Source: Kribbibacterium absianum (GTDB taxonomy: Bacteria > Actinomycetota > Coriobacteriia > Coriobacteriales > Atopobiaceae). Taken from it: a DNA stretch of 64,000 nt. How positions within the stretch are numbered: position 1 is the first letter of the stretch; each line of letters opens with the position of its first letter. Position numbers and translations under genes: made by a program. The DNA is taken from positions 372,001 through 436,000 of the forward strand of contig NZ_JASJEX010000003.1 of the NCBI RefSeq assembly GCF_030067705.1, in the 5' to 3' direction. Shown piece by piece: positions 1-64,000 of the stretch. The notes beneath the pieces were generated by a model. That model had not been told where the DNA came from. It searched no databases and saw nothing but the letters and a program-made list of their open reading frames with translations.

Positions 1-1520
1 TGACCCAGGGCATCATCGCGATGGACACCAACAGCTCCTTCTACCAGGTGGCGAACCTGGTGAGCTCCACTGCGTTCTCGTTCCTGCAGATCCTCATCGG
101 CTTCTCGGCCGCCAGCGCCTTCGGCGCGAACCCGTTCCTCGGCGCGGTCATGGGCGCGATCATGATCAACCCGGCCATGGAGAGCGCCTACAGCCTGGCC
201 GAGCTCACGGCCGCCGGCACGATGCCCACGCTGGAGGTCATCCCGGGCATCTGGTCCATCGACTGGGTGGGCTACCAGGGCCACGTGATCCCCATCGTGA
301 TCGCTGTCGCCATCCTGGCCTTCCTCGAGAAGCGCCTGCACAAGGTGGTGCCGGAGGCCATCGACCTCTTCGTGACGCCGCTCGTCTCCGTCTTCGTCAC
401 CGCATGGGTCGTGCTCTGCTTCGTCGGGCCGCTCTTCGTGGTCGCTGAGAACGCCGTGCTCGGCTTCGTCCAGTGGCTCATCACGCTGCCCTTCGGCATC
501 GGCGCGGCCGTGGTCGGCGCCATCTACTCGCCCACGGTCGTCACCGGCCTGCACCAGATGTACACCGCCATCGACCTCGGCCAGCTGGCCAGCTACGGCG
601 TGACCTACTGGCTGCCGATCGCGAGCGCCTGCAACATCGCCCAGGCCGGCGCCTGCCTCGCGGTCGCCGTCAAGACCAAGGACCCCAAGGTCAAAGGCCT
701 CGCCACGCCGTCCGCCCTCTCCGCGTTCATGGGCATCACCGAGCCGGCGATCTTCGGCGTCAACCTCCGCTTCATCAAGGTCTTCATCTCCGGCTGCATC
801 GGCGGCGCCTGCGGTGCCCTGATCTGCTCGCTCACCGGCCTGGCCGCCTCCGGCACCGGCGTCACCGGCATCTTCGGCATCCTCCTTTGCATGGCCCAGC
901 CGGTCCAGTACTGCATCATGTTCGCCGTGTCCGCGGGCGTCGCCTTCGGCCTGTCCTTCATGCTGTACTCCGAGAAGCCCTCCGAGTCCGAGCGCGAGCT
1001 CGAGGCCTCCGCTGGCGAGGTCCCGGTGTCCGCCGAGAAGCCGCAGGCCCTTCTGGCCGCCGAGAAGCTCTCCGCGCCGGTCGCCGGCACCTATGTGGCG
1101 CCTGCCGACATCGCCGACCCCACCTTCGCCGCCGAGATCCTCGGCCCCACTGCGGCCGTCGAGCCCGGTGCCGGTTCCGCCGACGTCATCGCCCCCTGCG
1201 ATGGCACCGTGACCACCGTCTTCGAGACCGGCCACGCCGTGGGCATCACGAGCGCGTCCGGCGCCGAGGTGCTGATCCACGTGGGCGTGGACACCGTCAA
1301 GATGAACGGCGAGGGCTTCACCAAGCACGTGACCGAGGGCCAGGCCGTGCGCGCCGGCGACCAGCTCCTCACGGTGGACTTCGACGCGGTGCGCGCCGCA
1401 GGTTACCCGGCCACGACGATGATGATCGTCTCGAACGCCTACGACTTCGACGTCGAGAAGCCCGTGACCTCGGGCGCCGTGACCGCCGAGACGCAGCTGA
1501 TCGACCTCACCCGCAAGTAG
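1..1520 (+). CDS. Sucrose-type PTS permease, EIIC-EIIA part (5' end outside window)
   Basis: Carboxy-terminal part of a PTS permease of the glucose/sucrose superfamily. The frame is open from base 3 with no start, so the gene begins upstream, where an EIIB domain would normally lie. Numbering from the Met at 21, hydrophobic EIIC helices run to about residue 320. A Pro/Ala/Glu-rich linker follows, then a Crr-type EIIA domain (about 370-499) with the phospho-accepting His at about 420 in LIHVGVDTV. The next gene is a GH32 sucrose-6-phosphate hydrolase, so sucrose (or a related fructoside) is the likely substrate, imported and phosphorylated at the membrane. Sucrose specificity is inferred from this neighbour; a beta-glucoside or trehalose permease would look similar over this portion. 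Confidence 0.85.
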   Translation, partial: TQGIIAMDTNSSFYQVANLVSSTAFSFLQILIGFSAASAFGANPFLGAVMGAIMINPAMESAYSLAELTAAGTMPTLEVIPGIWSIDWVGYQGHVIPIVIAVAILAFLEKRLHKVVPEAIDLFVTPLVSVFVTAWVVLCFVGPLFVVAENAVLGFVQWLITLPFGIGAAVVGAIYSPTVVTGLHQMYTAIDLGQLASYGVTYWLPIASACNIAQAGACLAVAVKTKDPKVKGLATPSALSAFMGITEPAIFGVNLRFIKVFISGCIGGACGALICSLTGLAASGTGVTGIFGILLCMAQPVQYCIMFAVSAGVAFGLSFMLYSEKPSESERELEASAGEVPVSAEKPQALLAAEKLSAPVAGTYVAPADIADPTFAAEILGPTAAVEPGAGSADVIAPCDGTVTTVFETGHAVGITSASGAEVLIHVGVDTVKMNGEGFTKHVTEGQAVRAGDQLLTVDFDAVRAAGYPATTMMIVSNAYDFDVEKPVTSGAVTAETQLIDLTRK

Positions 1521-1524
1521 CCGC

Positions 1525-1597
1525 GTGACACCGCCCGTCGGGTCTTGACTCATCGTCCCGTGTGAACGAGTCAAGACCCGACGGGCTCTGACTCGTT
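1525..1597. repeat. Inverted pair of GAGTCA-arm palindromic repeats
   Basis: Two REP-like units face each other between the PTS gene and scrB. The whole block forms a perfect 18-bp inverted repeat (1534-1551 with 1568-1585). The right unit (1565-1597) has arms AACGAGTCA / TGACTCGTT around a CCCGACGGG core. A third unit of this family lies at 25009-25039. The hairpin could act as a terminator or mRNA stabiliser between the two genes; the scrB ribosome binding site starts three bases after it. Confidence 0.8.
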
Positions 1598-1611
1598 CGG
1601 AGAGGACCGCC

Positions 1612-3078
1612 ATGAACCTTCTCGCCCAGACCCTCACCGCGCTCTGCGACGCAGCGGGCGAGCGCATTGCCGAGACCGGCCACGGACGATGGGCTCAGCG
1701 CTTCCACCTGATGCCCGCCGCCGGCTGGCTCAACGACCCCAACGGCCTGCACCAGCGCGATGGCATCTACCACGCCTTTTACCAAGCCTCGCCGCTCGCC
1801 GTGGACGGCGGCCTCAAGTGCTGGGGTCATGCCACCTCGCGCGACCTGCTCCGGTGGCACGACGCCGGCACCGCCCTCGTCCCCGAGACCCACTGGGACT
1901 GTCACGGCGTCTACTCTGGTTCCGCGCTCGTGGACGGCGACGCCACGCACCTCTTCTACACCGGCAACGTCAAACACGTGGACGCCGGCGAGACCTACGA
2001 CTACGTCACGACCGGCCGCGAGTCCAACCAGATGGTGGTGACGCTCGGGCGCCCGGAGCTGTCATTGCCCAAGCGCCCGGTGCTCACGCAAGCGGACTAT
2101 CCGGCCGACGAGACCGCCCACGTGCGCGACCCCAAGGTCTTCCCGAGCGCGGGGCTCGCGGCGGCGGAGGGCGCGCCGAGGAACCTCATGCTCCTCGGCG
2201 CCCGCAGGGCGGGCGAGGAGCGCGCCTCCGACAAGGGTGAGGCGCTCGTCTACGGCTCTGACGGCGTCGAGCAGTGGCGCCTTCTCAACCGCATCACGAC
2301 GACCGAGCGCTTCGGCTACGTCTGGGAGTGCCCTGACTACGTGGAGCTGGACGAGAAACGCCTGCTCTTGGCGTCGCCCCAGGGCCTCACCGGGCCCGAG
2401 TGGGAGGGCCGCAACGTCTACCAGAGCGGGTGGTTCGAGTTCTCGGGCACCCTGACCGGCGACTATGAGTTGGGGCCGTTCCATCTTTGGGACCACGGCT
2501 TCGACTTCTACGCGCCGCAGACCTTCGTGGACGAGCAGGGGCGCCGCGTGCTTGTCGGCTGGATGGGCATGGCCGATTGCCCCGGGCACCTGTGCCGCGA
2601 GCGCGAGTCCGGCTGGCAGCACTGCTTCACGGTCCCGCGCGAGGTCACGACCGACGGTCGGGGCCAGGTGCTCTGCCGGCCGGTGGGGGAGGTCGCGAGC
2701 GCGCGCGGTGCGGCCATCCGCGTGCAAGTGGGTGCGACCACACGGCTGCCGCGCTGCTTCGATTTGGAGCTGTCCTGCTCGGCTCCCCTGTTCCACGCGG
2801 TGGTGGGCGACGGCCTGGAGCTCACGTGGAGCGAGCGCACGGGCCAGCTCGAGATGCGCTTCTCGGACCCGAGCCAAGCGGGCATCGGCGCCGGCCGCGG
2901 GTCGCGTACCTGCCCGGTCGCGCGGCTCGACACCCTGCGCGTCCTGGGCGACGTGTCCTCGGTCGAGGTCTTCGTCAATGGGGGCGAGGCGGCGATGAGC
3001 ACGCGCCACTATCCGGACCGCTATAGCGTGGCCCTGGACACGCCGGTGCGGGCGCGCTGCTGGGAGCTGGCCGTCTAG
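1612..3078 (+). CDS. scrB: Sucrose-6-phosphate hydrolase (GH32)
   Basis: GH32 enzyme of 488 residues, a normal family length, hydrolysing sucrose-6-phosphate delivered by the upstream PTS into glucose-6-phosphate and fructose. The sequence shows the family signature WLNDPNG with nucleophile Asp42, the transition-state motif RDP near residue 172, and the acid/base Glu239 in WECPDYV. A C-terminal beta-sandwich domain follows from about 350. There is no signal peptide, so it is cytoplasmic, as expected for a phosphosugar hydrolase. The start is preceded by GGAGAGGA. It probably forms an operon with the PTS gene across a hairpin-containing spacer. A plain invertase or fructanase is less likely given the PTS partner. 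Confidence 0.93.
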   Translation: MNLLAQTLTALCDAAGERIAETGHGRWAQRFHLMPAAGWLNDPNGLHQRDGIYHAFYQASPLAVDGGLKCWGHATSRDLLRWHDAGTALVPETHWDCHGVYSGSALVDGDATHLFYTGNVKHVDAGETYDYVTTGRESNQMVVTLGRPELSLPKRPVLTQADYPADETAHVRDPKVFPSAGLAAAEGAPRNLMLLGARRAGEERASDKGEALVYGSDGVEQWRLLNRITTTERFGYVWECPDYVELDEKRLLLASPQGLTGPEWEGRNVYQSGWFEFSGTLTGDYELGPFHLWDHGFDFYAPQTFVDEQGRRVLVGWMGMADCPGHLCRERESGWQHCFTVPREVTTDGRGQVLCRPVGEVASARGAAIRVQVGATTRLPRCFDLELSCSAPLFHAVVGDGLELTWSERTGQLEMRFSDPSQAGIGAGRGSRTCPVARLDTLRVLGDVSSVEVFVNGGEAAMSTRHYPDRYSVALDTPVRARCWELAV

Positions 3079-3085
3079 GTTCGTG

Positions 3086-3105
3086 GGGCCGGTCGGCACC
3101 GGCCC
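3086..3105. terminator. Hairpin between convergent scrB and gntR
   Basis: A GC-rich hairpin with perfect arms GGGCCGGT / ACCGGCCC and a 4-nt loop lies between the convergent stops of scrB and the GntR gene and overlaps the latter's stop codon. There is no long U tract, so intrinsic termination is only probable. Confidence 0.5.
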
Positions 3106-3848
3106 TACGTCAGGTTCACGTCGTGCATCTCCGTGCGCGAGCCCACGTTGCGCGAGACGGAGTACTCGAACGGCACGCCGTCGTCCAGAAAACCGATCTG
3201 CTCGATCTCGAACAGCGGGTCGTTGGGCTTGATGTCCAGCCGCTCCGCCTCCACCTTGCTTGCGGCGACGGCGCGCATGATGCGGTGGAAGCTCGAGAGC
3301 TTGAGGCCCTTCTCGTTGCGCAGGAAGTCGTAGATCGAGGTCTCCAGGTGCTGTCGCTTGAGCCCGCTCGCCAGGTCCAGCGGCATGTAGGTGTCCTCTT
3401 GCACGATGGGCACGCCGTCCAGCCGGCGCACGCGCACGTCGTGGTAGGCGAAGCCCCCCGGCTCCATGTCGAGGCGCTGGGCGATCTCTGCCGGTGGCTC
3501 CACCACCTCGAACTCGTAGATGTCGCTCGTGACGGTGCCGTCGTTCTGGTGCTCGCGCATGAAGCCGATGGAGCGGTCCTTGCGCCCCATGTACAGGGCG
3601 TCGCCGCCGTGCGCACTGTTCTCGGAGCCCTGGGCCTCCGGGCTCGCCTTCACGTAGGTGCCGCTGCCGCGTCGGCTCGAGACGAAGCCCTGCTCGGCCA
3701 GTTGCTCCACGGCCTTTCGCACCGTGATCTTGCTCACGCCGTACAGGTCGCACAGCTCCACGACGGTGGGCAGGCGGTCGCCCGGCGCGAGCGCGCCGTC
3801 CTCGATCGACTTGCGAATGTCCTGAGCGATCTGCTCGTACTTCGGCAT
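3105..3848 (-). CDS. GntR/HutC-family transcriptional regulator
   Basis: A 247-residue regulator. An N-terminal winged helix-turn-helix (MPKYEQIAQDIRKSIEDGAL..., with VSKITVRKAVEQL as recognition region) occupies about residues 1-70, followed by a UTRA effector domain (about 95-240) that binds a sugar phosphate in characterised relatives. I chose the ATG at 3848 because GGAG lies 7 nt upstream and the protein then starts exactly at the conserved domain; an upstream ATG at 3923 would add 25 unconserved residues. It is transcribed away from the GH1/PTS operon that begins at 4038, so it is probably the local repressor, relieved by a phosphorylated beta-glucoside. A palindrome overlapping its own start suggests autoregulation. 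Confidence 0.9.
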   Translation of the reverse strand: MPKYEQIAQDIRKSIEDGALAPGDRLPTVVELCDLYGVSKITVRKAVEQLAEQGFVSSRRGSGTYVKASPEAQGSENSAHGGDALYMGRKDRSIGFMREHQNDGTVTSDIYEFEVVEPPAEIAQRLDMEPGGFAYHDVRVRRLDGVPIVQEDTYMPLDLASGLKRQHLETSIYDFLRNEKGLKLSSFHRIMRAVAASKVEAERLDIKPNDPLFEIEQIGFLDDGVPFEYSVSRNVGSRTEMHDVNLT

Positions 3849-3861
3849 TGGAGCGCTCCAA
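3848..3861. promoter_or_regulatory. Putative GntR operator overlapping gntR start
   Basis: A perfect 14-bp palindrome TTGGAGCGCTCCAA covers the Shine-Dalgarno region and the first base of the gntR start codon. It shares its AGCGCT centre with the palindrome at 3971-3980 in the same divergent control region. Binding would block translation initiation or transcription of the regulator itself. The assignment is inferred from position and symmetry. Confidence 0.55.
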
Positions 3862-3970
3862 TCGGCCACTTTGACGTGCACAAGTACACGATAACCGCTC
3901 AGGGCAGGATTAAGACCGCTCACAAAAAGAAACCTCTCTCAAACACGAAATAGCGCTTGGCATTGAGAAG

Positions 3971-3980
3971 TAGAGCGCTA
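3971..3980. promoter_or_regulatory. Putative GntR operator upstream of GH1-PTS operon
   Basis: The palindrome TAGAGCGCTA lies 57 nt before the start of the GH1 gene and shares its GAGCGCT core with the site inside gntR. The two sites are 110 bp apart in the divergent promoter region, which fits one repressor acting on both genes. Confidence 0.5.
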
Positions 3981-4037
3981 CAATTCTGCCAACGGAGCGG
4001 ACAGGAACGCTTCAGACGACGCAGAGAGAGGAGCGCC

Positions 4038-5444
4038 ATGGCCGAGAACCTCACCCTTCCGGAGGATTTCTTCTTTGGCGCCGCGATGTCCGGCCCCCAG
4101 ACGGAGGGGCGCTGGCACGAGGGCGGCAAGCTCGAGAACATCTGGGACACCTGGTCCATGGAGAACATCGACGACTTCTACAACAAGGTCGGTTCGTACG
4201 TGGGCAACGACTTCATGACCATGTACGAGGGCGACCTCGACATCCTGAAGAACGACCTCGGCCTTGACTCGATGCGCACCTCGATCCAGTGGAGCCGCCT
4301 GCTCGACAAGGACGGCAACCTCAACCCCGAGGGCGCCGAGTGGTACCACCGCCTGTTCGCGGCCGTGCGCGACGCGGGCCTCGACCTCTTCGTGAACCTC
4401 TACCACTTCGACATGCCCACCTACCTCTTCCGGAAGGGCGGCTGGGAGTCCCGCGAGGTCGTGGAGGCCTACGCGCACTACGCCCGCACCGCCTTCGAGG
4501 AGTTCGGCGGCGAGGTCAAGTACTGGTTCACGTTCAACGAGCCCACCGTCGAGCCCGAGCAGCGCTACGAAGAGGGCAACTGGTGGCCCAAGTACAAGAA
4601 CTTCAACCGGGCCCGCGCCGTCCAGTACAACATCTCGATCGCCCACTCGATGGCGGTCCAGGCCTTCCGCGAGCTGCAGTCGGCCGGCAAGCTCGTCGAG
4701 GGCGCGCGCATCGGCCTCATCAACGCCTTCATGCCGCCCTACACCAAGGAAGACCCGAGCCCGGCCGACCTCGAGGCCGTGCGCATGACCGACGGCATCA
4801 ACAACCGCTGGTGGCTCGACCTCGTCACCAAGGGCGAGCTGCCCCAGGACGTGATCGAGACCCTGCAGGAGCGCGGCTGCGTGCTCCCCGTGCGCCCCGG
4901 CGACGACGAGATCCTCGCCCGCGGCACCGTGGACTGGCTCGGCTGCAACTACTACCAGCCCAAGCGCGTCCAGGCCCCGGCCAAGGACACCGCCGAGAAC
5001 GGCTGCCCCATCTTCGCGGACCCGTACCGGTGGCCCGACGCCGTGATGAACGAGAGCCGCGGGTGGGAGGTCTACCCCAAGGGCATTTACGACTTCGGCA
5101 TGTCCGCGGCCAAGGACTACCCGGGCCTCGAGTGGTTCGTCTCCGAGAACGGCATGGGCGTGGAGCGCGAGTACGAGCACCGCGGCGCCGACGGCCGCAT
5201 CCAGGACCCCTACCGCGTGGACTTCGTGCGCCAGCACCTGGAGTGGATCGCGCGGGCCATCAACGACGGCGCCAACTGCGTGGGCTACCACTACTGGGGC
5301 GTCATCGACAACTGGTCCTGGTCCAACGCGTTCAAGAACCGCTACGGCTTCGTGGAAGTGGACCTGATGGAGAACTACCGGCGGCGGCTGAAGGAGAGCG
5401 CCGACTGGCTCAAGCAGGTCGCGACCACTCACGTGATCGACTAA
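4038..5444 (+). CDS. GH1 beta-glucosidase / 6-phospho-beta-glucosidase
   Basis: A 468-residue family GH1 (beta/alpha)8 glycosidase. The catalytic acid/base is Glu168 in TFNEPT and the nucleophile Glu370 in VSENG. No signal peptide is present. It is followed by EIIC, EIIB and EIIA genes of a lactose/cellobiose-type PTS, so its substrate is probably a phosphorylated beta-glycoside. However, the C-terminal region reads WSWSNAFKNRYGFVEVD and lacks the usual phospho-glucosidase LVSAS/T[13 protein letters not shown] form, which the second GH1 gene (8940) does have, so specificity is uncertain. The start at 4038 is chosen because GAGAGGAG precedes it at good spacing; 27 extra codons could be read from 3957. 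Confidence 0.88.
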   Translation: MAENLTLPEDFFFGAAMSGPQTEGRWHEGGKLENIWDTWSMENIDDFYNKVGSYVGNDFMTMYEGDLDILKNDLGLDSMRTSIQWSRLLDKDGNLNPEGAEWYHRLFAAVRDAGLDLFVNLYHFDMPTYLFRKGGWESREVVEAYAHYARTAFEEFGGEVKYWFTFNEPTVEPEQRYEEGNWWPKYKNFNRARAVQYNISIAHSMAVQAFRELQSAGKLVEGARIGLINAFMPPYTKEDPSPADLEAVRMTDGINNRWWLDLVTKGELPQDVIETLQERGCVLPVRPGDDEILARGTVDWLGCNYYQPKRVQAPAKDTAENGCPIFADPYRWPDAVMNESRGWEVYPKGIYDFGMSAAKDYPGLEWFVSENGMGVEREYEHRGADGRIQDPYRVDFVRQHLEWIARAINDGANCVGYHYWGVIDNWSWSNAFKNRYGFVEVDLMENYRRRLKESADWLKQVATTHVID

Positions 5445-5566
5445 AGCGTTCAACGGTTTCAATCAGCGGTCTGTCGCGTGCTGACAGGTCTCTGAAGGTA
5501 CGGTGAAAGGGCCCGGACACGGGCGCGGGGGCTTAAGGGAGGCCCCAGAGAGAGAAAGGGAACGTT

Positions 5567-7006
5567 ATGGCAAGTGGAGGCGGTCAGTCCTTCCTCGACA
5601 AGTTCGCGGAAGTCTCGGCCAAGATCGGCAACCAGGTTCACCTGCGCAGCCTGCGCGACGGCTTCGCAACCATCATGCCCATCTATATTCTGGCGGGCAT
5701 CGCGGTCCTCATCAACAACGTCGTCTTCCCGCTGTTCCTCACGGATGACGCCCTCGCGGCTGCCCAGTACTGGGGCAACGCGGTCACGCTCGGCACGCTG
5801 AGCTTCGCCGCCATCCTGCTCTGCGGCGTCATCGGCTACTGCCTGGCCAACAACAAGCGCTTCGGCAACGCCATCGCCTGCCTCGTGGTCTCCATCTGCT
5901 CGATGGTCATCATGTTTCCGCAGACGCTCACCACGGCGGTCGCCAACCTCACCTATGCCGTGAGCTCCGGCGACTCCGCCGTCGCGTCCCAGACCCTCGA
6001 CGCGTCCGTGCTCGGCGCCACCGCTGACACCATCAGCTACACCGGCGACGTCACCGGCATGATCTCCACCACCAACACGGGCGCCAACGGCCTCTTCTGC
6101 GCCATCATCATCGGCCTCGTGGCCACCACCGTGTTCATCGCCTTCTCCAACAACAAGCACCTGCAGATCAACCTCGGCGAGGGCATCCCGCCCGCGGTGG
6201 GCAAGTCCTTCTCGGTCATGCTCCCGATGCTGATCACGCTGTCGATCTTCGCCGTGTTCTCCGCGCTGCTCCAGGGCCTCTTCGGCACCAACCTGCCGGC
6301 CATCATCTCCACCGCGGTGTCCGCGCCGCTCATGGGCCTCATGAACGCCGGCCCGTGGGCCGTCATCGTGATCTACACGGTCGCCAACCTGCTCTTCTGC
6401 CTCGGCATCCACCAGTCCACGATCTCCGGCGTGCTGGCTGAGCCCATCCTCACGATGGTCATCGTCGAGAACATGGCTCTCTACGCGGCTGGCGAGCCGA
6501 TCCCGGCCGACCACTACATGAACATGCAGATCATCAACTCCTTCGCCCTCATCGGCGGCTCGGGCTGCACGCTCATGCTCCTGCTCGACACCTTCATCTT
6601 CTCCAAGCACAAGGCGTCCCGCGACATCGCCAAGCTCTCCATCCTGCCCGGCATCTTCAACATCAACGAGCCCGTCATCTACGGCTACCCGATCGTGTAC
6701 AACATCCCGCTGATGATCCCGTTCGTGATTGTGCCCGACATCTTCATCGCCGCCACCTATGGCCTCACCTGCCTTGGCTGGATCAGCCCCTGCGTCGTCC
6801 AGGCCCCCTGGACCACCCCGCCGGTGCTCTCCGCGCTGCTCTCCACTGGTATGGATTGGCGCGCCGCGGTGTGGCAGGTCATCGAGATCGGTATCGGCAT
6901 GGCCATCTACCTGCCGTTCATGAAGGTCTCCGAGAAGGCCCAGCAGCACCAGCTCGAGCTCGAGCAGCAGGCCAACGAGGCCGCCGGCCACGCTCAGGCT
7001 GCGTAA
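5567..7006 (+). CDS. PTS lactose/cellobiose-family EIIC
   Basis: A 479-residue polytopic permease of the PTS Lac (CelB-like) family. The N-terminus FLDKFAEVSAKIGNQVHLRS leads into LRDGFATIMPIYILAGI, typical of CelB-type EIIC, and roughly ten hydrophobic segments follow. The conserved loop with NINEPVIYGYPIVYN (about residues 365-380), characteristic of the family's substrate-binding region, is present. It carries no EIIA or EIIB domain; these are separate downstream genes. AAAGGG precedes the start. It probably imports cellobiose or another beta-glucoside with phosphorylation for the GH1 enzyme upstream. Confidence 0.93.
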   Translation: MASGGGQSFLDKFAEVSAKIGNQVHLRSLRDGFATIMPIYILAGIAVLINNVVFPLFLTDDALAAAQYWGNAVTLGTLSFAAILLCGVIGYCLANNKRFGNAIACLVVSICSMVIMFPQTLTTAVANLTYAVSSGDSAVASQTLDASVLGATADTISYTGDVTGMISTTNTGANGLFCAIIIGLVATTVFIAFSNNKHLQINLGEGIPPAVGKSFSVMLPMLITLSIFAVFSALLQGLFGTNLPAIISTAVSAPLMGLMNAGPWAVIVIYTVANLLFCLGIHQSTISGVLAEPILTMVIVENMALYAAGEPIPADHYMNMQIINSFALIGGSGCTLMLLLDTFIFSKHKASRDIAKLSILPGIFNINEPVIYGYPIVYNIPLMIPFVIVPDIFIAATYGLTCLGWISPCVVQAPWTTPPVLSALLSTGMDWRAAVWQVIEIGIGMAIYLPFMKVSEKAQQHQLELEQQANEAAGHAQAA

Positions 7007-7019
7007 GTTCCCGCATCAC

Positions 7020-7055
7020 GGCCGGGCAGGGGCGTCCTCCCTGCCCTTGCCCGGC
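7020..7055 (+). promoter_or_regulatory. Hairpin between EIIC and EIIB genes
   Basis: An intercistronic hairpin with outer arms GGCCGGGCA / TGCCCGGCC and further inner pairing sits in the 96-nt gap between EIIC and EIIB. It may stabilise the upstream message or lower read-through into EIIB. It has no U tract. Confidence 0.5.
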
Positions 7056-7102
7056 CCTTGTCCTATGAGAAAGCAGAGCGTTCCAAGAGAAAGAAGCGTT
7101 CC

Positions 7103-7399
7103 ATGAAGAAGATCATGCTCGTCTGCAACGCCGGTATGTCCACGAGCCTCCTCGTTCAGAAGATGCAGGCCGAGGCCAAGAACCGCGGCCTCGATGTGAC
7201 GATCGAGGCCCGCCCGATGGCCGAGGCCATGGAGAATCTGGACTCCGCCGACATCCTGCTGCTCGGCCCCCAGATCGGCTATGCCAAGGGCGACTTCCAG
7301 AAGGCCACCGACAAGCCCGTCGAGGTCATCGCGATGGTGGACTACGGCCGCATGAACGCGCCGAAGATCCTGGACGCCGCGCTGGCCGAGATGAACTAG
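7103..7399 (+). CDS. PTS lactose/cellobiose-family EIIB
   Basis: A 98-residue cytoplasmic EIIB protein of the Lac family. Phosphorylatable Cys8 lies in VCNAGMSTS directly after the first strand, and the remaining P-loop-like Rossmann fold (ILLLGPQIGY, VEVIAMVDYGRM) matches the family. It passes phosphate from EIIA (7596) to the sugar at EIIC (5567). ATG at 7103 is used because it begins exactly at the family N-terminus MKKIMLVCNAG. The last 56 bases of the gene region are duplicated 100 bp downstream (7445-7500). Confidence 0.93.
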   Translation: MKKIMLVCNAGMSTSLLVQKMQAEAKNRGLDVTIEARPMAEAMENLDSADILLLGPQIGYAKGDFQKATDKPVEVIAMVDYGRMNAPKILDAALAEMN

Positions 7400-7500
7400 C
7401 CGGAGCGCCCGCCGGCCCCGGCCGGCGGCTGGCCCCGCCAGGCGCGGCCGCATGAACGCGCCGAAGATCCTGGACGCCGCGCTGGCCGAGATGAACTAGC
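7345..7500 (+). repeat. 56-bp direct repeat of EIIB 3' end, period 100 bp
   Basis: Positions 7345-7400, the last codons of EIIB plus stop and one base, are repeated exactly at 7445-7500. Between the copies lies a GC hairpin (GCCGGCC-CC-GGCCGGC, 7411-7426). The second copy abuts the palindromic repeat pair that starts at 7502. The second copy is a non-coding gene fragment. Confidence 0.97.
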
Positions 7501-7501
7501 A

Positions 7502-7577
7502 CCTGCAAATGGGGACGGAGCACTTTTACAGGCAGTGCAAAGACGTATCTGCAAAAACGCTCCGTCCCCCTTTACAT
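7502..7577. repeat. Inverted pair of CTGCAAA-arm palindromic repeats
   Basis: Two REP-like units face each other. The first is 7502-7532, arms CCTGCAAA / TTTACAGG with core GGGGACGGAGCA. The second, inverted, is 7549-7577, beginning CTGCAAAAACGCTCCGTCCC. They lie between the EIIB remnant and the EIIA gene. The same family occurs at 10390, 19281 (half) and 53108. Confidence 0.88.
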
Positions 7578-7595
7578 GGCGAGAAAGGGAGAACC

Positions 7596-7928
7596 ATGGA
7601 TGATATGAACGAGCTCCAGATGACCTGTTTTCAGATCATCGCGGCGGTGGGGACCGCCAAGAGCTGCTTCGTGAACGCGATGGCCAAGGGCCGCGAGGGC
7701 GCGTTCGACGAGGCCGAGGACCTGATCAAGCAGGGCGACGAGGCGTACGCCGAGGGCCACGACGTGCACATGAAGCTGCTGCAGGCCGACGCGGCCGGCG
7801 AGCGCGACCCGGACGCCCCGCTGATCCTCCTCCACGCGGAGGACCAGATGGCCGGCACCGAGACCGTGCGCCTCATGGCCGTGGAGTTCATCACGCTGTA
7901 CAAGCGCCTGGTGAAGGCCGGTATCTAA
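7596..7928 (+). CDS. PTS lactose/cellobiose-family EIIA
   Basis: A 110-residue all-helical EIIA of the Lac family. The predicted phospho-His is His80 in LLHAEDQM, matching the family's H-A-x-D-x-x-M motif. The start at 7596 follows GAGAAAGGGAGAA; an upstream frame from 7509 would run through the REP pair and is not used. It completes the EIIC-EIIB-EIIA set with the two genes upstream, separated from EIIB by the duplicated fragment and palindromic repeats. Confidence 0.92.
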   Translation: MDDMNELQMTCFQIIAAVGTAKSCFVNAMAKGREGAFDEAEDLIKQGDEAYAEGHDVHMKLLQADAAGERDPDAPLILLHAEDQMAGTETVRLMAVEFITLYKRLVKAGI

Positions 7929-8028
7929 CCCTGAAGAGCGCGTGAACGGTCGGAATCCTGCCGCCACTGGGACACTTGGGAGCCGCATCAAGCATCTCTT
8001 ATTTATATGAGTTTATATTGAGAAGGGG

Positions 8029-8060
8029 GTCACCCGAGCTTCCCAAGGGCTCGGGTGACC
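8029..8060. terminator. Bidirectional terminator
   Basis: A hairpin with arms GTCACCCGAGC / GCTCGGGTGAC, followed by CTTTCCC on the plus strand, lies between the end of the EIIA operon and the convergent end of chbG. Confidence 0.75.
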
Positions 8061-8074
8061 TTTCCCATGTTCGG

Positions 8075-8833
8075 TCAGAGAATGGCGCGGAGGTCCGTCA
8101 TCCGTGCCCTGCGATTCGCCAGCCAGTCGGGCAGCTCTGCCGAGCACAGCATCTCCGCCTCCCAGGCGCGGTTCTCCGTCAGGCCCGACCTGCGCAGGAG
8201 CGGCGCGTCCACATAGCCGGGATGGGTCACGTGGACGAGGGCCGTGTCCTCGGGCGCGACGTCCAGCGCGCCTGCCAGCGACGCCCACGGGTCGTACGGC
8301 GCGGTGTGGCTCGGCGGCAGGTGAAGCCGCAGGTTCGCGCGGCCCACCGCGTGCGTCTCACCGATGCCGAAGCCGAGAAACGGCAGCCCCATCTCGGCGG
8401 CGACCTGCTCCGCTGCGGTCGAGAGGCTCTTGGATGGCACCGCATGGATGTCGAGGTAGTCGGGCCGGCGACTCGTGTGCTCGGTGAACCAGGCCACTTG
8501 CGCGCGAATCTCTGCGAGCGCCTGTTCCGGCGGCACCGGGTCCTGCTCGGCGCTCCGATAGAACCGCGACGAGCGGAACGCTCCCGTCTCGTTCACCAGC
8601 GCAGGCACCGCAGCGGCTCCTGCGGCCGGTCGGCCGTTCGAGATGCACGAGTGCACCCCGAGCGCGACGTCGCGTCCGGCAAGGCTCGCAAGGCCTTCTT
8701 CGGTCCAGAGCCCCGGCACGCAGAGGACGCTCACGCATCCCACGGAGCCAGCCGCGACCGCAGCCGCTATGCCGGTGTTGACACCGGGGGAGTAACCTAG
8801 GTCGTCGGCGCGAATGATCACCGTTTGCGCCAT
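8075..8833 (-). CDS. chbG: ChbG/YdjC-family carbohydrate deacetylase
   Basis: A 252-residue YdjC-family protein. In characterised members it removes the N-acetyl group from diacetylchitobiose-6-phosphate or related acetylated oligosaccharide phosphates. Metal-binding motifs are visible: RADDLG at residues 8-13 and the GVHS histidine in strand 3. The ATG at 8833 is preceded by GGAGG. It is divergent from a 6-phospho-beta-glucosidase gene (8940), with a LacI-type operator between them. This places it in the beta-glycoside regulon, probably acting on an imported, phosphorylated, acetylated glycoside. Confidence 0.88.
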   Translation of the reverse strand: MAQTVIIRADDLGYSPGVNTGIAAAVAAGSVGCVSVLCVPGLWTEEGLASLAGRDVALGVHSCISNGRPAAGAAAVPALVNETGAFRSSRFYRSAEQDPVPPEQALAEIRAQVAWFTEHTSRRPDYLDIHAVPSKSLSTAAEQVAAEMGLPFLGFGIGETHAVGRANLRLHLPPSHTAPYDPWASLAGALDVAPEDTALVHVTHPGYVDAPLLRRSGLTENRAWEAEMLCSAELPDWLANRRARMTDLRAIL

Positions 8834-8850
8834 CTCGTGCCTCCGCTCAA

Positions 8851-10388
<1,538 letters not shown>

Positions 10389-10389
10389 C

Positions 10390-10420
10390 CCTGCAAAAGG
10401 GGACGGAGCACTTTTGCAGG
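10390..10420. repeat. CTGCAAAA-arm palindromic repeat
   Basis: A 31-nt REP-like unit begins one base after the GH1 stop codon. Arms are CCTGCAAAA / TTTTGCAGG around core GGGGACGGAGCA. It lies between two co-directional PTS-regulon genes. Confidence 0.9.
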
Positions 10421-10448
10421 TAGTGTACTGATTGATAAGGAGCGTACC

Positions 10449-10982
10449 ATGGGATTCTTCGACAAGCTCAAGAAGGCAGCCCCGGCGAAGCAGGCCCCCG
10501 CTAAGCCGGCCGCCGTCGCCTGCACGCCGCAGCCGATGACCGTGCTCTGCCCCGTCGCCGGTGAGGCCGTCGCCTTGGCGGACGCCCCGGACCCGGTCTT
10601 CGCCGAGGGGATGCTCGGCCAGGGCATCGTGATCAGGCCGAGCGGCGGCGTGGTCTACGCGCCGGTGGACGGCGAGCTCACCGCGATGATGGGCTCCGGC
10701 CACGCGGCCGGCCTGAAGTCGCCGGACGGCGTGGAGGTGCTGATCCACGTGGGCGTGGACACCGTCGAGATGAAGGGCGAGGGCTTCACCATGTGGGCCA
10801 AGCAGGGCGACCAGGTGAAGGCCGGCCAGCCGATCATCTCGTTCGACAGCGCGAAAATCAAGGCCGCCGGGCACCCGGACGAGGTCATGGTGCTCATCTC
10901 CAACACGGCCGAGTACGACGCCGTGGAGCCGGTGGCGCCGGGGCCGGTGTCCGTGGGCCAGCCGGTCATCACGGTGCGGTAG
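10449..10982 (+). CDS. PTS glucose-family EIIA (Crr-like)
   Basis: A 177-residue free-standing EIIA of the glucose family. The phospho-accepting His100 is in VLIHVGVDTVEMKGEGF and the second conserved His85 in GSGHAAGL. The first 25 residues are a Lys/Ala/Pro-rich leader. AAGGAG precedes the start at 6 nt. It probably donates phosphate to the EIIBC permease at 17750, which lacks its own EIIA domain. A role in inducer exclusion is possible but not shown. Confidence 0.93.
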   Translation: MGFFDKLKKAAPAKQAPAKPAAVACTPQPMTVLCPVAGEAVALADAPDPVFAEGMLGQGIVIRPSGGVVYAPVDGELTAMMGSGHAAGLKSPDGVEVLIHVGVDTVEMKGEGFTMWAKQGDQVKAGQPIISFDSAKIKAAGHPDEVMVLISNTAEYDAVEPVAPGPVSVGQPVITVR

Positions 10983-11004
10983 CGGCGCCAGGCGTCGAGA
11001 AGAG

Positions 11005-11040
11005 AGCGGCCCCGGGAGCGCTGCGCTTCCGGGGCCGCTT
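11005..11040. terminator. Hairpin terminator after EIIA
   Basis: A GC-rich hairpin with arms AGCGGCCCCGG / CCGGGGCCGCT follows the EIIA gene and precedes the convergent HPr gene. The U tract is poor, so confidence is moderate. Confidence 0.55.
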
Positions 11041-11043
11041 CGC

Positions 11044-11154
11044 GTGGACGCTTCGGTCAAAGCCGTTTGTCCACGCTCCATCGTGGTGCAGCGTGGACAA
11101 ACGGCTCTCTCCGAAGCGTCCAGGTGCGGACAAACGGCTCTCTCCGAAGCGTCC
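11044..11154. repeat. Composite repeat of three GTGGAC-arm units (copy 1)
   Basis: Three units of about 30 nt: an inverted one (11044-11074, arms GTGGAC / GTCCAC) and two direct ones (11093-11122 and 11126-11154) beginning with GGACAAACGGCTCTCTCCGA. A second copy of the same three-unit block, with identical 49- and 33-nt spacing, is at 29630-29741. Confidence 0.9.
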
Positions 11155-11158
11155 GCGG

Positions 11159-11416
11159 TCAGCAGCTGGACGCCAGCGTGCCGCTCAGCGCCTCCAAGGC
11201 CGCCTGCTCGTCGGGGCCCTCTGCCGAGAGGAGCAGCACGTCCTCCTCGTTGGCGTCGATCTGCATCAGCTGCAGGACGTCGTCGGCGCGGGCCTCGATG
11301 CCCTTGAACCGGATGGTCAGCGCGCTCTCGAACCGCTTGGCGCACTCCGCCAAGCTCACGGCCAGGCGGGCGTGGAGGCCGGCGGGGTCCTTCAGCGTCT
11401 GCTCGGTGCGTACCAT
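11159..11416 (-). CDS. HPr-like phosphocarrier with Asp at position 46
   Basis: An 85-residue HPr-family protein that aligns without gaps to Bacillus HPr. The active histidine is kept (His15 in GLHARLA), but conserved Pro18 is Leu, and the regulatory Ser46, normally phosphorylated by HPr kinase, is Asp46. The usual KSIMGVMSL segment reads ADDVLQLMQI. It should still carry phosphate from enzyme I but cannot be Ser-phosphorylated; Asp may mimic the phosphorylated state. AGAGGAG precedes the start. It lies downstream of and co-directional with the LacI-type gene and convergent with the Crr-like EIIA, so it may be a locus-specific phosphocarrier. Whether the genome has a standard HPr elsewhere cannot be seen. 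Confidence 0.87.
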   Translation of the reverse strand: MVRTEQTLKDPAGLHARLAVSLAECAKRFESALTIRFKGIEARADDVLQLMQIDANEEDVLLLSAEGPDEQAALEALSGTLASSC

Positions 11417-11473
11417 GGTGTGCTCCTCTTTCCTCTCGGGCTCGCCGTCCGTCCCCTACATCAACAGCGCAAT

Positions 11474-11502
11474 GTGCATTTGGGGACTGTCCCTAAATGC
11501 AC
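11474..11502. repeat. GTGCATTT-arm palindromic repeat
   Basis: A 29-nt palindromic unit, arms GTGCATTT / AAATGCAC, core GGGGACTGTCCC, lies 5 nt beyond the stop codon of the LacI-type gene, between it and the HPr-like gene. Confidence 0.92.
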
Positions 11503-11507
11503 ATCAA

Positions 11508-12531
11508 TCATTTGCGCAGGTCGCGGACCGTCGCGCGCTCCACGATCTCCGTCTGCACGGAGACGCGCACGATCTCGCCGCTCGTCTCGCCCTTGATCAG
11601 GTCGTTCAGCCGGCTCACGGCCAGCTCGCCCATCGGGCGCTTGGGCACGGCCATCGTTGTCAGCGTGGGGGAGATGTCCTCCTCCAGCAGCATGTCGTCG
11701 AACCCTATGATCGACACGTCCTCTGGGACCCGCACGCCGCGCTCACGGAGCGCGCATGCAGCCCACGGCCACGATGTCGTTGTCGGCAAAGTACGCGGTG
11801 GAGAGGTGCGGACCCGTCTGCAGGTAGGCCTTCATGTCCTCGTAGGCCTCGTCGATCGTGGACCCCACGCGCACAATGGGCGGCGCCTGCTCGGTCCTCG
11901 GTGCCACCTCGCGCATGGCCGAGACAAACCCGCTCTGCCGCTCCAGGAAGTTGCGGATCGGCACGCCGCAGTGCAGGTAGCCGATGTCCTCATGGCCGCG
12001 CGCCACCAGGTACCGCACCGCGTCGTAGGCGCCGCGCAGGTTGTCGATGACCACGGAGTCCAGGTTCTTGGTGGGGAACCAGCTGTCGAGCAGCACCATC
12101 GGCACGCCCAGGTGCTCGAACTGCGACACGTCCGTCGCGAGCGCCTCGGTCGCCACCAGGATCAGTCCGGAACAGCGGATGGACCGGAGCGTCTTGAGCT
12201 GCTCGGACGCGCTCTCGCGCCCGTAGAAGTAAGACGCCGGCGTGCCGGGGTACCCGTGCCGCGCCGCCGCGTCCACCACGCCGCCGATCAGCTCTTCGAA
12301 GAACGGCGTCTCGGCCACCACCTGCCCCGTGCGCTTGAACACGACGAGCAGGATCGTGTTGGTAGACCTCTCGGACGGCCCTGCCACGTACTCGAAGCCC
12401 AGCTCCTTGGCCACGGCCAGCACATGGTCGCGGGTCGCCCGGCTCACGCCCGGCTTCCCGCGAAAGACCAGCGACACCGTTGCCGGCGAGACATGGGCCT
12501 CGCGCGCCACGTCGCGCGCCGTCACCTTCAT
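11508..12531 (-). pseudogene. LacI-family regulator interrupted by a frameshift
   Basis: The intact reading would give a LacI/GalR-type regulator of about 341 residues. The N-terminal helix-turn-helix (MKVTARDVAREAHVSPATVS) starts at 12531 behind GGGAGG, and the periplasmic-binding-protein-like effector domain follows. At about 11750 the frame breaks after YFADNDIVAVGCMRA and the continuation RERGVRVPEDVSIIGFDD is one frame off, consistent with loss of one base in a CGCGC run. The remaining C-terminal ORF is 11508-11789. The truncated product would keep the DNA-binding domain and most of the sensor. It is either a true inactivating mutation or a sequencing error. Position and operators make it the probable regulator of the 8-28 kb regulon. 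Confidence 0.85.
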
Positions 12532-12640
12532 CAGACGCCCTCCCTTGCGGCCGTAGACGACCGGCTCAAGACCAGCTGGATGGACGTTGGTAGCTTCACA
12601 CACGGCCACGGCGCTTCACCTCACAAGGGCGTTCATCGCT

Positions 12641-12668
12641 CGGTTTAGTAGCGGAGTTTAGTAAATCC
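12641..12668. promoter_or_regulatory. LacI-type operators (sites 2a and 2b)
   Basis: Two half-overlapping copies of the motif, CGGTTTAGTA at 12641 and AGTTTAGTAAATCC at 12655, lie between the divergent LacI gene and the sugar isomerase gene. They fit autoregulation plus control of the isomerase-transketolase-kinase operon. Confidence 0.65.
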
Positions 12669-12776
12669 TCAGCTGGAATTCAGCAAATGGCCCCCTTCTT
12701 ATCCTTGAGACACACGGAAGTCACAAAACCGCAGGTGGAACCCAATGGAACCGACGCCTGCCAAGAGAGGGGAGCC

Positions 12777-14192
12777 ATGGACACGATCCGCATCGGCTAC
12801 GCGCCCACCCGCCGGAGCATTTTCTCGGCGCCGGACGCCCGCCTGTACCGCGACATCATCGCCGACCGCCTGCGCGAACTGGGCGTCGAGTTCGTGGACA
12901 TCGACGACATCAACGAGGAGGGCCTGCTCTTTGACGAGGACGACCGGCTCCGCGTGCTCGAGAAGTTCCGCGAGGCCAAGGTGGACGGGCTCTTCCTGCC
13001 CCATTGCAACTTCGGCACCGAGTTCATCTGCGCGCGCCTGGCCCAGGACCTCGGGGTGCCGGTGCTCCTCTGGGGTCCCTTGGACGAGCGTCCCGAGCCG
13101 GACGGCACGCGTCTGCGCGACACCCAGTGCGGCCTTTTCGCCACCGGGAAGGTGCTGCGCCGCTTCAACGTGCCGTTCACCTATCTGACCAACTGTCGCG
13201 TGACGGACCCGGTCTTCGAGCGCGGGGTCCGCGACTTCCTCGCCGTCTGCAACGTCGTCAAGACGATGCGCGAGGCCCGCATCCTGCAGATCGGCCCCCG
13301 CCCCTACGAGTTCTACTCGACCATGTACAACGAGGGCGAGCTGATCGAGCGCTTCGGCATCGAGGTGGTGCCCGTGCCGCTGCCGGAGCTCACCCGCATG
13401 GTGGAGGCGGTGAAGCTCGAGAACGTCGGCGACGGGACGAGCGACCTCGAGAGGCAGCTGGAGGAGGTGCGCCGCGACTTCGACCTCTGTTGTTCAGAGG
13501 AGCAGGCAGAGACCGTCGCCGCGATGGCCGTGGCGACGCGTCGCATGCTCAAGCGCTACCACTGCACCGCCGGCTGCATCCAGTGCTGGAACGAGCTGCA
13601 GCACGAGCTGGGCATCATGCCCTGTGCGGCCAACGCGATCCTCAACGAGGAGGGCACGCCCATCTGCTGCGAGGCGGACGTGCACGGCGCGATCACTTCG
13701 TTGATGGTCGAGGCAGCGGCCATGGGTCGCACCCGCTCCTTCTTCGCCGACTGGACAATTCGCCACCCCGACGACCCGGAAGGCGAGCTGCTCCAACACT
13801 GCGGCCCCTGGCCCTGCTCGGTTGCGCGTGAGAAGCCGCGCATCACGGTGCCGCTCGCGTTCGACCACAACGGCGCGGTCACGGCCGAGGCCGAGCACGG
13901 GCGGGTGACGCTGGCCCGCTTTGACGGCGACCACGGGAGGTACTCGCTGCTTCTCGGCACGGCGGAGGGCATCGACGGGCCGCGCGGCATGGGCACCTAT
14001 CTGTGGGTCAAGGTGGACAACATCAAGCGGCTCGAGAAGAAGGTCGTCGAGGGCCCCTACATCCACCATTGCACGGGAATCCACGAGGACGTCGTTCCCG
14101 TGCTCTATGAGGCCTGCAAGTACCTGGGCATCGAGCCGGACCTCTACGACCCGATTGCAGAGCAGGTCGAGGCCTATCTGAGGGGTGAGTGA
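12777..14192 (+). CDS. L-fucose/L-arabinose isomerase-fold sugar isomerase
   Basis: A 471-residue protein of the FucI/AraA-like superfamily, which interconverts aldoses and ketoses using a divalent metal. The C-terminal region carries the likely metal and catalytic residues: Glu in CIQCWNELQ, Asp in CCEADVHGA and His in TGIHEDVVPV. The N-terminal two-thirds is Rossmann-like. The start is placed at 12777 behind AGAGAGGGGAG. It heads an operon with a two-subunit transketolase (overlapping downstream start) and an FGGY kinase, so its ketose product is probably phosphorylated and then cleaved by transketolase. The exact sugar cannot be read from sequence; D-apiose or another unusual pentose is proposed from the neighbours. 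Confidence 0.8.
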   Translation: MDTIRIGYAPTRRSIFSAPDARLYRDIIADRLRELGVEFVDIDDINEEGLLFDEDDRLRVLEKFREAKVDGLFLPHCNFGTEFICARLAQDLGVPVLLWGPLDERPEPDGTRLRDTQCGLFATGKVLRRFNVPFTYLTNCRVTDPVFERGVRDFLAVCNVVKTMREARILQIGPRPYEFYSTMYNEGELIERFGIEVVPVPLPELTRMVEAVKLENVGDGTSDLERQLEEVRRDFDLCCSEEQAETVAAMAVATRRMLKRYHCTAGCIQCWNELQHELGIMPCAANAILNEEGTPICCEADVHGAITSLMVEAAAMGRTRSFFADWTIRHPDDPEGELLQHCGPWPCSVAREKPRITVPLAFDHNGAVTAEAEHGRVTLARFDGDHGRYSLLLGTAEGIDGPRGMGTYLWVKVDNIKRLEKKVVEGPYIHHCTGIHEDVVPVLYEACKYLGIEPDLYDPIAEQVEAYLRGE

Positions 14193-15081
14193 CGTGACGA
14201 CAACCGAGAGACGAGCCACCCGCCGGGCTCTGACCCGCTGCGACCTTGATGAGCTCGAGACGCTGCGCTGGGACCTTCGCCGGGACTGCGTGGACATTAT
14301 CTGCGCGGGTGGCGGTGGCCACATCGGTGGCGACATGTCCGTGATCGACGCCCTCCTCGTGCTGTACAAGCGGCACCTGAACATGGGCCCCGACATGCTC
14401 GACGACCCCGACCGCGACCGCTTCATCCTCTCCAAGGGCCACGCGATGGAGGCGTTCTACGCCGTGCTCGCTGAAGGAGGCTACCTGGACCTCGACGACA
14501 TCAAGGCCCGGTTCAACGCCTACGAGAGCCCCTACATCGGCCACCCCAACAACAAGCTCCCGGGCATCGAGATGAACTCCGGGTCACTGGGGCACGGGCT
14601 GCCGGTGGCGGTGGGCATGGCCCTCGCCGCAAAGATGGACCGGCGCGACTACCGCACCTACGTCTTCATGGGCGACGGCGAGCTGGCCGAAGGGTCCGTG
14701 TGGGAGGGCGCGATGAGCGCCGGCACCTACCGGCTGGACAACCTCTGCGCGCTCGTGGACCGCAACGGGCTGCAGATCAGCGGCCGCACCGAGGACGTGA
14801 TGTGCGCGGAGCCGCTCGGCGACCGTTGGCGCAGCTTTGGGTGGAACGTGATCGACGTAGACGGGCACGACCTCGCGGCGCTGGATGACGCCTTCGACCT
14901 GGCCGCCCGTACCGTGGGCAAACCGACCGTGCTCATCGCCCACACGATCAAGGGCTATGGATCCCCGCTCATGGAGGACCAGGCCGGATGGCACCACAAG
15001 CTGCCGAGCGACGAGCAGCACGCGCGGATTCTGACGGACTTCGAGGCGCAGAAGGCAGAAACGGAGGCGTGCCGTGGCTAA
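14185..15081 (+). CDS. Transketolase-like, N-terminal (TPP-binding) subunit
   Basis: A 298-residue protein equal to the N-terminal half of transketolase. It has the TPP/metal site GDGELAEGSVWEGAM (GDG-x27-N-type motif, ending near DRNGLQ), the entry motif GHIGGDMS and the conserved SKGHA. The GTG start at 14185 overlaps the isomerase stop; a second GTG at 14194 is possible. The partner subunit overlaps downstream by 8 nt. Split transketolases act in special pathways, including apulose-4-phosphate transketolase (AptA/AptB). Here the operon context suggests a similar catabolic role instead of the general pentose phosphate pathway. Confidence 0.88.
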   Translation: MSDVTTTERRATRRALTRCDLDELETLRWDLRRDCVDIICAGGGGHIGGDMSVIDALLVLYKRHLNMGPDMLDDPDRDRFILSKGHAMEAFYAVLAEGGYLDLDDIKARFNAYESPYIGHPNNKLPGIEMNSGSLGHGLPVAVGMALAAKMDRRDYRTYVFMGDGELAEGSVWEGAMSAGTYRLDNLCALVDRNGLQISGRTEDVMCAEPLGDRWRSFGWNVIDVDGHDLAALDDAFDLAARTVGKPTVLIAHTIKGYGSPLMEDQAGWHHKLPSDEQHARILTDFEAQKAETEACRG

Positions 15082-16009
15082 CGCTGTTCCCAACCGCGCG
15101 GCCATCTGCGAGGTGCTGATGGACGCGGCGAGGGCCGACCGCGACGTGGTGGTGCTCTGCTCGGACTCGCGGGGGTCCGGCTCGATGACGCCGTTCTTTG
15201 ACGCGTACCCCGAGCAGTCGGTGGAGGTGGGCATCGCCGAGCAGGACCTGGTGGGCATCGCCGCCGGGCTGGCCGCGTGCGGCAAGAAGAGCTTCGCCGT
15301 GTCGCCCGCGTGCTTCATCACCACGCGCTCCTACGAGCAGTGCAAGGTGGACGTCGCGTACTCGCACACCAACGTGAAGCTGATCGGCATCTCCGGCGGC
15401 GTGTCCTACGGCGCGCTCGGCATGAGCCATCACTCGGCGCAGGACCTCGCCGCCATGTGCGCGATCCCCGGCATGCGCGTGTACGTGCCGAGCGACCGGT
15501 TCCAGACGGCGGCCCTTGTGCGCCAGCTCCTGGAGGACCGCGAGCCCGCGTACATCCGCGTGGGGCGCAACCCGGTGGAGGACGTGTACGGGCCGGACTG
15601 CGGCTACGAGTTGGACACGGCCACGGTGCTGCGTGAGGGCTCCGATGTCGCGATTCTCGCGTTGGGCGAGCTGGTGAAGCCGGCCGTCGACGCGGCCGCC
15701 CTCCTGGCCGAGCAGGGCGTCGACGCCTCCGTGGTGGACCTCTGCTCGGTGAAACCGCTGGACGCCGAGACCGTGCTGCGCGTGGCCGAGCGTTGTCGCG
15801 CCGTGCTGACGGTGGAGGAGGCCAGTCCCTACGGAGGCGTGGGCTCGCAGGTGGCCCAGCTGGTGGGCGAGAGGTGCCCGCGCCCGGTGAGGACCCTGGC
15901 GTTGCCGGACGCGCCGGTGGTGACGGGCACGAGCGCGCAGGTCTTCGCGCACTACGGCCTGGATACGGCGGGCATCGCCTTAAGCGCAACGGCGCTGGCT
16001 CTCGCATAA
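15074..16009 (+). CDS. Transketolase-like, C-terminal (pyrimidine-binding) subunit
   Basis: A 311-residue protein corresponding to the pyrimidine-binding and C-terminal domains of transketolase. The conserved EVGIAEQDLVGIAAGLA (near residues 52-68) holds the Glu that activates TPP, followed by the phosphosugar-binding region (GMSHHSAQDLA, IRVGRNPV). GTG start at 15074, overlapping the N-terminal subunit gene. Together they form one transketolase, probably acting on a phosphorylated ketose made by the adjacent isomerase and kinase. Its stop codon lies inside a 17-bp tandem repeat. Confidence 0.88.
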   Translation: MANAVPNRAAICEVLMDAARADRDVVVLCSDSRGSGSMTPFFDAYPEQSVEVGIAEQDLVGIAAGLAACGKKSFAVSPACFITTRSYEQCKVDVAYSHTNVKLIGISGGVSYGALGMSHHSAQDLAAMCAIPGMRVYVPSDRFQTAALVRQLLEDREPAYIRVGRNPVEDVYGPDCGYELDTATVLREGSDVAILALGELVKPAVDAAALLAEQGVDASVVDLCSVKPLDAETVLRVAERCRAVLTVEEASPYGGVGSQVAQLVGERCPRPVRTLALPDAPVVTGTSAQVFAHYGLDTAGIALSATALALA

Positions 16010-16039
16010 ATCTCGCAACGGCATAAATCTCGCAACGTG
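16006..16039 (+). repeat. 17-bp tandem direct repeat at transketolase gene end
   Basis: The sequence GCATAAATCTCGCAACG occurs twice head to tail (16006-16022 and 16023-16039). The first copy contains the TAA stop codon of the transketolase C-subunit. Confidence 0.95.
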
Positions 16040-16065
16040 ACATTACCCGCCGGGTGATGTCACAT
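16039..16065. repeat. 27-bp inverted repeat before the kinase gene
   Basis: The arms GTGACATTACCCG / CGGGTGATGTCAC pair with one mismatch around a single central C, 22 nt upstream of the FGGY kinase start. It could be an operator or an mRNA hairpin. Its GTGACAT arms also resemble the GTGACA-type palindromic repeats in the window, so it may be a further variant of them. Confidence 0.7.
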
Positions 16066-16086
16066 CCTGCCACGGAGGTGAGCGAC

Positions 16087-17604
16087 ATGGATGAGCGGCG
16101 CTTTGTGCTGGCCATCGACCAGAGCACCCAGGGCACCAAGGCCGTCCTGTTCGACGGCGACGGGGCCTGCGTGGCAAAGGTCGCGCGGCCGCACCGTCAG
16201 CTGGTCAACGCGAAGGGCTGGGTCAGCCACGACCCGGAGGAGATCGTCACGAACGTGCTCGCCGCCGCTCGTGACGTGTGCTCCTCGGTGGGCGTGCGCG
16301 CGGGCGAGGTCCGCGCGGTGGGCCTCTCGAACCAGCGCGAGACCTGTGTGGCCTGGGATCGGGAGAGCCGCATGCCGCTCGCGAACGCCATCGTGTGGCA
16401 GTGCGGCCGCGCAGCGGGCCTGGTGGAGGAGCTCCGAGCCGCCGACCCCGTGGGCGCCGGGGCCGTCCCGGGCCTCTCGGGCCTCACGCTCAGCCCGTAC
16501 TTCTCGGCCGCGAAGATGGCGTGGCTGCTCCGGAACGTCCCGTCGGTGCGGGAGGCCGCGGACAACGGCACCCTGTGCCTCGGCACTGTCGACAGCTGGT
16601 TGCTCTTCAAGCTCACGAAGGGCCGGGTCTTCGCCACCGAGCCGAGCAACGCGTGCCGCACACAGCTGCTGGACCTCGCTTCCGGCCAATGGAGCCCCCA
16701 GCTCTGCGCCTTCTTCGGCGTTCCCATCGGCGCGCTGCCGCCGGTGCGTGCGAGTAACGCGCGCTTCGGCGCCACCACGATGGGCGGCCTCTTCGACGAC
16801 CCGGTGCCCATCTGCGGCGTCCTCGGCGACTCCCAGGCGGCGCTCTTCGCTCAAGGCTGCACCAAGCCCGGCGACGTCAAGGTCACCTACGGCACCGGCT
16901 CCTCGGTCATGATGCAGACCGGGCCCGAGCTGGTGCGCAGCGGCCACGGCCTCGTCACGTCGATGGCCTGGCGCATCGGCGACGAGTGCGACTACGTGCT
17001 CGAGGGTAACGTCAACTACTCCGGGGCCGTGATCACGTGGCTCAGAGACCAGATGCAGCTGATCGACGAGCCGGCAGAGGTCGCGGAGCTGGCCGAGAAC
17101 AGCAACCGAGAGGACCGCTCGTTCTTTGTGCCGGCGTTCACGGGCCTCGGCGCGCCGTGGTGGGACCCGCAGGCGACCGGCCTGCTCACCGGCGTCACGC
17201 GCACCACCGGTCGCAACGAGATGGTCCGCGCCTGCGCCGAGTCGATCCCTCTGCAGGTCACGGACATCGTCGACGCGATGCGCGCTGACACGGGCTTTGC
17301 GGTGCCGTTCCTGGCCGCGGACGGAGGTGCCAGCCAGAACCGATGGATCATGCAGCGGCAGGCGGACCTGGCGGGCAGCGAGGTGGGCGTCTCGTCGTTG
17401 GGCGAGCTGTCCGCAGGCGGGGCGGCATCGCTGGCAGGGCAGTCCGTGGGGCTCTACTCGGACAACGCGGTGGCCCGGCACCGAGAGCTCGGGAGCGTCG
17501 CGCGCGCAGCGGACGACGCGTGGCGCACACAGCGCCTCGCCCAGTGGCACGAGGCCGTCGCGCGGGCGTGCCTTAGGCCGGGATCCTTGCATCCGGAGCA
17601 GTGA
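16087..17604 (+). CDS. FGGY-family carbohydrate kinase
   Basis: A 505-residue two-domain sugar kinase of the FGGY family (xylulokinase / glycerol kinase / apulose kinase fold). The N-terminal phosphate-binding segment IDQSTQGTKAVLFD, the NQRET and QCGR substrate-region motifs and the C-terminal ATP-binding glycines (ADGGASQN, ELSAGGAA) are present. CACGGAGGTGAGC precedes ATG 16087. It follows the isomerase and split transketolase co-directionally, implying phosphorylation of the ketose from the isomerase to give the transketolase substrate. By analogy to the apiose pathway it would be a D-apulose kinase; xylulokinase is the main alternative. Confidence 0.85.
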   Translation: MDERRFVLAIDQSTQGTKAVLFDGDGACVAKVARPHRQLVNAKGWVSHDPEEIVTNVLAAARDVCSSVGVRAGEVRAVGLSNQRETCVAWDRESRMPLANAIVWQCGRAAGLVEELRAADPVGAGAVPGLSGLTLSPYFSAAKMAWLLRNVPSVREAADNGTLCLGTVDSWLLFKLTKGRVFATEPSNACRTQLLDLASGQWSPQLCAFFGVPIGALPPVRASNARFGATTMGGLFDDPVPICGVLGDSQAALFAQGCTKPGDVKVTYGTGSSVMMQTGPELVRSGHGLVTSMAWRIGDECDYVLEGNVNYSGAVITWLRDQMQLIDEPAEVAELAENSNREDRSFFVPAFTGLGAPWWDPQATGLLTGVTRTTGRNEMVRACAESIPLQVTDIVDAMRADTGFAVPFLAADGGASQNRWIMQRQADLAGSEVGVSSLGELSAGGAASLAGQSVGLYSDNAVARHRELGSVARAADDAWRTQRLAQWHEAVARACLRPGSLHPEQ

Positions 17605-17644
17605 GCGCCGACGTTTCCGCAGGTACAGGGCATTGAACGTTCTT

Positions 17645-17663
17645 GAGCGGTTTAGTAAACAGC
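17645..17663. promoter_or_regulatory. LacI-type operator (site 3)
   Basis: The motif GAGCGGTTTAGTAAACAGC lies about 90 nt upstream of the PTS EIIBC gene, in the gap after the kinase. It shares GGTTTAGTAAA with sites 1, 2 and 4 and indicates a separate promoter for the PTS-hydrolase unit. Confidence 0.7.
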
Positions 17664-17749
17664 AGCGAACGACGGTCCAGCGGTCATTCAGATTACCGTA
17701 GGGACCACAGCAAGGCGGGGAGCAAAGCAGCCCAATAAGGGAGGAAACC

Positions 17750-19201
17750 ATGGCTGTGGACAACAAGCAGATCGCTGTGGACGTGCTCGCGGCGGTCGGC
17801 GGCAAGGAGAACATCTCCGCCGCAACGCACTGCATGCCCCGACTGCGCCTGTCCATCAAGGACAAGTCCAAGCTGGACGAGACGGCGGTGAAGAACGTCA
17901 AGGGCGTGCTCGGCCTCAAGTGGGCGGGCGACCAGTGCCAGGTCATCATCGGCCAGAACGTGCCCAAGGTCTACGAGGCCGCGGTGGCCCTTGGCGTGAC
18001 CGGCGGCGGCTCCGTCGACGAGAGCCTCGACGCCCCTGCGGAGAAGCAGAAGCTCACGCCCAAGGGCGTCTGGGACGCGGTTCTCGACTTCATGGCCGGC
18101 ACCATGGTGCAGCTGATCCCGGTCATGATGGTCGGCGGCCTCTTCCGCACCCTGGCGGCCGTGCTCGGCCCGCAGATGTTCGGCGTCCTGGCCGAGGACA
18201 GCGCCGCGTACACGTTCCTGTACACGACGATGTACGATGCGGCGTTCTACTTCCTGCCCCTGTACCTCGGCTACGCCGGCGCCAAGAAGCTGGGCGCCAA
18301 CCCGATGCTTGGCGCGCTCTGCGGCGGCATCCTGATCTCGCCGACGATCATCGCGGCGGCGGCCGAGGGCGGCATGATCAGCATCTACGGCATCAATCTG
18401 GCCGCTGCCAACTACTCGCAGTCCGTGCTGCCGATCATGCTCTCGCTGCCGGTGCTCTACTTTGTCGAGAAGACCATGAAGAGGGTCATCCCCGACGTGC
18501 TCTCCACCATCTTCGTGCCGTTCCTGACGCTTGCCATCATGGTGCCGGTGATGTTCTTCGCGCTCGCGCCGCTCGGCAACTTCCTTGGCGGCCTGGTCGC
18601 CGGCTTCCTCTTTGGCCTGCAGAACCTCGGCGGCTTCGGCACGCTCATCGCCATGGCCCTTCTGGGCGCCTTCTGGCAGCTCATGGTCGTTGCCGGCATG
18701 CACGTGGCCGTGATCATGCTCGCCATCGTCACCATCACCGAGGTGGGCTACGACCCGTTCCTGTTCGTCTCCACCAACTGCGCCATGTGCGCCGTCTGGG
18801 GCGTCGCGATCGGTGCCGCGCTCCGTCTCGAGGACCCGGAGGAGAAGGGCCAGGCGTGGGGCGCCGTGGTCGCCGCTGTCCTCGGTGGCGTGACCGAGCC
18901 CGCGCTGTTCGGCGTCCTGCTCCGCTACCAGCGCACGATGTACGGCATGTTCGTCGGCGGCGCGGTGGGCGCGCTGGTCTCCGGCCTGCTCGGCGCGACC
19001 CTCACCACCCTCGGTGGCGCCACGAACTTCCTGGTCTTCCTCAATTACGCCGGCTGGGGCACGGGCAACCTCGTGGTCTCCGTCATTGGTCTGGCCGTGT
19101 CCTGTGTGGTCGCTGGGATCGTGACCTACCTCTTCGGCTTCTCCAAGGAGGAGCTGGGCGAGTCCGAGCCCGAGACCCCGAACGGCGTCCTTGCCGCGTA
19201 A
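17750..19201 (+). CDS. PTS EIIBC, glucose/beta-glucoside superfamily
   Basis: A 483-residue permease. An N-terminal EIIB domain (1-85) holds phospho-Cys28 in ATHCMPRLRL, and a polytopic EIIC domain (about 100-470, roughly ten membrane segments) contains the conserved TEPALFGV loop. There is no EIIA domain, so the Crr-like EIIA at 10449 is the likely partner. AGGGAGGAAA precedes the start. It sits in the LacI-operator regulon between the kinase and a GH140-like hydrolase, so it probably imports and phosphorylates a plant beta-glycoside. The substrate is not determinable from sequence. Confidence 0.92.
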   Translation: MAVDNKQIAVDVLAAVGGKENISAATHCMPRLRLSIKDKSKLDETAVKNVKGVLGLKWAGDQCQVIIGQNVPKVYEAAVALGVTGGGSVDESLDAPAEKQKLTPKGVWDAVLDFMAGTMVQLIPVMMVGGLFRTLAAVLGPQMFGVLAEDSAAYTFLYTTMYDAAFYFLPLYLGYAGAKKLGANPMLGALCGGILISPTIIAAAAEGGMISIYGINLAAANYSQSVLPIMLSLPVLYFVEKTMKRVIPDVLSTIFVPFLTLAIMVPVMFFALAPLGNFLGGLVAGFLFGLQNLGGFGTLIAMALLGAFWQLMVVAGMHVAVIMLAIVTITEVGYDPFLFVSTNCAMCAVWGVAIGAALRLEDPEEKGQAWGAVVAAVLGGVTEPALFGVLLRYQRTMYGMFVGGAVGALVSGLLGATLTTLGGATNFLVFLNYAGWGTGNLVVSVIGLAVSCVVAGIVTYLFGFSKEELGESEPETPNGVLAA

Positions 19202-19280
19202 ACCTCTTTCCGCACGCACGTACAAAACACACCGAGGTCGCGTGGCAGGCGGCCGGGCCCACAGGCTCGGTCGCCTCTTT

Positions 19281-19331
19281 CCTGCAGAAGGGGACGGAGG
19301 ACGTGACAAAGGGGCCAGAGCATTTTGTCAC
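19281..19331. repeat. Chimeric palindromic repeat: CTGCA-half joined to GTGACAAA unit
   Basis: The first 20 nt (19281-19300) are the left arm and core of the CTGCAAAA family (CCTGCAGAAGGGGACGGAGG). Two bases later a complete GTGACAAA-family unit follows (19303-19331, core GGGGCCAGAGCA). The second ends just before the ribosome binding site of the next gene. Confidence 0.9.
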
Positions 19332-19349
19332 GTGGTGAAGGAGTTGATG

Positions 19350-20954
19350 ATGGCTGAGACTTGGCGCCGGACGGTGCTGACGTTTGAAGCGGCCCGCGAG
19401 TACGCGGACCCCGTGCGCGACTGCGCGGTGGTGGCGACGTTCGCCGGGCCGTCTGGCGAGGAGATCCTCCGCGAGGCCTATTGGGACGGCGGCCGCACGT
19501 ACCGCGTGAGCTTTGCGCCGCCAGTGCCGGGCAGCTGGAACTGGTCGCTGGCCGCGCCTGCAGACTCCGGGCTGGACGGGCTTTTCGGTACGTTGGAGGC
19601 GGAGCCGTACCGCGGGGAACTGCCGATCTACCGGCACGGGTTTCTCCGCGTGGCCGAGAACCGTCGCTACCTCACGTACGCTGATGGCACGCCGTTCCTC
19701 TGGCTCGGCGACACGCACTGGGCCTTCGCGACCGGCGAGCGCTGGGACGAGAGCAACCATCCGGCCATGGGGTCGATGTTCCGCGGCATGGTGGACCGGC
19801 GCGTCGAGCAGGGCTTCTCGGTGTGCCAGGCGAACCTCCGCGCCAACGAGGCGGACGACCGGTACTGGCTGGACCCGGACGCCGAGAAGCCCGTTCCCAA
19901 CGTGGCGTTCTACCAGCAGGAATTGGACCGGCGCATGGCCTACGTTGCCGACGCCGGACTGGTGAATGCCCTCGGGCTTGCCTGGTACGACGAGCTGTTT
20001 CAACCCAACGGCATGGAGCAAATGAAGACGTTGGCTCGCTACGTGGTAGCTCGGTACGGGGCACTGCCCGTGGTGTGGACGCTGGCAGGCGAGGTCGCTG
20101 GCTACGATTCGGCGCACCGCGAGGAGCTCATCGCTGGCTGGGACGAGGTCGCGCGCGTCATCGAGTCGTGCGACGGCTACGGCCACCTCCAGACGGCGCA
20201 CTACACCACGCGCCGGCCCATGGAGGAGTACTACCAGGACGCGTCGTGGCACGACCTCACGCTGGGTCAGGCGGGCCACGGCGACTATCTGGTGGGGGAG
20301 GGCGACTACCGGGAGTTCTTCTCGGCCCATCACGAGAAGCCCTTCGTGGAGGGCGAGGCCATGTACGAGGGTTGCTCGACGCTCGAGGAGAACGGCAGCC
20401 GGCAGGTGACGCCCGCCATGGTGCGACGGGTCGCGTACATGGTCATGCAGCTGGGCGGTTGTGGTTACACCTACGGGGCGCAGGGCATCTGGGACTGCGT
20501 CTGGGACGAGGCGTTCTTCGAGGACCCGGCCAACGACGTGCTGGTGGGGATGTTCAACCGGTTCCATTGGACGTGGCGTGACGGAATCGACGCGCCGGGC
20601 GCCGTACAACTGGGTCACTGGAAGCGTTTTTACGAGGACGTGCGGTTCTGGGAGCTGGCGCCCTACGAGCGGCCGGGCGCGAACGGGGCCCGGTGGCGCA
20701 AGCAGCCCATGGCCACCGTGTCCGAGCAGTGCGACCGGATCGCGGCGTACTACACGGAGGCGGCGCGGAAGCCGCTGCGCGTGGAAGGACTGGCGGCCGG
20801 CGAGTGGACCTGGCGCTGGTTCGATCCGCGCACAGGGGAGTGGGGCGAGCCTTGCTCGATCGCGCTGGACGGCACGTGGACGCTGCCCCCGCGCCCAGAC
20901 TGCAACGATTGGTGCCTCACTGCATCAAAGACGGAACGTGACAAAATGCTCTGA
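19350..20954 (+). CDS. DUF5060/DUF4038 glycoside hydrolase, GH140 (apiosidase)-like
   Basis: A 534-residue protein. An N-terminal beta-sandwich (about 5-90, AEYxDP...FAGPSG..., WDGG-x-YRVSFAPPVPGSW) is typical of DUF5060. A (beta/alpha)8 DUF4038 domain (about 105-430, FLWLGDTHWAF, VVWTLAGE, HEKPFVEGEAMYEG) follows, and a small C-terminal beta domain ends the protein. DUF4038 proteins include GH140 endo-apiosidases that cut apiose linkages in rhamnogalacturonan II. No signal peptide, hence cytoplasmic. AAGGAG sits best for the ATG at 19350. The last residues, ending in DKML, and the stop are encoded by the palindromic repeat at 20938, so the native C-terminus may have been altered. The family assignment is solid; apiosidase activity is inferred. 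Confidence 0.72.
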   Translation: MAETWRRTVLTFEAAREYADPVRDCAVVATFAGPSGEEILREAYWDGGRTYRVSFAPPVPGSWNWSLAAPADSGLDGLFGTLEAEPYRGELPIYRHGFLRVAENRRYLTYADGTPFLWLGDTHWAFATGERWDESNHPAMGSMFRGMVDRRVEQGFSVCQANLRANEADDRYWLDPDAEKPVPNVAFYQQELDRRMAYVADAGLVNALGLAWYDELFQPNGMEQMKTLARYVVARYGALPVVWTLAGEVAGYDSAHREELIAGWDEVARVIESCDGYGHLQTAHYTTRRPMEEYYQDASWHDLTLGQAGHGDYLVGEGDYREFFSAHHEKPFVEGEAMYEGCSTLEENGSRQVTPAMVRRVAYMVMQLGGCGYTYGAQGIWDCVWDEAFFEDPANDVLVGMFNRFHWTWRDGIDAPGAVQLGHWKRFYEDVRFWELAPYERPGANGARWRKQPMATVSEQCDRIAAYYTEAARKPLRVEGLAAGEWTWRWFDPRTGEWGEPCSIALDGTWTLPPRPDCNDWCLTASKTERDKML

Positions 20955-20996
20955 CCCCTTTGTCACGGTGACATTGGGGTCAGAGCATTTTGTCAC
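20938..20996. repeat. Head-to-head pair of GTGACAAA-arm palindromic repeats
   Basis: Two 29-nt inverted units (20938-20966 and 20968-20996) are separated by one base. Arms are GTGACAAA / TTTGTCAC and the core (in one orientation) is GGGGTCAGAGCA. The first supplies the TGA stop of the GH140-like gene. The pair lies upstream of the RAYT transposase gene; a single unit of the same family lies just downstream of it at 22001. Confidence 0.95.
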
Positions 20997-21225
20997 GCCG
21001 CTTCATCTTTGATGTTGATAACTCCCGGGCTCTGTAGATTCAAGATTGCATCTAACAAAACCTGTCAGTCCGCAGGTAGGATAGGCAATCTCTGACCTGT
21101 TTCAGCAGCTTGTATGCATCGGTATCGATGGGTATATCGCGGGACTGTAGGGTGGGCAACCGGGGCCCTTTTCTTTGAGTCCCTCATTTCCTAGGGTCAT
21201 GCCTCTCCAAGGAGAGGAGGGCACC
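20997..21225. other. AT-richer leader before the transposase gene
   Basis: This stretch is clearly poorer in G+C than its surroundings and holds no convincing gene. It contains a short GGGC...GCCC hairpin followed by TTTTCTTT (about 21153-21176) and the purine-rich AAGGAGAGGAGG that serves the transposase start. The base composition suggests imported DNA travelling with the transposase. Confidence 0.5.
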
Positions 21226-21999
21226 ATGCCACGAGGGCCGCGACCGCGGAGCGAGGCTGGCCTGTATCACGTGAGCACGCGCGGGACGGGCCGCCACAGC
21301 ATCTTCGAGGACGACGAGGACAGGGCCTGCCTCAAGCGGCTTCTCGCGCGGGGCTGTGACACCCACGATGTCTCGGTGCTGGTGTGGTGCTTCATGGAGA
21401 ACCACGTCCACGCGCTGCTCGAGTCGCCCGCAGAGCCGCCGTCGGACTTTATGCGGGACGTCTTTTCGCACTATGCGGGGGAGTACAACCGTCGCCACGA
21501 CCATGTGGGGCATGACTTTCAGGGGCGGTTCCATGGCAGCCCGGTTGACGACGAGCGGCACCTTCAAGCCGTCGTCCCCTATATCCATCTCAATCCGGCA
21601 CACGGTGACTTTGATCGTGCGCGGAGCTTTGCCTGGAGCAGCTACCAAGAGGTTCTAAACGGAGGAGGTCTGGCCGATGTCGAGTGGGTTCTGGGCTTGT
21701 ACGGATCGGTGGAGGCGTTCGAGGACGCTCACCGGGTCGCCTTTGCTCGGCAGGAGGCCATCGTGCTCGCGCACGCGGGGAGGCATTTGACCGATGAGGA
21801 GGCGCGCGTCGTGTACGATCAGGTCCTCCTCGGCATGGGTATTGATGGGGAGCTCGGGGCAGTTGAGAAAGGGCTCCGCAATCGTGCGATCGGAGCCCTT
21901 CGGGCGGTTTGCTTGTCGGTTCGCCAGATCGAGCGTTTCTCTGGGCTGGGCCGTGGAATCATTCAGCGGGTGCCAGCAGAACCATCAATACTTGTATGA
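21226..21999 (+). CDS. REP-associated tyrosine transposase (RAYT, Y1/HUH family)
   Basis: A 257-residue single-strand DNA transposase-like protein of the Y1 family. The HUH motif is His60-Val-His62 in FMENHVHALLE. The catalytic Tyr is Tyr83 or Tyr87 in SHYAGEYNRRH, and the typical GHDFQGRFH and YIHLNPA segments follow. A C-terminal helix-turn-helix-like tail (LSVRQIERFSGLGRG) is present, as in RAYTs that carry a DnaA-like C-terminus. RAYTs are thought to cut and spread REP palindromes as single strands. Here the gene is flanked by GTGACAAA-family units on both sides (20938-20996, 22001-22029). The start at 21226 is preceded by AAGGAGAGGAGG. No IS-type terminal repeats of its own are seen. Confidence 0.93.
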   Translation: MPRGPRPRSEAGLYHVSTRGTGRHSIFEDDEDRACLKRLLARGCDTHDVSVLVWCFMENHVHALLESPAEPPSDFMRDVFSHYAGEYNRRHDHVGHDFQGRFHGSPVDDERHLQAVVPYIHLNPAHGDFDRARSFAWSSYQEVLNGGGLADVEWVLGLYGSVEAFEDAHRVAFARQEAIVLAHAGRHLTDEEARVVYDQVLLGMGIDGELGAVEKGLRNRAIGALRAVCLSVRQIERFSGLGRGIIQRVPAEPSILV

Positions 22000-22000
22000 C

Positions 22001-22029
22001 GTGACAAAATGCTCTGACCCCTTTGTCAC
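22001..22029. repeat. GTGACAAA-arm palindromic repeat downstream of RAYT
   Basis: A 29-nt unit beginning two bases after the transposase stop codon. On the minus strand it also provides the TGA stop (22026-22028) of the convergent DUF1593 gene. Confidence 0.95.
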
Positions 22030-23450
22030 GCCACGGTCAGGATGACGCGGGCGTAGGTCGTCATGTAGCCGTTCTCATGCGAGACGTCGTCGCTCACGCG
22101 GCAGACCAGGTGCACCGTTTGGCCGGCCGCCGCATCGCCGGGCACCGTCACCACGCAGGCGTTCCCGTCCTGCTCCACGGCCACGCTCCGCCCGAGCGTT
22201 CCCGCCTCCGGGTAATCGAACCACCGCACCGAGAGCGTGTCACCGTCCGGGTCGCTCGGCAGCGCGGTCAGCCGCACCGCCTCGCCCGGCTCCACGGTCA
22301 GGTCGAGCCCCTCGGCCACGTCCACGCTCGGCCGATGGTTGCACTGCCCGTAGTCGCCGCACGTCGCCCAGTCGCAGCGGCCGGCGAACTCCTGCATCCA
22401 GTCGCCCATCCAGCGGCTGAACTGGTACGCCGTCGGTTTCACAGCGCCCGACCCCGCCTCGTCGGCGGCGTTGCGCCAGTAGGCCGCATCGGGATTGAAC
22501 TCGTTCTCCGGGTCGGGCATGAACCGGCCGCCCCAGCCGCCCCACGTGGGGTCCTCCAGCGAGCGCAGGCCCACGTCGATCAGGTGCATGAAGCTCGCCG
22601 AGTCGCCCTCGCTGATCATGTCGTACCGCTCGTGCGGCACCTTGCCCCACCAGGCGCCGCCGATCAGCTCGGGGTTCGACCCGAACTGTGAGCGGTCCTC
22701 CTCGCCCGGGTACACCTTGCCGTCGCCCCAGGTGTTGTAGCGGGCCATCAAGGGACCCTTGTCCAACAGGTTGGGCTTGAGCCAGTCGCCGGACATCAAC
22801 GGCAGCGAGTCCGGCGGGTTGAGCTCGTCGTTGAACCAGAACCCAAGGCCCGCAAGCTCCGTGCAGTGCAGCAGCGGCAGGTCCGGCCACGCCTGGCTGA
22901 TGTACTCCCGGTAGGTCTCGTCCTGGGTCACGATCATGAAGATCCGCGCCTGCCGGCACACGCGCCGATAGACCTCGTCCCACTCGGGCGCGCCCTTGAA
23001 GTCCTCCTCGATGGAGCGGAGCGCCGCGGCGATGGTGGACGTGCCGCCGCCCGCGAGCAGCCACACCGGGCGCGGGTTCTCGGCGAGAATGGCGGCCCTG
23101 ACGAGCTCGGACCCTTCGGTGTCCTCCGAGTAGTCGTTCAGCACCTTGACGTTGCCGGTCTTTGTGACGGCGCGCAGCTCGTCAGTGCTGGGGTACGCCG
23201 GGTCGTGGGCGCGCAGATTGGGGAGGATCTTCTCGTAGGCGTCCAGGTCCTCGAACATCCAGTCGCCGCCGGCCCAGCGTTTGGGCTCGATGCCGGCATC
23301 CGGGTCGCCCGCGTAGTGAAAGACCGAGCTGCTGAGCACGATTCCCTCGATGTCGATGTCGTTGGCGTACATCAACAAATGCTTTAACGAGTTCATGTCG
23401 TCGCACTCGGCGTCGTTGGTGAAAATCGCGCGGGCCTTCTGTCGTTCCAT
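22026..23450 (-). CDS. DUF1593 (Sde182-type) nucleoside-hydrolase-like protein
   Basis: A 474-residue protein. The N-terminal nucleoside-hydrolase-like domain (about 1-290) opens with RAIFTNDAECDDMNSL, where the Asp cluster matches the calcium site of that fold. The C-terminal beta-sandwich (about 370-474, PGEAVRLTALPSDPDGD...) matches the second domain of Sde182-type proteins. Such proteins were first noted near polysaccharide-degrading genes; their reaction is unproven but probably the hydrolysis of a glycosidic bond. No signal peptide. GGAG sits 8 nt before the ATG. It is divergent from the esterase-like gene with a LacI-type operator between. The stop codon lies in a palindromic repeat. 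Confidence 0.85.
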   Translation of the reverse strand: MERQKARAIFTNDAECDDMNSLKHLLMYANDIDIEGIVLSSSVFHYAGDPDAGIEPKRWAGGDWMFEDLDAYEKILPNLRAHDPAYPSTDELRAVTKTGNVKVLNDYSEDTEGSELVRAAILAENPRPVWLLAGGGTSTIAAALRSIEEDFKGAPEWDEVYRRVCRQARIFMIVTQDETYREYISQAWPDLPLLHCTELAGLGFWFNDELNPPDSLPLMSGDWLKPNLLDKGPLMARYNTWGDGKVYPGEEDRSQFGSNPELIGGAWWGKVPHERYDMISEGDSASFMHLIDVGLRSLEDPTWGGWGGRFMPDPENEFNPDAAYWRNAADEAGSGAVKPTAYQFSRWMGDWMQEFAGRCDWATCGDYGQCNHRPSVDVAEGLDLTVEPGEAVRLTALPSDPDGDTLSVRWFDYPEAGTLGRSVAVEQDGNACVVTVPGDAAAGQTVHLVCRVSDDVSHENGYMTTYARVILTVA

Positions 23451-23532
23451 GGGCGGGCTCCTTTGTCGGCGGCTGGTCTTGCACGGTGTGCCTCCATTGT
23501 GAAACCGCAGCTCACATCCAGACAGGGCTCGA

Positions 23533-23546
23533 TGGTTTAGTAAATG
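23533..23546. promoter_or_regulatory. LacI-type operator (site 4)
   Basis: TGGTTTAGTAAATG lies in the divergent promoter region between the DUF1593 gene and the esterase-like gene, so both are likely members of the same regulon as the isomerase and PTS genes. Confidence 0.7.
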
Positions 23547-23654
23547 CGACGCTGCGGTTGAGCGGTGCCCCGTGTCCTTAAGCTGTGCTCAAGGACACCG
23601 CAGCGGCAGGCTCGACTCATTGAGTTTGCCTTCAACGTGAGAAAGCGAGGCCCC

Positions 23655-24992
23655 ATGGCGCGCTATTGGACCTACACCCGGTGCGAGGACCCGGGCCCCT
23701 TTGTCGGCAAGCTGATCCTGGAGCTGCCGGACCCCGTGCGCGCGGAGGACGTGCGGCCGGAGCAGTTCTCGGTCTACGTGGAGCGCCGCGACCCGGCCAC
23801 CGGCGGCGTCGTGACCGCCAAGGCCCATCACGGCGACCCGGACGAGACGGCCAGGCCGAGCCGCGGCTACGTGCGCGTCCTTGATGCCTGCGCCTGCGAC
23901 CCGTCGGGGCGCGCGGTTCTCGGCGAGGGCCGGTTCGTCTGCCTGACGTTGCCCGAGGAGCGCCTCACGAAGCGCATCGACGGCGACGTCCTGCACGGGC
24001 ACCTGCGTGCGAGCGACTTCACGGTCACGCAGGTGGCGGCGATCCCAGCGGTCGAGTCGGGCGGCGCGCCGCAGGTTGGGCTCGTGTGGGGCGACTGCGC
24101 CGGCGACGTGTGCCCCGCGCTCGCCGGTTGGGACCTCGGGCTCGCCGGCACTTTCGACGGCATCGAGATGGGCTACGGGCTCTTCACGCCGGACTTCGAC
24201 GCCGTGAACGAGCGCCGTGCCAATCCCGGCTTTGGCAACCTCTACGTGGAGCCGCTGCCACCGCTCGAGAAGGTGCCGCTGCTGCTGTGGCTCCACGGCG
24301 CCGGCGAGGGCGGGGGAGAGGTCTATCGCACCGTGACCGGCAACCTGGTGACGGCGCTCTCCGGCCGGAACATCCAGGACAAGCTGGGCGGCGCCGCGTA
24401 CGTGCTCGCGCCGAGCTGTCCCACGTTCTGGATGGACTCCGGCGACGGCGGCATCGACGACGACAACCAGAGCATCTACTCCGCCGCGCTGAAGGAGCTG
24501 GTGGACGCCGTGGTGGAGGCCCATCCGGCCATCGACCCCACGCGCATCTATGTGGGAGGCCTTTCCAACGGCGGCTTCATGACAGTGCGCCTCATGGCGG
24601 ACTACCCGGGCTTTTGGGCGGCCGCCGTGCCGGTGTGCGCCCCGTGGCGCGGGACGGACGCGACGGACGAGGAGTTCGCGGCGATCGCGCGGACGCCCCA
24701 GTGGTGGGTGCAGGTGGACGACGACACGCTCGTCAAGGTGGACGACCACATCAAGACCACCTGGCCCAGGCTCATGGCCGAGAACCCGGACGACGCGCAC
24801 CTCACCTACTACGACCACTTCGAGGACGAGACGGGCCGCTACCACGACGTTGAGGGGCGGCCGACCCGGTACAACGGGCACTTCATCTGGGTGAACGTGT
24901 ACCACGACACCGTGCGCACGGAGCTGGACGGCACGAACGTCCTGTGGGACGGCTTCCCGGTGACGCTGTGGCAGTGGGTCGGCAGGCACTAG
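23655..24992 (+). CDS. Alpha/beta-hydrolase, esterase-like
   Basis: A 445-residue protein. An N-terminal beta-rich domain (about 1-160) precedes an alpha/beta-hydrolase domain. The latter shows an oxyanion strand LLLWLHGAGEGG (about 215), the nucleophile elbow GLSNGG with the catalytic Ser, and candidate acid and His residues near VDDDTLVKVDD and YNGHFIWVN. This arrangement resembles feruloyl/acetyl esterases of plant-polysaccharide loci and the PHB-depolymerase-like family. It lacks a signal peptide. ATG 23655 is used; the longer frame from 23565 has no good ribosome binding site. It probably removes ester groups from imported glycosides in concert with the downstream GH106-like gene. Confidence 0.75.
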   Translation: MARYWTYTRCEDPGPFVGKLILELPDPVRAEDVRPEQFSVYVERRDPATGGVVTAKAHHGDPDETARPSRGYVRVLDACACDPSGRAVLGEGRFVCLTLPEERLTKRIDGDVLHGHLRASDFTVTQVAAIPAVESGGAPQVGLVWGDCAGDVCPALAGWDLGLAGTFDGIEMGYGLFTPDFDAVNERRANPGFGNLYVEPLPPLEKVPLLLWLHGAGEGGGEVYRTVTGNLVTALSGRNIQDKLGGAAYVLAPSCPTFWMDSGDGGIDDDNQSIYSAALKELVDAVVEAHPAIDPTRIYVGGLSNGGFMTVRLMADYPGFWAAAVPVCAPWRGTDATDEEFAAIARTPQWWVQVDDDTLVKVDDHIKTTWPRLMAENPDDAHLTYYDHFEDETGRYHDVEGRPTRYNGHFIWVNVYHDTVRTELDGTNVLWDGFPVTLWQWVGRH

Positions 24993-25008
24993 CGATGGGT
25001 AATCGCCA

Positions 25009-25039
25009 ATGAGTCACCGCCCGTCGGGTCTTGACTCAT
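25009..25039. repeat. GAGTCA-arm palindromic repeat
   Basis: A single unit with arms ATGAGTCA / TGACTCAT around CGCCCGTCGGGTC, the same family as the pair at 1525-1597. It precedes the ribosome binding site of the GH106-like gene. Confidence 0.88.
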
Positions 25040-25053
25040 GGACGGGAGCAAAC

Positions 25054-27759
25054 ATGGGTGCACTGGAGCAGGTGCTGGCCAACGACGCTGGCGGCCACGT
25101 GCTGCCGTTCATGTGGGTCCACGGCGAGAGCCACGGGCGCTACGCCGAGGTGATGGCCGCCATCCGCGCCTGCGGTATCGACCAGCTCTGCGTGGAGGCC
25201 AGGCCCCATGAGGACTTCAACGGCCCCGGTTGGTTCGACGACCTCGGCTTCATCCTCGACGAGGCCGAGCGCCTGGGCATGGGGGTGTGGCTCTTGGACG
25301 ACAGCCATTTCCCCACCGGCTGGGCCAACGGCGAGGTGCAGCGCAACCATCCCGAGCTGCGCAAGCGCTTCCTGCGGCTGGAGCAGCGCGACGCGGCGGG
25401 CCCCATTGCGGGCGCCGAGCTGATCCTGCGCTACCTGCTCGCCGATCCCGACGACGAGGTGCTCGCGGTGCTGGCGCAGCGGCGCCGCGAGGACGGCGAC
25501 CTCGAGCCGGGCATCACCATCGACCTCACGCCCACGCTGCACGTCCGCGATGACGGGCTCACGGGCGCACCTGCGATGTTCGGCGCGCCCACCCCGCCGG
25601 TCACTGCGGTGGGCCTGGACGTGCCCGCAGGCCAGTGGCTCATCAACGTCCTCTATACCAGCCACGCGGGCGGCGAGAAGGAGACCGAGGGCTATCTCAG
25701 CCCCATCGACCCTGCGGCCACGCGCGTGCTCATCGACACGGTCTACCAACCGATGTGGGAGCACTTCTCCGAGTACTTTGGCACCACGTTCAAGGGGTTC
25801 TTCTCGGACGAGCCACGCTTCGGCAACATCCATGGTGCGGAGAACGCGTCCATCGGCCGCAACCCGCAGATGCCCCTGCCGTGGCGGCGCGACCTGCTCG
25901 ACCTGCTCGCCGAACGCACGGGCACCGACCCGGGACAGCTCATGCCGTTGCTGCCGTTGCTCTTTGTGGACCCGGCGGCCGATGCGACGCTCCTCTTCCG
26001 GGGCGTGTCGCACCCGGCTGTCGAGGTCGCGTCGATGCTCCGCTGTGCGTACATGGACCTCGTGAGCGACCTCTATGCCGAGTGCTTCGACGGCGAGCTC
26101 TGCCGCTGGTGCCAGGAGCGCGGGATCGAGAAGATCGGCCACACCATCGAGGACAACAACGCCGTCGCGCGCCTGGGCTACGGGTGCGGGCACTTCTTCC
26201 GGTCGATGCGGCACTCGTCGATGGCGGGCGTCGACGTGGTGATGCAGCAGTTGATGCCGGGCTACGATGACGGGCTCTACCACAGCTTCCACAAGCCAGG
26301 TTGGGACATGGGGTTCTTCACGCACGTGCTGGCCCGGCTCGGCGGGTCGCTCGCGCATGTCGACCCGGCCAAGGGTGGACGGGCGATGGCCGAGGTGTTT
26401 GGGGCCTACGGCTGGAACGAGGGCAACCGCCTGGCGCTGTGGCTCGTGAACCACCTGCTCGCGCGGGGTGTGAACCACTTCGTGCCGCACGCGTTCGACT
26501 GTGCGGACTTCCCGGACGCCGACTGCCCGCCGCACCTCTGGGCGGGTGGGGCGAACCCGCAGTACCCGGAGTTCGAGCGGCTCATGGGGTACACGCAGCG
26601 CCTCTCGACGCTGCTCTCGGGCGGCGAGTGCGCGCCGCTCGTGGGTGTCTGGTTCAACGCGGAGAGCGAATGGTACGGCGCCTACCGTCCGCTCCAGGAC
26701 GTCGCACGGCCGCTGGCGCGCGCCGGGGTGGAGCACGATTTCGTGCCGACGGACTGGCTCGCGCGGGGCGTGGTGGTCGAGAGGGACGGTCGTGCGCTCT
26801 GGCGCTGCGGCGCGCAGGACTACACCGCGCTCGTGGTGCCAGGGGGAGAGGCGGTGCCGCGGGCGGTCCTTGCGGCGGCGTCCGAGGCGTCCGAGGCCGG
26901 TGTCCCCGTGTTCTTTGTCGGCGCGATGCCGGAGCGCCTGTGCGAGGGTGGCGCGGCCGGCGCTGTGACGGAGCTGTTGGCGAGCAGCCCTGCCGTGCGC
27001 GTGGTCTCGACGGACGAGCTGGCGCAGACGGTGGTGGGTCTCGGCCTGCGCGAGCTGGATCGCGACTCCGAGCAGCCATGGCTGCGCTGTTACCACTACG
27101 TGCGGGACGGCCGCCACGAGTACCTGCTGGTGAACGAGCATCCGGCGAACCGCGTGCGGTGCTCGTTGGCGGGCGCGGCGGAGGGCGACCGCTATGAGTA
27201 CGACCCGTGGGAGAACCGGCTGTTCGCGGCGCCGGACGCCTTTGAGCTGGATCTTCCACCGTACGGATCGAAGCTCGTGGTCGTGAGCGACGGCCCGCTG
27301 GATGCCGAGCCGCAGCGGGCGCCGTTCGTGGCGAGCGGCACTCGAAGGCTGGGTCGCTGCGAGGTTGGTTTCTCCGAGGATGGCGGCCGCTCGTGGTCGC
27401 GGCCTGTGGAGCTGGACGAGCCGGCCTACGCGAGCGCTCTGCCGGGTCGCGGGTCCTTTGCCGGCCGCGTGCGGTACGTGTTCCGATTCGAGGTGGGGGA
27501 GCCGGACGCCCGGCGGCGCGCGATCCTCGGCCTGGAAGGCGTGCAAGAGGCGGCAACGGTCGCGGTGAACGGCGTGGACTGCGGCTGCCGGCTGTGCCCG
27601 GACTACGAGTTCGAGGTCACGGAGGCGCTGAAGGCGGGGGAGAACGTGGCCGAGGTGGTGCTCAACACGACACTCGGCCGGGCCATGGGGGATTTCTGCG
27701 GCTCCTTCATGCCGACGGCGCCCGCAGGCCTCACGGGCTGCTGGCTCGCGATGGAATAA
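25054..27759 (+). CDS. Large glycoside hydrolase, GH106 (alpha-L-rhamnosidase)-like
   Basis: A 901-residue protein. The N-terminal half has the pattern HGESHGRYAEVMAAIRACGID...LCVEARPHEDF and MGVWLLDDSHFPTGWANG seen in GH106-type (beta/alpha)8 proteins. The final 150 residues form a jelly-roll carbohydrate-binding domain with VAVNGVDCGCRLCPDYEFEV. No signal peptide. GGGAG at 7 nt favours ATG 25054 over an upstream ATG inside the palindromic repeat. In rhamnogalacturonan II utilisation loci GH106 rhamnosidases work beside GH140 apiosidases, and a GH140-like gene is in the same regulon here. Rhamnosidase activity is inferred from overall resemblance, not from confirmed catalytic residues. Confidence 0.6.
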   Translation: MGALEQVLANDAGGHVLPFMWVHGESHGRYAEVMAAIRACGIDQLCVEARPHEDFNGPGWFDDLGFILDEAERLGMGVWLLDDSHFPTGWANGEVQRNHPELRKRFLRLEQRDAAGPIAGAELILRYLLADPDDEVLAVLAQRRREDGDLEPGITIDLTPTLHVRDDGLTGAPAMFGAPTPPVTAVGLDVPAGQWLINVLYTSHAGGEKETEGYLSPIDPAATRVLIDTVYQPMWEHFSEYFGTTFKGFFSDEPRFGNIHGAENASIGRNPQMPLPWRRDLLDLLAERTGTDPGQLMPLLPLLFVDPAADATLLFRGVSHPAVEVASMLRCAYMDLVSDLYAECFDGELCRWCQERGIEKIGHTIEDNNAVARLGYGCGHFFRSMRHSSMAGVDVVMQQLMPGYDDGLYHSFHKPGWDMGFFTHVLARLGGSLAHVDPAKGGRAMAEVFGAYGWNEGNRLALWLVNHLLARGVNHFVPHAFDCADFPDADCPPHLWAGGANPQYPEFERLMGYTQRLSTLLSGGECAPLVGVWFNAESEWYGAYRPLQDVARPLARAGVEHDFVPTDWLARGVVVERDGRALWRCGAQDYTALVVPGGEAVPRAVLAAASEASEAGVPVFFVGAMPERLCEGGAAGAVTELLASSPAVRVVSTDELAQTVVGLGLRELDRDSEQPWLRCYHYVRDGRHEYLLVNEHPANRVRCSLAGAAEGDRYEYDPWENRLFAAPDAFELDLPPYGSKLVVVSDGPLDAEPQRAPFVASGTRRLGRCEVGFSEDGGRSWSRPVELDEPAYASALPGRGSFAGRVRYVFRFEVGEPDARRRAILGLEGVQEAATVAVNGVDCGCRLCPDYEFEVTEALKAGENVAEVVLNTTLGRAMGDFCGSFMPTAPAGLTGCWLAME

Positions 27760-27775
27760 TCAGAAGCGAAACCAC

Positions 27776-27834
27776 GTGACAAAATGCTCTGACCCCAATG
27801 TCACCGTGACAATGGGGTCAGAGCATTTTGTCAC
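27776..27834. repeat. Head-to-head pair of GTGACAAA-arm palindromic repeats
   Basis: Two 29-nt inverted units (27776-27804 and 27806-27834), one base apart, with core GGGGTCAGAGCA. They lie between the convergent GH106-like gene and the membrane protein gene, where they could act as a bidirectional transcription or mRNA-end structure. Confidence 0.95.
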
Positions 27835-27835
27835 G

Positions 27836-28408
27836 TCACAGCACGAAACCGATGATCGCGCTTGCCACTCCCACGGCCACGAGCGGGACCGCCCCGTCGA
27901 TGAACGACGGCCACGGCGCCAGCTTGTAATAGAGCAGGTAGCACACAAAGCAACACACCCACACGGCCGCCACCATGACCAGCAATCCGGCCGCCGTGGC
28001 GCCGCTCACGACTCCGCAGCCCCACGCCACGTCGAGCAGACACAGCGCGTAGCCCAGCCAGCCCACAAAGAGCAGCAGTTCGGTGGTAATCGGCCGGTGC
28101 CACAGGCGCGTGCTGATGGCGGCAAGCGCCACGTACAGGGCGACGCACTCGGCCCAGATGGCCCACGTGGGCACGCCGCGTGCCATCAGCGGCTCCAGCT
28201 CGGCCACTGTGCCCATGCCGCGCGCGATTCCCACAACGCCCAGGACCGCTGCGATTACCAGGCACCCCGCGCCGAACCACCACAGAGCCCCGGTCGGTTT
28301 TGCCGCGCCCGGCAGGAAGAACAGGATCCACCACACCAGGTAGAAGGCCGAGCAGCCCAGGAGCCACCAGCCGCCGGTCGTTGTGATGACAGGGGTCAAG
28401 AGGCTCAT
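27836..28408 (-). CDS. Predicted multi-pass membrane protein
   Basis: A 190-residue hydrophobic protein with about six predicted membrane segments (for example FYLVWWILFFLPG, LVIAAVLGVVGIA, LLLFVGWLGYALCLLDVAWG, LVMVAAVWVCCFVCYLLYY). I do not recognise the family. GAGGAG precedes the start. It lies 33 nt after the glycerol dehydrogenase gene on the same strand, so the two probably share a transcript. The stop codon is two bases from a palindromic repeat pair. Confidence 0.75.
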   Translation of the reverse strand: MSLLTPVITTTGGWWLLGCSAFYLVWWILFFLPGAAKPTGALWWFGAGCLVIAAVLGVVGIARGMGTVAELEPLMARGVPTWAIWAECVALYVALAAISTRLWHRPITTELLLFVGWLGYALCLLDVAWGCGVVSGATAAGLLVMVAAVWVCCFVCYLLYYKLAPWPSFIDGAVPLVAVGVASAIIGFVL

Positions 28409-28441
28409 GGGCTGCTCCTCAGGTCGGGTCCGTTCTCGGGG

Positions 28442-29539
28442 TTACTCCTCCCCGAGGAAGGCCTTGCCCAACGCGTCGGCCTGGAACATCGCGTACGCCA
28501 GCTGCTCGGGCGTGCAATCGCCGGCGAGGTTGTGGATGGACTCGCCCTCCACGCAGGCCTTCTCGGCGGCGACCTTCACGCGGGCCGGGTCGGTGACGCC
28601 GATGGCCTCGAGCGTCAACGGCAGCCCCACGGAGTCCATGAAGCTCATGACCTCGGCGATCTCGGCCTCGGGGGCGTTCTCGAGCACCAGCTGCACGATG
28701 GTGCCAAACGCCACGATGTTGCCGTGCGGCACCCGCTCGCACTCCTCGAGTGCGGTCGTGCCGTTGTACACGGAGTGCGCCACGCAGAGGCCGGCATTGT
28801 CGGCGCCCACGCCGGACAGATAGATGTTGGCCTCGACGACGGCCTCGAAGGCCGGCACCAGCAGATGCTGCTCGCAGGCGGTGAGGGCCTGGAAGCCGCT
28901 CTCGAAGAGCGTGTCGCGGCAGAGCGTGCAGAGGGCCATCGCGCTCTTCGTGACGCCGGTGTTCTCCAGCGACGGGCTCTTCGTGCGCTCGCAGGCGCGG
29001 GCCTCGTAGTAGGTGCCGAGCGCGTCGCCCATCCCCGCCACGAGGAAGCGCGTGGGCGCGTTCGCGATGATGCGGCTGTCCACGATCACGACGTCCGGGT
29101 TCTTGGGATAAAACAGATACTCGGCAAAGGTGCCGTCGTCGTGGTAGATGACCGAGAGGCCGGTGCACGGCGCGTCCGTGGCCGCGACGGTGGGGACGAT
29201 GACGACGGGCTTGTTCTCGTAGTACGCCGTGGCCTTGGCGGTGTCGATGGCGGACCCACCGCCCACGCCGACGACGACCTGGATGTCGTCGGCCTTCACG
29301 ATGTCGCGCATCGCGGCGATCTGCCCCTCGGAGCTGATGCCCGAGAACACCTCGAAGCGCCCGTAGGCGTCCGTGCCCTCGAAGCTCTTCTCGACCTTGG
29401 GCTGCACGGTCTTCTTCCCGGAGTTGCTGCAGACAAAGAGGAAGCGCGAGCCGTAGTTCTTGACCAGCTCGTAGAATTCCAAGAGGGAGTCGGGGTCCTG
29501 GACGTACATCGACGGTGCGCGCATGGCCTTCAGTTTCAT
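28442..29539 (-). CDS. gldA: Glycerol dehydrogenase (iron/zinc-type ADH family)
   Basis: A 365-residue NAD-dependent dehydrogenase of the metal-containing alcohol dehydrogenase family, closest in pattern to glycerol dehydrogenase (glycerol to dihydroxyacetone). It has the NAD-binding VGVGGGSAIDTAKATAYY (about 90-107), the PTVAATDAPCTGLSVIY segment, metal-site Asp in GMGDALGTYYEARAC and His residues in CVAHSVYNG and VPHGNIVAFG. Length is normal. Dihydroxyacetone or its phosphate is also a product of transketolase-based sugar pathways, so it could support the sugar region next to it, but it has no operator motif seen here. Confidence 0.9.
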   Translation of the reverse strand: MKLKAMRAPSMYVQDPDSLLEFYELVKNYGSRFLFVCSNSGKKTVQPKVEKSFEGTDAYGRFEVFSGISSEGQIAAMRDIVKADDIQVVVGVGGGSAIDTAKATAYYENKPVVIVPTVAATDAPCTGLSVIYHDDGTFAEYLFYPKNPDVVIVDSRIIANAPTRFLVAGMGDALGTYYEARACERTKSPSLENTGVTKSAMALCTLCRDTLFESGFQALTACEQHLLVPAFEAVVEANIYLSGVGADNAGLCVAHSVYNGTTALEECERVPHGNIVAFGTIVQLVLENAPEAEIAEVMSFMDSVGLPLTLEAIGVTDPARVKVAAEKACVEGESIHNLAGDCTPEQLAYAMFQADALGKAFLGEE

Positions 29540-29629
29540 CGGGCGGTCCTTTCTATCGCGCGCGGACAGTACCGATGAACCGTTATATCCCTTAGTTCTC
29601 GATAGTTGCCCTCACTCCCCAAATTCGAC

Positions 29630-29741
29630 GTGGACGCTTCGGTCAAAGCCATTTGTCCACGCTCCAGCCCGCGACAGCGTGGACAAACGGCTCTCTCCCA
29701 AGCGTCCAGGTGTGGACAAACGGCTCTCTCCGAAGCGTCCA
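29630..29741. repeat. Composite repeat of three GTGGAC-arm units (copy 2)
   Basis: Three units at 29630-29660 (inverted), 29679-29708 and 29712-29741, with the same unit order and 49/33-nt spacing as copy 1 at 11044-11154 and only a few base differences. It fills most of the gap between the divergent gldA and folC genes. Confidence 0.92.
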
Positions 29742-29817
29742 GGCTCGAGGTTGAGGGGCTTCGGCGAGGCCGGCTGTGACAGACTGGACGGGCATTCGAC
29801 GAACCGAGGAGCCTGCC

Positions 29818-31212
29818 GTGGACCTGCCGTACACCGTTCCCTTCGAGACACCCGCCTGGACCTTCGATGACGCCCTGGCGGCCCTTCGCGCCACCCGGCG
29901 CCTCGGCATCTGTCCGATGCTCGAGACCGTGGTGGACATGCTCGACGAGCTCGACCGGCCGGACGCGCGCTTCCGCATCGTCCAGATCGCCGGCACCAAC
30001 GGCAAGACGTCCACCTCGCGCTACACCGCGGCGATCCTCTCGGGAGAGGGGCTCGAGACGGCTCTCTACACGTCGCCGGAGCTGGTCTCGTACACAGAGC
30101 GCATGGAGGTGGGCGGGCGACCGGTGTCCGGGCGGGCCTTTGCCCGTGGCGTCGCTGCGGCCGTGGCGGCGGGGGAGCGCGTGAACGCCCGGCGCGTCGC
30201 GGCCGGCGAGCGACCCTATGACGTCACGGAGTTCGACCTGCTCACCGTGGCCGCGTGCGTCGTCTTTGCCGAGGAGGGCGTGGATGCGGCAGTGCTCGAG
30301 GTGGGCATGGGCGGGCGCTGGGACGCCACGACGGCCACGCGCCCGGAGCTCACCTGTGTCACGGGCATCGGTCTCGACCACACGGCGATTCTCGGCGACA
30401 CCCATGCGGCCATCGCGGCCGAGAAGGCCGCCGTCGTCAAGCGCGGCCAGCGCGCGTGCGTGTTGGGGCCGGGCGCATTCGAGCGCGCCGACGTGCGGCG
30501 CGTCTTGCTCGATCGCTGCGACGAGCAGGACGTGCCCGTCGTGGCAGTCCTGCCGAGCACCCGAGGGCTCTTTGGAACTGAGCGTCTCGCCGCCACCGCG
30601 ACCTATTGCTGGGAACGCGACGACGGGTCGCTGGTCCTGAGCGTCGACGGCCCCGAGGAGCTGCACCCGGCCCTCAGGGCTCACAAGCCCAGCTACCAGG
30701 CGCGGAACATCGCGACGGCGGTCGCCGTGGCCGAGACGTTCTTGGGTCGGCCCCTGGATCTCGATGCCCTTCGCCGCTCGGTGGCCGCCTGTCCCACGCC
30801 CGGCCGGTACGACGTGCTCTGCGCCGAGCCGCTCCATCTGATCGACGCGAGCCACAACCCACAGTCCGTCGGCGTGTTCCTCTCGAGCCTGCGCGAGCAG
30901 ATGCCGGACCCGGCGGCGCGCCCGACGCTGGTCTGCGCGGTTCTCGCCGACAAGGACGTGGACGGCATCGTCGGGCTGCTGGCGCCCGAGTTCCCGCAGG
31001 TCGTGGCCACGCAGACGACGAGTCCGCGCGCCTTGCTCGCCGAAGACCTCGCCGAGAGGTTCCGTGCGGCCGGCGCGACGGTGGCGGCCGTGTGTCCGAC
31101 GGTGGCCGAGGTGTCGGCGGCCTTCTCGGATGCGCCGTACGTGGCCTGTGGCTCCATCACGCTGGCGGGGGAGTTGGCTGCCATCGAGCGCCCGGGCGTG
31201 CAGAACGGCTAG
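29818..31212 (+). CDS. folC: Folylpolyglutamate synthase / dihydrofolate synthase
   Basis: A 464-residue Mur-ligase-like enzyme that adds glutamate to (dihydro)pteroate and folates. It contains the ATP-binding IAGTNGKTSTSRY (about residues 58-70), the metal/ATP segment VLEVGMGGRWDATT and GLDHTAILGDT, and the C-terminal domain motif LIDASHNPQSVGVFL. GTG 29818 is chosen because GAGGAG lies 6 nt upstream; a GTG at 29776 would add 14 residues. It fits with the window's other folate genes (5-FCL at 32718, fhs-folE, folA). Confidence 0.92.
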   Translation: MDLPYTVPFETPAWTFDDALAALRATRRLGICPMLETVVDMLDELDRPDARFRIVQIAGTNGKTSTSRYTAAILSGEGLETALYTSPELVSYTERMEVGGRPVSGRAFARGVAAAVAAGERVNARRVAAGERPYDVTEFDLLTVAACVVFAEEGVDAAVLEVGMGGRWDATTATRPELTCVTGIGLDHTAILGDTHAAIAAEKAAVVKRGQRACVLGPGAFERADVRRVLLDRCDEQDVPVVAVLPSTRGLFGTERLAATATYCWERDDGSLVLSVDGPEELHPALRAHKPSYQARNIATAVAVAETFLGRPLDLDALRRSVAACPTPGRYDVLCAEPLHLIDASHNPQSVGVFLSSLREQMPDPAARPTLVCAVLADKDVDGIVGLLAPEFPQVVATQTTSPRALLAEDLAERFRAAGATVAAVCPTVAEVSAAFSDAPYVACGSITLAGELAAIERPGVQNG

Positions 31213-31225
31213 GGGGGCTGGCTCA

Positions 31226-31371
31226 GATTGCGCTTCTCGATGCACCCTCACAATGCGCTTTTGGTTTCCTGAATGCCTGAAAACTGCCATCTGGGGATCC
31301 AAACTGCAGTTTTGACCCCCGCGAGCGCTCAGAATCGCAATCTCAGTCAGAAGCGCATTCTGAATGCGGGC
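31226..31371. repeat. Block of nested inverted repeats after folC
   Basis: This 295-nt gene-free gap (31213-31507) contains several interleaved inverted repeats: AAAACTGC with GCAGTTTT (31278-31316), an AATGCGCTTTT / AGAAGCGCATT pair, and AGATTGCG-type with CGCAATCT-type pieces. The overall layout is symmetrical about 31295. I see no ORF of substance in it. It may be a degenerate palindromic repeat cluster or a terminator region. Confidence 0.6.
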
Positions 31372-31507
31372 CCCTGCCCCCGCCTTCACACCTGCGCGCA
31401 TCCTATAGAGATGGCGGGGCGCTCGCACCCCTTTGCTACAATCCCCCCTGTATGCGGCTGAATCGCAGCGCGAACAAACCCCACGCCGACCCTTGAGGAG
31501 CCTGACC

Positions 31508-31939
31508 GTGCAGGACCTTCTAGAACAAATCCTGACGCCCGAAGTCAAAATGGTGCTCTACCTGATGCTCGCGTGCGTTGTGATGCTCTACCTGCTGTCC
31601 ATCGTCTACGTGATCCGCGACGCGCAACGCCGCGGCGCCGAGCCGTGGTGGCTCTGGGGCATCATCTCCGTGATCCCCGTGGTGGGTCTGCTCGCCTATG
31701 TGATTCTGCGGCCGTCCAGCTATCTGGTGGACCGCGAGGAGCAGGACCTCGACATCGCGCTCCGCGAGCACCAGCTGTCCCACTACGGCATCTGCCCCAA
31801 GTGCGGCACGCCGATCGACCGCGACTTCATCGTCTGCCCCATCTGCAACACGCAGGTGCGCAACGTGTGCCCCACCTGCCACCGCCCGCTCAACGCGGAC
31901 TGGAAGGTGTGCCCGTACTGCCGCACGCGCATCCAGTAA
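31508..31939 (+). CDS. Membrane-anchored double zinc-ribbon protein
   Basis: A 143-residue protein. A first hydrophobic segment (about 14-36, VLYLMLACVVMLYLLSIVYVI) and a second (about 48-66, LWGIISVIPVVGLLAYVIL) are followed by a cytoplasmic tail with two CxxC...CxxC zinc ribbons (CPKCGTPI...CPIC and CPTCHRPL...CPYC). GTG 31508 is preceded by GAGGAG at 7 nt. Such proteins are common in actinobacteria, with unknown function. Confidence 0.85.
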   Translation: MQDLLEQILTPEVKMVLYLMLACVVMLYLLSIVYVIRDAQRRGAEPWWLWGIISVIPVVGLLAYVILRPSSYLVDREEQDLDIALREHQLSHYGICPKCGTPIDRDFIVCPICNTQVRNVCPTCHRPLNADWKVCPYCRTRIQ

Positions 31940-32000
31940 CGACCCACCGTCAACCAACAGGGCGCCCCGCGCAGGCGCTGCTCCTGATGTGACGAGAACG

Positions 32001-32046
32001 AGGGGCCACGCACATCGCCTCGCAGGCGAGGGGTGCGTGGCCCCTT
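32001..32046. terminator. Bidirectional terminator
   Basis: A strong hairpin with arms AGGGGCCACGCAC / GTGCGTGGCCCCT and a smaller inner hairpin, followed by TTTCCT, sits between the convergent zinc-ribbon and lipoprotein genes. Confidence 0.8.
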
Positions 32047-32048
32047 TC

Positions 32049-32570
32049 CTATTCGATGGCCACCGAGTCGAAGACCGCCCACACGTCCGGCGGCATGGCC
32101 GCGTCCTCGGGGGCGCCCTTCTCGGTGGCCATGAACACAACGCCTGCGGTCTCGCCGTCCGTGGACGCGACGCCGAGCACCCAGGTCTTGCCCGCGCTGC
32201 TCGTTTGCTCGCTGTACACCCACGCGCAGCCGTCCGCGGTCCAGCTGGCGTCGCACCAGTCTGCGAACTCGTCCGGCAGCTGATTGCTCGGCTCGCACAC
32301 GGCGGCCGTGAGCGTGACGGTGTCGCTGAGGTCCCATTGCACGAGGTCGACCGCTGTGAACTCCGGCCAGCTGGGGTCGATGCGGAAGCGCGCGTTGCCG
32401 AGGTCCGCGATGCCTGTGAGCGTGGGCGCGTCGGCCGGGGTCTCGACCTGCTGCGTGAAGCTGCTGGCGCTCGCCGCGTCGCCGGTTGTTCGCGGCACGG
32501 GCCCTTCTGCGCACCCGAGCAGCGCGCACGACAAGGCAACAATGGCCGCCAGGGCAACGGGCTTCTTCAC
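32049..32570 (-). CDS. Predicted lipoprotein
   Basis: A 173-residue protein with a lipoprotein signal: MKKPVALAAIVALSCALLGC, with Cys20 as the predicted lipidation site (lipobox LLGC). The mature part is acidic and contains three Cys residues that could form a disulfide. I recognise no family. It is expected on the outer face of the membrane. Confidence 0.8.
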   Translation of the reverse strand: MKKPVALAAIVALSCALLGCAEGPVPRTTGDAASASSFTQQVETPADAPTLTGIADLGNARFRIDPSWPEFTAVDLVQWDLSDTVTLTAAVCEPSNQLPDEFADWCDASWTADGCAWVYSEQTSSAGKTWVLGVASTDGETAGVVFMATEKGAPEDAAMPPDVWAVFDSVAIE

Positions 32571-32717
32571 GGTTCTCCTTCCGGAGCCAGGTCGCCCGTG
32601 ATTGTTCCCCGGCCGTCCTCCCGCGAGCCCGACGGTCGCTGGACCCTTCGGCGTACGCTACGAGCGACCCCGCTCGTGCTTGCTACGCTGCGGGCGGCCG
32701 ACGCGTGAGGAGGCCCC

Positions 32718-33299
32718 GTGGGCAACCCGGACATCGATGCACGGAAGAAGGAGCTGCGCCGCCGGCTCAAGGTGCTCCGGCATGACCTGGGCGCCGAGAA
32801 GCGCGCCGTCGCTGACGGCGCCATAGCCAACAAGGTCGCGGCGCTGGATGTCTGGCGCGACGCGCCGGTGGTGCTCGTGTACCTGTCCGTGGGCGACGAG
32901 GTGGACACGCGCGTGCTGATCGCGCGGGCCTGGGAGCGGGGCAAGCGCGTTGCGGTTCCGCGCGTGACGGGGCCGCGGCAGATGGAGTGGCGCGTCATCG
33001 AGGACTTCGAGGCCTTGGAGCGCACGAGGATGGGCGTGGTGCAGCCACTGCCGGACGCATGCCCACGGATTGATGGGGCGTGCGTGGACGAGAAGGCCGT
33101 CGCGCTGGTGCCCGGCCTTGCGTTCGACCGCGCTGGATACCGCATTGGCTATGGCGGCGGGTTCTTTGACGCGTTCCTCGGCCGGTTCGTTGGCACATCG
33201 GTTGGGCTCTGCCGCAGCGTGGCGCTGGTGGACGACCTGGGCGAGCTGGGTGTGCTGGACGTGTGCGACGTCGCAGCGGACCTGGTGATCAGTGGCTAA
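32718..33299 (+). CDS. 5-formyltetrahydrofolate cyclo-ligase
   Basis: A 193-residue 5-FCL family protein converting 5-formyl-THF to 5,10-methenyl-THF with ATP. The conserved C-terminal motif VPGLAFDRAGYRIGYGGGFFD (residues about 131-151) carries the phosphate-binding glycines, and the N-terminal basic helix KKELRRRLKVLR is typical. GTG start. The stop codon is followed directly by a long palindromic repeat. Confidence 0.92.
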   Translation: MGNPDIDARKKELRRRLKVLRHDLGAEKRAVADGAIANKVAALDVWRDAPVVLVYLSVGDEVDTRVLIARAWERGKRVAVPRVTGPRQMEWRVIEDFEALERTRMGVVQPLPDACPRIDGACVDEKAVALVPGLAFDRAGYRIGYGGGFFDAFLGRFVGTSVGLCRSVALVDDLGELGVLDVCDVAADLVISG

Positions 33300-33300
33300 C

Positions 33301-33337
33301 GCGTGTGCATTTGGGGATAGTCCCCAAATGCACACGC
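33301..33337. repeat. GTGCATTT-arm palindromic repeat, extended
   Basis: A perfect 37-nt palindrome: arms of 17 nt (GCGTGTGCATTTGGGGA and its complement) with a 3-nt loop. The inner part is the GTGCATTT family; the outer GCGT/ACGC is specific to this copy. Confidence 0.93.
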
Positions 33338-33354
33338 GAGCCCCATGCTGTCCC

Positions 33355-33466
33355 TGTGGCTGTCTTCTCGGAACCGTGGCTCTGGCTGGCGCTGGGCCCG
33401 GCGTCGCTCGTGGTGCCCATCGACAAGCTGTCCATCGTGGGCGGCACGCTGCTGATGCTCGTGTGA
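33355..33466 (+). pseudogene. Possible remnant of an EamA/DMT transporter
   Basis: An open stretch encodes WLWLALGPASLVVPIDKLSI followed by a short hydrophobic end and a stop. The LGPASLVVPIDKLS segment resembles the conserved part of small EamA-type permeases. There is no matching upstream portion: the 5' side is cut by the palindromic repeat at 33301. Probably a 3' gene fragment. Confidence 0.45.
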
Positions 33467-33550
33467 CGCGGCTCGGTAAAGAAACGCGAGACGGATACGG
33501 CCCAAAGCCAGGGGGATAGACCTTTCACTGTCGATGGAGAGGAGTCGACC

Positions 33551-34372
33551 ATGGCTTCCGTTCGCGTGATTCAGACCGGCGGCGTGCTGGTCTCGCCGGC
33601 CGTGCCGGATCGCGGTAGCCGCAGCAACCCGCTGGCCTACACGGGGCTCTTCCAGAGCCGGAAGAACCGCATCGAGGTGCCGGTCAAGTGCTTCCTGGTG
33701 AGCAACGCCGGGCACCTGACGCTGGTGGATGCAGGCTGGTCCGCGAGGGATGCCCACGATGCCGTGAAGCACATGGGTTTCCCGTTGTGGTTCTCGTCTG
33801 AGCCGGTGCTGGCCGAGAAGGACGCGGCGGATCGTCAGCTGGAGGCGCTGGGTATCAAGCCGCAAGACCTTGACGCCATCGTGATGACGCACCTGGATTG
33901 CGACCATGCGGCAGGGCTTGACGCGTTCACCGAGGTCATACGCGTGCTTGTGGCGCCGCAGGAGCTGGAGGCGGCGGCCGCGCCGCTCGACCCGCGCTAC
34001 AACCCCGGTCTCTGGGACGGCATTCAGTTCGAGACTGTTCAGTGGGTCTTTGACGACAAGGCGCCGTTTCGGCAGTCGGCCGACCTGTACGGCGATGGGT
34101 CGCTCGTCGCGTACTGTGTGCCCGGCCACTCCAAGGGCTCGCTGGTTCTTATCGCGACCGATGCCGCGACGGGCGACTTCGTCGTCTTCACTGGCGACAC
34201 CGGCTACGAGCAGAAGAGCTGGGACGAGCTGATGCTGCCCGGCGTGCAGACGGACGCCAGGGCGCTGCGCGAGGGGCTCGCGTGGATCCAGAGCCTGCGC
34301 ACCGACCCCCACTGTGTCGGGACGTTCGCCGCCCATGACCCGGCGGTCAAGCCGGGCGTCTACGAGTTCTAG
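33551..34372 (+). CDS. Metallo-beta-lactamase-fold hydrolase, lactonase-like
   Basis: A 273-residue MBL-fold enzyme resembling N-acyl-homoserine-lactone or related lactonases. Metal motif THLDCDHAAGL (about residues 114-124), a further His in VPGHSKGS and metal-bridging Asp in TGDTGYE are visible. Cytoplasmic. GAGAGGAG precedes the ATG. The following TSUP permease gene overlaps or abuts its 3' end, suggesting co-expression. The natural substrate is unknown. Confidence 0.85.
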   Translation: MASVRVIQTGGVLVSPAVPDRGSRSNPLAYTGLFQSRKNRIEVPVKCFLVSNAGHLTLVDAGWSARDAHDAVKHMGFPLWFSSEPVLAEKDAADRQLEALGIKPQDLDAIVMTHLDCDHAAGLDAFTEVIRVLVAPQELEAAAAPLDPRYNPGLWDGIQFETVQWVFDDKAPFRQSADLYGDGSLVAYCVPGHSKGSLVLIATDAATGDFVVFTGDTGYEQKSWDELMLPGVQTDARALREGLAWIQSLRTDPHCVGTFAAHDPAVKPGVYEF

Positions 34373-35147
34373 CCGTGGACGTCTCGCTGACTTTCTTGTC
34401 TCGGTGCTGGCCGGCCTCGGCGCGGGGATCGGCGTGGGGTGCGGCGGCATGAGCTCGGCCGTCGTTGTGACGCCCGTGCTCGTGACGTTCCTGCACCTGG
34501 ACGCGTTCCGGGCCATTGGCGTGGCGTTGTGCGCGGACGTGCTCGCGAGTCTGGCCTCGGCCGTCGTCTACGGCAAGAACGGCAACCTGCACCCCAGGAA
34601 GGCGCTGCTGCTGATGGCGTCCGTCATCGTGTTCACGATCGTCGGCACGCTCATCAGCCGCGTGGTGACCGACCGGTCCATGGGTGGCCTGTCCGTGGTC
34701 ATCACGTTGCTCACAGGCCTCAAGCTGCTCGTGCGGCCGGTCACGGACGGGCGGCCGCGGCCGGGTCTCACCGAGAAGCGCCGGGTTGTCGAGTCTATCA
34801 TGTGCGGCGCGGGCGTGGGGCTGGTCTGCGGGTTTGTCGGCGCCGGCGGCGGCATGATGATGCTCTTGGTGCTTGTGACGTTCCTCGGCTACGCGATGAA
34901 AGAGGCCGTTGGCACGAGCGTCTTCATCATGACGTTCACGACGGCCGTAGGAGCGATTGCGCACTTCACAGAGTTCGGCGTGCCGAGCTTGTGGGTGCTG
35001 ATTCCCTGCGTTCTCGCGACGCTGGTGAGCGCGCACGGGACGTCGACGCTGGCCAATCGCGCCAAGCCGAAGACCCTGAGCCGCGCAACGGGTGCTCTCG
35101 CGGTGACGCTGGCGATGGCGGTTTTCATCTTCGATGCGGTGAAGTGA
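34335..35147 (+). CDS. TSUP (TauE/SafE) family permease
   Basis: An eight-segment membrane protein of the sulfite/sulfonate exporter TSUP family: two internally similar halves, each beginning with a Gly-rich motif (AGIGVGCGGMSSAVVVTPVL and CGFVGAGGGMMMLLVLVTFL). The start is uncertain. ATG 34335 lies inside the upstream gene and would give 270 residues; GTG 34404 would start at the first membrane helix. Either way expression is probably coupled to the lactonase-like gene. The transported anion is unknown. Confidence 0.82.
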   Translation: MTRRSSRASTSSSRGRLADFLVSVLAGLGAGIGVGCGGMSSAVVVTPVLVTFLHLDAFRAIGVALCADVLASLASAVVYGKNGNLHPRKALLLMASVIVFTIVGTLISRVVTDRSMGGLSVVITLLTGLKLLVRPVTDGRPRPGLTEKRRVVESIMCGAGVGLVCGFVGAGGGMMMLLVLVTFLGYAMKEAVGTSVFIMTFTTAVGAIAHFTEFGVPSLWVLIPCVLATLVSAHGTSTLANRAKPKTLSRATGALAVTLAMAVFIFDAVK

Positions 35148-35165
35148 CACCGTAGGCACCTGTTT

Positions 35166-35374
35166 CACCACCCAAGCCCGTCCGTGAGGAGCGCTTTCGG
35201 GTCCATCTGGGACAGGTTGGGGGGTAACTCTCGCTGCCACCACCACCCAGCCCTCTTCGAGAGGTCTGCAGAGAAGCATCCGCGGTGGGGTTGGGGGGCG
35301 GTGGCACTCGATCCTGCCACCCAAACCGGCTCGGAGAGCCTCCGAATCGCGTGCCCGGAGAAGGTTTGGGTGGT
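35166..35374. repeat. Array of three large imperfect hairpins (locus A)
   Basis: The gap between the TSUP gene and the ArsR gene is filled by three tandem stem-loops, each with CCACCC-rich left and GGTGG/GGGGT-rich right arms: 35166-35225 (CCCAAGCCC / GGTTGGGGGG), 35238-35303 (CCACCACCCAGCCC / GGGGTTGGGGGGCGGTGG) and 35316-35374 (CCACCCAAACC / GGTTTGGGTGG). A similar three-hairpin array is at 49577-49780. No coding potential is seen. Confidence 0.75.
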
Positions 35375-35383
35375 ATGGCGCGG

Positions 35384-35779
35384 TCAATATGTGGCTGATG
35401 GCTCCACGCACACCCGCACGGCCTGCTCGGCGTCCGCCGAGAGACGCGCCATGAGCCGCCACACCTGGAGGTCCGGCTCCACGTGGTAGTAGTTGCGCGT
35501 GCCCACGCGGTAGACGCCCACCAGGCGCGCGTCCTTCAGGATTCGCAGGTGGTGGGACGCAGCCGGCCGAGACAGCCCCACCGCCTCAGCTAGCTCGCCC
35601 ACGCGCAGGCCGCCGTAGTTTCGCAACAGCTCCAGCAGCATAAGCTGGCGCGTCTCGTCGCCCAGTGCCACGAACAGCGGCCTCGCGGTCGCGAAGTCGT
35701 CGGCCAGCGACTCCATGTCTTGAGCCAGCTGTCTCTCGGCAGGGGAGCGGGGACGGATCGGCTCTTCCTCAACACGCAT
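35384..35779 (-). CDS. ArsR-family transcriptional regulator
   Basis: A 131-residue winged helix-turn-helix repressor. The DNA-binding core is VALGDETRQLMLLELL... to LSRPAASHHLRILKDARLV, with the wing at VYRVGTRNYYHV. No clear metal-binding Cys box (ELCVCDL) is present, so it may sense something other than metals. ATG 35779 with TTGGAG upstream is preferred over a start 19 codons earlier. Its target may be its own promoter, where an inverted repeat is found. Confidence 0.88.
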   Translation of the reverse strand: MRVEEEPIRPRSPAERQLAQDMESLADDFATARPLFVALGDETRQLMLLELLRNYGGLRVGELAEAVGLSRPAASHHLRILKDARLVGVYRVGTRNYYHVEPDLQVWRLMARLSADAEQAVRVCVEPSATY

Positions 35780-35791
35780 CGCCAACTCCAA

Positions 35792-35811
35792 TGGTTCGTT
35801 CTTTTGAACCA
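35792..35811. promoter_or_regulatory. Putative ArsR operator
   Basis: The inverted repeat TGGTTC-N8-GAACCA lies 12 nt upstream of the ArsR start codon, where it would overlap the promoter or ribosome binding region. It resembles the TTCAA-type dyads bound by ArsR proteins. Confidence 0.5.
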
Positions 35812-35825
35812 ATGGTACCCGTGCG

Positions 35826-36101
35826 CTACATCCCAAACATCTTGTCGGCGGTCACGTTCACGTACCGGCCGTCCGCTTCCATCTTTGAACGCGTCGCGTC
35901 GGTCACGGGGCGCTTGGTGAACAGGTAGAGGCCAACGACCTCGTGCCCCTTAATGAGGCGGCTCCGGCGCTCCAGGTCTCGCAGGGCCTGCGTCTCGTCA
36001 AACTCGTTGCGCCACTTGCACTTGCCGATAATGGCTTGGCTCGTGAACGAGTCGCCCACCACGACATCGATGTCGCACAGCTCGCGTGCCTGCGGGTCGG
36101 C
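35826..36101 (-). pseudogene. 3' fragment of a DUF234-type ATPase gene
   Basis: The frame encodes a C-terminal fragment including CDIDVVVGDSFTSQAIIGKC, KWRNEFDE and GLYLFTKRPVTDA, the restriction-endonuclease-like C-terminal domain of ATPases of the DUF234 (archaeal-ATPase-like) family. The N-terminal ATPase part is missing: the upstream side ends at the palindromic repeat at 36102 and continues into an unrelated duplicated fragment. A truncated, non-functional gene is the simplest reading. Confidence 0.65.
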
Positions 36102-36130
36102 GTGCAAACGGGGACAGTCCCTAAATGCAC
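36102..36130. repeat. GTGCAAAC-arm palindromic repeat
   Basis: A 29-nt unit with imperfect left arm GTGCAAAC, core GGGGACAGTCCC and right arm AAATGCAC. The same odd left arm is found in the unit at 37134-37162, next to the intact XRE gene from which the neighbouring fragment derives. Confidence 0.88.
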
Positions 36131-36142
36131 ATCGGCGGCCGG

Positions 36143-36400
36143 GTCCTGCAGGCTCACGTGCCGCTCCACCATCATGCGGTCCAGGCGCAGCACGATGCGG
36201 CCGTTCTGCTCGGTCATGGTCACACCAGCCCTTCCACATCGTCCTGCAGCCGGTGCCCGTAGGCGAACATGGTCGAGAGCCAAAGCACCACGAGGCCCAG
36301 GAGCAGGCCCATCTGGCTCCAGGAGGTCTCGACGGCGCCCCCAGAGACGCCGAAGACCACCCACGTCGCCACGAGCCCCCACAGGGAGATGCTCACGCAG
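36143..36400 (-). pseudogene. 258-bp duplicate of the XRE/DUF2975 junction
   Basis: This segment matches 37311-37568 at 256 of 258 positions. It contains the first 25 codons of the XRE regulator (start at 36217) and the last 60 or so codons of the DUF2975 membrane protein (stop at 36220). It is bounded on both sides by palindromic repeats (36102-36130 and 36400-36428). The right repeat supplies an in-frame ATG (ending 36405) giving a 61-codon ORF, which is unlikely to be functional. Confidence 0.92.
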
Positions 36401-36428
36401 TGCATTTGGAGACGACCCCTAAATGCAC
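36400..36428. repeat. Degenerate GTGCATTT-arm palindromic repeat
   Basis: Arms GTGCATTT / AAATGCAC are intact but the core is altered to GGAGACGACCCC. It marks the end of the duplicated XRE/DUF2975 fragment. Confidence 0.85.
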
Positions 36429-36524
36429 AAAGGAGCGGTGGGACGTGAAACGCGAGGCCGTCTCATCGTCCTGCAGAAGGCGCCCCTATACTGAACGTGT
36501 GGGACTCGCGAGAAGGGCCTTCCA

Positions 36525-36797
36525 ATGATGCATCCGTTCATGACCTATGCTGACGGGTCCGAGCTGATTCGATCGGACCTCAAAGAGGGCGGCCGCGTTC
36601 TGGTTCGCATCGAGTCTCCTAATGCCGATGACTTCTTCCACTCGGTCGATGCATGGCTCCCTGACTACCTCTTTGAGAACGTCAACGGCTTTTCCGACCA
36701 AGACCTTGATGAGTGGAACGCGGAGCTTCACAGATTGGCGCCGGCAATCCTTGGGCTCGCGATGGAAGAGGCGGGCCTTTATGCCGAAGCTGTTTGA
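36525..36797 (+). CDS. Small hypothetical protein, partner of DUF4160 gene
   Basis: A 90-residue acidic protein (starts possible at 36525, 36528 or 36540). I do not recognise the family. It overlaps the next gene by 17 nt, which implies translational coupling. DUF4160 genes often travel in small two-gene modules, commonly with DUF2442, thought to be toxin-antitoxin-like. This protein does not show a clear DUF2442 pattern. It lies in a debris-rich patch between palindromic repeats. Confidence 0.6.
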   Translation: MMHPFMTYADGSELIRSDLKEGGRVLVRIESPNADDFFHSVDAWLPDYLFENVNGFSDQDLDEWNAELHRLAPAILGLAMEEAGLYAEAV

Positions 36798-37068
36798 GAT
36801 TCTCGGCTGGACGGTCTTCTTCTGGTCCAACGAGGGCGACCCTATCGAGCCGGTTCATGTTCATGTGGGCAAGAGGCCGTCGCCGGATGCCACAAAGGTC
36901 TGGGTCACCTCGGAGGGCGCGGCGCTTCTTTGCTCCAATGGCTCTCGTGTCCCCAGTAAGGACCTGCGCGTCATTCTGCAGGTGCTGGGTGCGAAATCGG
37001 ACGAGATCGTCGAGCGCTGGTGCTCGTATTTCGACGTGGCTCCGGGAGAGGAACGCTACTACTGCTGA
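36781..37068 (+). CDS. DUF4160 domain protein
   Basis: A 95-residue protein beginning MPKLFEILGWTVFFWSNEGD and containing EPVHVHVGK, the hallmark of DUF4160 (xFxxNE...PPHxHV). It starts inside the 3' end of the upstream small gene. Function is unknown; the family is usually found next to small DNA-binding or DUF2442 proteins and is suspected to be part of toxin-antitoxin-like modules. The start at 36781 is set by the family N-terminus; a longer frame from 36622 is a shadow of the upstream gene. Confidence 0.8.
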   Translation: MPKLFEILGWTVFFWSNEGDPIEPVHVHVGKRPSPDATKVWVTSEGAALLCSNGSRVPSKDLRVILQVLGAKSDEIVERWCSYFDVAPGEERYYC

Positions 37069-37100
37069 GGGCGTTGGTCTGAGTCAGCCGCACGATGTAT

Positions 37101-37162
37101 GTGCATTTGGGGACTGTCCCTAAATGCACGCGCGTGCAAACGGGGACTGTCCCTAAATGCAC
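37101..37162. repeat. Two GTGCA-arm palindromic repeats in tandem
   Basis: Unit 37101-37129 has arms GTGCATTT / AAATGCAC. Unit 37134-37162 has the left arm GTGCAAAC. Both have core GGGGACTGTCCC and lie in the same orientation, 4 nt apart. The second ends one base before the XRE stop codon region. Confidence 0.92.
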
Positions 37163-37163
37163 A

Positions 37164-37385
37164 TCAATCGTCGATGTACTCGAGCAGGTCGCCCGGCTGG
37201 CAGTCCAGCGCCTCGCAGATGGCCGCCAGCGTCGAGAGCCTCAGGGCCGACACGCGGTTGTTCTTGATCTTCGACAGGTTGGCCTGCGTGATCCCCACCT
37301 GGGCCGCCAGGTCCTGCAGGCTCACGTGCCGCTCCACCATCATGCGGTCCAGGCGCAGCACGATGCGGCCGTTCTGCTCGGTCAT
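37164..37385 (-). CDS. XRE-family regulator (YozG-like)
   Basis: A 73-residue single-domain Cro/C1-type helix-turn-helix protein (VSLQDLAAQVGITQANLSKIKNNRV as the core). It begins 2 nt after the stop of the DUF2975 membrane protein. XRE + DUF2975 is a well-known pair in Gram-positive bacteria, the small regulator probably controlling the pair from the shared promoter at about 38000. Its 5' portion is duplicated at 36143. Confidence 0.9.
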   Translation of the reverse strand: MTEQNGRIVLRLDRMMVERHVSLQDLAAQVGITQANLSKIKNNRVSALRLSTLAAICEALDCQPGDLLEYIDD

Positions 37386-37387
37386 GG

Positions 37388-37942
37388 TCACACCAGCCCT
37401 TCCACATCGTCCTGCAGCCGGTGCCCGTAGGCGAACATGGTCGAGAGCCAAAGCACCACGAGGCCCAGGAGCAGGCCCATCTGGCTCCAGGAGGTCTCGA
37501 CGGCGCCCCCAGAGACGCCGAAGATCACCCACGTGGCCACGAGCCCCCACAGGGAGATGCTCACGCAGAACAGGCCGATCTCGCGCACCATGCGCACGTT
37601 GTCCGGCGTGAACGGCGTGTTGGTCTCGCTGAACTCGGGCTGTGCGGCCAGCGAGCGCGAGATGAGCGTGATGTTGCGGGCCACCATGGCGGAGAGGCCG
37701 AGCGCCACGACGCCGTAGCCCAAGATCGTGCGGAAAGCGGCAAGGCTGCGGTCGACGTGCTCGACCGAGACGCCCATCATCTCGATGGAGCCGCCCTCGA
37801 TTCCACCCACAAAGAGGCTGTCGGCGACCTCGGGCACCACGAACGTCCAGATCAGCGCGCACGCGACCAGGGCGGTCCCCACCCAGAGGAGGATTTGGAC
37901 GACCATGGCGATGATTGAGACGGGCTTGGAGTAGTTCTTCAT
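37388..37942 (-). CDS. DUF2975 membrane protein
   Basis: A 184-residue protein with four predicted membrane helices (about 8-30, 75-95, 130-150, 155-175). It matches the DUF2975 layout and is co-transcribed with the XRE regulator downstream. The start MKNYSK at 37942 is preceded by GAAAGG. Role unknown; such pairs are proposed to sense membrane state or signals. Its 3' third is duplicated at 36220-36400. Confidence 0.85.
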   Translation of the reverse strand: MKNYSKPVSIIAMVVQILLWVGTALVACALIWTFVVPEVADSLFVGGIEGGSIEMMGVSVEHVDRSLAAFRTILGYGVVALGLSAMVARNITLISRSLAAQPEFSETNTPFTPDNVRMVREIGLFCVSISLWGLVATWVIFGVSGGAVETSWSQMGLLLGLVVLWLSTMFAYGHRLQDDVEGLV

Positions 37943-38024
37943 GGCGATGCCTTTCTCGGGCAGGGGAGGGTTCTGCGGCGCCACCACCGTTATACGGGAC
38001 AGAGATATCGTCTGTCAACTAGAA

Positions 38025-38043
38025 CTTATCGCAAAACGATAAG
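38025..38043. promoter_or_regulatory. Inverted repeat upstream of DUF2975-XRE
   Basis: CTTATCG-CAAAA-CGATAAG, a perfect 7-bp dyad, lies about 85 nt upstream of the DUF2975 start, in an AT-richer promoter stretch. A likely operator for the XRE regulator. Confidence 0.55.
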
Positions 38044-38131
38044 AACGCATCGCAGCACGAGAATCGAAGAACTCCTAGCAAGCCGCCGGCCCGCATCATG
38101 GTTGCCGTTGTTGCCCATTCACGGCCTCTCA

Positions 38132-38153
38132 ATAGTTGACGTTTGGCAACTAT
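38132..38153. promoter_or_regulatory. Inverted repeat upstream of oleate hydratase gene
   Basis: ATAGTTG-N8-CAACTAT, a perfect 7-bp dyad with an 8-bp spacer, lies 74 nt upstream of the ohyA start. The spacing suits a TetR-type repressor. No regulator gene of that type is adjacent. Confidence 0.6.
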
Positions 38154-38226
38154 GGGTCGTGGGCACACTGTCCTCTGAGAGCAACGGCCGGCAATGTGCC
38201 GGCGCGATCGGCAAAGGAGGGCGTCC

Positions 38227-40065
38227 ATGTATTACGGAGCAGGCACCTATGAGGCGTACGCCAGGCCTGCGGGGCATGCGGCCACAGAGGGTCGGCAGGC
38301 CTATCTGGTGGGCACGGGGCTCGCATCGCTTGCGACGGCTGTGTTCCTCATCCGCGACGCGGAGTTCGACCCCCAGAGCGTGCACTTCCTTGAGCGCGAC
38401 CCGCGCGCCGGCGGTGCCTTGGACGGCTGGGACTATCCCTTTGGCTTCACGATGCGCGGCGGCCGCGAGATGGACAACCACTTCGAGTGCATGTGGGACC
38501 TGTTCCGCTCCATCCCGTCCATCGAGGACCCCGACCTCTCGGTGCTCGATTACTACTACCGGCTCAACAAGCGCGACCCCAACTACTCGATGTGCCGTGC
38601 GACCGTCGGCCGCGGCCAGGACGCGCACACCGACGGCAAGTTCAACCTCTCCGACAAGGGCGCGATGGAGGTGCTGCAGCTCTTCTTGGCCCGCGACGAG
38701 GAACTCTTCGACAAGCGCATCGACGAGGTCTTCGACGACGAGGTCTTCACCAGCGACTTCTGGCTCTACTGGCGCACGATGTTCGCGTTCGAGAACTGGC
38801 ACTCGGCGCTCGAGATGAAGCGCTACATCCAGCGCTTCGTGCATCACATCGGCGGCCTGCCGGACTTCTCGGCGCTGCGGTTCACTCGCTACAACCAGTA
38901 CGAGTCGATGGTGCTCCCGCTGCAGAACTGGCTCACCGAGCAGGGCGCGCAGTTCCATTTCGACACCCAGGTGGACAACGTGCTCTTCAACGTGCGGCAC
39001 CTGGAGCCGGGCGCGTCCACGGACGAGCAGCCCGAGAAGGTGGCCGAGTCCATCGAGGTGTCGCACGCGGACGGCACTCATGAGTCCATCAAGCTGTCGC
39101 CGGACGACCTCGTCTTCATCACGAACGGCTCCTGCGTGGCCTGCTCCACGTTCGGGCGACAGGACCAGCCGGCGCCCTGGGACCCCACCATCAAGGAGGG
39201 GGACTGCTGGAGCCTGTGGCGCAACATCGCGGCCCAGGCGCCGGACGGCTCGTTTGGACGCCCCGATGTCTTCTGCGGCGACCCGGCCCAGTCCAACTGG
39301 ATGAGCGCAACGGTCACGACGAGCGACCCGGACATCCTCGCGGCCATCGAGCACATCTGCCGGCGCGACCCGCTCTCTGGGGGCGTGGTGACGGGCGGCA
39401 TCGTGACCGCCAAGGACTCGAAGTGGCTGCTGTCCTGGACGGTGAACCGCCAGCCGCAGTTCCGTGACCAGCCTGCGGGGTCGTGCTGCGTGTGGGTCTA
39501 CAGCCTCTTCTGCGACACGCCGGGCGACTATGTGAAAAAGCCCATGCGCGACTGCACCGGCCGCGAGATCTGCGAGGAGTGGCTCTGGCACCTCGGCGTG
39601 CCGGAGGGCCAGATTGGCGAGCTGGCTGACAAATGCGACACGGTCCCCTGCATGATGCCGTACATCACGTCGTTCTTCATGCCGCGCAACAACACGGACC
39701 GTCCCAAGGTGGTGCCGGACCACGCCCGGAACTTCGCGTTCATCGGGCAGTTCGCCGAGACGCCCCGCGACACCATCTTCACAACGGAGTACTCGATCCG
39801 CACCGGCATGGAGGCGGTGTACACGCTGCTGGACGTGGACCGCGCGGTGCCGGAGGTGTGGGGCTCGGTGTACGACGTGCGTGACCTGCTCAACGCGACG
39901 TATCGCCTGCGGGACGACCAGCCGGTGACCACGATGCCGATGCCGGCGGTCGCCCGTCTCGTGCTGAAGGGCCTCATCGACAAGGCGGACAAGACCGACG
40001 TTGGCCTCTTGCTCCAGGCCTACGGCGTGGTGCCGGGCGGCGAGCTTCACCCCCAGATCATGTAG
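38227..40065 (+). CDS. ohyA: Oleate hydratase (MCRA family)
   Basis: A 612-residue FAD-dependent hydratase that adds water across the cis-9 double bond of unsaturated fatty acids (oleate to 10-hydroxystearate). The N-terminal dinucleotide-binding motif reads AYLVGTGLASLATAVFLIRD. The flavin/substrate loop RGGREMDNHFECMWDLF and the domain segment LTEQGAQFHFDTQVDNVLF are characteristic. AAAGGAGG precedes ATG 38227. It stands alone. In gut bacteria it detoxifies unsaturated fatty acids. An upstream dyad suggests regulation. Confidence 0.95.
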   Translation: MYYGAGTYEAYARPAGHAATEGRQAYLVGTGLASLATAVFLIRDAEFDPQSVHFLERDPRAGGALDGWDYPFGFTMRGGREMDNHFECMWDLFRSIPSIEDPDLSVLDYYYRLNKRDPNYSMCRATVGRGQDAHTDGKFNLSDKGAMEVLQLFLARDEELFDKRIDEVFDDEVFTSDFWLYWRTMFAFENWHSALEMKRYIQRFVHHIGGLPDFSALRFTRYNQYESMVLPLQNWLTEQGAQFHFDTQVDNVLFNVRHLEPGASTDEQPEKVAESIEVSHADGTHESIKLSPDDLVFITNGSCVACSTFGRQDQPAPWDPTIKEGDCWSLWRNIAAQAPDGSFGRPDVFCGDPAQSNWMSATVTTSDPDILAAIEHICRRDPLSGGVVTGGIVTAKDSKWLLSWTVNRQPQFRDQPAGSCCVWVYSLFCDTPGDYVKKPMRDCTGREICEEWLWHLGVPEGQIGELADKCDTVPCMMPYITSFFMPRNNTDRPKVVPDHARNFAFIGQFAETPRDTIFTTEYSIRTGMEAVYTLLDVDRAVPEVWGSVYDVRDLLNATYRLRDDQPVTTMPMPAVARLVLKGLIDKADKTDVGLLLQAYGVVPGGELHPQIM

Positions 40066-40118
40066 CCGCGCGCCGATGTGCATTTGGGGACAGTCCCCAA
40101 ATGCACATCGGCGCGCGG
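40066..40118. repeat. Perfect 53-nt palindrome containing a GTGCATTT unit
   Basis: Two perfectly complementary 25-nt arms with loop CAG follow the ohyA stop by one base. The central 29 nt (40078-40106) are the GTGCATTT-family unit with core GGGGACAGTCCCC; the outer CCGCGCGCCGAT / ATCGGCGCGCGG is unique to this locus. The structure would make a very stable hairpin. Confidence 0.95.
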
Positions 40119-40160
40119 TTGGGCACAATCCCTCCCATTGCCACAAGAAGGGATGCCCGC

Positions 40161-41198
40161 ATGAAGCTCTCCGTCCTCAACCTGGTGCCGCTCCGCGCGG
40201 AGTGCTGGTTCGGCGACGCGCTCTCCTCGATGGTGCGGCTCGCCCAGGGTGTCGAGGCGCTGGGCTACGGGCGCTACTGGGTCGCCGAGCACCACAACAC
40301 CAGGAAGTTCGCCAGCTCGGCGACGGCGCTGCTCGTCCAGGACGTGCTCTCCAAGACCAGCACCATCCGGGTGGGCGCCGGCGGCATCATGCTGCCCGAC
40401 CATGCGCCGTGCCTGGTGGCCGAGGACTTCGGCACGCTTGCGGCGCTGTATCCGGGTCGCGTTGACCTGGGCGTCGGACGCGCGCCGGGCACCGATCCGC
40501 GGACCGCCCACGCCATCCGGGGCGGTCGCGACGCGTGCGACAAGTTCCCGCAGGACGTTCAAGAGCTCCTCGGCTATTTCGCTGGCACCGAGCCGGTGCA
40601 CGCGTACCCGGCCGAGAACCGCGACGTGCCGGTGTGCGTCCTCGGCGCCTCGACCCTCTCGGCACATCTCGCCGCGACGTTGGGCCTGCCGTTCGCCTTC
40701 GCCGCGCACATCGCGCCGCAGCAGATGGTCTCGGCGTCCGTGGTCTACCACGCGGAGTTCCGGCCGAGCGGGCGGCTGTCCGCTCCCTACCTGATCCTCA
40801 GCATGAACGGCATCGTGGCCGAGACGGACGCCGAGGCCGAGCGCCTCTCCACCACGCAGGTCATGAGCTGCATCGATGCCATGCGCGGCGAGCAGTGGCC
40901 GCTGCAACCGCCGATGGGGACCCCGGAGACCGTGTTAGAGCGTGCGGTGCCACCCGAAGGAGCGCCCTCCCACGGTTCTTCGGCATCGGTCAATCGCGAT
41001 GCGCTCCTCAACCAGTACCGCCAGGCGCTGAAACCCTTGATGGCCGAGTCGCTCATCGGCAGCCCCGACACCGTGCGCGAGCAGTGCCGGGCGTTGCGCC
41101 GGCGCGTGGAGTTCGACGAGCTGATGGTGAGCACGCTGGTCTACGACGAGGCGGCCCAGCTGGAGAGCTATCGCCTCCTGATGGAAACCCTCGGCTGA
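40161..41198 (+). CDS. LLM-class flavin-dependent oxidoreductase
   Basis: A 345-residue luciferase-like monooxygenase-fold protein of the subgroup often annotated as MsnO8-type. N-terminal strand SVLNLVPLR, GYGRYWVAEHHN and RVGAGGIMLPDHAPCLVAEDFGTL, and VDLGVGRAPGTD are conserved. It uses reduced FMN with an unknown substrate. AGAAGGGA precedes ATG 40161. The next gene encodes a flavodoxin-ferredoxin fusion that could supply electrons. Confidence 0.88.
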   Translation: MKLSVLNLVPLRAECWFGDALSSMVRLAQGVEALGYGRYWVAEHHNTRKFASSATALLVQDVLSKTSTIRVGAGGIMLPDHAPCLVAEDFGTLAALYPGRVDLGVGRAPGTDPRTAHAIRGGRDACDKFPQDVQELLGYFAGTEPVHAYPAENRDVPVCVLGASTLSAHLAATLGLPFAFAAHIAPQQMVSASVVYHAEFRPSGRLSAPYLILSMNGIVAETDAEAERLSTTQVMSCIDAMRGEQWPLQPPMGTPETVLERAVPPEGAPSHGSSASVNRDALLNQYRQALKPLMAESLIGSPDTVREQCRALRRRVEFDELMVSTLVYDEAAQLESYRLLMETLG

Positions 41199-41202
41199 CG
41201 GC

Positions 41203-41231
41203 GTGACAAAGGGGTCAGAGCATTTTGTCAC
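41203..41231. repeat. GTGACAAA-arm palindromic repeat
   Basis: A 29-nt unit, core GGGGTCAGAGCA, lies between the LLM oxidoreductase gene and the flavodoxin-ferredoxin gene; it ends 8 nt before the latter's ribosome binding site. Confidence 0.95.
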
Positions 41232-41246
41232 GTCATTGGAGGTCTG

Positions 41247-42026
41247 ATGATTCTGTTCTTCACCGCCACCGGCAACGACCAGTACGTGGCCGAAGCCATC
41301 GCCGAGCGCTGCGGCGAGAACGAGCAGGCGCTGTCCATCACGGAGCTCCTCTGGAGCGAGCGCCGCGAACTGTCGCTGCAGCCCTTCGAGCGCTTCGGCC
41401 TCGTGACGCCCACCTACTTCTGGGGGCTGCCGGCACCCGTGGTCACGTTTCTCGAGGGCCTTGCGCTCGACATCTCTCAGGACCCCGACCCGTACACCTT
41501 CGTCGTTGCCACCTACGGCACGACCACCGGCGGCCTCGGCGCCCAGACCAACGCCCTGTTCCAACGTCTCGGTGCGCCGCTCAAGGCGCGCTTCTCGGTC
41601 AAGATGCCGGACACGTGGACGCCCATCTTTAATCTGTCTGACAAGACCGCCGTGGCCGAGAAGGTGCGCCGCGGCGACGAGCAGGCGCACAAGGTCGCGC
41701 ATGCCATTGCCGCGCACGTCACTGGTAACCACATGGGCCTCTCCGTGCCCTGGGCCATCGCCCAACATGCCTACGCCCGGTACGCCCCAGCTCGCCAGTG
41801 CTATCACCTCGCGGTCAACGACGCTTGCATCGGCTGCGGCCTCTGCGCCCGGCAGTGTCCGGTGCGGGCCATCCAAATGCGGGACAACCGGCCGGCCTGG
41901 GTCAAGGATCGATGCGCGATGTGCCTCGGCTGTTTGCACCGCTGCCCGGTCAACGCGATTACCTACAACCATGCGACCCAGGGCCGCGGCCAGTATGTGC
42001 ATCCAGGCGTGAAGCTGCCAAAGTGA
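41247..42026 (+). CDS. EFR1-type flavodoxin-ferredoxin fusion
   Basis: A 259-residue electron carrier. An N-terminal flavodoxin-like domain (about 1-150) has the FMN-phosphate loop FFTATGNDQYVAEAI, and a C-terminal ferredoxin domain carries two 4Fe-4S clusters: CIGCGLCARQCP and CAMCLGCLHRCP. Matches EFR1-family ferrodoxins common in anaerobes. TTGGAGG precedes the start. Likely soluble and involved in low-potential electron transfer. Confidence 0.9.
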   Translation: MILFFTATGNDQYVAEAIAERCGENEQALSITELLWSERRELSLQPFERFGLVTPTYFWGLPAPVVTFLEGLALDISQDPDPYTFVVATYGTTTGGLGAQTNALFQRLGAPLKARFSVKMPDTWTPIFNLSDKTAVAEKVRRGDEQAHKVAHAIAAHVTGNHMGLSVPWAIAQHAYARYAPARQCYHLAVNDACIGCGLCARQCPVRAIQMRDNRPAWVKDRCAMCLGCLHRCPVNAITYNHATQGRGQYVHPGVKLPK

Positions 42027-42028
42027 CG

Positions 42029-42310
42029 TCAGGCGTCCACGGCTTCCAGCACGTCCATACGCGCCGTCATGTCTTCGTCCAGCCGGTCGCCCCAATGGGC
42101 GACCCCCGTGTCCCCGCAGCGAGCTTGCAGCTCATGCAACGCCCGCCGCGCCTGCCTCGGCAGTTCGCGGGCCATCTTGGCAACCGTCTTTCGCGGCAGC
42201 CCGACGGCGTCCGCCACGAGCAGAATGTCTCTGGGCGTCTCGCCGTCGATGGAGCCGAGAAGGACCAGCCCGTAGGGTGTGACGCGATGGACCTTCAGTG
42301 CCTTGCTCAC
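42029..42310 (-). CDS. Small protein paired with XRE regulator
   Basis: A 93-residue protein, GTG start at 42310 behind AAGGAG, overlapping the XRE gene by 4 nt. The segment DILLVADAVGLPRKTVAKMARELPRQARRAL recalls the helical C-terminus of HipA-type toxins, but the HipA kinase motifs are absent. It may be a reduced HipA remnant or an unrelated partner. The tight overlap with a HipB-like regulator suggests a toxin-antitoxin-like module. Confidence 0.6.
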   Translation of the reverse strand: MSKALKVHRVTPYGLVLLGSIDGETPRDILLVADAVGLPRKTVAKMARELPRQARRALHELQARCGDTGVAHWGDRLDEDMTARMDVLEAVDA

Positions 42311-42519
42311 GACCGCTCCTTTGCTGTGAGGTCGATTCCGAGCATGGCGGCCACATGCAGTGCTTTGCCCAGCTCTGCGGTGGCCTTGCCGCGCTCGAGC
42401 TCGCTGAGATAGGTCACGCTCACCCCGCAGAGCTCGCACAGCTCCGCCTGTGTCATGCCCTGGCGTTTCCGAGCCCGACGGATGGCAGCTCCAAAGTCCT
42501 CAGGCGTGCGGATGGGCAT
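42307..42519 (-). CDS. XRE-family regulator, HipB-like
   Basis: A 70-residue Cro/C1-type DNA-binding protein (AIRRARKRQGMTQAELCELC... with VSVTYLSELERGK). ATG 42519 is chosen as the start of the conserved domain; 14 extra residues could be read upstream. The overlapping downstream gene makes it the likely antitoxin or autoregulator of a two-gene unit. Confidence 0.85.
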   Translation of the reverse strand: MPIRTPEDFGAAIRRARKRQGMTQAELCELCGVSVTYLSELERGKATAELGKALHVAAMLGIDLTAKERS

Positions 42520-42636
42520 GGAACCTCCCGAATTCGTGCGCCCGCACCAGCGAGCCGCCACCCGTCGGGCACCGGCTCATTGACCTCTCTCGCAGTTTCA
42601 GGGACCATTGGGTGCAGTCAACGCCCGGAGGTGCCC

Positions 42637-43758
42637 ATGAACCCTGACAAGAAGCTCGCCTTTGGCCTCATGCGCCTGCCGCAGACCGACCCGAGCGACC
42701 CCACGTCCATCGACGACGCCCAGGTCTGCGCGATGGTGGACCGCTTCCTCGGCGCCGGCTTCACGTACTTCGACACCGCCGCGCCCTATCACGGCGGCGC
42801 GAGCGAGGAGGCGTTCCGGCGGTGCGTGGTGGAGCGCCACCCGCGCGACGCCTACACCGTCACCGACAAGCTGAGCCTCTGGATGGTCGAGAGGCCCGAG
42901 GACCTGCGGCCATTCTTCGACGCGCAACTGGAGCGGCTGGGCGTCGACTACGTGGACTACTACCTGCTCCACGCCATGGACGCGGCGCGGCTCGAGAGGG
43001 CCGAGGAGTTGGGCGCGTTCGATGTGCTCGCCCAGCTCAAGGCGGACGGGCTCGTGCGCCACGTGGGCTTCTCGTTCCACGACACGGCGGACGTGCTCGA
43101 ACGCATCCTCGAGCGGCATCCCGAGATGGAGTACGTGCAACTGCAGCTCAACTACGCGGACTGGGAGGACGCGGAGGTGCAGTCCCGCGCCTGTCACGAG
43201 GTCTGCGAGAGGCACAGCAAGCCGGTGCTCGTGATGGAGCCCGTCAAGGGCGGGCAGCTCGCGAACCTGCCGCCGGACCTGGAGGAGCGTCTGCGCGCGA
43301 TGGGCCCCGAGCGGTCCGTCGCCAGCTGGGCGATCCGTTTCGCAGCGTCGCAGCCGCAGGTGGCGATGGTGCTCTCGGGCATGAGCGACGAGGCCCAGGC
43401 GGCCGACAACCTGGCCACGATGCGGGACTTCCAGCCTCTCACCGCCGAGGAGCAGGTGGAGTTGCTCGACATCGCCGAGGAGATCCGCTCCCGCGCGTCC
43501 ATCCCGTGCACGGCCTGTCGCTATTGCGTGGACGGGTGCCCCCAGAAGATTCGCATCCCGGACTACTTCAAGCTCGTGAACCGGGTCGCGATGTTCGGCG
43601 AGGGGAGCCTGCCCAAGGCCCGCCGCGATTACGCGGCCCAGGCGCAGTCCGCGGGCAAGGCCAGCGACTGCGTCCACTGTCTCCAGTGCGAGGAGCACTG
43701 CCCGCAGCACTTGCCGATCACGGAGCTGCTGGAACAGGTGGCGGAGGTGTTGGAATGA
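42637..43758 (+). CDS. Aldo/keto reductase with C-terminal 4Fe-4S domain
   Basis: A 373-residue protein. The aldo/keto reductase barrel (about 1-285) has FGLMRLP, catalytic FDTAAPYHGG and the conserved LLHAMD. A ferredoxin-like tail (about 288-373) carries CTACRYCVDGCPQKI and CVHCLQCEEHCPQHL, typical of the iron-sulfur AKR subgroup of anaerobes. CCGGAGG precedes the start. ATGA overlap couples it to the DUF1893 gene. The physiological substrate is unknown. Confidence 0.9.
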   Translation: MNPDKKLAFGLMRLPQTDPSDPTSIDDAQVCAMVDRFLGAGFTYFDTAAPYHGGASEEAFRRCVVERHPRDAYTVTDKLSLWMVERPEDLRPFFDAQLERLGVDYVDYYLLHAMDAARLERAEELGAFDVLAQLKADGLVRHVGFSFHDTADVLERILERHPEMEYVQLQLNYADWEDAEVQSRACHEVCERHSKPVLVMEPVKGGQLANLPPDLEERLRAMGPERSVASWAIRFAASQPQVAMVLSGMSDEAQAADNLATMRDFQPLTAEEQVELLDIAEEIRSRASIPCTACRYCVDGCPQKIRIPDYFKLVNRVAMFGEGSLPKARRDYAAQAQSAGKASDCVHCLQCEEHCPQHLPITELLEQVAEVLE

Positions 43759-44186
43759 CGGACCTCGAACGCGCGGTCGCCCTGCTCCATGAGGGCGACC
43801 ATTCCGTGGTGCTCGTGCGCGGCGACGATGTGTTGGTGAGCGATGACCGCGGCGTTGCACCGCTCGTGAGGTGGGTCGATTCTGGCGACGACCTCTCGGG
43901 CTTCTCTGCGGCGGACCGCGTGGTGGGGCGTGCGGCCGCGCTGTTGTACGTGCTGCTCGGCGTGGAGGCCGTGTGTGGTGACGTGATGGCCCGTGGGGCG
44001 GTGGACGTGCTCAGCGCCCACGGCATCACGGCGAGCCATGGCACCCTGGCCGAGCAGATCGTCAACCGCGCGGGCACCGGTCCGTGCCCGATGGAGGCGG
44101 CGACGGCTGGCATCGATGAACCGAGCGAGGCGCTTCGGGCCATCAAGGCCAAGCAGGCCGAGCTGAGGGCACACGCGCGAGCGTGA
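43755..44186 (+). CDS. DUF1893 domain protein
   Basis: A 143-residue protein of the DUF1893 (TM1506-like, deaminase-fold-related) family: LVRGDDVLVSDDRGVAPLV, ADRVVGRAAALLYVLLGVEAVCGDVMA and a CP near the end (GPCPME). Members usually keep a zinc-type C/H arrangement but have no proven reaction. The start overlaps the aldo/keto reductase stop (ATGA), so the two are translationally coupled. Confidence 0.82.
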   Translation: MTDLERAVALLHEGDHSVVLVRGDDVLVSDDRGVAPLVRWVDSGDDLSGFSAADRVVGRAAALLYVLLGVEAVCGDVMARGAVDVLSAHGITASHGTLAEQIVNRAGTGPCPMEAATAGIDEPSEALRAIKAKQAELRAHARA

Positions 44187-44422
44187 CGGCGCACGCGGGG
44201 CTTGATCAGGTTGCAAGAGTGATGTTTCCGGTCTCGATCTCCGTTCGCCTGCCGGAGACTGCGCTCGGCGCCGGCGGCGTCCTTCTCGTAGCATGCGAAC
44301 GGACGGCGCCCACAGGGAGGCGGCGCGGTCCTGGGCGCCTCGGGGACTTTGTGTGAACGCGCCCCTCCCATACCATCGACAGTGGAGAATCCTAGCGAGC
44401 AGCTGGAGCAGAGGAGAAGAAC

Positions 44423-46096
44423 ATGGCCGAGTACAAGTCGGATATTCAGATCGCGCAAGAGGCCGAGATCAGGCCCATCAAAGAGGTGGCGGAGACGCTC
44501 GGCCTCGACGACGAGCAGCTGATCCCCTACGGCCACTACATGGCCAAAGTGGACGTCACGAAGATCCAGGACCTGCCCGAGAAGGCCAAGCTCATCCTCG
44601 TGACCGCCATCAACCCCACGCCGGCGGGCGAGGGCAAGACCACCACCTCGGTGGGCCTCGCCGACGGCCTCAACCGCATCGGCAAGAAGACGGTGCTCGC
44701 CCTTCGCGAGCCGTCCCTCGGTCCCGTGTTCGGCGTCAAGGGCGGCGCGGCCGGCGGCGGCTACGCGCAGGTCATCCCGATGGAGAACATCAACCTGCAC
44801 TTCACCGGAGACTTCCACGCGATCGGCGCCGCCAACAACCTCCTCGCCGCCATGCTCGACAACCACATCAAGCAGGGCAACGAGCTCAACATCGACCCGC
44901 GGCGCATCACCTGGAAGCGCGTCGTCGACATGAACGACCGCCAGCTCCGCTCCGTCGTCGACGGCCTCGGCGGCGTGGCCAACGGCATGCCGCGCCAGGA
45001 CGGCTTCGACATCACCGTGGCCTCCGAGATCATGGCCGTCTTCTGCCTCGCCACCTCCATCGAGGACCTCAAGCAGCGCCTCGGCCGGATCGTCGTCGGC
45101 TACACCTACGACCGCGAGCCCGTGACCGCCCACGACCTCAAGGCCGAAGGCGCGATGACCGCCCTGCTCAAGGACGCCATCAGCCCCAACCTGGTCCAGA
45201 CCCTCGAGCACAACCCCGCCTTTGTGCACGGCGGGCCGTTCGCGAACATCGCCCACGGCTGCAACTCCGTGAGCGCCACCAAGGCCGCCCTGAAGCTCGG
45301 TGACTATGTGGTGACGGAGGCCGGCTTCGGCGCCGACCTCGGTGCGGAGAAGTTCTGCGACATCAAGTGCCGCCTTGCCGGTCTTGAGCCGGACGCCTGC
45401 GTGATCGTCGCCACGGTCCGCGCCCTCAAGCACCATGGCGGCGTGGCCAAGGCGGACCTCAACGAGGAGAACCTCGCGGCGCTCGAGGCCGGCCTGCCCA
45501 ACCTGCTCCAGCACGTGGACAACATGAAGAACGTCTACGGGCTGCCTGTCGTGGTCGCCATCAACGCGTTCCCCACCGACACCAAGGCGGAGCTCGACCT
45601 TGTCGAGCAGAAGTGCAAGGAGCTTGGTGTCAACGTGGCCCTCTCCGAAGTCTGGGCCCGGGGCGGCGAGGGCGGCGAGGCGCTGGCTCGCGAGGTGGTG
45701 CGCCTCTGCGAGGAGCCGCACGAGTTCCACTTCTCCTACGAGACCGACGGCACGCTCGAGGAAGAGATCGAGGCCATCGCCAAGCGCATCTACCACGCCG
45801 ATGGCGTCGACTTCACCCCGGCCGCCAAGCGCGACATCAAACAGCTCACCGAGCAGGGCTTCGACCACATGCCGGTCTGCATGGCCAAGACGCAGTACTC
45901 CTTCTCGGACGACCAGAGCCTGCTGGGCGCCCCGAGGGACTTCCGCGTCACCGTGCGCAACGTCAAGGTGTCCGCCGGCGCCGGTTTCGTGGTGGCGCTC
46001 ACCGGCGACATCATGACGATGCCCGGGCTGCCCAAGCGCCCGGCCGCCGAGAAGATCGACGTGGACGCCGAGGGTAAGATCTCCGGCCTGTTCTAA
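44423..46096 (+). CDS. fhs: Formate-tetrahydrofolate ligase
   Basis: A 557-residue formyl-THF synthetase, a normal family length, catalysing formate + THF + ATP to 10-formyl-THF. P-loop [20 protein letters not shown] (about 56-75), [18 protein letters not shown]-type segment (here [11 protein letters not shown]) and [16 protein letters not shown] are present. AGAGGAGAAG precedes ATG. It heads a folate one-carbon cluster with fchA, folD, folE and a formate channel. The 236-nt leader contains GC hairpins but no riboswitch I can identify. Confidence 0.97.
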
Positions 46097-46108
46097 TTAT
46101 CAAACCAG

Positions 46109-46145
46109 CAACGTGAATTTAGGGACTGTCCCTAAATTCACGTTG
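46109..46145. repeat. GTGAATTTA-arm palindromic repeat
   Basis: A perfect palindrome with 17-nt arms (CAACGTGAATTTAGGGA and its complement) and loop CTG, between fhs and fchA. It has the same GGGACTGTCCC core as the GTGCATTT family but different arms. Confidence 0.93.
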
Positions 46146-46178
46146 TACTTCTGATGTCATAGATGAGGAGTGAGAGCC

Positions 46179-46811
46179 ATGGCGGACAGCCTGGTGGGAC
46201 GTTCCTGCGCGGACTTTGCGGACGCGCTCGCGGCCAAGCTGCCGGTGCCCGGAGGCGGCGGCGCCGCGGCCCTGGTGGGCGCTCTGGCTGCCGCGCTCTG
46301 TTCCATGGCGGGCGAGTTCACCGTCGGCAAGCCTCGCTACGCCGATGTGGACCAGGACGTGCGCAACGTGCTGGCGCAGGCCGCCGACCATCGTGCGCGC
46401 CTGCTCGCGCTGGTGGAGCAGGACGCGGCCGGGTTCGAGCCGCTGGCGGCGGCGTGGTCCATCCCGCGCGACGACCCCTCGCGGCGCGTCGCCGTGGAGC
46501 AGGCCACGCGCGATGCCTGCGACGCACCGCTCGCGATTATGCGAGAGACGGCGCAGGTGATCTGCCTTTTGGAGGAAATGCGCGCCAAGGGCACGCGCCT
46601 GATGCAGGCGGACGTGGGGTGCGGGGCGCTTCTCGCCGAGGCCGCCCTGCGCTCGGCTGCCGTGAGCGTGTTGGTCAACACGCGTTCCTATCGCGAGCGT
46701 CAGTGGGCTCGCGACGCCGAGGCCGAGGCCAACGGCCTGCTGGGCGCGTATCTGGCGCGCGCCGAGGCCGTGGGCTGCTCGGTGGAGGCGGACCTGCGAA
46801 AGGGGGCCTAG
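46179..46811 (+). CDS. fchA: Methenyl-THF cyclohydrolase / formimino-THF cyclodeaminase
   Basis: A 210-residue FTCD-C family protein that interconverts 10-formyl- and 5,10-methenyl-THF (or deaminates formimino-THF). Conserved PVPGGGGAAALVGALAAAL near the N-terminus and the four-helix pattern match. GATGAGGAG precedes ATG 46179. It follows fhs and abuts folD (2 nt), so a cyclohydrolase role is likely, matching a FolD that appears to lack its own cyclohydrolase lysine. Confidence 0.92.
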   Translation: MADSLVGRSCADFADALAAKLPVPGGGGAAALVGALAAALCSMAGEFTVGKPRYADVDQDVRNVLAQAADHRARLLALVEQDAAGFEPLAAAWSIPRDDPSRRVAVEQATRDACDAPLAIMRETAQVICLLEEMRAKGTRLMQADVGCGALLAEAALRSAAVSVLVNTRSYRERQWARDAEAEANGLLGAYLARAEAVGCSVEADLRKGA

Positions 46812-46813
46812 TC

Positions 46814-47680
46814 GTGGAGGAGCCCATTGCGACCCTGCTGTTGGGCAAGCCGGTGGCAGATGCGCTGACCCAACGGGTGGCGGCCCGCGTGCGGCTGCTG
46901 CGCGAACAAGGCACCGTGCCAGGCCTCGCGATTGTCCGCGTGGGCGACGCCCCGTCCGACCTCTCCTACGAGCGTGCGGCGCTCAAGCGGTGCGAGGCCG
47001 TGGGCATCGAGGCGTGCGTCGTCGCGCTGCCGGCGGACGTGTCCCAACGGGAGCTGCTCGACGCCATCGACCAGGTCAACGCCGACAACGGCATCCACGG
47101 ATGCCTGTTGTTGCGCCCGCTGCCCCCGCACGTGGACGAGGCGATGGCGTGTGAGCGTCTGGACCCCGCCAAGGACGTGGACGGCGTTACGATGGCGTCG
47201 CTCGCGGGGGTGTTCTCGGGACGCCCTGTGGGCTTCGCTCCCTGCACGGCCGAGGCTGTGATGCGTGTGCTGGGGCATCACCAGGTGCCACTGGACGGCG
47301 CGAACGTCACGGTGGTGGGGCGCTCGCTCGTGGTGGGCCGGCCGGTCTCGGCGCTGCTCCAGGCCAAGAACGCCACGGTGACGATGTGCCACAGCCACAC
47401 GCGCGACCTGGCGGCCAGCTGCCGTGCGGCGGACGTCGTCGTGGTGGCGGCGGGGCGCCCGGGACTGCTCGGCAAAGAGGCCGTCCGAGCAGGGCAGGTG
47501 GTGATTGACGTGGGCACCAACTGGGACGACGAGGCGGGCCGTCTGACAGGCGACGTGGCCTTTGACGAGGTCGCGCCCCTTGTGAGCGCCATCACGCCCG
47601 TGCCGCGCGGTGTGGGCTCGGTGACAACGGCCGTGTTGGCGGACCACGTGGTGACGGCGGCGGAGCGATCGGCCCGATAG
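46814..47680 (+). CDS. folD: Methylene-THF dehydrogenase (FolD)
   Basis: A 288-residue FolD-family enzyme with NAD(P)-binding VVGRSLVVGRPVSALL (about 173-188) and the PRGVGSVTT C-terminal motif. In the substrate site the usual YxxxK reads Tyr52-Glu-Arg-Ala-Ala56, so the lysine required for cyclohydrolase activity is replaced by Ala, with a Lys two residues later (SYERAALKRC). It may therefore act only as dehydrogenase, with FchA doing the cyclohydrolase step. GTG start 2 nt after fchA. Confidence 0.93.
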   Translation: MEEPIATLLLGKPVADALTQRVAARVRLLREQGTVPGLAIVRVGDAPSDLSYERAALKRCEAVGIEACVVALPADVSQRELLDAIDQVNADNGIHGCLLLRPLPPHVDEAMACERLDPAKDVDGVTMASLAGVFSGRPVGFAPCTAEAVMRVLGHHQVPLDGANVTVVGRSLVVGRPVSALLQAKNATVTMCHSHTRDLAASCRAADVVVVAAGRPGLLGKEAVRAGQVVIDVGTNWDDEAGRLTGDVAFDEVAPLVSAITPVPRGVGSVTTAVLADHVVTAAERSAR

Positions 47681-47707
47681 CGCGGGCACTGGCAGAGAGG
47701 AGCCGCG

Positions 47708-48274
47708 ATGGCGGTGGACAGGCCAAGGGTCGAGGCAGCGGTGCGTGAGCTGCTGTTGGCCGTGGGGGAGGACCCGGACCGTCCGGGCCTGCAGGGCACG
47801 CCGGACCGCGTGGCGCGAGCCTGCGAGGAGGTCTTCGGCGGCCTCACGGAGGACCCCGGCGCGCACTTGCGCACGCAGTTCCAGGAGGAGCGCAACCAGG
47901 AGATGGTGATCGTGCGCGACATCCCGTTCGCGTCCATGTGCGAGCACCACCTGCTGCCGTTTGTGGGAAGCGCGAGCGTGGCGTACATCCCGCGCGACGG
48001 CCGCATCACCGGCCTTTCGAAGATCGCGCGCTGCGTGGACGGCTTTGCGCGGCGCCCGCAGCTGCAGGAGCGCCTGACCTCGCAGATCGCGGACGCGATG
48101 GTGCGCGAGCTGGACCCCTTGGGCGTTTTGGTGGTGGTGGAGGCCGAGCACACCTGCATGACCATCCGCGGCATTCGCAAACCCGGCGCCCGCACGGTGA
48201 CATCGGCGGTGCGCGGCGGCTTCAAGAACGACCCCAAGACCCGCGAGGAGGCCCTGCGCCTCCTCAGCGCATGA
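47708..48274 (+). CDS. folE: GTP cyclohydrolase I
   Basis: A 188-residue enzyme forming 7,8-dihydroneopterin triphosphate, the first step to folate and to queuosine/preQ0. Zinc ligands are seen in [10 protein letters not shown] and in TCMTIRGI, and the catalytic His and substrate-binding GLSKIAR are present. AGAGAGGAG precedes the ATG. Located in the one-carbon operon, upstream of a queD-like gene that uses its product. Confidence 0.95.
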
Positions 48275-48333
48275 GAGCGATCGAGACACTTCACTCTCAG
48301 TGAACTGTCTCACGAGACGACACGGGAGGCCCC

Positions 48334-49107
48334 ATGGCAGAACCGATGCCCACACCCGCCCAGATTGAGCAGCGCGCCGAGGCCGCAGGCACGAGCAAGG
48401 CGACGATGCCCCTTGGCCGCACCTGGGTGCTGGCGATGATGGCAGGCCTTTTCATCGGCCTGGGCGCGGCCTTTATGGTGCTCGTGAAGTCGGACGCATC
48501 GTTGGGCTTCGCCGCGTCCTCCGTGCTGGGGGGCCTGTGCTTCTCGGTGGGTCTGTTCTGCGTGCTCACGGCCGGAGCGGAGCTGTTCACCGGCAACTCG
48601 CTCATGGTGTGCGGGCTTCTCTCGCGCCGTTACGGCTGGGCGCGGCTGTTGCGCAGCTGGGGCCTGGTGTGGCTTGGCAATCTGGCGGGGTCTCTGGTGC
48701 TGGTGGGTCTCTTGCTGGTCGCGGACTTCGGTTCGCTCAACGGGGGCGCCGTGGCGCAAACGGCGGCAACGATCGCGGCGACCAAGGCCGGCCTGCCATT
48801 GGGCACCGTGTTCGGCCGCGCCGTGCTCTGCAACCTCTTGGTCTGCGTGGCCGTGTGGATGGGCTTCGCCGCCACCAGCGTGCCGGGCAAGCTCTGCTGC
48901 GCCGTGATGCCGGTGATGGCCTTTGTGGCCTGCGGTTTCGAGCACTGCGTGGCCAACATGGCTTTTTTGCCCTACGGCATGGCGTGCGCCGGCACCTGGG
49001 ACTGGGCGGGGCTGCTTGGCAATCTGGCCGTCTCGACGCTGGGGAACCTAGCGGGCGGCGTGGTGCTGGTGGGGTGCGCCTATTGGCTGGCGTATCGCGA
49101 CGCATAG
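48334..49107 (+). CDS. Formate/nitrite transporter family channel
   Basis: A 257-residue FNT-family membrane protein with six membrane segments. The re-entrant motifs appear as GLCFSVGLFCVLTAGAELFTGNSL (FNT signature) and GFEHCVANMAFLPYGM, with the pore His in FEHCVANM. It is placed among formate-using genes (fhs upstream), so formate import or export is the likely role, which gives the ligase access to formate. Confidence 0.93.
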   Translation: MAEPMPTPAQIEQRAEAAGTSKATMPLGRTWVLAMMAGLFIGLGAAFMVLVKSDASLGFAASSVLGGLCFSVGLFCVLTAGAELFTGNSLMVCGLLSRRYGWARLLRSWGLVWLGNLAGSLVLVGLLLVADFGSLNGGAVAQTAATIAATKAGLPLGTVFGRAVLCNLLVCVAVWMGFAATSVPGKLCCAVMPVMAFVACGFEHCVANMAFLPYGMACAGTWDWAGLLGNLAVSTLGNLAGGVVLVGCAYWLAYRDA

Positions 49108-49153
49108 GGGCTCGCGGCAGGGTTCACGCGAAGCTTAGGAACAGGAGGCGCCA

Positions 49154-49573
49154 ATGTACGGCCTTAAGACTGAGAGCTGCTTCGATTCCGCGCACTTTTT
49201 GACGGACTACCACGGCAAATGCGAGAACCTCCACGGCCACCGTTGGCGCGTTGTGGTGTATCTGCGCCAAGAGGAGCTGGGCATCGAGGGCACCGAGCGC
49301 GACATGGTGCTGGACTTTGGCGCGTTTAAACGCGAGGTGCGGGCGCTCACGGAGTCGCTGGACCACACCTTCCTGGTGGAGGAGGGGTCGCTCAAACCCG
49401 CCACCATCGCCGCGCTGAAGGATGAGGGGTTCTCCCTCACGGTGCTGCCCTTCCGCACCACGGCCGAGAACCTTGCGAGATGGTTCTTCGACCAGCTGGC
49501 GGCCAAGGGGCTCCCGGTGAGCCAGGTGGACGTCTACGAGACGCCGCTCAACTGCGCGACGTACCTGAGGTAA
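49154..49573 (+). CDS. queD: 6-carboxy-tetrahydropterin synthase (QueD-like)
   Basis: A 139-residue PTPS/QueD-family enzyme. Zinc ligands are the His of FDSAHFL and HGH in CENLHGHRW. The Cys three residues before HGH is the QueD/PTPS catalytic Cys, and the C-terminal ETPLNCATY carries the substrate Glu. It uses the product of folE two genes upstream. No other queuosine genes are visible in the window. CAGGAGG precedes the start. Confidence 0.9.
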   Translation: MYGLKTESCFDSAHFLTDYHGKCENLHGHRWRVVVYLRQEELGIEGTERDMVLDFGAFKREVRALTESLDHTFLVEEGSLKPATIAALKDEGFSLTVLPFRTTAENLARWFFDQLAAKGLPVSQVDVYETPLNCATYLR

Positions 49574-49576
49574 CAA

Positions 49577-49780
49577 ACCCCAACCCTCGTTGCGAAGCGC
49601 TCCCAGAGCGGTTTCAAACGAGGGTTGGGGGTTTCGGACGCATGGCACCTACCCCCAGCCCTCGCTCTCGGGCCCTTTTGAGGAGCACCTAACGAGGCTT
49701 GGGGGTTGATGGGGTCCGACTGTGCCCCCAACCCCGGCTGGAACCTGCCAAAATGGGCTGGCACATCACGGTTTGGGTGG
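49577..49780. repeat. Array of three large imperfect hairpins (locus B)
   Basis: The gap between queD and nth holds three stem-loops: 49577-49632 (CCCCAACCCTCGTT / AACGAGGGTTGGGG), 49654-49705 (CCCCCAGCCCTCG / CGAGGCTTGGGGG) and 49722-49780 (GCCCCCAACCCC / GGTTTGGGTGG). This matches the three-hairpin arrangement at 35166-35374. No gene is seen. Confidence 0.8.
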
Positions 49781-49807
49781 CGTCGGCCGCCGAGAAAGGA
49801 CCCCTCC

Positions 49808-50467
49808 ATGCCCCGAGAGCTTAAGGCCGACAAGGTCGCCCGCGCCGCCGCCATCGAGGAGCGGCTCTTCGAGGTCTACGGGGAGGGCAAAGCGTCCCTC
49901 GAGTACGAGAACCCCTTCCAGCTGACGGTCGCCGTGGTGCTTTCGGCGCAATGCACGGACGCGGCCGTCAACAAGGTGACGCCGAAGATCTGGGAGCGCT
50001 GGCCGGAACCTGCGGACCTGGCGGCCGCCGACATCGCCGACATCGAGGACACGATTCACAGCCTGGGCTTCTTCCGATCCAAGGCCCAAAAACTCCAGGC
50101 GCTGGCGCAGATGTGCGTCGCCGAGTACGACGGCACCGTGCCGCACGACATCGACGAGCTGCAGAGACTCCCCGGCGTGGGCCGCAAGACCGCCAACTGC
50201 GTGATGTGCGAGGCCTTCAGGGACCCTCAGGGCATCGCGGTGGACACGCACGTGTTCCGCATCTCGCACCGGTTGAAGCTCGTGGGCCCTTCGGCCGACA
50301 CGCCGGAAAAGGTGGAGGCACAGCTCATGCGGCTGTACCCGCGGCGCGACTGGCAGTTCCTGAACCACCAGCTCGTATGGTTCGGCCGCGAGACGTGCAG
50401 CGCCCGCAACCCCAAGTGCGGGGCCTGCCCCATCGCGGACCTGTGCCCGAGTGCCGGCTTGGTCTAG
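49808..50467 (+). CDS. nth: Endonuclease III (DNA glycosylase/AP lyase)
   Basis: A 219-residue base-excision enzyme for oxidised pyrimidines. Helix-hairpin-helix LQRLPGVGRKTANCV includes the catalytic Lys, the following VDTHVFRISHR holds the catalytic Asp, and the C-terminal 4Fe-4S motif is C-x6-C-x2-C-x5-C (CSARNPKCGACPIADLC). GAAAGGA precedes ATG 49808. Its 3' end overlaps a convergent membrane protein gene by 4 nt. Confidence 0.95.
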   Translation: MPRELKADKVARAAAIEERLFEVYGEGKASLEYENPFQLTVAVVLSAQCTDAAVNKVTPKIWERWPEPADLAAADIADIEDTIHSLGFFRSKAQKLQALAQMCVAEYDGTVPHDIDELQRLPGVGRKTANCVMCEAFRDPQGIAVDTHVFRISHRLKLVGPSADTPEKVEAQLMRLYPRRDWQFLNHQLVWFGRETCSARNPKCGACPIADLCPSAGLV

Positions 50468-51015
50468 AGCACCATCGCCAGGATCAGCAGCACCAGCACG
50501 AGCACCACGCCCACACAGAGCAGCCCCAACGCCACGAGCATCAAGATGCGAACGGTGCGCAGTGCGCCCTCCTGCGCGTCGTGTGCCGCCTTTGCCTGCG
50601 CTGCCAGCGATTTCTGGGCGGCGACCACATGGGCCGCCAGCTGCGTTTTCGACGTGAACGCGAGCCCTGCCGCGTTGAGCACCTCGCTCGGGTTCGCGAC
50701 CGCGGGCGCCGAGCTGCCCATGCCGCTCACCACGCACAGGATTGCCGCCGCGAGAAGGCACAATAGTGCGGCCGCCATCACGCCGAGCACAGCAATCGCG
50801 GGCCACTCGGGCGCCAGCGCCGCGACGCTCGGCACCGTCGCCAGCACCGTCGCCACGCCCAGCGAGGCGATGCCGCTCAGCAGCCGCGCGGCATCACAAC
50901 GCAGCCCGCGCCCGCGGGCGTTCTCGGCGTCCAGCGCCCGGTCGGCCGCGCAGAGGGCCCGCTCGGCCGCCAAGCCCTCGGGGGTCTCGGTCGGCCTGTT
51001 CTTCTTCTTGCTCAC
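50464..51015 (-). CDS. Predicted membrane protein
   Basis: A 183-residue Ala-rich protein. A charged N-terminal 45 residues is followed by two membrane segments (about 48-70 and 72-98), a soluble helical stretch, and a C-terminal very hydrophobic helix (about 155-183, LMLVALGLLCVGVVLVLVLLIL). No family recognised. Convergent and overlapping with nth. Confidence 0.7.
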   Translation of the reverse strand: MSKKKNRPTETPEGLAAERALCAADRALDAENARGRGLRCDAARLLSGIASLGVATVLATVPSVAALAPEWPAIAVLGVMAAALLCLLAAAILCVVSGMGSSAPAVANPSEVLNAAGLAFTSKTQLAAHVVAAQKSLAAQAKAAHDAQEGALRTVRILMLVALGLLCVGVVLVLVLLILAMVL

Positions 51016-51154
51016 AACGGGTCCCTTCTTTCGTGCCGGCTCCTCGAATTCCTGAGGTTACTACCCGCGCGCCGCTCATCGGGCGCCCATGAGGGGTAGG
51101 CTGGTTCAGTCCATCCGGCCATCGTAAGGCCGACGATAGAAAGGGAAACCACCC

Positions 51155-53086
51155 ATGTCAGACCAGATTCACGTGTCCCTGCCCGATGGCTCCGCCAAAG
51201 AGGTCCCGACCGGCGCCACCTGCGCCGACGTGGCCGCGGCCATCGGCGCCGGGCTGTCCAAGGCGGCCCTCGCGGCCCGGGTCAACGGCGAGCTTTGTGA
51301 CCTCGCGACCCCGGTGCGCGACGGCGACGCGGTGGCCATCGTCACGCCTAAGGACCCGCAGGGCGTCGAGGTCCTGCGCCACTCCACCGCGCACATCATG
51401 GCGGAGGCGGTCGAGGAGCTCTTCAGCGACGTCAAGCTGGGCATCGGCCCGGACATCGAGAACGGCTTCTACTACGACTTCCGCACCCCCGACTCCATCT
51501 CCAGCGACGACTTCCCGCGCATCGAGGAGCGCATGCGCGCCATCATCCGCGAGAACCAGCCCTTCGTGCGCGAGGTCGTGAACCGCGCGGACGCAGAGAA
51601 GCTCTTTGCGGACCAGCCGCTCAAGCTCGAGCTGCTCGGCGACATCCCCGAGGGCGACGACGTCACCGTCTACCGCCACGGCGACCACGTCGAGCTCTGC
51701 CGCGGGCCCCACGTGCCCTCCGCCGGCAAGGTCCCGGCGGACAGCTGGGAACTCTCCAAGGTGGCCGGGGCCTATTGGAAGGGCGACGCCGAGAACGAGA
51801 TGCTCCAGCGCGTCTATGGCGTCGAGTTTGCCACCAAGAAGGAGCTCAAGGCCTACAACCACATGATGGAAGAGGCCAAGAAGCGCGACCACCGCATCCT
51901 GGGGCCCAAGCTCGGGCTCTTCGAGCTCATGGACGAGGTGGGCCCCGGCCTGCCCCTCTTTTTGCCCAACGGCGCGCGCGTGGTGCGCACCATGCAGGAG
52001 TGGCTGCGCAAGCAGCTCTACGAGCGGGGCTACCAGGAGGTCATCACCCCGCACGTGTACAAGTCCGATGTCTGGAAGACCTCTGGACATTACGACTTTT
52101 ATAAAGAGAACATGTACTTCTTCAACATCAACGAGGGCACCGACGAGGAGCCCAAGCTGTCGGAGTTCGGCGTCAAGCCGATGAACTGCCCCGGCCACGT
52201 GCTGCTCTACAAGAGCCGCCTGCACAGCTACCGCGACCTGCCGCTGCGCTACTTCGAGTTCGGCACCGTGTACCGCCACGAGCTGTCCGGCGCCGTGCAC
52301 GGCCTGTTCCGCGCCCGCGGCTTCACCCAGGACGACGCGCACGTGTTCTGCCGCGAGGACCAGGTGGTGGACGAGGTCGAGGCCATCATGGACCTCGTCG
52401 ACATCATCATGGGCACCTTCGACCTGGAGTACTCGGCGGAGATCTCCACCCGCCCGGCGCACTCCATCGGCACGGACGAGATGTGGGAGAAGGCCGAGGC
52501 GTTCCTCAAGGAGGCGCTCGAGCGTCGTGGCATGGCCTACGACATCAACGAGGGCGACGGCGCGTTCTACGGCCCGAAGATCGACATCAAGGTCAAGGAC
52601 TCCATCGGGCGCACCTGGCAGTGCTCCACCATCCAGGTGGACTTCAACCTGCCGGAGCGCTTCGACATCACCTACCGCACGGCCGACAACACCGTCGAGC
52701 GCCCGTGGATGCTGCACCGCGCGATCTTTGGCTCCATCGAGCGCTTCCTCGGCATCCTGATCGAGAACTACGCGGGCGCGCTCCCGCTGTGGCTGGCGCC
52801 GGTCCAGGCCGTCGTGGTCCCCATCACCGACCGTCACCTGGAGTACGCGGAGGACGTCGCCAAGCGCCTGCGTGCCGTGGGCGGCCGCGTCGAGGTGGCC
52901 TCGCAGTCCGAGCCCATGCGCGCGAAGATCGCGAAGGCCCAGGACCAGAAGATCCCGTACATGCTGGTCGTGGGCGACAAGGAGGCCGAGGACGACACCG
53001 TTTCCGTGCGCGAGCGCTTCGAGGGAGACCAAGGCGCGCGTCCGGTGGAGGAGTTCGTGAAGGTGCTGGCCGCCGCTCAGGTGTAG
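51155..53086 (+). CDS. thrS: Threonyl-tRNA synthetase
   Basis: A 643-residue class II aminoacyl-tRNA synthetase of full length. It has a TGS domain (1-64), an editing/SAD domain (about 65-245, including HSTAHIMAEAVEEL and the CRGPHVPSAG motif), a catalytic core (about 250-540) with motif 2 (FRARGFTQDDAHVF) and zinc ligands (MNCPGHVLLY Cys; further His), and a C-terminal anticodon-binding domain. GAAAGGGAAA precedes ATG. I see no T-box leader in the 140 nt upstream. Confidence 0.97.
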   Translation: MSDQIHVSLPDGSAKEVPTGATCADVAAAIGAGLSKAALAARVNGELCDLATPVRDGDAVAIVTPKDPQGVEVLRHSTAHIMAEAVEELFSDVKLGIGPDIENGFYYDFRTPDSISSDDFPRIEERMRAIIRENQPFVREVVNRADAEKLFADQPLKLELLGDIPEGDDVTVYRHGDHVELCRGPHVPSAGKVPADSWELSKVAGAYWKGDAENEMLQRVYGVEFATKKELKAYNHMMEEAKKRDHRILGPKLGLFELMDEVGPGLPLFLPNGARVVRTMQEWLRKQLYERGYQEVITPHVYKSDVWKTSGHYDFYKENMYFFNINEGTDEEPKLSEFGVKPMNCPGHVLLYKSRLHSYRDLPLRYFEFGTVYRHELSGAVHGLFRARGFTQDDAHVFCREDQVVDEVEAIMDLVDIIMGTFDLEYSAEISTRPAHSIGTDEMWEKAEAFLKEALERRGMAYDINEGDGAFYGPKIDIKVKDSIGRTWQCSTIQVDFNLPERFDITYRTADNTVERPWMLHRAIFGSIERFLGILIENYAGALPLWLAPVQAVVVPITDRHLEYAEDVAKRLRAVGGRVEVASQSEPMRAKIAKAQDQKIPYMLVVGDKEAEDDTVSVRERFEGDQGARPVEEFVKVLAAAQV

Positions 53087-53107
53087 TGGACATCGGTAAT
53101 CAAGCTA

Positions 53108-53167
53108 CCTGCAAAAATGCTCCGTCCCCCTTTGCAGCTGCAATGGGGGACGGAGCATTTTTGCAGG
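53108..53167. repeat. Head-to-head pair of CTGCAAAA-arm palindromic repeats
   Basis: Two adjacent 30-nt inverted units (53108-53137 and 53138-53167), core GGGGACGGAGCA, forming a near-perfect 60-nt palindrome between the convergent thrS and STM3941-like genes. Confidence 0.95.
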
Positions 53168-53182
53168 TCGTTGCAGGGCTGA

Positions 53183-53761
53183 TTACACCGGCACCACTTG
53201 TCCGAGGCCCTTCTTCTCGGACTTGAACTTCTTGGGGCCCTTCACGAGCTTCTTGCGATGCTGCCGCACCGCGTCGAGCGCCTCGTCCACGGTGTAGTTG
53301 CCGGGGAAGGACGCGACCGCGATCTCGAGCACCGGCAGCCCCTGGCGCTGGCGCGACTCGATGGCGGAGCGCATGAGGGGGTGCCGCTCGGCGAAGCCCT
53401 CGGGGTCCTTGAGGTCGATCACCAAGTAGTGGCCGAGGCGCACCCGCAGGTCGTACACCCCTTTGATGTCGTCCCAGGGGATGAGCCCCGCGTCGAGCTG
53501 CGACGCGTGGTCCCAGATGCCGTCCTCGTCGATGACGAGCGCGTAGGGGTCGTCGGGCATCCGCTTGATGAAGAGGGCGAAGCACAGCGAGCCGGCCACC
53601 AGCCCGACGACCGGGCCCCAGACCAGCCAAGGGGCCGCGTCGTAGGAGCCGAGGTTGACCACGAGCAGCACGAGCGACGCCACGGCCACGGCGGCTCCGA
53701 TGACGATGAAGATGCGGTTGCGGGCCTGCTCTTTCTTGATGCGGAAGGGTTGGGCTGCCAT
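53183..53761 (-). CDS. STM3941-type membrane protein
   Basis: A 192-residue protein with two membrane helices near the N-terminus (about 17-38 and 43-62) and a cytoplasmic PH-like domain (IDEDGIWDHAS...IPWDDIKGVYDLRV...LVIDLKDPEGF). This layout matches STM3941-family proteins of unknown function. A basic tail (KKLVKGPKKFKSEKKG) ends the protein. ATG 53761 is preceded by GAGGAA. Confidence 0.75.
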   Translation of the reverse strand: MAAQPFRIKKEQARNRIFIVIGAAVAVASLVLLVVNLGSYDAAPWLVWGPVVGLVAGSLCFALFIKRMPDDPYALVIDEDGIWDHASQLDAGLIPWDDIKGVYDLRVRLGHYLVIDLKDPEGFAERHPLMRSAIESRQRQGLPVLEIAVASFPGNYTVDEALDAVRQHRKKLVKGPKKFKSEKKGLGQVVPV

Positions 53762-53896
53762 GGTGTTCCTCTCGGTCGATGTCTGAGGAACAGTGTAGCG
53801 ACCTTTTCGAAAATTAGAGCGCTCTTTTGTCAGCGCTCGCGGTTTGCCGGCGAACGGTAGAATCAACGAGTCCGGAACCACTGCCAAGGAGACCTT

Positions 53897-54322
53897 ATGA
53901 GCAAGTCCCAGAAGAAGTCCAGCGCGCCGCGCACCACCTACCGCTTCGACGACGAGACGATGGGGCTCGTCGAGAAGGTCGTCGACGCCACGCCGGACGA
54001 CAACCTGCTCGCGCTCTACGATCCCGCGAGCGGTCTGGGCTACTTTGGGATCCCGGGGCCCCTGCTGAAGCGCAGCCTGGTGGGCGGCCGCGACTCCAAG
54101 CGCTACACCGTGCGGGCCAAGGACTTCGGCCGCGGCGTGGTGGGTCATGTGTACAAGGCCTGGATGCCGTCGCAGCACGCGGCGCTCGAGCACCTGGTGG
54201 AGGTCAACGACCGCGACGCCGCCGAGGGCGAGAAGAAGGACGAGAAGGAGTCCCTGCTCGACAAGGCCGTGGACGTCGCGGCGGAAGAGGGCGCCGCGAC
54301 AATGGTGGACAGCGAGGAGTAG
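53897..54322 (+). CDS. Hypothetical protein
   Basis: A 141-residue soluble protein with no family I recognise. The N-terminal 12 residues are basic and polar; the centre contains YDPASGLGYFGIPGPLLKRS; the tail (from about 105) is highly charged and acidic, ending DSEE. AAGGAG precedes ATG. Codon use matches the surrounding genes, so it is likely real. Confidence 0.7.
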   Translation: MSKSQKKSSAPRTTYRFDDETMGLVEKVVDATPDDNLLALYDPASGLGYFGIPGPLLKRSLVGGRDSKRYTVRAKDFGRGVVGHVYKAWMPSQHAALEHLVEVNDRDAAEGEKKDEKESLLDKAVDVAAEEGAATMVDSEE

Positions 54323-54393
54323 CCGCTCCGAAACGGGCGATCTGGTCGACACGTGAGGGGTCGGGGCGAGCGCGCGCCCGGCTCCTTTTTCGT

Positions 54394-54855
54394 TCAGAAG
54401 TGCCAGGTGTCCTTGCCGAGCTGTTTGAGGTGGCTCCACGAGTACGGCACGGCCGACACGATCAGCATGCCGAACAGCAGCATGCCCGCCACGGCCATCG
54501 CGGTCGCGCCCCATTCGAGGCCCTTGCTCCACTCGCCCACGAGGAACGCGCTCATCATGCGGTAGATGTCGCCGCCGGGGACGAGCGGGATCAGCGCCGG
54601 CGCCTGGAACATGATGACCGGCTCGTGTGTGAAGTGGCTCGCCGCCCACGCGGCCAGGCTGAAGACGACGGCGCCCACGAAGCTGGCCTCGGGCTCGCCG
54701 CCGCCGAGGTCCACCACGATTTGGTACGCCACGCAGCCGAGGGCCCCAACACCGCCGGCCAGCGCCAGCAGCAGGGGGCTCTGGATGTTGTAGATGAGCC
54801 CGAAGGCCCCGCAGATCAAAAACGCGCCGAATGCCGCGATCAAGAGGGAGACCAT
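54394..54855 (-). CDS. Threonine/serine exporter ThrE, C-terminal (DUF3815) subunit
   Basis: A 153-residue membrane protein with about five helices, matching the DUF3815/ThrE_2 half of threonine/serine exporters (FQAPALIPLVPGGDIYRMM is the hallmark). Its start overlaps the end of the other ThrE half by 16 nt. The two subunits together form one exporter. Confidence 0.88.
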   Translation of the reverse strand: MVSLLIAAFGAFLICGAFGLIYNIQSPLLLALAGGVGALGCVAYQIVVDLGGGEPEASFVGAVVFSLAAWAASHFTHEPVIMFQAPALIPLVPGGDIYRMMSAFLVGEWSKGLEWGATAMAVAGMLLFGMLIVSAVPYSWSHLKQLGKDTWHF

Positions 54856-55736
54856 GTGAGCACCCCCGAGTAGTGCAGCACGATGGACGTGCCGATGGCG
54901 ATGGAGACCCCCACCAGAAGCGCGACGGACAGCCGCGCCACACCGGAGAGGTAGTCGCCGGAGAGCGTGTCGAGCAGCGAGTTCGTGAACGTCATGCCGG
55001 GCACGAGGAGCATGAGGATGGGGATCAGCATCGACTCCATGTCCGTGGTGGGGAAGAAGCGGTGGAACAGCACGCAGACGCCCGTGGCCACGCCTGCCTG
55101 AACGATGATCCCCACATAGGGGTTGGGGAGCAGGCGGTCCGAGAGCAGCCCGGCGCCAAAGGTGGCGAGGGCGCCGACGGCCACCGCCGCGAAGGTGACC
55201 AGCATCGGCCCCGTGTAGCCGTAGAAGATCGCGCAGCCCAGGGCACCGACTGCCCAGGCGAGCGCCATCGTTCGGTTCCCGTGGAGCGGGGCGTTCTCGA
55301 TGTTCTGGATCTCGGCCATCACCTGGTCGGGCGTCATCGGGTCCTTCTCGCAGCGGTGCGCCAGGTGCAGCGTCCGGGCCACGGCCCAGAGGTCGTGGCT
55401 CACGCTGTCGATGCGCACGATCTTCGTGACGGTGTCGTCGTCGGCCGTCACGCTGACGATGATGCCGGTGAGCGTCACGTAGGCGTTGCAGTCGTCGACG
55501 CCCTGGAACGTGCGGCCGAACCTCACCATCGTGTCCTCGACGGTCCGCACTTGGCAGCCGCTCACCAGAAGGATCGCGCCGCAGCGCAGGATGGCCTCCG
55601 CCACGGCGTAGGCCTGCTTGTTCATCTCGGCCTTTGAGAAGCCCGGCCGTCGGGCGTCGCTTTCGTCAAGGGCGGCCGCTGCTGCGTTGGGCGGCGGCGT
55701 GGGCGCCGACGGGGCGCCGGGTGCCGGTGTGGCCAT
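54840..55736 (-). CDS. Threonine/serine exporter ThrE, N-terminal (DUF1212) subunit
   Basis: A 298-residue protein. A Pro/Ala-rich N-terminal 35 residues leads into the ThrE domain with a cytoplasmic part (GCQVRTVEDTMVRFGRTFG-type motif, here ILLVSGCQVRTVEDTMVRFG) and five membrane segments from about 150 on, including LMLLVPGMTFTNSLLD. It exports threonine/serine or related amino acids. Overlaps the DUF3815 subunit gene downstream. Confidence 0.9.
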   Translation of the reverse strand: MATPAPGAPSAPTPPPNAAAAALDESDARRPGFSKAEMNKQAYAVAEAILRCGAILLVSGCQVRTVEDTMVRFGRTFQGVDDCNAYVTLTGIIVSVTADDDTVTKIVRIDSVSHDLWAVARTLHLAHRCEKDPMTPDQVMAEIQNIENAPLHGNRTMALAWAVGALGCAIFYGYTGPMLVTFAAVAVGALATFGAGLLSDRLLPNPYVGIIVQAGVATGVCVLFHRFFPTTDMESMLIPILMLLVPGMTFTNSLLDTLSGDYLSGVARLSVALLVGVSIAIGTSIVLHYSGVLTWSPS

Positions 55737-55877
55737 GGCCCTCCCTAGATTGTCACGGTGTCGATTGGTCGGTACCCCGGTGCGGCGGGGAGTTTCGGCG
55801 CACCCCTTCCTCCGAGGCGGTCAGAGGATCCGTCCAAAGTCAAGGGCCCCGCAGCCGAACATCTGGGCCTATGCTAC

Positions 55878-55905
55878 GAACAACAGTTTTTAGGAACACC
55901 AGTTC
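55878..55905. promoter_or_regulatory. Tandem LexA (SOS) boxes
   Basis: GAACAACAGTTT (55878-55889) and GAACACCAGTTC (55894-55905) match the Gram-positive/actinobacterial SOS box GAAC-N4-GTTC, the second perfectly. They lie 17 nt upstream of a Y-family polymerase gene and just before its ribosome binding site. Confidence 0.8.
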
Positions 55906-55922
55906 TTTTTGAGGAGGGGCGC

Positions 55923-57227
55923 ATGGGGGCCACGCCGTGCTTCTGCTGCATCGACCTCAAAAGCTTCTATGCGAGCGTGGAGTGCGTGGAGCGCGGGCTG
56001 GACCCGCTCGCCACGCGCCTCGTGGTGGCGGACGCCTCGCGCACGGACCGCACCCTGTGCCTCGCCGTGTCGCCGCCGCTCAAGGCCCTTGGCATCAAGA
56101 ACCGGTGCCGGCTCCACCAGATCCCGCGGGACGTGCCCTACCTGGTGGCCAAGCCGCGCATGCGCCTCTACATGCAGCGGTCGGCCGAGATCCACGGCAT
56201 CTACCTGGAGCATTTCGCCGCAGAGGACGTGCACCCCTACTCGGTGGACGAGGCCTTCATCGACCTCACGGGCTACCAGCGCTACTACGGCGCCTCGGGG
56301 CTCGAGCTGGTCGAGCGGCTCCGGCGCGAGGTGTTGGAGCGCACGGGCATCACGGCCACGGTCGGCGTGGGCCCCAACCTCTTCCTGGCCAAGGTGGCGA
56401 TGGACGTCGTGGCCAAGAAGAGCCCGGAGGGTGTGGCGGAGCTGGACGAGGAGTCCTTTCGGCGCGAGCTGTGGTTCCATCGGCCCATCACGGACATCTG
56501 GCGGGTGGGCCCGGGCATCGCGCGGCGCCTGGAGCGCTACGGCGTCCGCGACCTGGCCGGTGTGGCCGCGATGGACGAGCGGCTGCTCCTCGCGGAGTTG
56601 GGGCGCCCGGCCCGGCGCCTCATCAACCATGCCTGGGGGCAGGAGCCCTGCACGCTGGCCCAGGTCAAGGCCTATCGTCCCCAGGCCAGATCGCTCTGCA
56701 ACGGCCAGACTCTGTGCCGCGACTACAGCCACGCCGAGGCCGCGCAGGTGCTTGGGGAGATGATCGACGAGAGCGTCTGGGACCTGGCCGGGGAGCGCCT
56801 CCTGTGCGGCTCGGTGTCGCTCCGGGTGGGCTATCAGGCGCCCCCTGGCTCTCAGGACCGCAGCCACCACTACCTTCACAGCGGGGGAGACCGGCGGCTG
56901 CCCCTGCTCACGGACCGCGCCTCCCTCATCAAAGGGGCTCTCCTCGACCTCTACGAAGAGACCACCTGGCGCGAGGTGCCGGTGCGGCGGCTCGTGTTGG
57001 CCCTGGGCGACGTGAGGCCGGCCGACGGCGTGGCGCGGCGCCTGTGGGAGCCGGGGCCGGGCGGCTGGACGAGCGCCGAGGGTGCGGAGCGCGAGCAGCG
57101 CCTGGAGCGCACGGTGGCGGCCGTGCGGCGTCGATACGGGCGCGACGCGCTGCTCAAGGCGACGAGCTACGAGCCCTGCTGCACGGCGCGGGAGCGGGCC
57201 CATCAAGTGGGAGGGCACCATGAGTGA
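55923..57227 (+). CDS. Y-family DNA polymerase (UmuC/UvrX-like)
   Basis: A 434-residue translesion polymerase. The catalytic acidic residues are in CFCCIDLKSFYASVECVERG and VDEAFIDLTGY; the palm-finger segment GVGPNLFLAKVAMDVVAKK and the HhH region (WRVGPGIARRLERYGV) follow. The sequence resembles Gram-positive UmuC/UvrX types more than DinB. ATG 55923 is behind GAGGAGGGG; an upstream frame from 55758 would cross the LexA boxes. It is damage-inducible by inference. A small gene overlaps its 3' end. Confidence 0.93.
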   Translation: MGATPCFCCIDLKSFYASVECVERGLDPLATRLVVADASRTDRTLCLAVSPPLKALGIKNRCRLHQIPRDVPYLVAKPRMRLYMQRSAEIHGIYLEHFAAEDVHPYSVDEAFIDLTGYQRYYGASGLELVERLRREVLERTGITATVGVGPNLFLAKVAMDVVAKKSPEGVAELDEESFRRELWFHRPITDIWRVGPGIARRLERYGVRDLAGVAAMDERLLLAELGRPARRLINHAWGQEPCTLAQVKAYRPQARSLCNGQTLCRDYSHAEAAQVLGEMIDESVWDLAGERLLCGSVSLRVGYQAPPGSQDRSHHYLHSGGDRRLPLLTDRASLIKGALLDLYEETTWREVPVRRLVLALGDVRPADGVARRLWEPGPGGWTSAEGAEREQRLERTVAAVRRRYGRDALLKATSYEPCCTARERAHQVGGHHE

Positions 57228-57489
57228 GGAGAGGGGCCGGGGGTTCACGCCCTGCTGTTGTTCCAACGAGACCCGCGCGGCGCTGCTCGGCCCCGACGTC
57301 CCGCCTCACGAGCGGGAGCACCGGGCGCGCCTGTTGGCGCGCCTGGACGAGAAGGTGGCCCGGGAGGGCCGTTACCGAGCTCCCGAGGACCCCGACGGGG
57401 CCGTGCAGTTCCTGCCGTACAAGTCCCTCAAGGGGTGGGACCTGCTGGTCCGGGAGGAGGTGAGGCGAGCGAACGAGACCGAGCCCTAA
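57220..57489 (+). CDS. Small protein coupled to Y-family polymerase
   Basis: An 89-residue protein whose ATG overlaps the last codons of the polymerase gene, behind GGGAGGG, so the two are translationally coupled and presumably both SOS-induced. It has a CCC cluster (FTPCCCSNE) and many charged residues. No family recognised; it occupies the position of YolD-like partners in other Gram-positive UmuC operons but shows no clear YolD similarity. Confidence 0.7.
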   Translation: MSEERGRGFTPCCCSNETRAALLGPDVPPHEREHRARLLARLDEKVAREGRYRAPEDPDGAVQFLPYKSLKGWDLLVREEVRRANETEP

Positions 57490-57567
57490 GGGTGGCTGCC
57501 GGCGACGTGGGACGTCCGGGCGGCGTCGGCGCCCGTCTGCCCCGGGACTCCGGGTATAGTGCGACCT

Positions 57568-58404
57568 ATGGACACTATCGACGTCATCACCCAGACCATC
57601 GGCCGTTGGCTCGGCAAGCGCTGTGCCCGCACGTGGCTCATCGCGCAGCCCGCCGACACGCTGCGCCCACGCCTCGCGACGGTGGGGCACGTGTCGGCGC
57701 CCACGCCGAGCATCGACCCCGGTGGCCTGAGCGTCACGGACCTCAAGGCCGCGAAGGGTCTGCTGGCCCCGGGCGAGTGCCTATGGGTGGAGAACAGCCT
57801 GGCGGGCCCCGTGACGTGCCCGGCCTGCGTACGTGGCGCGGACCTCGTGACCGACGACCTGGAGACGTTCCTCGGTCCCAATGCGCCCCTCACGGCGGTG
57901 TCGGTGAGCCCCGAGGGCCTGCGCAACCACGAGCTGACCGACATCCTGAACGCGCTGTCCCGCGAGTTCGCTCCCGGCCCGTCCCTGGTCGCCGTCCTTG
58001 GGTCCGCCCTGGAAAGCTATGACGCCCGCCAACACAAGCGATGCGACAACGCCCAGGTGCTGGCAGAGGACCTCGCCTGCCATCCGGCTGTCGCTCGCAC
58101 GCTCTATCCGGGCCTCAAGCAGAGCCTGTCCCACGACGTGGCGGCCCGGGTGCTGGAAGGCGGCTTCGGCGCCTCCGTGGAGCTCGTGCCGGCGGCCGAG
58201 GAGCCGGGCGCCATCGTGGGCCGTGCGGCCGCACTCCAGACCGGGGGGCAGCGCACGGTGTCGACGCGCGTGATGCTCCAGCCGGTGTCGCCGGCCGACC
58301 AGGAGCGGCTCTCGTTGCCGCCGTTCGTCGTGCGCGTCGTCTGCGGCGACGAGGAGGCCCTCGCGCTCGTGATGTGGGCGGAGCCGCTGCTCGGTGCGGA
58401 ATAG
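57568..58404 (+). CDS. Cys/Met-metabolism PLP-enzyme-like protein lacking catalytic lysine
   Basis: A 278-residue protein related to cystathionine gamma-synthase/lyase family enzymes but shorter (they are about 380-400). Residues 73-106 align without gaps to the cofactor region: VDNTFATP reads VENSLAGP, GADI reads GADL, and the catalytic S-x-T-K reads D-L-E-T100, so the PLP-binding Lys is Thr. The C-terminal part (LACHPAVARTLYPGL...GGFGASVEL) still matches the family. The N-terminal domain is reduced. It is either a pseudoenzyme or a repurposed fold. Codon use is normal and there is no internal stop, which argues against a recent pseudogene. Confidence 0.7.
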   Translation: MDTIDVITQTIGRWLGKRCARTWLIAQPADTLRPRLATVGHVSAPTPSIDPGGLSVTDLKAAKGLLAPGECLWVENSLAGPVTCPACVRGADLVTDDLETFLGPNAPLTAVSVSPEGLRNHELTDILNALSREFAPGPSLVAVLGSALESYDARQHKRCDNAQVLAEDLACHPAVARTLYPGLKQSLSHDVAARVLEGGFGASVELVPAAEEPGAIVGRAAALQTGGQRTVSTRVMLQPVSPADQERLSLPPFVVRVVCGDEEALALVMWAEPLLGAE

Positions 58405-58711
58405 GGCCCAGCCCCCGTCAAAAACCAGAAGAATCCTGTCAGGTTCTTTGTATCAATGGGGGCCGTTCTTGCGGAGCACAGCGACCTTTGATCCAAAACT
58501 TGCGTTTCAAATGACCTCTGTTTGATAGCCAATTACATAAGTATCGGTATTGAAAACCTGTGAAGGAACGGGGATTACACCAGCTATGAACCAATAAGAA
58601 TAAAGACGAGACCCCATCAGCAAGCTACAGAACGACCCATGCGCTAGCATGAGTGGCATTCATGGGGACGAGATGTCCCGCCAAGGTCACATCGACCAGA
58701 TGGAGGTACGA
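58405..58711. other. Long AT-richer leader of adhE
   Basis: This 307-nt gap holds no gene. It is richer in A+T than its flanks, especially 58490-58640, as expected for a promoter with a long leader. I could not find a convincing Rex site (TTGTGAA-N4-TTCACAA) or terminator; a TGTGAAGGAACG segment at about 58558 is at best a half site. Confidence 0.4.
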
Positions 58712-61348
58712 ATGGCAGACGCCACCCAGGAGGTGCTCGACACCGTCGAGACCATCGACAGTGTCGACGCCCTCAAGGCAGCGATCCAGGAGATGCGCAC
58801 CGCTGAGGAGGTCTTCGCGACCTTCGACCAGGAGCAGGTGGACAAGATCTTCTACGAGGCCGCGATGGCCGCGAACAAGGCCCGCATCCCGCTGGCCAAG
58901 GACGCCGTGGAAGAGACCGGCATGGGCGTCGTGGAGGACAAGGTCATCAAGAACCATTACGCCTCCGAGTACATCTACAACGCCTACAAGGACACCAAGA
59001 CCTGCGGCGTCATCGAGGAGGACATCGCCGGCGGCTACAAGGTCATCGCCGAGCCCATCGGCATCGTCGCCGCGGTCATCCCGACCACCAATCCCACCTC
59101 CACGGCCATCTTCAAGTGCCTGCTGGCCCTGAAGACGCGCAACGGCATCATCATCAGCCCGCACCCGCGCGCCAAGAAGTGCACCATCGACGCCGCCCGC
59201 ATCGTGCGCGAGGCCGCCGAGGCCGCCGGCGCTCCCAAGGGCCTCATCCGCTGGATCGACCAGCCGACCCTCGAGCTCACCAACGAGCTGATGTCCGACG
59301 CGGACATCATCCTCGCCACCGGTGGCCCGGGCATGGTCAAGGCCGCCTACTCCTCCGGCAAGCCGGCCCTTGGCGTCGGCCCGGGCAACACCCCGGCCAT
59401 CATCGACTCCACGGCCGACCTCAAGCTGGCCGTGAGCTCGATCCTCCACTCCAAGACCTTTGACAACGGCATGATCTGCGCCTCCGAGCAGTCGGTCATC
59501 GTGCTCGACGACATCTACGACGCGGTCAAGGACGAGTTCCAGAAGCGCGGCGCCTATTTCCTCAACCCCGAGGAGCTGGACAAGGTCCGCAAGACCATCA
59601 TCATCAACGGCGCCCTCAACGCGAAGATCGTGGGCCAGCCGGCCTACAAGATCGCCGAGCTTGCCGGCGTGACCGTGCCGGAGAAGACCAAGGTCCTCAT
59701 CGGCGAGGTGGAGTCCGTCGACCCCTCCGAGGAGTTCGCGCACGAGAAGCTCTCCCCGGTGCTCGCCATGTACCACGCCACGGACTTCGACGACGCCGTC
59801 GCGAAGGCGGAGCGCCTGGTCGCCGACGGCGGCTACGGCCACACCTCCTCCCTCTACGTGGACGTCAACGAGAAGGAGAAGCTCGACAAGCACCAGGCGG
59901 CCATGAAGACCTGCCGCATCCTCGTCAACACCCCGGCCTCCCAGGGCGGTATCGGTGACCTGTACAACTTCCGTCTCAAGCCCTCGATGACCCTGGGCTG
60001 CGGCAGCTGGGGCGGCAACTCCGTCTCGGAGAACGTGGGGGTGAAGCACTTGATCAACACCAAGTCGGTGGCCGTGCGCCAGGAGAACATGCTCTGGTAC
60101 CGCACGCCCGAGAAGATCTACTTCAAGCGTGGCTGCCTGCCCACCGCCCTGGACGAGCTCAAGGACATGGGCAAGAAGCGCGTCTTCATCGTCACGGACC
60201 AGTTCCTCTACACGAGCGGGTTCAGCCGCCAGATCGAGGAGAAGCTCGACCAGCTCGGCATCATCCACGAGTCCTTCTGGGACGTCGCGCCCGACCCCAC
60301 GCTGCAGTGCGCCCTTGAGGGCACGAAGCAGATGAAGGCCTTCGAGCCTGACTGCATCATCGCCCTCGGCGGCGGCTCCGCGATGGACGCGGCAAAGATC
60401 ATGTGGGTCATGTACGAGAACCCGGACGTGCGCTTCGAGGACATGGCCATGGACTTCATGGACATCCGCAAGCGCATCTACCGCTTCCCGGAGATGGGCA
60501 AGAAGGCCTACTTCGTGGCCGTGCCGACCTCTTCCGGCACCGGCTCCGAGGTCACCCCGTTCGCGATCATCACCGACGCCGACACCGGCGTGAAGTGGCC
60601 GCTCGCCGACTACGAGCTGCTGCCGGACATGGCCGTCGTGGACGTCAACAACATGATGACCCAGCCCAAGGGCCTCACCGCCGCCTCCGGCATGGACGTC
60701 TTGACCCACGCGCTCGAGTCCCTCGTCTCCGTGATGGCGAGTGACTACACCAAGGCCAGCTCGCTCCAGGCCATCAAGCTCGTGTTCCAGTACCTGGCGC
60801 GCGCCTATGACGACGGTTCCGACCTCGAGGCCCGCGAGCACATGGCCAACGCCTCCTGCATGGCCGGCATCGCGTTCGCGAACGCGTTCCTCGGCGTGAA
60901 CCACTCCATGGCCCACAAGCTCGGCGCCTTCCACCACCTGCCGCACGGTGTGGCCAACGCCGTCATCCTCACCCGCGTCATGCGCTACAACGCCGCCGAC
61001 GTGCCGGTGAAGATGGGCACCTTCCCGCAGTACGCCTACCCGCAGGCCAAGGAGCGCTACGTCGAGGCCGCGCGCTACGTGGGCATCCAGGGCAAGGACG
61101 ACAACGAGGTCTTCGAGAACTTCCTCAAGGCCATCGACGAGCTCGGCGCGCACGTGGGCATCAAGCCGACCATCGCCGATTACGGCGTGGACGAGACCTA
61201 CTTCAACGACACGCTCGACAACATGGTGGAGCAGGCCTTCAACGACCAGTGCACCCCGGCCAACCCGCGCTACCCGTTGATGAGCGAGATCCGCGACCTC
61301 TACCTCGACGCCTTCTACGGCCGCGAGCCGAGCAGCTACGAGGACTAA
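58712..61348 (+). CDS. adhE: Bifunctional aldehyde-alcohol dehydrogenase
   Basis: An 878-residue AdhE. The N-terminal CoA-acylating aldehyde dehydrogenase (about 1-430) has [12 protein letters not shown] and the catalytic Cys in [13 protein letters not shown]. The C-terminal iron-dependent alcohol dehydrogenase (about 450-878) has [16 protein letters not shown], the metal site [16 protein letters not shown] and [12 protein letters not shown]. It reduces acetyl-CoA to ethanol and restores NAD+ in fermentation. ATG 58712 is preceded by GGAGG; an in-frame ATG at 58649 would add 21 residues. Confidence 0.97.
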
Positions 61349-61361
61349 CCGTTCGGATGTG

Positions 61362-61399
61362 ACGGACGGGCGCCCACGGGGGACGGGGCGCCCGTCCGT
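61362..61399. terminator. Hairpin after adhE
   Basis: A perfect 14-bp stem (ACGGACGGGCGCCC / GGGCGCCCGTCCGT) with a 10-nt loop follows the adhE stop by 13 nt. The U tract is absent, but position and strength suggest a terminator or processing hairpin. Confidence 0.6.
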
Positions 61400-61443
61400 G
61401 AGCAGATTGCCCATGGAACCAGCTAAGACCTGAGGAGAGAACC

Positions 61444-62187
61444 ATGGAAGAGGTCGTGACCCGCGGCAACAAGGTCGTCTATCGCGACGGCGACAGCCTG
61501 GTGAAGGTGTTCAACGACGCCAAGCCGGCGTCGGACGTCTTCAACGAGGCCCTCAACCTGGCCCGCGTGCAGGAGACGGGGATCAACACCCCGGACCCGG
61601 TGTCCGTGAGCCAGGTGGACGGCGATTGGGCCCTCGTGACCACCTTCATCCCCGGCCGGACGATGGCCGAGCTGATGGACGAGAACCCGGACAAGGAAGA
61701 CCAGTACCTGATGCAGTTCGTGGACTTCCAGCTGGACATCCACGCGCACACGGCGCCGCTGCTGCAGCGCCAGAAGGACAAGTACACCCGCATGATCCAG
61801 AGCCTCACGGACGTGCTGGACGCCACCACGCGCTACGAGCTGGAGATGCGCCTGGACGGCATGCCCAACGAGACCCATGTGTGCCACGGCGACTACAACC
61901 CGAGCAATGTGATCGTGGCCGAGGACGGCACGTTGTACGCCTGTGACTGGGCCCATGCCACGCAGGGCTCCGGCGCCTGTGACGCCGCCATCAGCTACCT
62001 GCTCTTCGCGCTGACCTCCAAGGAGCGCGCGGAGAAGTACCTGGACCTCTACTGCAAGAAGTCCGACACCCCCAAGCAGATCGTCCGCACCTGGATGTCC
62101 ATTGTGGCCGCGAGCGAGTTGTCGCGCCGCCGCCATGAGGCTGACGAGTTCCTGCTGCAGTGGGTCGATGTGGTGGACTACCAGTAG
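61444..62187 (+). CDS. Aminoglycoside/choline/thiamine kinase-like phosphotransferase
   Basis: A 247-residue protein-kinase-like fold enzyme of the APH/ChoK group. The catalytic loop HGDYNPSN (residues about 143-150) and the metal-binding Asp in YACDWAHA (about 165) are clear; the N-terminal Lys in SLVKVFNDA would bind ATP. AGGAGAGAA precedes the ATG. The small-molecule substrate (choline, thiamine, a sugar or other alcohol) is unknown. Confidence 0.85.
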   Translation: MEEVVTRGNKVVYRDGDSLVKVFNDAKPASDVFNEALNLARVQETGINTPDPVSVSQVDGDWALVTTFIPGRTMAELMDENPDKEDQYLMQFVDFQLDIHAHTAPLLQRQKDKYTRMIQSLTDVLDATTRYELEMRLDGMPNETHVCHGDYNPSNVIVAEDGTLYACDWAHATQGSGACDAAISYLLFALTSKERAEKYLDLYCKKSDTPKQIVRTWMSIVAASELSRRRHEADEFLLQWVDVVDYQ

Positions 62188-62208
62188 GAGCGCTTCCGTT
62201 GCACACGA

Positions 62209-62245
62209 AGGGGTGCCGTGCCCGGCCGGGCACGGCACCCCTTTT
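62209..62245. terminator. Strong intrinsic terminator
   Basis: A perfect 17-bp stem (AGGGGTGCCGTGCCCGG and its complement) followed by TTTTTCG ends the phosphotransferase gene and lies between it and the convergent folA gene. Confidence 0.9.
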
Positions 62246-62265
62246 TCGTGGACAGGGACTGGGCC

Positions 62266-62769
62266 TCACATGAGCCGGCGGTAGGTCCGGAACTGGTACG
62301 GAACGCCCTCTTCCGTCACGCCGCCGTCCACGCAGCCGTCCAAGCGCCAGGCCGGGTGTGCGTCGAGGTCCGGGAACCACGCGTCAACCTCGGGGACCGC
62401 TACCTCGTTCATCGTCACCAGGCATTCGTCGCACAGGGGCAGCAGGCCCCGATACACGGACTCGCCGCCGAGGACCCACACGTCCTCGTCGTCGCGGAGC
62501 AACCGCTTCAGCGCCTTGATGCCCGGCGCGGTCTCCACGTTCTCCTGGGAGAAGCGCTCGTCGCGGGTCAGCACGAGGTTCCGCCGCCCCGGGAGCGCGC
62601 GGCCGCCGGGCAAGCTCTCAAGCGTCCGTCGGCCCATGATCACGGTGCCGCCCCAGGTGAGTTCTTTGAAGCGCCTCATGTCCGCTCTGTTGCGCACCGC
62701 AAGGTCCCCGTGGGCGCCGATGCCCCAGTCGTCGGAGACCGAGACGATGGCTCGGAAGCTCTTTGGCAT
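62266..62769 (-). CDS. folA: Dihydrofolate reductase
   Basis: A 167-residue NADPH-dependent reductase of dihydrofolate to THF. The N-terminal AIVSVSDDWGIGAHGDLAV, the cofactor motif VIMGRRTLESLPGGRALPGR and VWVLGGESVYRGLL are conserved. It follows thyA by 25 nt on the same strand; ThyA generates the dihydrofolate it recycles. Confidence 0.95.
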   Translation of the reverse strand: MPKSFRAIVSVSDDWGIGAHGDLAVRNRADMRRFKELTWGGTVIMGRRTLESLPGGRALPGRRNLVLTRDERFSQENVETAPGIKALKRLLRDDEDVWVLGGESVYRGLLPLCDECLVTMNEVAVPEVDAWFPDLDAHPAWRLDGCVDGGVTEEGVPYQFRTYRRLM

Positions 62770-62794
62770 GCGTCCTCCTCGGGATGTCCGATGG

Positions 62795-63643
62795 CTAGAC
62801 CGCGATGGGTATGCCTTTGACCTGCGGACCGGTCTTGTAGCCCTCGACGATGAGGTCGTCGGTCGTGAAGTCGTAGAAGTTCGTGACCTCCGGATTGAGC
62901 GACACGTGCGGCGCGGGGAACTGCTCGCGGGTGATGAGCTCCTTCACGATGGGCACGTGCCGGTCGTAGATGTGCGCGTCCGCGATCACGTGGAGCAGCT
63001 CGCCCGGCACCATGCCCACGCTCTGGGCCACCATCATCAACAGGATCGCGTACTGGCACACGTTCCAGTTGTTCGCCGCGAGGATGTCCTGGCTGCGCTG
63101 GTTGAGCACGAGGTTCAGCACCAACGGGCCGCCGGGCTCGCCCTGCGTCACGTTGTAGGTGCAGCTGTAGGCGCAGGGGTAGAGGTTCATCTCGGAGAGG
63201 TCGGCGAAGGTGTAGGTGCTCGTGATGATGCGGCGCGAGAAGGGCGTGTGCTCGAGGTCGTAGAGCACCTTGTCCATCTGGTCCATGTCCCCTTGCGGGT
63301 AGTGCGACATCTGGCCGATCTGGTAGCCGTAGGCCTTGCCGATTGAGCCCGTCTCGTCCGCCCAGGCGTCCCAGATGTGGCTCTTGAGGTCGTGGATGTT
63401 GTTGGACTTCCGCTGGTAAATCCAGAGCACCTCGTCCATCGCGGACTTGAGGGCGGTGCGGCGCAGCGTGAGGGCCGGGAACTCCTCGCGCAGGTCGTAA
63501 CGGGCCACCGCGCCGAACTTCTTGATGGTGTACGCGGGGGTGCCGTCCTCCCATCGGGGGCGCACAAGCTCGCCCTCGGTCGTGGTGCCGTGCTCGATGA
63601 TGTCGGTGCACATATCGCAGAAGATCTGGTCGGCTCGGCTCAC
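62795..63643 (-). CDS. thyA: Thymidylate synthase
   Basis: A 282-residue ThyA-type synthase converting dUMP to dTMP with methylene-THF. The nucleophile Cys is in NLYPCAYSCTYNV; the usual PCH reads PCA, and the dUMP region reads NQRSQDILAANNWN. These substitutions are, as far as I know, typical of a clostridial/coriobacterial ThyA subgroup rather than signs of decay. VIADAHIYDRH with the conserved dUMP-binding H-x-Y is intact. In an operon with folA. Confidence 0.95.
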   Translation of the reverse strand: MSRADQIFCDMCTDIIEHGTTTEGELVRPRWEDGTPAYTIKKFGAVARYDLREEFPALTLRRTALKSAMDEVLWIYQRKSNNIHDLKSHIWDAWADETGSIGKAYGYQIGQMSHYPQGDMDQMDKVLYDLEHTPFSRRIITSTYTFADLSEMNLYPCAYSCTYNVTQGEPGGPLVLNLVLNQRSQDILAANNWNVCQYAILLMMVAQSVGMVPGELLHVIADAHIYDRHVPIVKELITREQFPAPHVSLNPEVTNFYDFTTDDLIVEGYKTGPQVKGIPIAV

Positions 63644-63668
63644 CGGGCCTCCTTTCCGGGGTGGGGCG

Positions 63669-64000
63669 TTAGCTCTGCTGCGCCGAGAGCGCCAGGGCGT
63701 TCAGCAAACAGGCCGCCCCGTCGTAGAGCAGGTCCTCGGTCGCGTCCTCGGCGTCCCGGGCGAAGCGGGAGCTCAGGGTCTGGGACCCCTCAACGGTCTT
63801 GATGGCCTCGGCCACGGCCGTCCAACGGTCGCTCACGTAGTCGGCGGCCTGGTTGAGGTCGTCGAGGAGCGCAGAGTCGGAGGTGTCGTTCGGCTTGGCG
63901 AGGGTCTGCGCGTCCTGGGCTGCCTGCTGGGCCTCTTTGCGAGCTGCGGCCAGGTCCTTCTCGGCGGCCTTCGCGTCGCCGGCGGTCAAGGCGCCCGCCG
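63669..64000 (-). CDS. Hypothetical helical protein (5' end outside window)
   Basis: The frame is open to the window edge; at least 110 C-terminal residues are seen. The visible part begins with an Ala/Lys/Glu-rich heptad-like region (GDAKAAEKDLAAARKEAQQA) suggesting a coiled coil, followed by a helical domain. A TTG at 63989 is formally possible as a start but is probably internal. No family recognised. It lies upstream of thyA in the same direction. Confidence 0.6.
   Translation of the reverse strand, partial: AGALTAGDAKAAEKDLAAARKEAQQAAQDAQTLAKPNDTSDSALLDDLNQAADYVSDRWTAVAEAIKTVEGSQTLSSRFARDAEDATEDLLYDGAACLLNALALSAQQS

What the first reader, a model, noticed from the sequence alone, without database searches (positions are those of the whole stretch)
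20938..22029. RAYT gene bracketed by its probable cognate repeats
The HUH/Y1 protein at 21226-21999 lies between a head-to-head GTGACAAA pair (20938-20996) and a single unit (22001-22029) starting two bases after its stop. The leader is AT-richer than the surroundings. This is the standard REPtron layout and suggests that family a is mobilised by this enzyme. Families b to d may be cross-mobilised or have other RAYTs.
Basis: partly seen in the sequence, partly recalled or inferred. Interest (0 to 1): 0.6.

Follow-up and report, generated by a model that had tools for sequence, protein, structure and literature searches.

The report
Transposase with its own local repeats
A gut-type bacterium carries six relatives of one DNA-cutting enzyme, nearly all flanked by their own private short hairpin repeat, and in the four families that could be tested those repeats pile up near their own enzyme gene, which supports the view that each enzyme spreads its own repeat, mostly nearby.

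Summary
An intact 257-aa HUH/Y1 protein (21226-21999) sits between a head-to-head pair of 29-nt hairpins (20938-20996) and a single unit (22001-22029). The GT[AG]G foot that defines REPs is absent. The loop carries GGGGTCAG, which fits GGGGWSAS. The better label is therefore TIRYT/TIRtron (TnpAY1 subclass 2.1), not a canonical REPtron. Across 108 related loci, 84 have matching repeats on both sides, against 1% of mismatched flank pairs. Copies of a family lie near their own gene: family a, 3 of 5 remote loci within 40 kb (expected 0.2); e, 5 of 22; d, 6 of 53; f, 18 of 29 (expected 1.1, P 3e-19, falling with distance, among core chromosomal genes). Other pairings show almost none of this. Units of a and c often have a YGATD pentamer exactly 13 nt outside the hairpin. 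Cognate pairing is well supported; cutting and mobilisation are inferred. The kind is known; the local territories and spaced pentamer were not found in the papers I could read.

The parts
21226..21999 (+). RAYT-a / TIRYT: 257-aa HUH/Y1 endonuclease (N59-H60-V61-H62; catalytic-type Y119 in YIHLNP; C-terminal helical region)
   Evidence: Pfam Y1_Tnp E 3.9e-11; NCBIfam REP_Tyr_transpos E 5e-16, below its cut-off; HUH residues and Y119 conserved in alignments; AlphaFold model pLDDT 92.5; best PDB fold match 4er8, E 1.6e-6
20938..20966 (-). family a hairpin unit, left member of head-to-head pair
20968..20996 (+). family a hairpin unit, right member of head-to-head pair
   Evidence: the pair folds at -28.9 kcal/mol
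22001..22029 (-). family a unit one base after the RAYT stop; as read on the - strand its GTGA gives the stop of the convergent Sde182-like gene
21010..21014 (+). TGATG, 13 nt outside unit 20968-20996
21983..21987 (-). TGATG (CATCA on +), 13 nt outside unit 22001-22029, inside the last codons of the RAYT gene
20923..20927 (-). TGATG (CATCA on +), 10 nt outside unit 20938-20966
20997..21225 (+). AT-richer leader between the pair and the RAYT start
   Evidence: GC 52% vs 67%
19303..19331 (+). family a unit between a PTS EIIBC gene and the apiosidase-like gene (one loop change, GGGGCC)
27776..27804 (-). family a unit, left member of a second head-to-head pair
27806..27834 (+). family a unit, right member of the second pair
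41203..41231 (+). single family a unit with TGATG at 41245-41249
7503..7577 (.). two family c units (7503-7531 +, 7549-7577 -): orphan family sharing the GGGGWCRGAGC loop with a
10391..10419 (+). family c unit with TGATA 13 nt outside
53109..53166 (.). head-to-head pair of family c units with CGATG / TGATT 13 nt outside on either side

Best explanation
The locus is a TIRtron: a RAYT-like HUH/Y1 endonuclease (TIRYT, TnpAY1 subclass 2.1) with its private 29-nt hairpin repeat. Most likely the enzyme recognises the folded single-stranded unit, with the stem giving family identity and the GGGGWC loop shared across families. It would cut outside the hairpin, with the YGATD pentamer 13 nt away as the candidate site, and move single units or head-to-head pairs as ssDNA, inserting mostly within tens of kilobases of its own gene. 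SHOWN: anatomy, intact catalytic residues and predicted fold, one repeat family per paralogue, matching repeats on both sides of most related genes, local enrichment of a family around its own gene but not around others, the fixed-distance pentamer in families a and c, and one pair of relatives whose homology runs from repeat to repeat only. INFERRED: binding, strand choice, cut site, the ssDNA intermediate, and that local enrichment comes from local (cis-biased) transposition.
For: Six paralogues, each next to a different family. Copy numbers: a 11, b 77, c 30, d 198, e 30, f 46. 84 of 108 related loci have the same repeat on both sides; the threshold is the 99th percentile of mismatched flank pairs. 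Repeat similarity tracks protein similarity: Mantel r 0.61, 0 of 2000 permutations. Enrichment within 40 kb of the own gene: a 3/5 (exp 0.2, P 5e-4), d 6/53 (1.9, P 0.013), e 5/22 (0.8, P 1e-3), f 18/29 (1.1, P 3e-19). Family f falls from 0.31 loci per kb at 2-20 kb to 0.05 beyond 40 kb and 0.003 off the contig. Contig C5 has native composition, a tRNA-Gln, dnaE and glmU, so it is not an obvious island or plasmid. YGATD at offset 13 in 17 of 41 a+c units against 0.55% per position elsewhere. L131/L136: homology spans repeat to repeat, outer flanks unrelated. Fold match to RAYT 4ER8 and to IS608/ISDra2 TnpA.
Against: No biochemical data. RAYT-a has no close orthologue (best 44%, 43% over most of its length), so it cannot be shown that family a travels with it in other species, and no empty site was found. 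Family a has only five remote loci, so its own clustering rests on three. Family d is only mildly enriched. Genome G149 holds 61 family-b-like repeats but no RAYT-b match, although it is a 76% complete MAG. Most close pairs behind the Mantel test share synteny, so common descent of the locus explains part of it. The 13 nt between hairpin and pentamer differ between family a copies, so the pentamer may mark a target rather than the element's end. Family f shows no such pentamer.
Confidence: 0.72

Rival explanations
1. Domesticated pair: the enzyme and its hairpins now serve a host function (ssDNA or RNA processing, replication-fork or mRNA 3'-end roles). The repeats are kept where useful and no longer move.
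For: The gene is single-copy with low-identity paralogues. Many units sit directly after stop codons. Known RAYTs are described as domesticated (PMC8266576).
Against: Many private families differing between genomes, identical hairpins with different flanks, distance decay around the own gene and the repeat-to-repeat homology of L131/L136 all point to spread.
Confidence: 0.15
2. Clustering is a by-product: a segment carrying the enzyme and its repeats was acquired together, or repeats multiplied by local duplication and conversion, and the enzyme is a passenger.
For: Family a lies in a carbohydrate-use region. Families d and f form short tandem arrays.
Against: The family f zone contains dnaE, glmU, tRNA-Gln and native composition. 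Loci within 500 bp were merged before testing. Each family is enriched at its own gene, not at others.
Confidence: 0.12
3. The hairpins are ordinary regulatory palindromes (terminators or operators) that happen to flank the gene.
For: Several lie between genes or at gene ends.
Against: No T-run follows the family a units. 84 of 108 related genes have matched flanking repeats. Families differ by stem but share the loop motif across phyla.
Confidence: 0.03
4. Canonical REPtron with GTAG-tagged REPs.
For: HUH/Y1 protein, fold closest to 4ER8, flanking repeats, REPIN-like pair.
Against: No GT[AG]G foot 5' of any family a hairpin on either strand. Protein length and the FQ and YIHLNP motifs fit subclass 2.1, for which REPs were not found (PMC6006769).
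Confidence: 0.05

Closest known systems
TIRYT / TIRtron (Di Nocera et al. 2013, PMC3733652)
   Same: HUH/Y1 gene flanked by private inverted repeats instead of GTAG REPs, GGGGWSAS motif, single or dimeric repeats, different repeats for different genes of one genome
   Different: Here up to ~200 copies per family, six enzyme-family pairs in 2.2 Mb, local territories around the gene, and a pentamer at fixed distance; the papers I read do not report the last two
TnpAY1 subclass 2.1 (Quentin et al. 2018, PMC6006769; Bertels group 1)
   Same: Length about 240-260 aa, NHVH, FQ, Y[IV]HLNP, C-terminal HTH-like extension
   Different: That study found no REP-like repeats for this subclass; here 84 of 108 related loci have matched flanking repeats
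RAYT / TnpA_REP with REP or REPIN (E. coli, 4ER8; P. fluorescens, PMC3116915)
   Same: Predicted fold, HUH and tyrosine, hairpin repeats, head-to-head pairs
   Different: No GT[AG]G foot; REPIN doublets in SBW25 are reported as randomly distributed, here copies lie near the gene
IS200/IS605 TnpA (IS608, ISDra2)
   Same: Catalytic fold; short target pentamers such as TTGAT of ISDra2 resemble YGATD (from memory)
   Different: Longer protein with C-terminal region, no multicopy gene, no tnpB seen next to it

Membership tests
TIRYT / TIRtron (TnpAY1 subclass 2.1) | HUH motif and catalytic tyrosine of the Y1 family | tested here: met
   N59-H60-V61-H62 and Y119; fold match 4er8
TIRYT / TIRtron (TnpAY1 subclass 2.1) | Gene flanked on both sides by inverted repeats that are not GTAG REPs | tested here: met
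TIRYT / TIRtron (TnpAY1 subclass 2.1) | GGGGWSAS motif in the repeats | tested here: met
   GGGGTCAG in family a; definition from PMC3733652
TIRYT / TIRtron (TnpAY1 subclass 2.1) | Repeats form a multicopy genomic family | tested here: met
   11 matches genome-wide, 8 with at most one mismatch
TIRYT / TIRtron (TnpAY1 subclass 2.1) | C-terminal helix-turn-helix extension | tested here: inconclusive
   No HTH hit for the window protein itself, but HTH_23 in 17 of 58 relatives and helices at 215-247 in the model
Canonical RAYT / REPtron | GT[AG]G tetranucleotide at the 5' foot of the hairpin | tested here: not met
   Bases 5' of family a units on either strand: GGAC, CACG, CACC, CGGC, TGGC, CCAC, TGAC, GAAC and the like
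Canonical RAYT / REPtron | Enzyme cuts its single-stranded repeat | not testable with these tools
   needs protein and oligonucleotides
IS200/IS605 insertion sequence | Multiple near-identical transposase copies in the genome | tested here: not met
   The nearest paralogue is 38% identical

The most novel reading that the evidence does not exclude
TIRYT enzymes act preferentially in cis: each spreads its own hairpin family over a zone of tens of kilobases around its gene, so that several enzyme-and-repeat pairs hold separate, partly overlapping territories on one chromosome, with insertion or cutting set by a pentamer 13 nt from the hairpin in at least two families.
Probability: 0.45. Interest if true: 0.62.

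Novelty: new member of a known kind. Interest (0 to 1): 0.47.

Why it matters
For most RAYT-like genes the link between enzyme and repeat rests on adjacency alone. Several enzyme-repeat pairs in one small genome, each concentrated around its own gene with the others as internal controls, make the cognate hypothesis testable by genomics. They also suggest that these enzymes act locally, unlike the genome-wide scatter reported for REPINs. They offer a set of hairpin-enzyme pairs for in vitro specificity tests, and a candidate cut or target site to test.

Tried and rejected
(2) Pattern GGGGWCRGAGCAYTTTTGTCAC over the family was mistyped by one base and failed its own positive control; discarded and replaced. 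(3) PDB sequence search found no relative; the fold search did. (4) A general YGATD signal in all relatives was not found: it is clear in families a and c, seen in a few b and d units and in an Olsenella/Thermophilibacter group, and absent in f. (5) Protein-repeat correlation as independent proof of co-evolution: weakened because most close pairs are syntenic. (6) Horizontal island or plasmid as the cause of family f clustering: not supported. (7) Family b clustering could not be tested because its list of positions was truncated; family g copies were not counted.

Full report
Observation. The gene 21226-21999 encodes 257 residues with a Y1_Tnp domain (E 3.9e-11). It is preceded by a head-to-head pair of 29-nt units (20938-20966 and 20968-20996) and followed, one base after its stop, by a single unit (22001-22029). 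The core GTGACAAA occurs 11 times in the window against 0.75 expected. The leader is AT-rich, 52% G+C against 67%. The single unit folds weakly as ssDNA (-4.7 to -5.7 kcal/mol) and the pair strongly (-28.9, z -9.9).

What the protein is. The HUH residues are conserved across relatives, and the tyrosine of YIHLNP (Y119) is invariant in 19 relatives and at least 90% conserved in 58. An AlphaFold model from 58 sequences (pLDDT 92.5) finds the E. coli RAYT-hairpin complex 4ER8 first (E 1.6e-6), then the ISDra2 and IS608 TnpA. Length, NHVH, FQ, Y[IV]HLNP and the C-terminal helical extension fit TnpAY1 subclass 2.1 (PMC6006769), which its authors equate provisionally with the TIRYTs of Di Nocera (PMC3733652). 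The family a loop GGGGTCAG fits the GGGGWSAS motif of TIRs. The GT[AG]G foot of canonical REPs is missing on both strands. I therefore file it as a TIRtron, not as a canonical REPtron.

One enzyme, one family. The genome (2.18 Mb, 7 contigs) holds five further homologues at 31-38% identity to this one. Each lies beside a different hairpin family: a here; b (GTGCATTTGGGGACAGTCCCCAAATGCAC) at L002; f (GGGAC...GTGTCCGGCACC...GTCCC) at L003, on its 5' side only; e (GAGACAGATCAAAGAGAC...) at L004; d (TGGACAAACGGCTTTGACCGAAGCGTCCA) at L005; g (CCTCCTGGGGTGCCACGCACCCCAGGAGG) at L006. Genome counts, with the mismatches allowed in each search, are a 11, b 77, c 30, d 198, e 30, f 46. Family c (CTGCAAAAGGGGACGGAGCACTTTTGCAG) has none.

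Relatives. Homologues occur in 83 of 140 genomes of the same family; named relatives are Atopobiaceae, Olsenella, Collinsella, Thermophilibacter, Eggerthellaceae and, further away, Bacillota and others. In 108 loci I compared the flank upstream of the gene with the flank downstream. 84 score above the 99th percentile of mismatched pairs; the null contains some near-duplicate loci, which makes the threshold conservative. The shared repeats mostly keep GGGGAC/GGGAC in the loop while the stems differ. Repeat similarity follows protein similarity (Mantel r 0.61, 0 of 2000 permutations; all pairs with at least 70% identity share the repeat, almost none below 50%). Many close pairs are syntenic, so shared descent of the locus explains part of this. 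One pair is more telling: L131 and L136, 74% identical, align from the upstream repeat to the downstream repeat and not beyond, as expected of a unit that moved.

Local territories. With units within 500 bp merged and those next to the own gene removed, each testable family is enriched within 40 kb of its own gene: a 3 of 5 (expected 0.2, P 5e-4), d 6 of 53 (1.9, P 0.013), e 5 of 22 (0.8, P 0.001), f 18 of 29 (1.1, P 3e-19). The other family-gene combinations serve as controls. They are near expectation except c near RAYT-a (4 of 20, P 0.005), c near g (P 0.035), and d near g (P 0.05), whose gene is only 20 kb from RAYT-d. These P values are not corrected for about 30 comparisons; f, a and e remain notable, d alone would not. 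Family f falls with distance from 0.31 loci per kb (2-20 kb) to 0.05 (beyond 40 kb) and 0.003 elsewhere. Its contig carries dnaE, glmU and a tRNA-Gln and has native composition, so a recently acquired island or plasmid is unlikely. In P. fluorescens SBW25, REPIN doublets are reported as randomly distributed (PMC3116915); local zones were not described in the papers I could search, which exclude most subscription journals.

A spaced pentamer. In families a and c, YGATD begins exactly 13 nt after the hairpin in 17 of 41 units; elsewhere the rate is 0.55% per position (binomial P 6e-28 if copies were independent, which they are not fully). In family a the 13 nt differ between copies whose hairpins are identical, which suggests a target or cut-site preference rather than an inherited tail. 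In family c the tail is partly conserved (GTCGTTGCAG). Some family b and d units and an Olsenella/Thermophilibacter group also show TGATG outside the hairpin; family f does not. I take it as a candidate cut or target site. The resemblance to TTGAT of ISDra2 is from memory.

Families a and c. They share the loop GGGGWCRGAGCAY and the pentamer, hybrids exist (C2:311384-311442), and c is mildly enriched near RAYT-a. RAYT-a may have served c earlier, or may serve both.

Family a is not found in 139 other genomes of the family at up to two mismatches, so it does not abound in relatives without the enzyme. For b, genome G149 holds 61 variant repeats without a RAYT-b match, but it is a 76% complete draft.

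Verdict. The finding is real and the cognate reading is well supported, with the label corrected to TIRtron. The kind is known. The local zones and the spaced pentamer are worth follow-up. Binding, cutting and movement are not shown here.

Noticed in passing
window 36102-36428 and 37296-37568: Two family b units bracket a ~265-bp, 98% identical copy of a neighbouring host gene fragment (helix-turn-helix regulator end / membrane protein start). The right edge of the copy coincides with the first base of a unit. It looks like host DNA captured between two repeat units.
   Followed up: partly
window 11045-11155, 29631-29741: Family d units in short head-to-tail arrays of period 33; 198 matches genome-wide, making it the most abundant family. 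Its enzyme is at G000:C1:174133.
   Followed up: partly
G000 C2:311384-311442 (L057): Head-to-head pair with family a stem and family c loop, a hybrid of the two families.
   Followed up: partly
genome G149: 61 copies of a family-b-like repeat (GTGGATTGGGGGACCGTCCC) in a draft genome with no RAYT-b match.
   Followed up: partly
L003 (G000:C5:58131-61874): RAYT-f has its repeats only on the 5' side; dozens of degenerate family f units lie over about 100 kb of the contig.
   Followed up: partly
window 20938-20954: The apiosidase-like gene (ORF 19191-20954) ends inside a family a unit, whose TGA serves as its stop codon.
   Followed up: no
L177, L180, L185-L189 and other Bacillota loci: Bacillota relatives carry hairpins of the form stem-GGGGACGGTTCTC-stem next to the same kind of gene.
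   Followed up: no

Follow-up and report, generated by a model that had tools for sequence, protein, structure and literature searches.

The locus and its palindrome

The window analysed here is a 64,000-nucleotide stretch (C3:372001-436000) of a 2.18-Mb genome in seven contigs, probably that of a coriobacterium, and positions given without a contig refer to it. It contains a putative ohyA gene followed by a gene that we take to resemble LLM-class flavin oxidoreductases (Table 1). A palindrome begins immediately 3' of the ohyA TAG and ends at 40118, leaving 42 nt to the next gene if the latter starts at 40161. Its two 26-nt arms are 100% complementary with a single A between them, and its letters are, in order, CCGCGCGCCGAT - GTGCATTTGGGGACAGTCCCCAAATGCAC - ATCGGCGCGCGG. 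At its centre lies a 29-nt repeat unit with the core GTGC..GCAC, outside which the pairing continues for another 12 pairs. The initial annotation had described this unit as sitting inside a longer perfect palindrome with 25-nt arms, and apart from that one nucleotide our analysis bears this out. We count only nine of the 12 outer pairs (CCGCGCGCC/GGCGCGCGG) as specific to the locus, because GAT and ATC are common at the ends of other units. The 11-mer CGCGCGCCGAT occurs nine times in the genome, two of these being the ohyA arms, and its reversed control occurs three times.

Folded as RNA, the palindrome is predicted to form 25 pairs closed by a 3-nt ACA loop, with an energy of -53.2 kcal/mol that was equalled in none of 200 shuffles. 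No T-run lies 3' of the palindrome, where TTGGGC comes next, and a search for intrinsic terminators, defined as a hairpin and then a T-run, found no such site in 39900-40400; the description of the structure as a "terminator" hairpin is thus doubtful. Rfam, at the gathering threshold, gave no match in 30000-45000.

Table 1 Features of the window discussed in the text. Extension is the number of pairs outside the repeat unit.
Feature	Position	Strand
Copy of the studied family, extension 2 pairs	11474..11502	-
Y1_Tnp (IS200-like) transposase gene, stop-to-stop; the repeats beside it belong to the GTGACAAA..TGTCAC family	21151..21999	+
Copy of the studied family cited second by the initial annotation; unit 33305-33333, 5 pairs outside GTGC..GCAC	33300..33338	+
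Copy of the studied family, extension 0 pairs, bordering a 273-nt partial duplication	36102..36130	+
Doublet of adjacent copies of the studied family, extension 0 pairs each	37101..37162	-
Upstream gene, 623 aa, putative ohyA (label of the initial annotation); stop TAG 40063-40065	38194..40065	+
Left outer arm CCGCGCGCCGAT, adjoining the ohyA stop; its final GAT is common at unit ends	40066..40077	+
Repeat unit of the GTGCATTTRGGGACAGTCCCCAAATGCAC family (family c of the initial annotation), perfectly paired copy	40078..40106	+
Right outer arm ATCGGCGCGCGG; its initial ATC is common at unit ends	40107..40118	+
Downstream gene, 345 aa from the chosen start codon; mechanical ORF starts at 40101	40161..41198	+
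Copy of the studied family, GTGAATTTA variant, extension 4 pairs	46113..46141	-

The repeat family and its transposases

The sequence GGGACAGTCCC occurs 68 times in the genome and its reversed control not at all. Together with two GGGATAGTCCC sites these make 70 core hits, five of which were left out for want of GTG or CAC at its place; the remaining 65, with GTG..CAC arms and cores of GGGACAGTCCC or GGGATAGTCCC only, are the copies scored below. A gene 3' end, called by an open-frame and GC3 rule, lies within 10 nt of 33 of the 65 copies and within 30 nt of 45. GAT stands at the left edge of 26 copies and ATC at the right edge of 25, and base counts over the 65 copies revealed no letters in common beyond these two motifs. 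The flanks therefore vary by locus and the outer arms do not belong to the repeat, as had been noted initially. The exact 29-nt pattern is confined to three of 396 genomes of the class, so that the expansion of the family is nearly private; the same three genomes, this one included, are those found among 140 of the taxonomic family. A looser 36-nt match is present in one further relative (G003).

TGAT lies immediately 5' of the unit, on either strand, in 27 of the 65 copies, compared to 0.002 per position as background farther out in the flanks. Excerpts from PMC8612924 state that members of IS200/IS605 insert 3' to a fixed target tetra- or pentanucleotide without target duplication, and that the insertion site of ISDra2 is 3' to TTGAT; by analogy, the repeat unit could share an ISDra2-like kind of target. 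In 13 of the 65 copies the adjoining open frame ends with a TGA one base ahead of GTG (TGATGTG in 12, TGACGTG in one; for example C5:25419, C3:135958 and C1:253695), and the edge of the unit thus supplies or overlaps the stop codon. The TAG inside GTAG repeats has likewise been remarked on as a stop codon in the excerpted text of PMC3733652. We also observed longer conserved tails (ATCAAACCTACAAC / GTTGTAGGTTTGAT) on some units (C1:335231, C2:425906 and C3:418122), which suggests an ancestral unit that reached beyond GTGC..GCAC.

Five Y1_Tnp (IS200-like) loci are present in the genome. The one at C4:31906-32721(-), taken stop-to-stop, scores 28.1 bits against the Y1_Tnp profile and lies between units of the studied family, two on one side (31833 and 31873) and one on the other (32692), the last of which is upstream of the Met used as start. 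The predicted protein matches TnpA-REP 4er8 weakly (E=0.04) and contains an HLH motif and YVHQNPV, and this transposase is the probable cognate of the repeat. The window has a Y1 gene of its own, flanked by a different repeat family and thus probably not the cognate of the studied unit. This second family (GTGACAAAATGCTCTGACCCC..TGTCAC) occurs as singles and inverted doublets at 20937-20997, 21995-22031, 27774-27836 and 41197-41233. A third related family (CTGCAAAAGGGGACGGAGCA..TTTTGCAG) is present at 7497-7533, 10385-10421 and 53107-53168, so several REP/TIR-like families coexist with the five Y1 loci. The window also holds a 273-nt duplication with 98% identity (36128-36400 and 37296-37568), and the unit at 36102-36130 sits at its edge, as if the break had fallen at the repeat.

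Flank symmetry of the copies

We compared the symmetry of the flanks with several estimates of chance. Arms of 9 bp arise in the window background at 3.6e-5 per position (ten gaps averaged, ohyA site excluded), equivalent to 0.0023 per 65 copies, and at a gap of 35, with the ohyA site and two repeat doublets included, at 9.4e-5, equivalent to 0.006 per 65 copies. Exchanging the right flanks at random between the 65 copies gave a longest extension of at least 12 pairs in 3% of permutations; this null includes two copies whose conserved tails match (C2:425906 and C1:335231). The flank symmetry of the ohyA copy exceeds chance.

The 65 copies as a set have a mean extension of 1.89 pairs compared to an expected 1.28 (p=0.0002), and six extend by at least five pairs where 1.8 were expected. 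At flank positions 13-21 there was no excess of pairing among the same 65 copies (p=0.17). The extensions of the four copies in two other genomes were 0, 0, 2 and 0 pairs, and nine units from a different repeat family of this genome extend by no more than 2. The copy at 33300, said by the initial annotation to be extended by four pairs beyond a longer unit, does have perfect 18-nt arms reaching five pairs past GTGC..GCAC, but its joined flanks are unremarkable against mismatched pairs (p=0.125) and its symmetry is not clearly above chance.

Joined flanks and loop targeting

The initial annotation proposed that the unit inserts into the loops of existing hairpins, as a target preference. If so, hairpins across the junction should reappear once the unit is removed, in most cases with some leftover loop bases. 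We joined the flanks of the 57 copies that have no other unit within 25 nt, leaving out eight unit-adjacent copies, and examined the junctions in two ways, with constrained folding and with a search for perfect bridging stems. The mean energy of the bridging fold was -9.3 kcal/mol, compared to -9.2 kcal/mol for mismatched flank pairs (p=0.38; 0.60 without ohyA; 0.47 in a version with n=56 that left out C3:405314). The joined ohyA flanks reach -28.6, a value as low as which was seen in only 3 of 3192 mismatched pairs. With the unit edge at GAT/ATC, stems of at least six pairs leaving 1-12 loop bases were absent from the 57 copies, with 1.6 expected (mean, p=0.88). Because the bridging folds equal those of mismatched flanks and loop-leaving stems are not raised, loop targeting fails as a rule, and we rejected it in its general form.

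The symmetry that remains abuts the unit and depends on few copies. A fair test of abutting stems places the edge at GAT/ATC, since common edge letters otherwise favour them, and with this edge four of the 57 copies had abutting bridging stems of at least four pairs compared to 0.5 expected (mean, p=0.003), and two had at least seven pairs compared to 0.05. The excess stood at p=0.038 without ohyA and was gone once C1:282341 and C1:199299 were also removed (p=0.36, n=54); these two copies have flank letters in common and may just retain longer ancestral arms. With the edge placed at GTGC..GCAC, four of four stems of at least seven pairs abut the unit, and one of six stems of at least six pairs does not. 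Scoring all copies for symmetry, as suggested initially, thus does reveal an abutting excess, with and without the common edge letters, but one carried by three copies.

Hairpins after ohyA in relatives and at gene ends in the window

This genome is the only one of its genus in the set compared. The comparison covered 87 ohyA loci, seven from relatives with 1.5-kb flanks and 80 of at least 586, whose flanks ran to as much as 5 kb if the contig was long enough. At a cutoff of E 1e-20, the downstream gene had no match beside ohyA in any of the 87. Long DNA matches to ohyA have 68-77% identity, and protein identity reaches 64% among the 80 loci and 69% in the locus L035, levels too low for a comparison of the intergenic sequence.

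The ends of these genes could be compared for structure. Among 84 usable orthologues, a sample with many distant Clostridia among its members, 69 have a hairpin of -12 kcal/mol or lower in the first 90 nt past the stop, and in 54 its 5' arm starts no more than 15 nt from the stop, both counted without a shuffle control. A perfect stem of at least eight pairs follows ohyA in 35 of the 84, compared to 1.2 in mononucleotide shuffles, and in just four of these 35 is the loop 2 nt or shorter. By eye, several of the relatives' hairpins also lack a T-run. Given how often the ohyA of relatives is closely followed by a hairpin, the unit may have landed in an older one at this locus, and to that extent the initial proposal stands.

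In the window itself, 11 of 52 gene models have a gene-end hairpin starting within 60 nt, or eight once three repeat units are subtracted. One of the eight, at 62208-62243, is loopless, a 36-nt perfect palindrome unlike the repeats that lies 20 nt past the stop of its gene model and is followed by TTTCG. By a rough estimate, native loops account for some 1.5% of the sequence in the 60-nt stretches that follow stops in the window; even with no preference, about one in 65 random gene-end landings would thus end up in a loop.

Origin of the palindrome

Two histories fit the ohyA palindrome, and of these we favour one in which the outer arms arose after the repeat had landed, to which we give a probability of about 0.4. 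A REP/TIR-like unit, probably moved by an IS200-like (HuH/Y1) transposase, would have landed just 3' of the ohyA stop beside a (T/C)GAT tetranucleotide. During replication the unit could then have folded back, and the nascent strand could have copied its own opposite arm beyond the end of the unit. Such quasipalindrome template switching would have converted the unique flank on one side into the mirror image of the other, yielding the outer nine pairs and, as the outcome, a single long hairpin where ohyA ends, which might have a role in transcript ending or stability. The symmetry adjoins the unit with zero leftover loop bases and abutting stems are raised among the copies, both as this history would have it, and the creation and extension of stems by template switching is described in the excerpted parts of PMC8794818. 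A further copy, C2:388756, points the same way: by eye its right arm, GTCTCGC, sits between tandem units, in their linker, and is similar to GTCTCTCGC of the C4:31842 doublet, and its left arm is the complementary GCGAGAC. Because the right arm belongs to the linker, the left one is hard to derive from an older host hairpin. Against arm copying, there is one strong case, the abutting excess depends on three copies, and within the TTT/AAA subfamily perfect inner arms and longer outer arms are not significantly associated (p=0.16; 0.27 without ohyA). We considered whether the correlation between inner arms and outer extension could prove template switching and discarded it; it is significant over all copies (rho -0.46), where it may reflect chimeric units, but not within the subfamily.

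The other history that fits, possible though less favoured, starts from an older ohyA hairpin with a stem of about 9-12 bp and little or no loop: the unit would have reached its tip by chance or because the DNA was exposed as a single strand, and the family would have no general target preference. Relatives do carry hairpins at the end of ohyA well above the shuffled expectation, occasional landings in gene-end hairpins are expected because so many copies (33 of the 65) lie within 10 nt of gene 3' ends, and REPs inside palindromes are reported in excerpts of PMC3733652. The gap between stem and unit is zero, yet loops that short are rare among the orthologue hairpins, although the loopless native palindrome at 62208-62243 makes a loopless older hairpin at ohyA conceivable. 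The lack of a T-run 3' of the palindrome also speaks against this landing, as do the orthologue stems inspected, which have no visible homology to the ohyA arms, and the absence, from the rest of the 57-copy set, of bridging stems that leave a loop and reach at least six pairs beyond GAT/ATC. Turning such a landing into an active preference of the family for hairpin loops or terminators, as initially read, is the least probable account and for this genome is largely refuted. The ohyA locus itself, the above-chance symmetry over all copies and the precedent of T. roseum GTAG-23 (excerpts of PMC3733652) would favour it, but joined flanks behave as mismatched ones, loop-leaving stems are not raised, and the four copies in two other genomes hardly extend at all.

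That the arms are chance complementarity of GC-rich flanks, or remnants of longer ancestral unit arms, is unlikely. The flanks are indeed GC-rich, with alternating CGCGCG, some units keep longer tails, and the genome-wide excess of symmetry hangs on few copies; on the other hand, 9-bp arms are expected just 0.002-0.006 times per 65 copies and by eye the ohyA flank is unlike the conserved tails. It is more improbable still that selection for a stronger hairpin at the 3' end of the ohyA mRNA lengthened the stem one base at a time once the unit was in place. The site immediately past the stop codon and the very low folding energy would suit this explanation, but nine consecutive pairs without a mismatch or a GU pair would have needed many separate changes.

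If arm copying is the true history, REP-like units would seed mutations from which hairpins grow at gene ends, a simple route to new mRNA 3' structures. We regard as tentative the broader idea that mobile units serve in this way, with template switching copying an arm outward to give a locus-specific and very strong gene-end hairpin. If instead a single landing in a hairpin occurred, the palindrome would be an unremarkable coincidence, given dozens of insertions at gene ends. In both cases, no target preference should be deduced from the palindrome of a single copy until the other copies have been scored.

Comparison with known systems

The studied repeat is a REP/TIR-like family. It shares with REPtrons (REP with RAYT/TnpA-REP) a short palindrome of the REP/RAYT kind (20-40 bp, imperfect, mainly extragenic) in many copies (65), mostly near gene 3' ends, an arrangement as singles and doublets, and, at C4, a Y1/HuH transposase gene with units on both sides. 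A hallmark of REPs in the excerpted text of PMC6006769 is a GTAG/GTGG tetranucleotide 0-2 nt from the foot of the hairpin; here, in contrast, GAT (TGAT/CGAT) is the commonest edge and none of the 65 copies has GTAG/GTGG directly adjoining the unit on either side. In TIRtrons, according to excerpts of PMC3733652, the terminal repeats of the TIRYT transposase gene carry a GGGGWSAS motif. The ohyA copy, with its core GGGGACAG, fits this motif, and the Y1 gene beside units of the family and the doublets are further likenesses, whereas copies with the common AGGGACAG variant do not match it exactly.

The template-switch hairpins in the excerpts from PMC8794818, where switching can create, correct and extend stems, come from ancestral reconstructions of RNA genes, whereas the case here comes from one extant genome. 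Among the titles and abstract starts retrieved for GGGACAGTCCC or its complement, none resembled work on bacterial repeats. REPs within palindromes are described in the excerpted sections of PMC3733652 for T. roseum GTAG-23, A. variabilis GTAG-15 and H. neapolitanus CGTC-1. There the position is a trait of the family members as such, whereas here one copy of 65 stands out, and members do not regularly lie within a palindrome, since hairpins spanning the junctions of the 57 copies matched the null. In all of them, as here, the unit lies inside a longer palindrome, and the T. roseum GTAG-23 target given in those excerpts, CCGSSCC(n3,4)GGSSCGG, is of similar make-up. A REP-like unit within a larger palindrome is thus an already published kind of structure, of which the ohyA palindrome is a further member.
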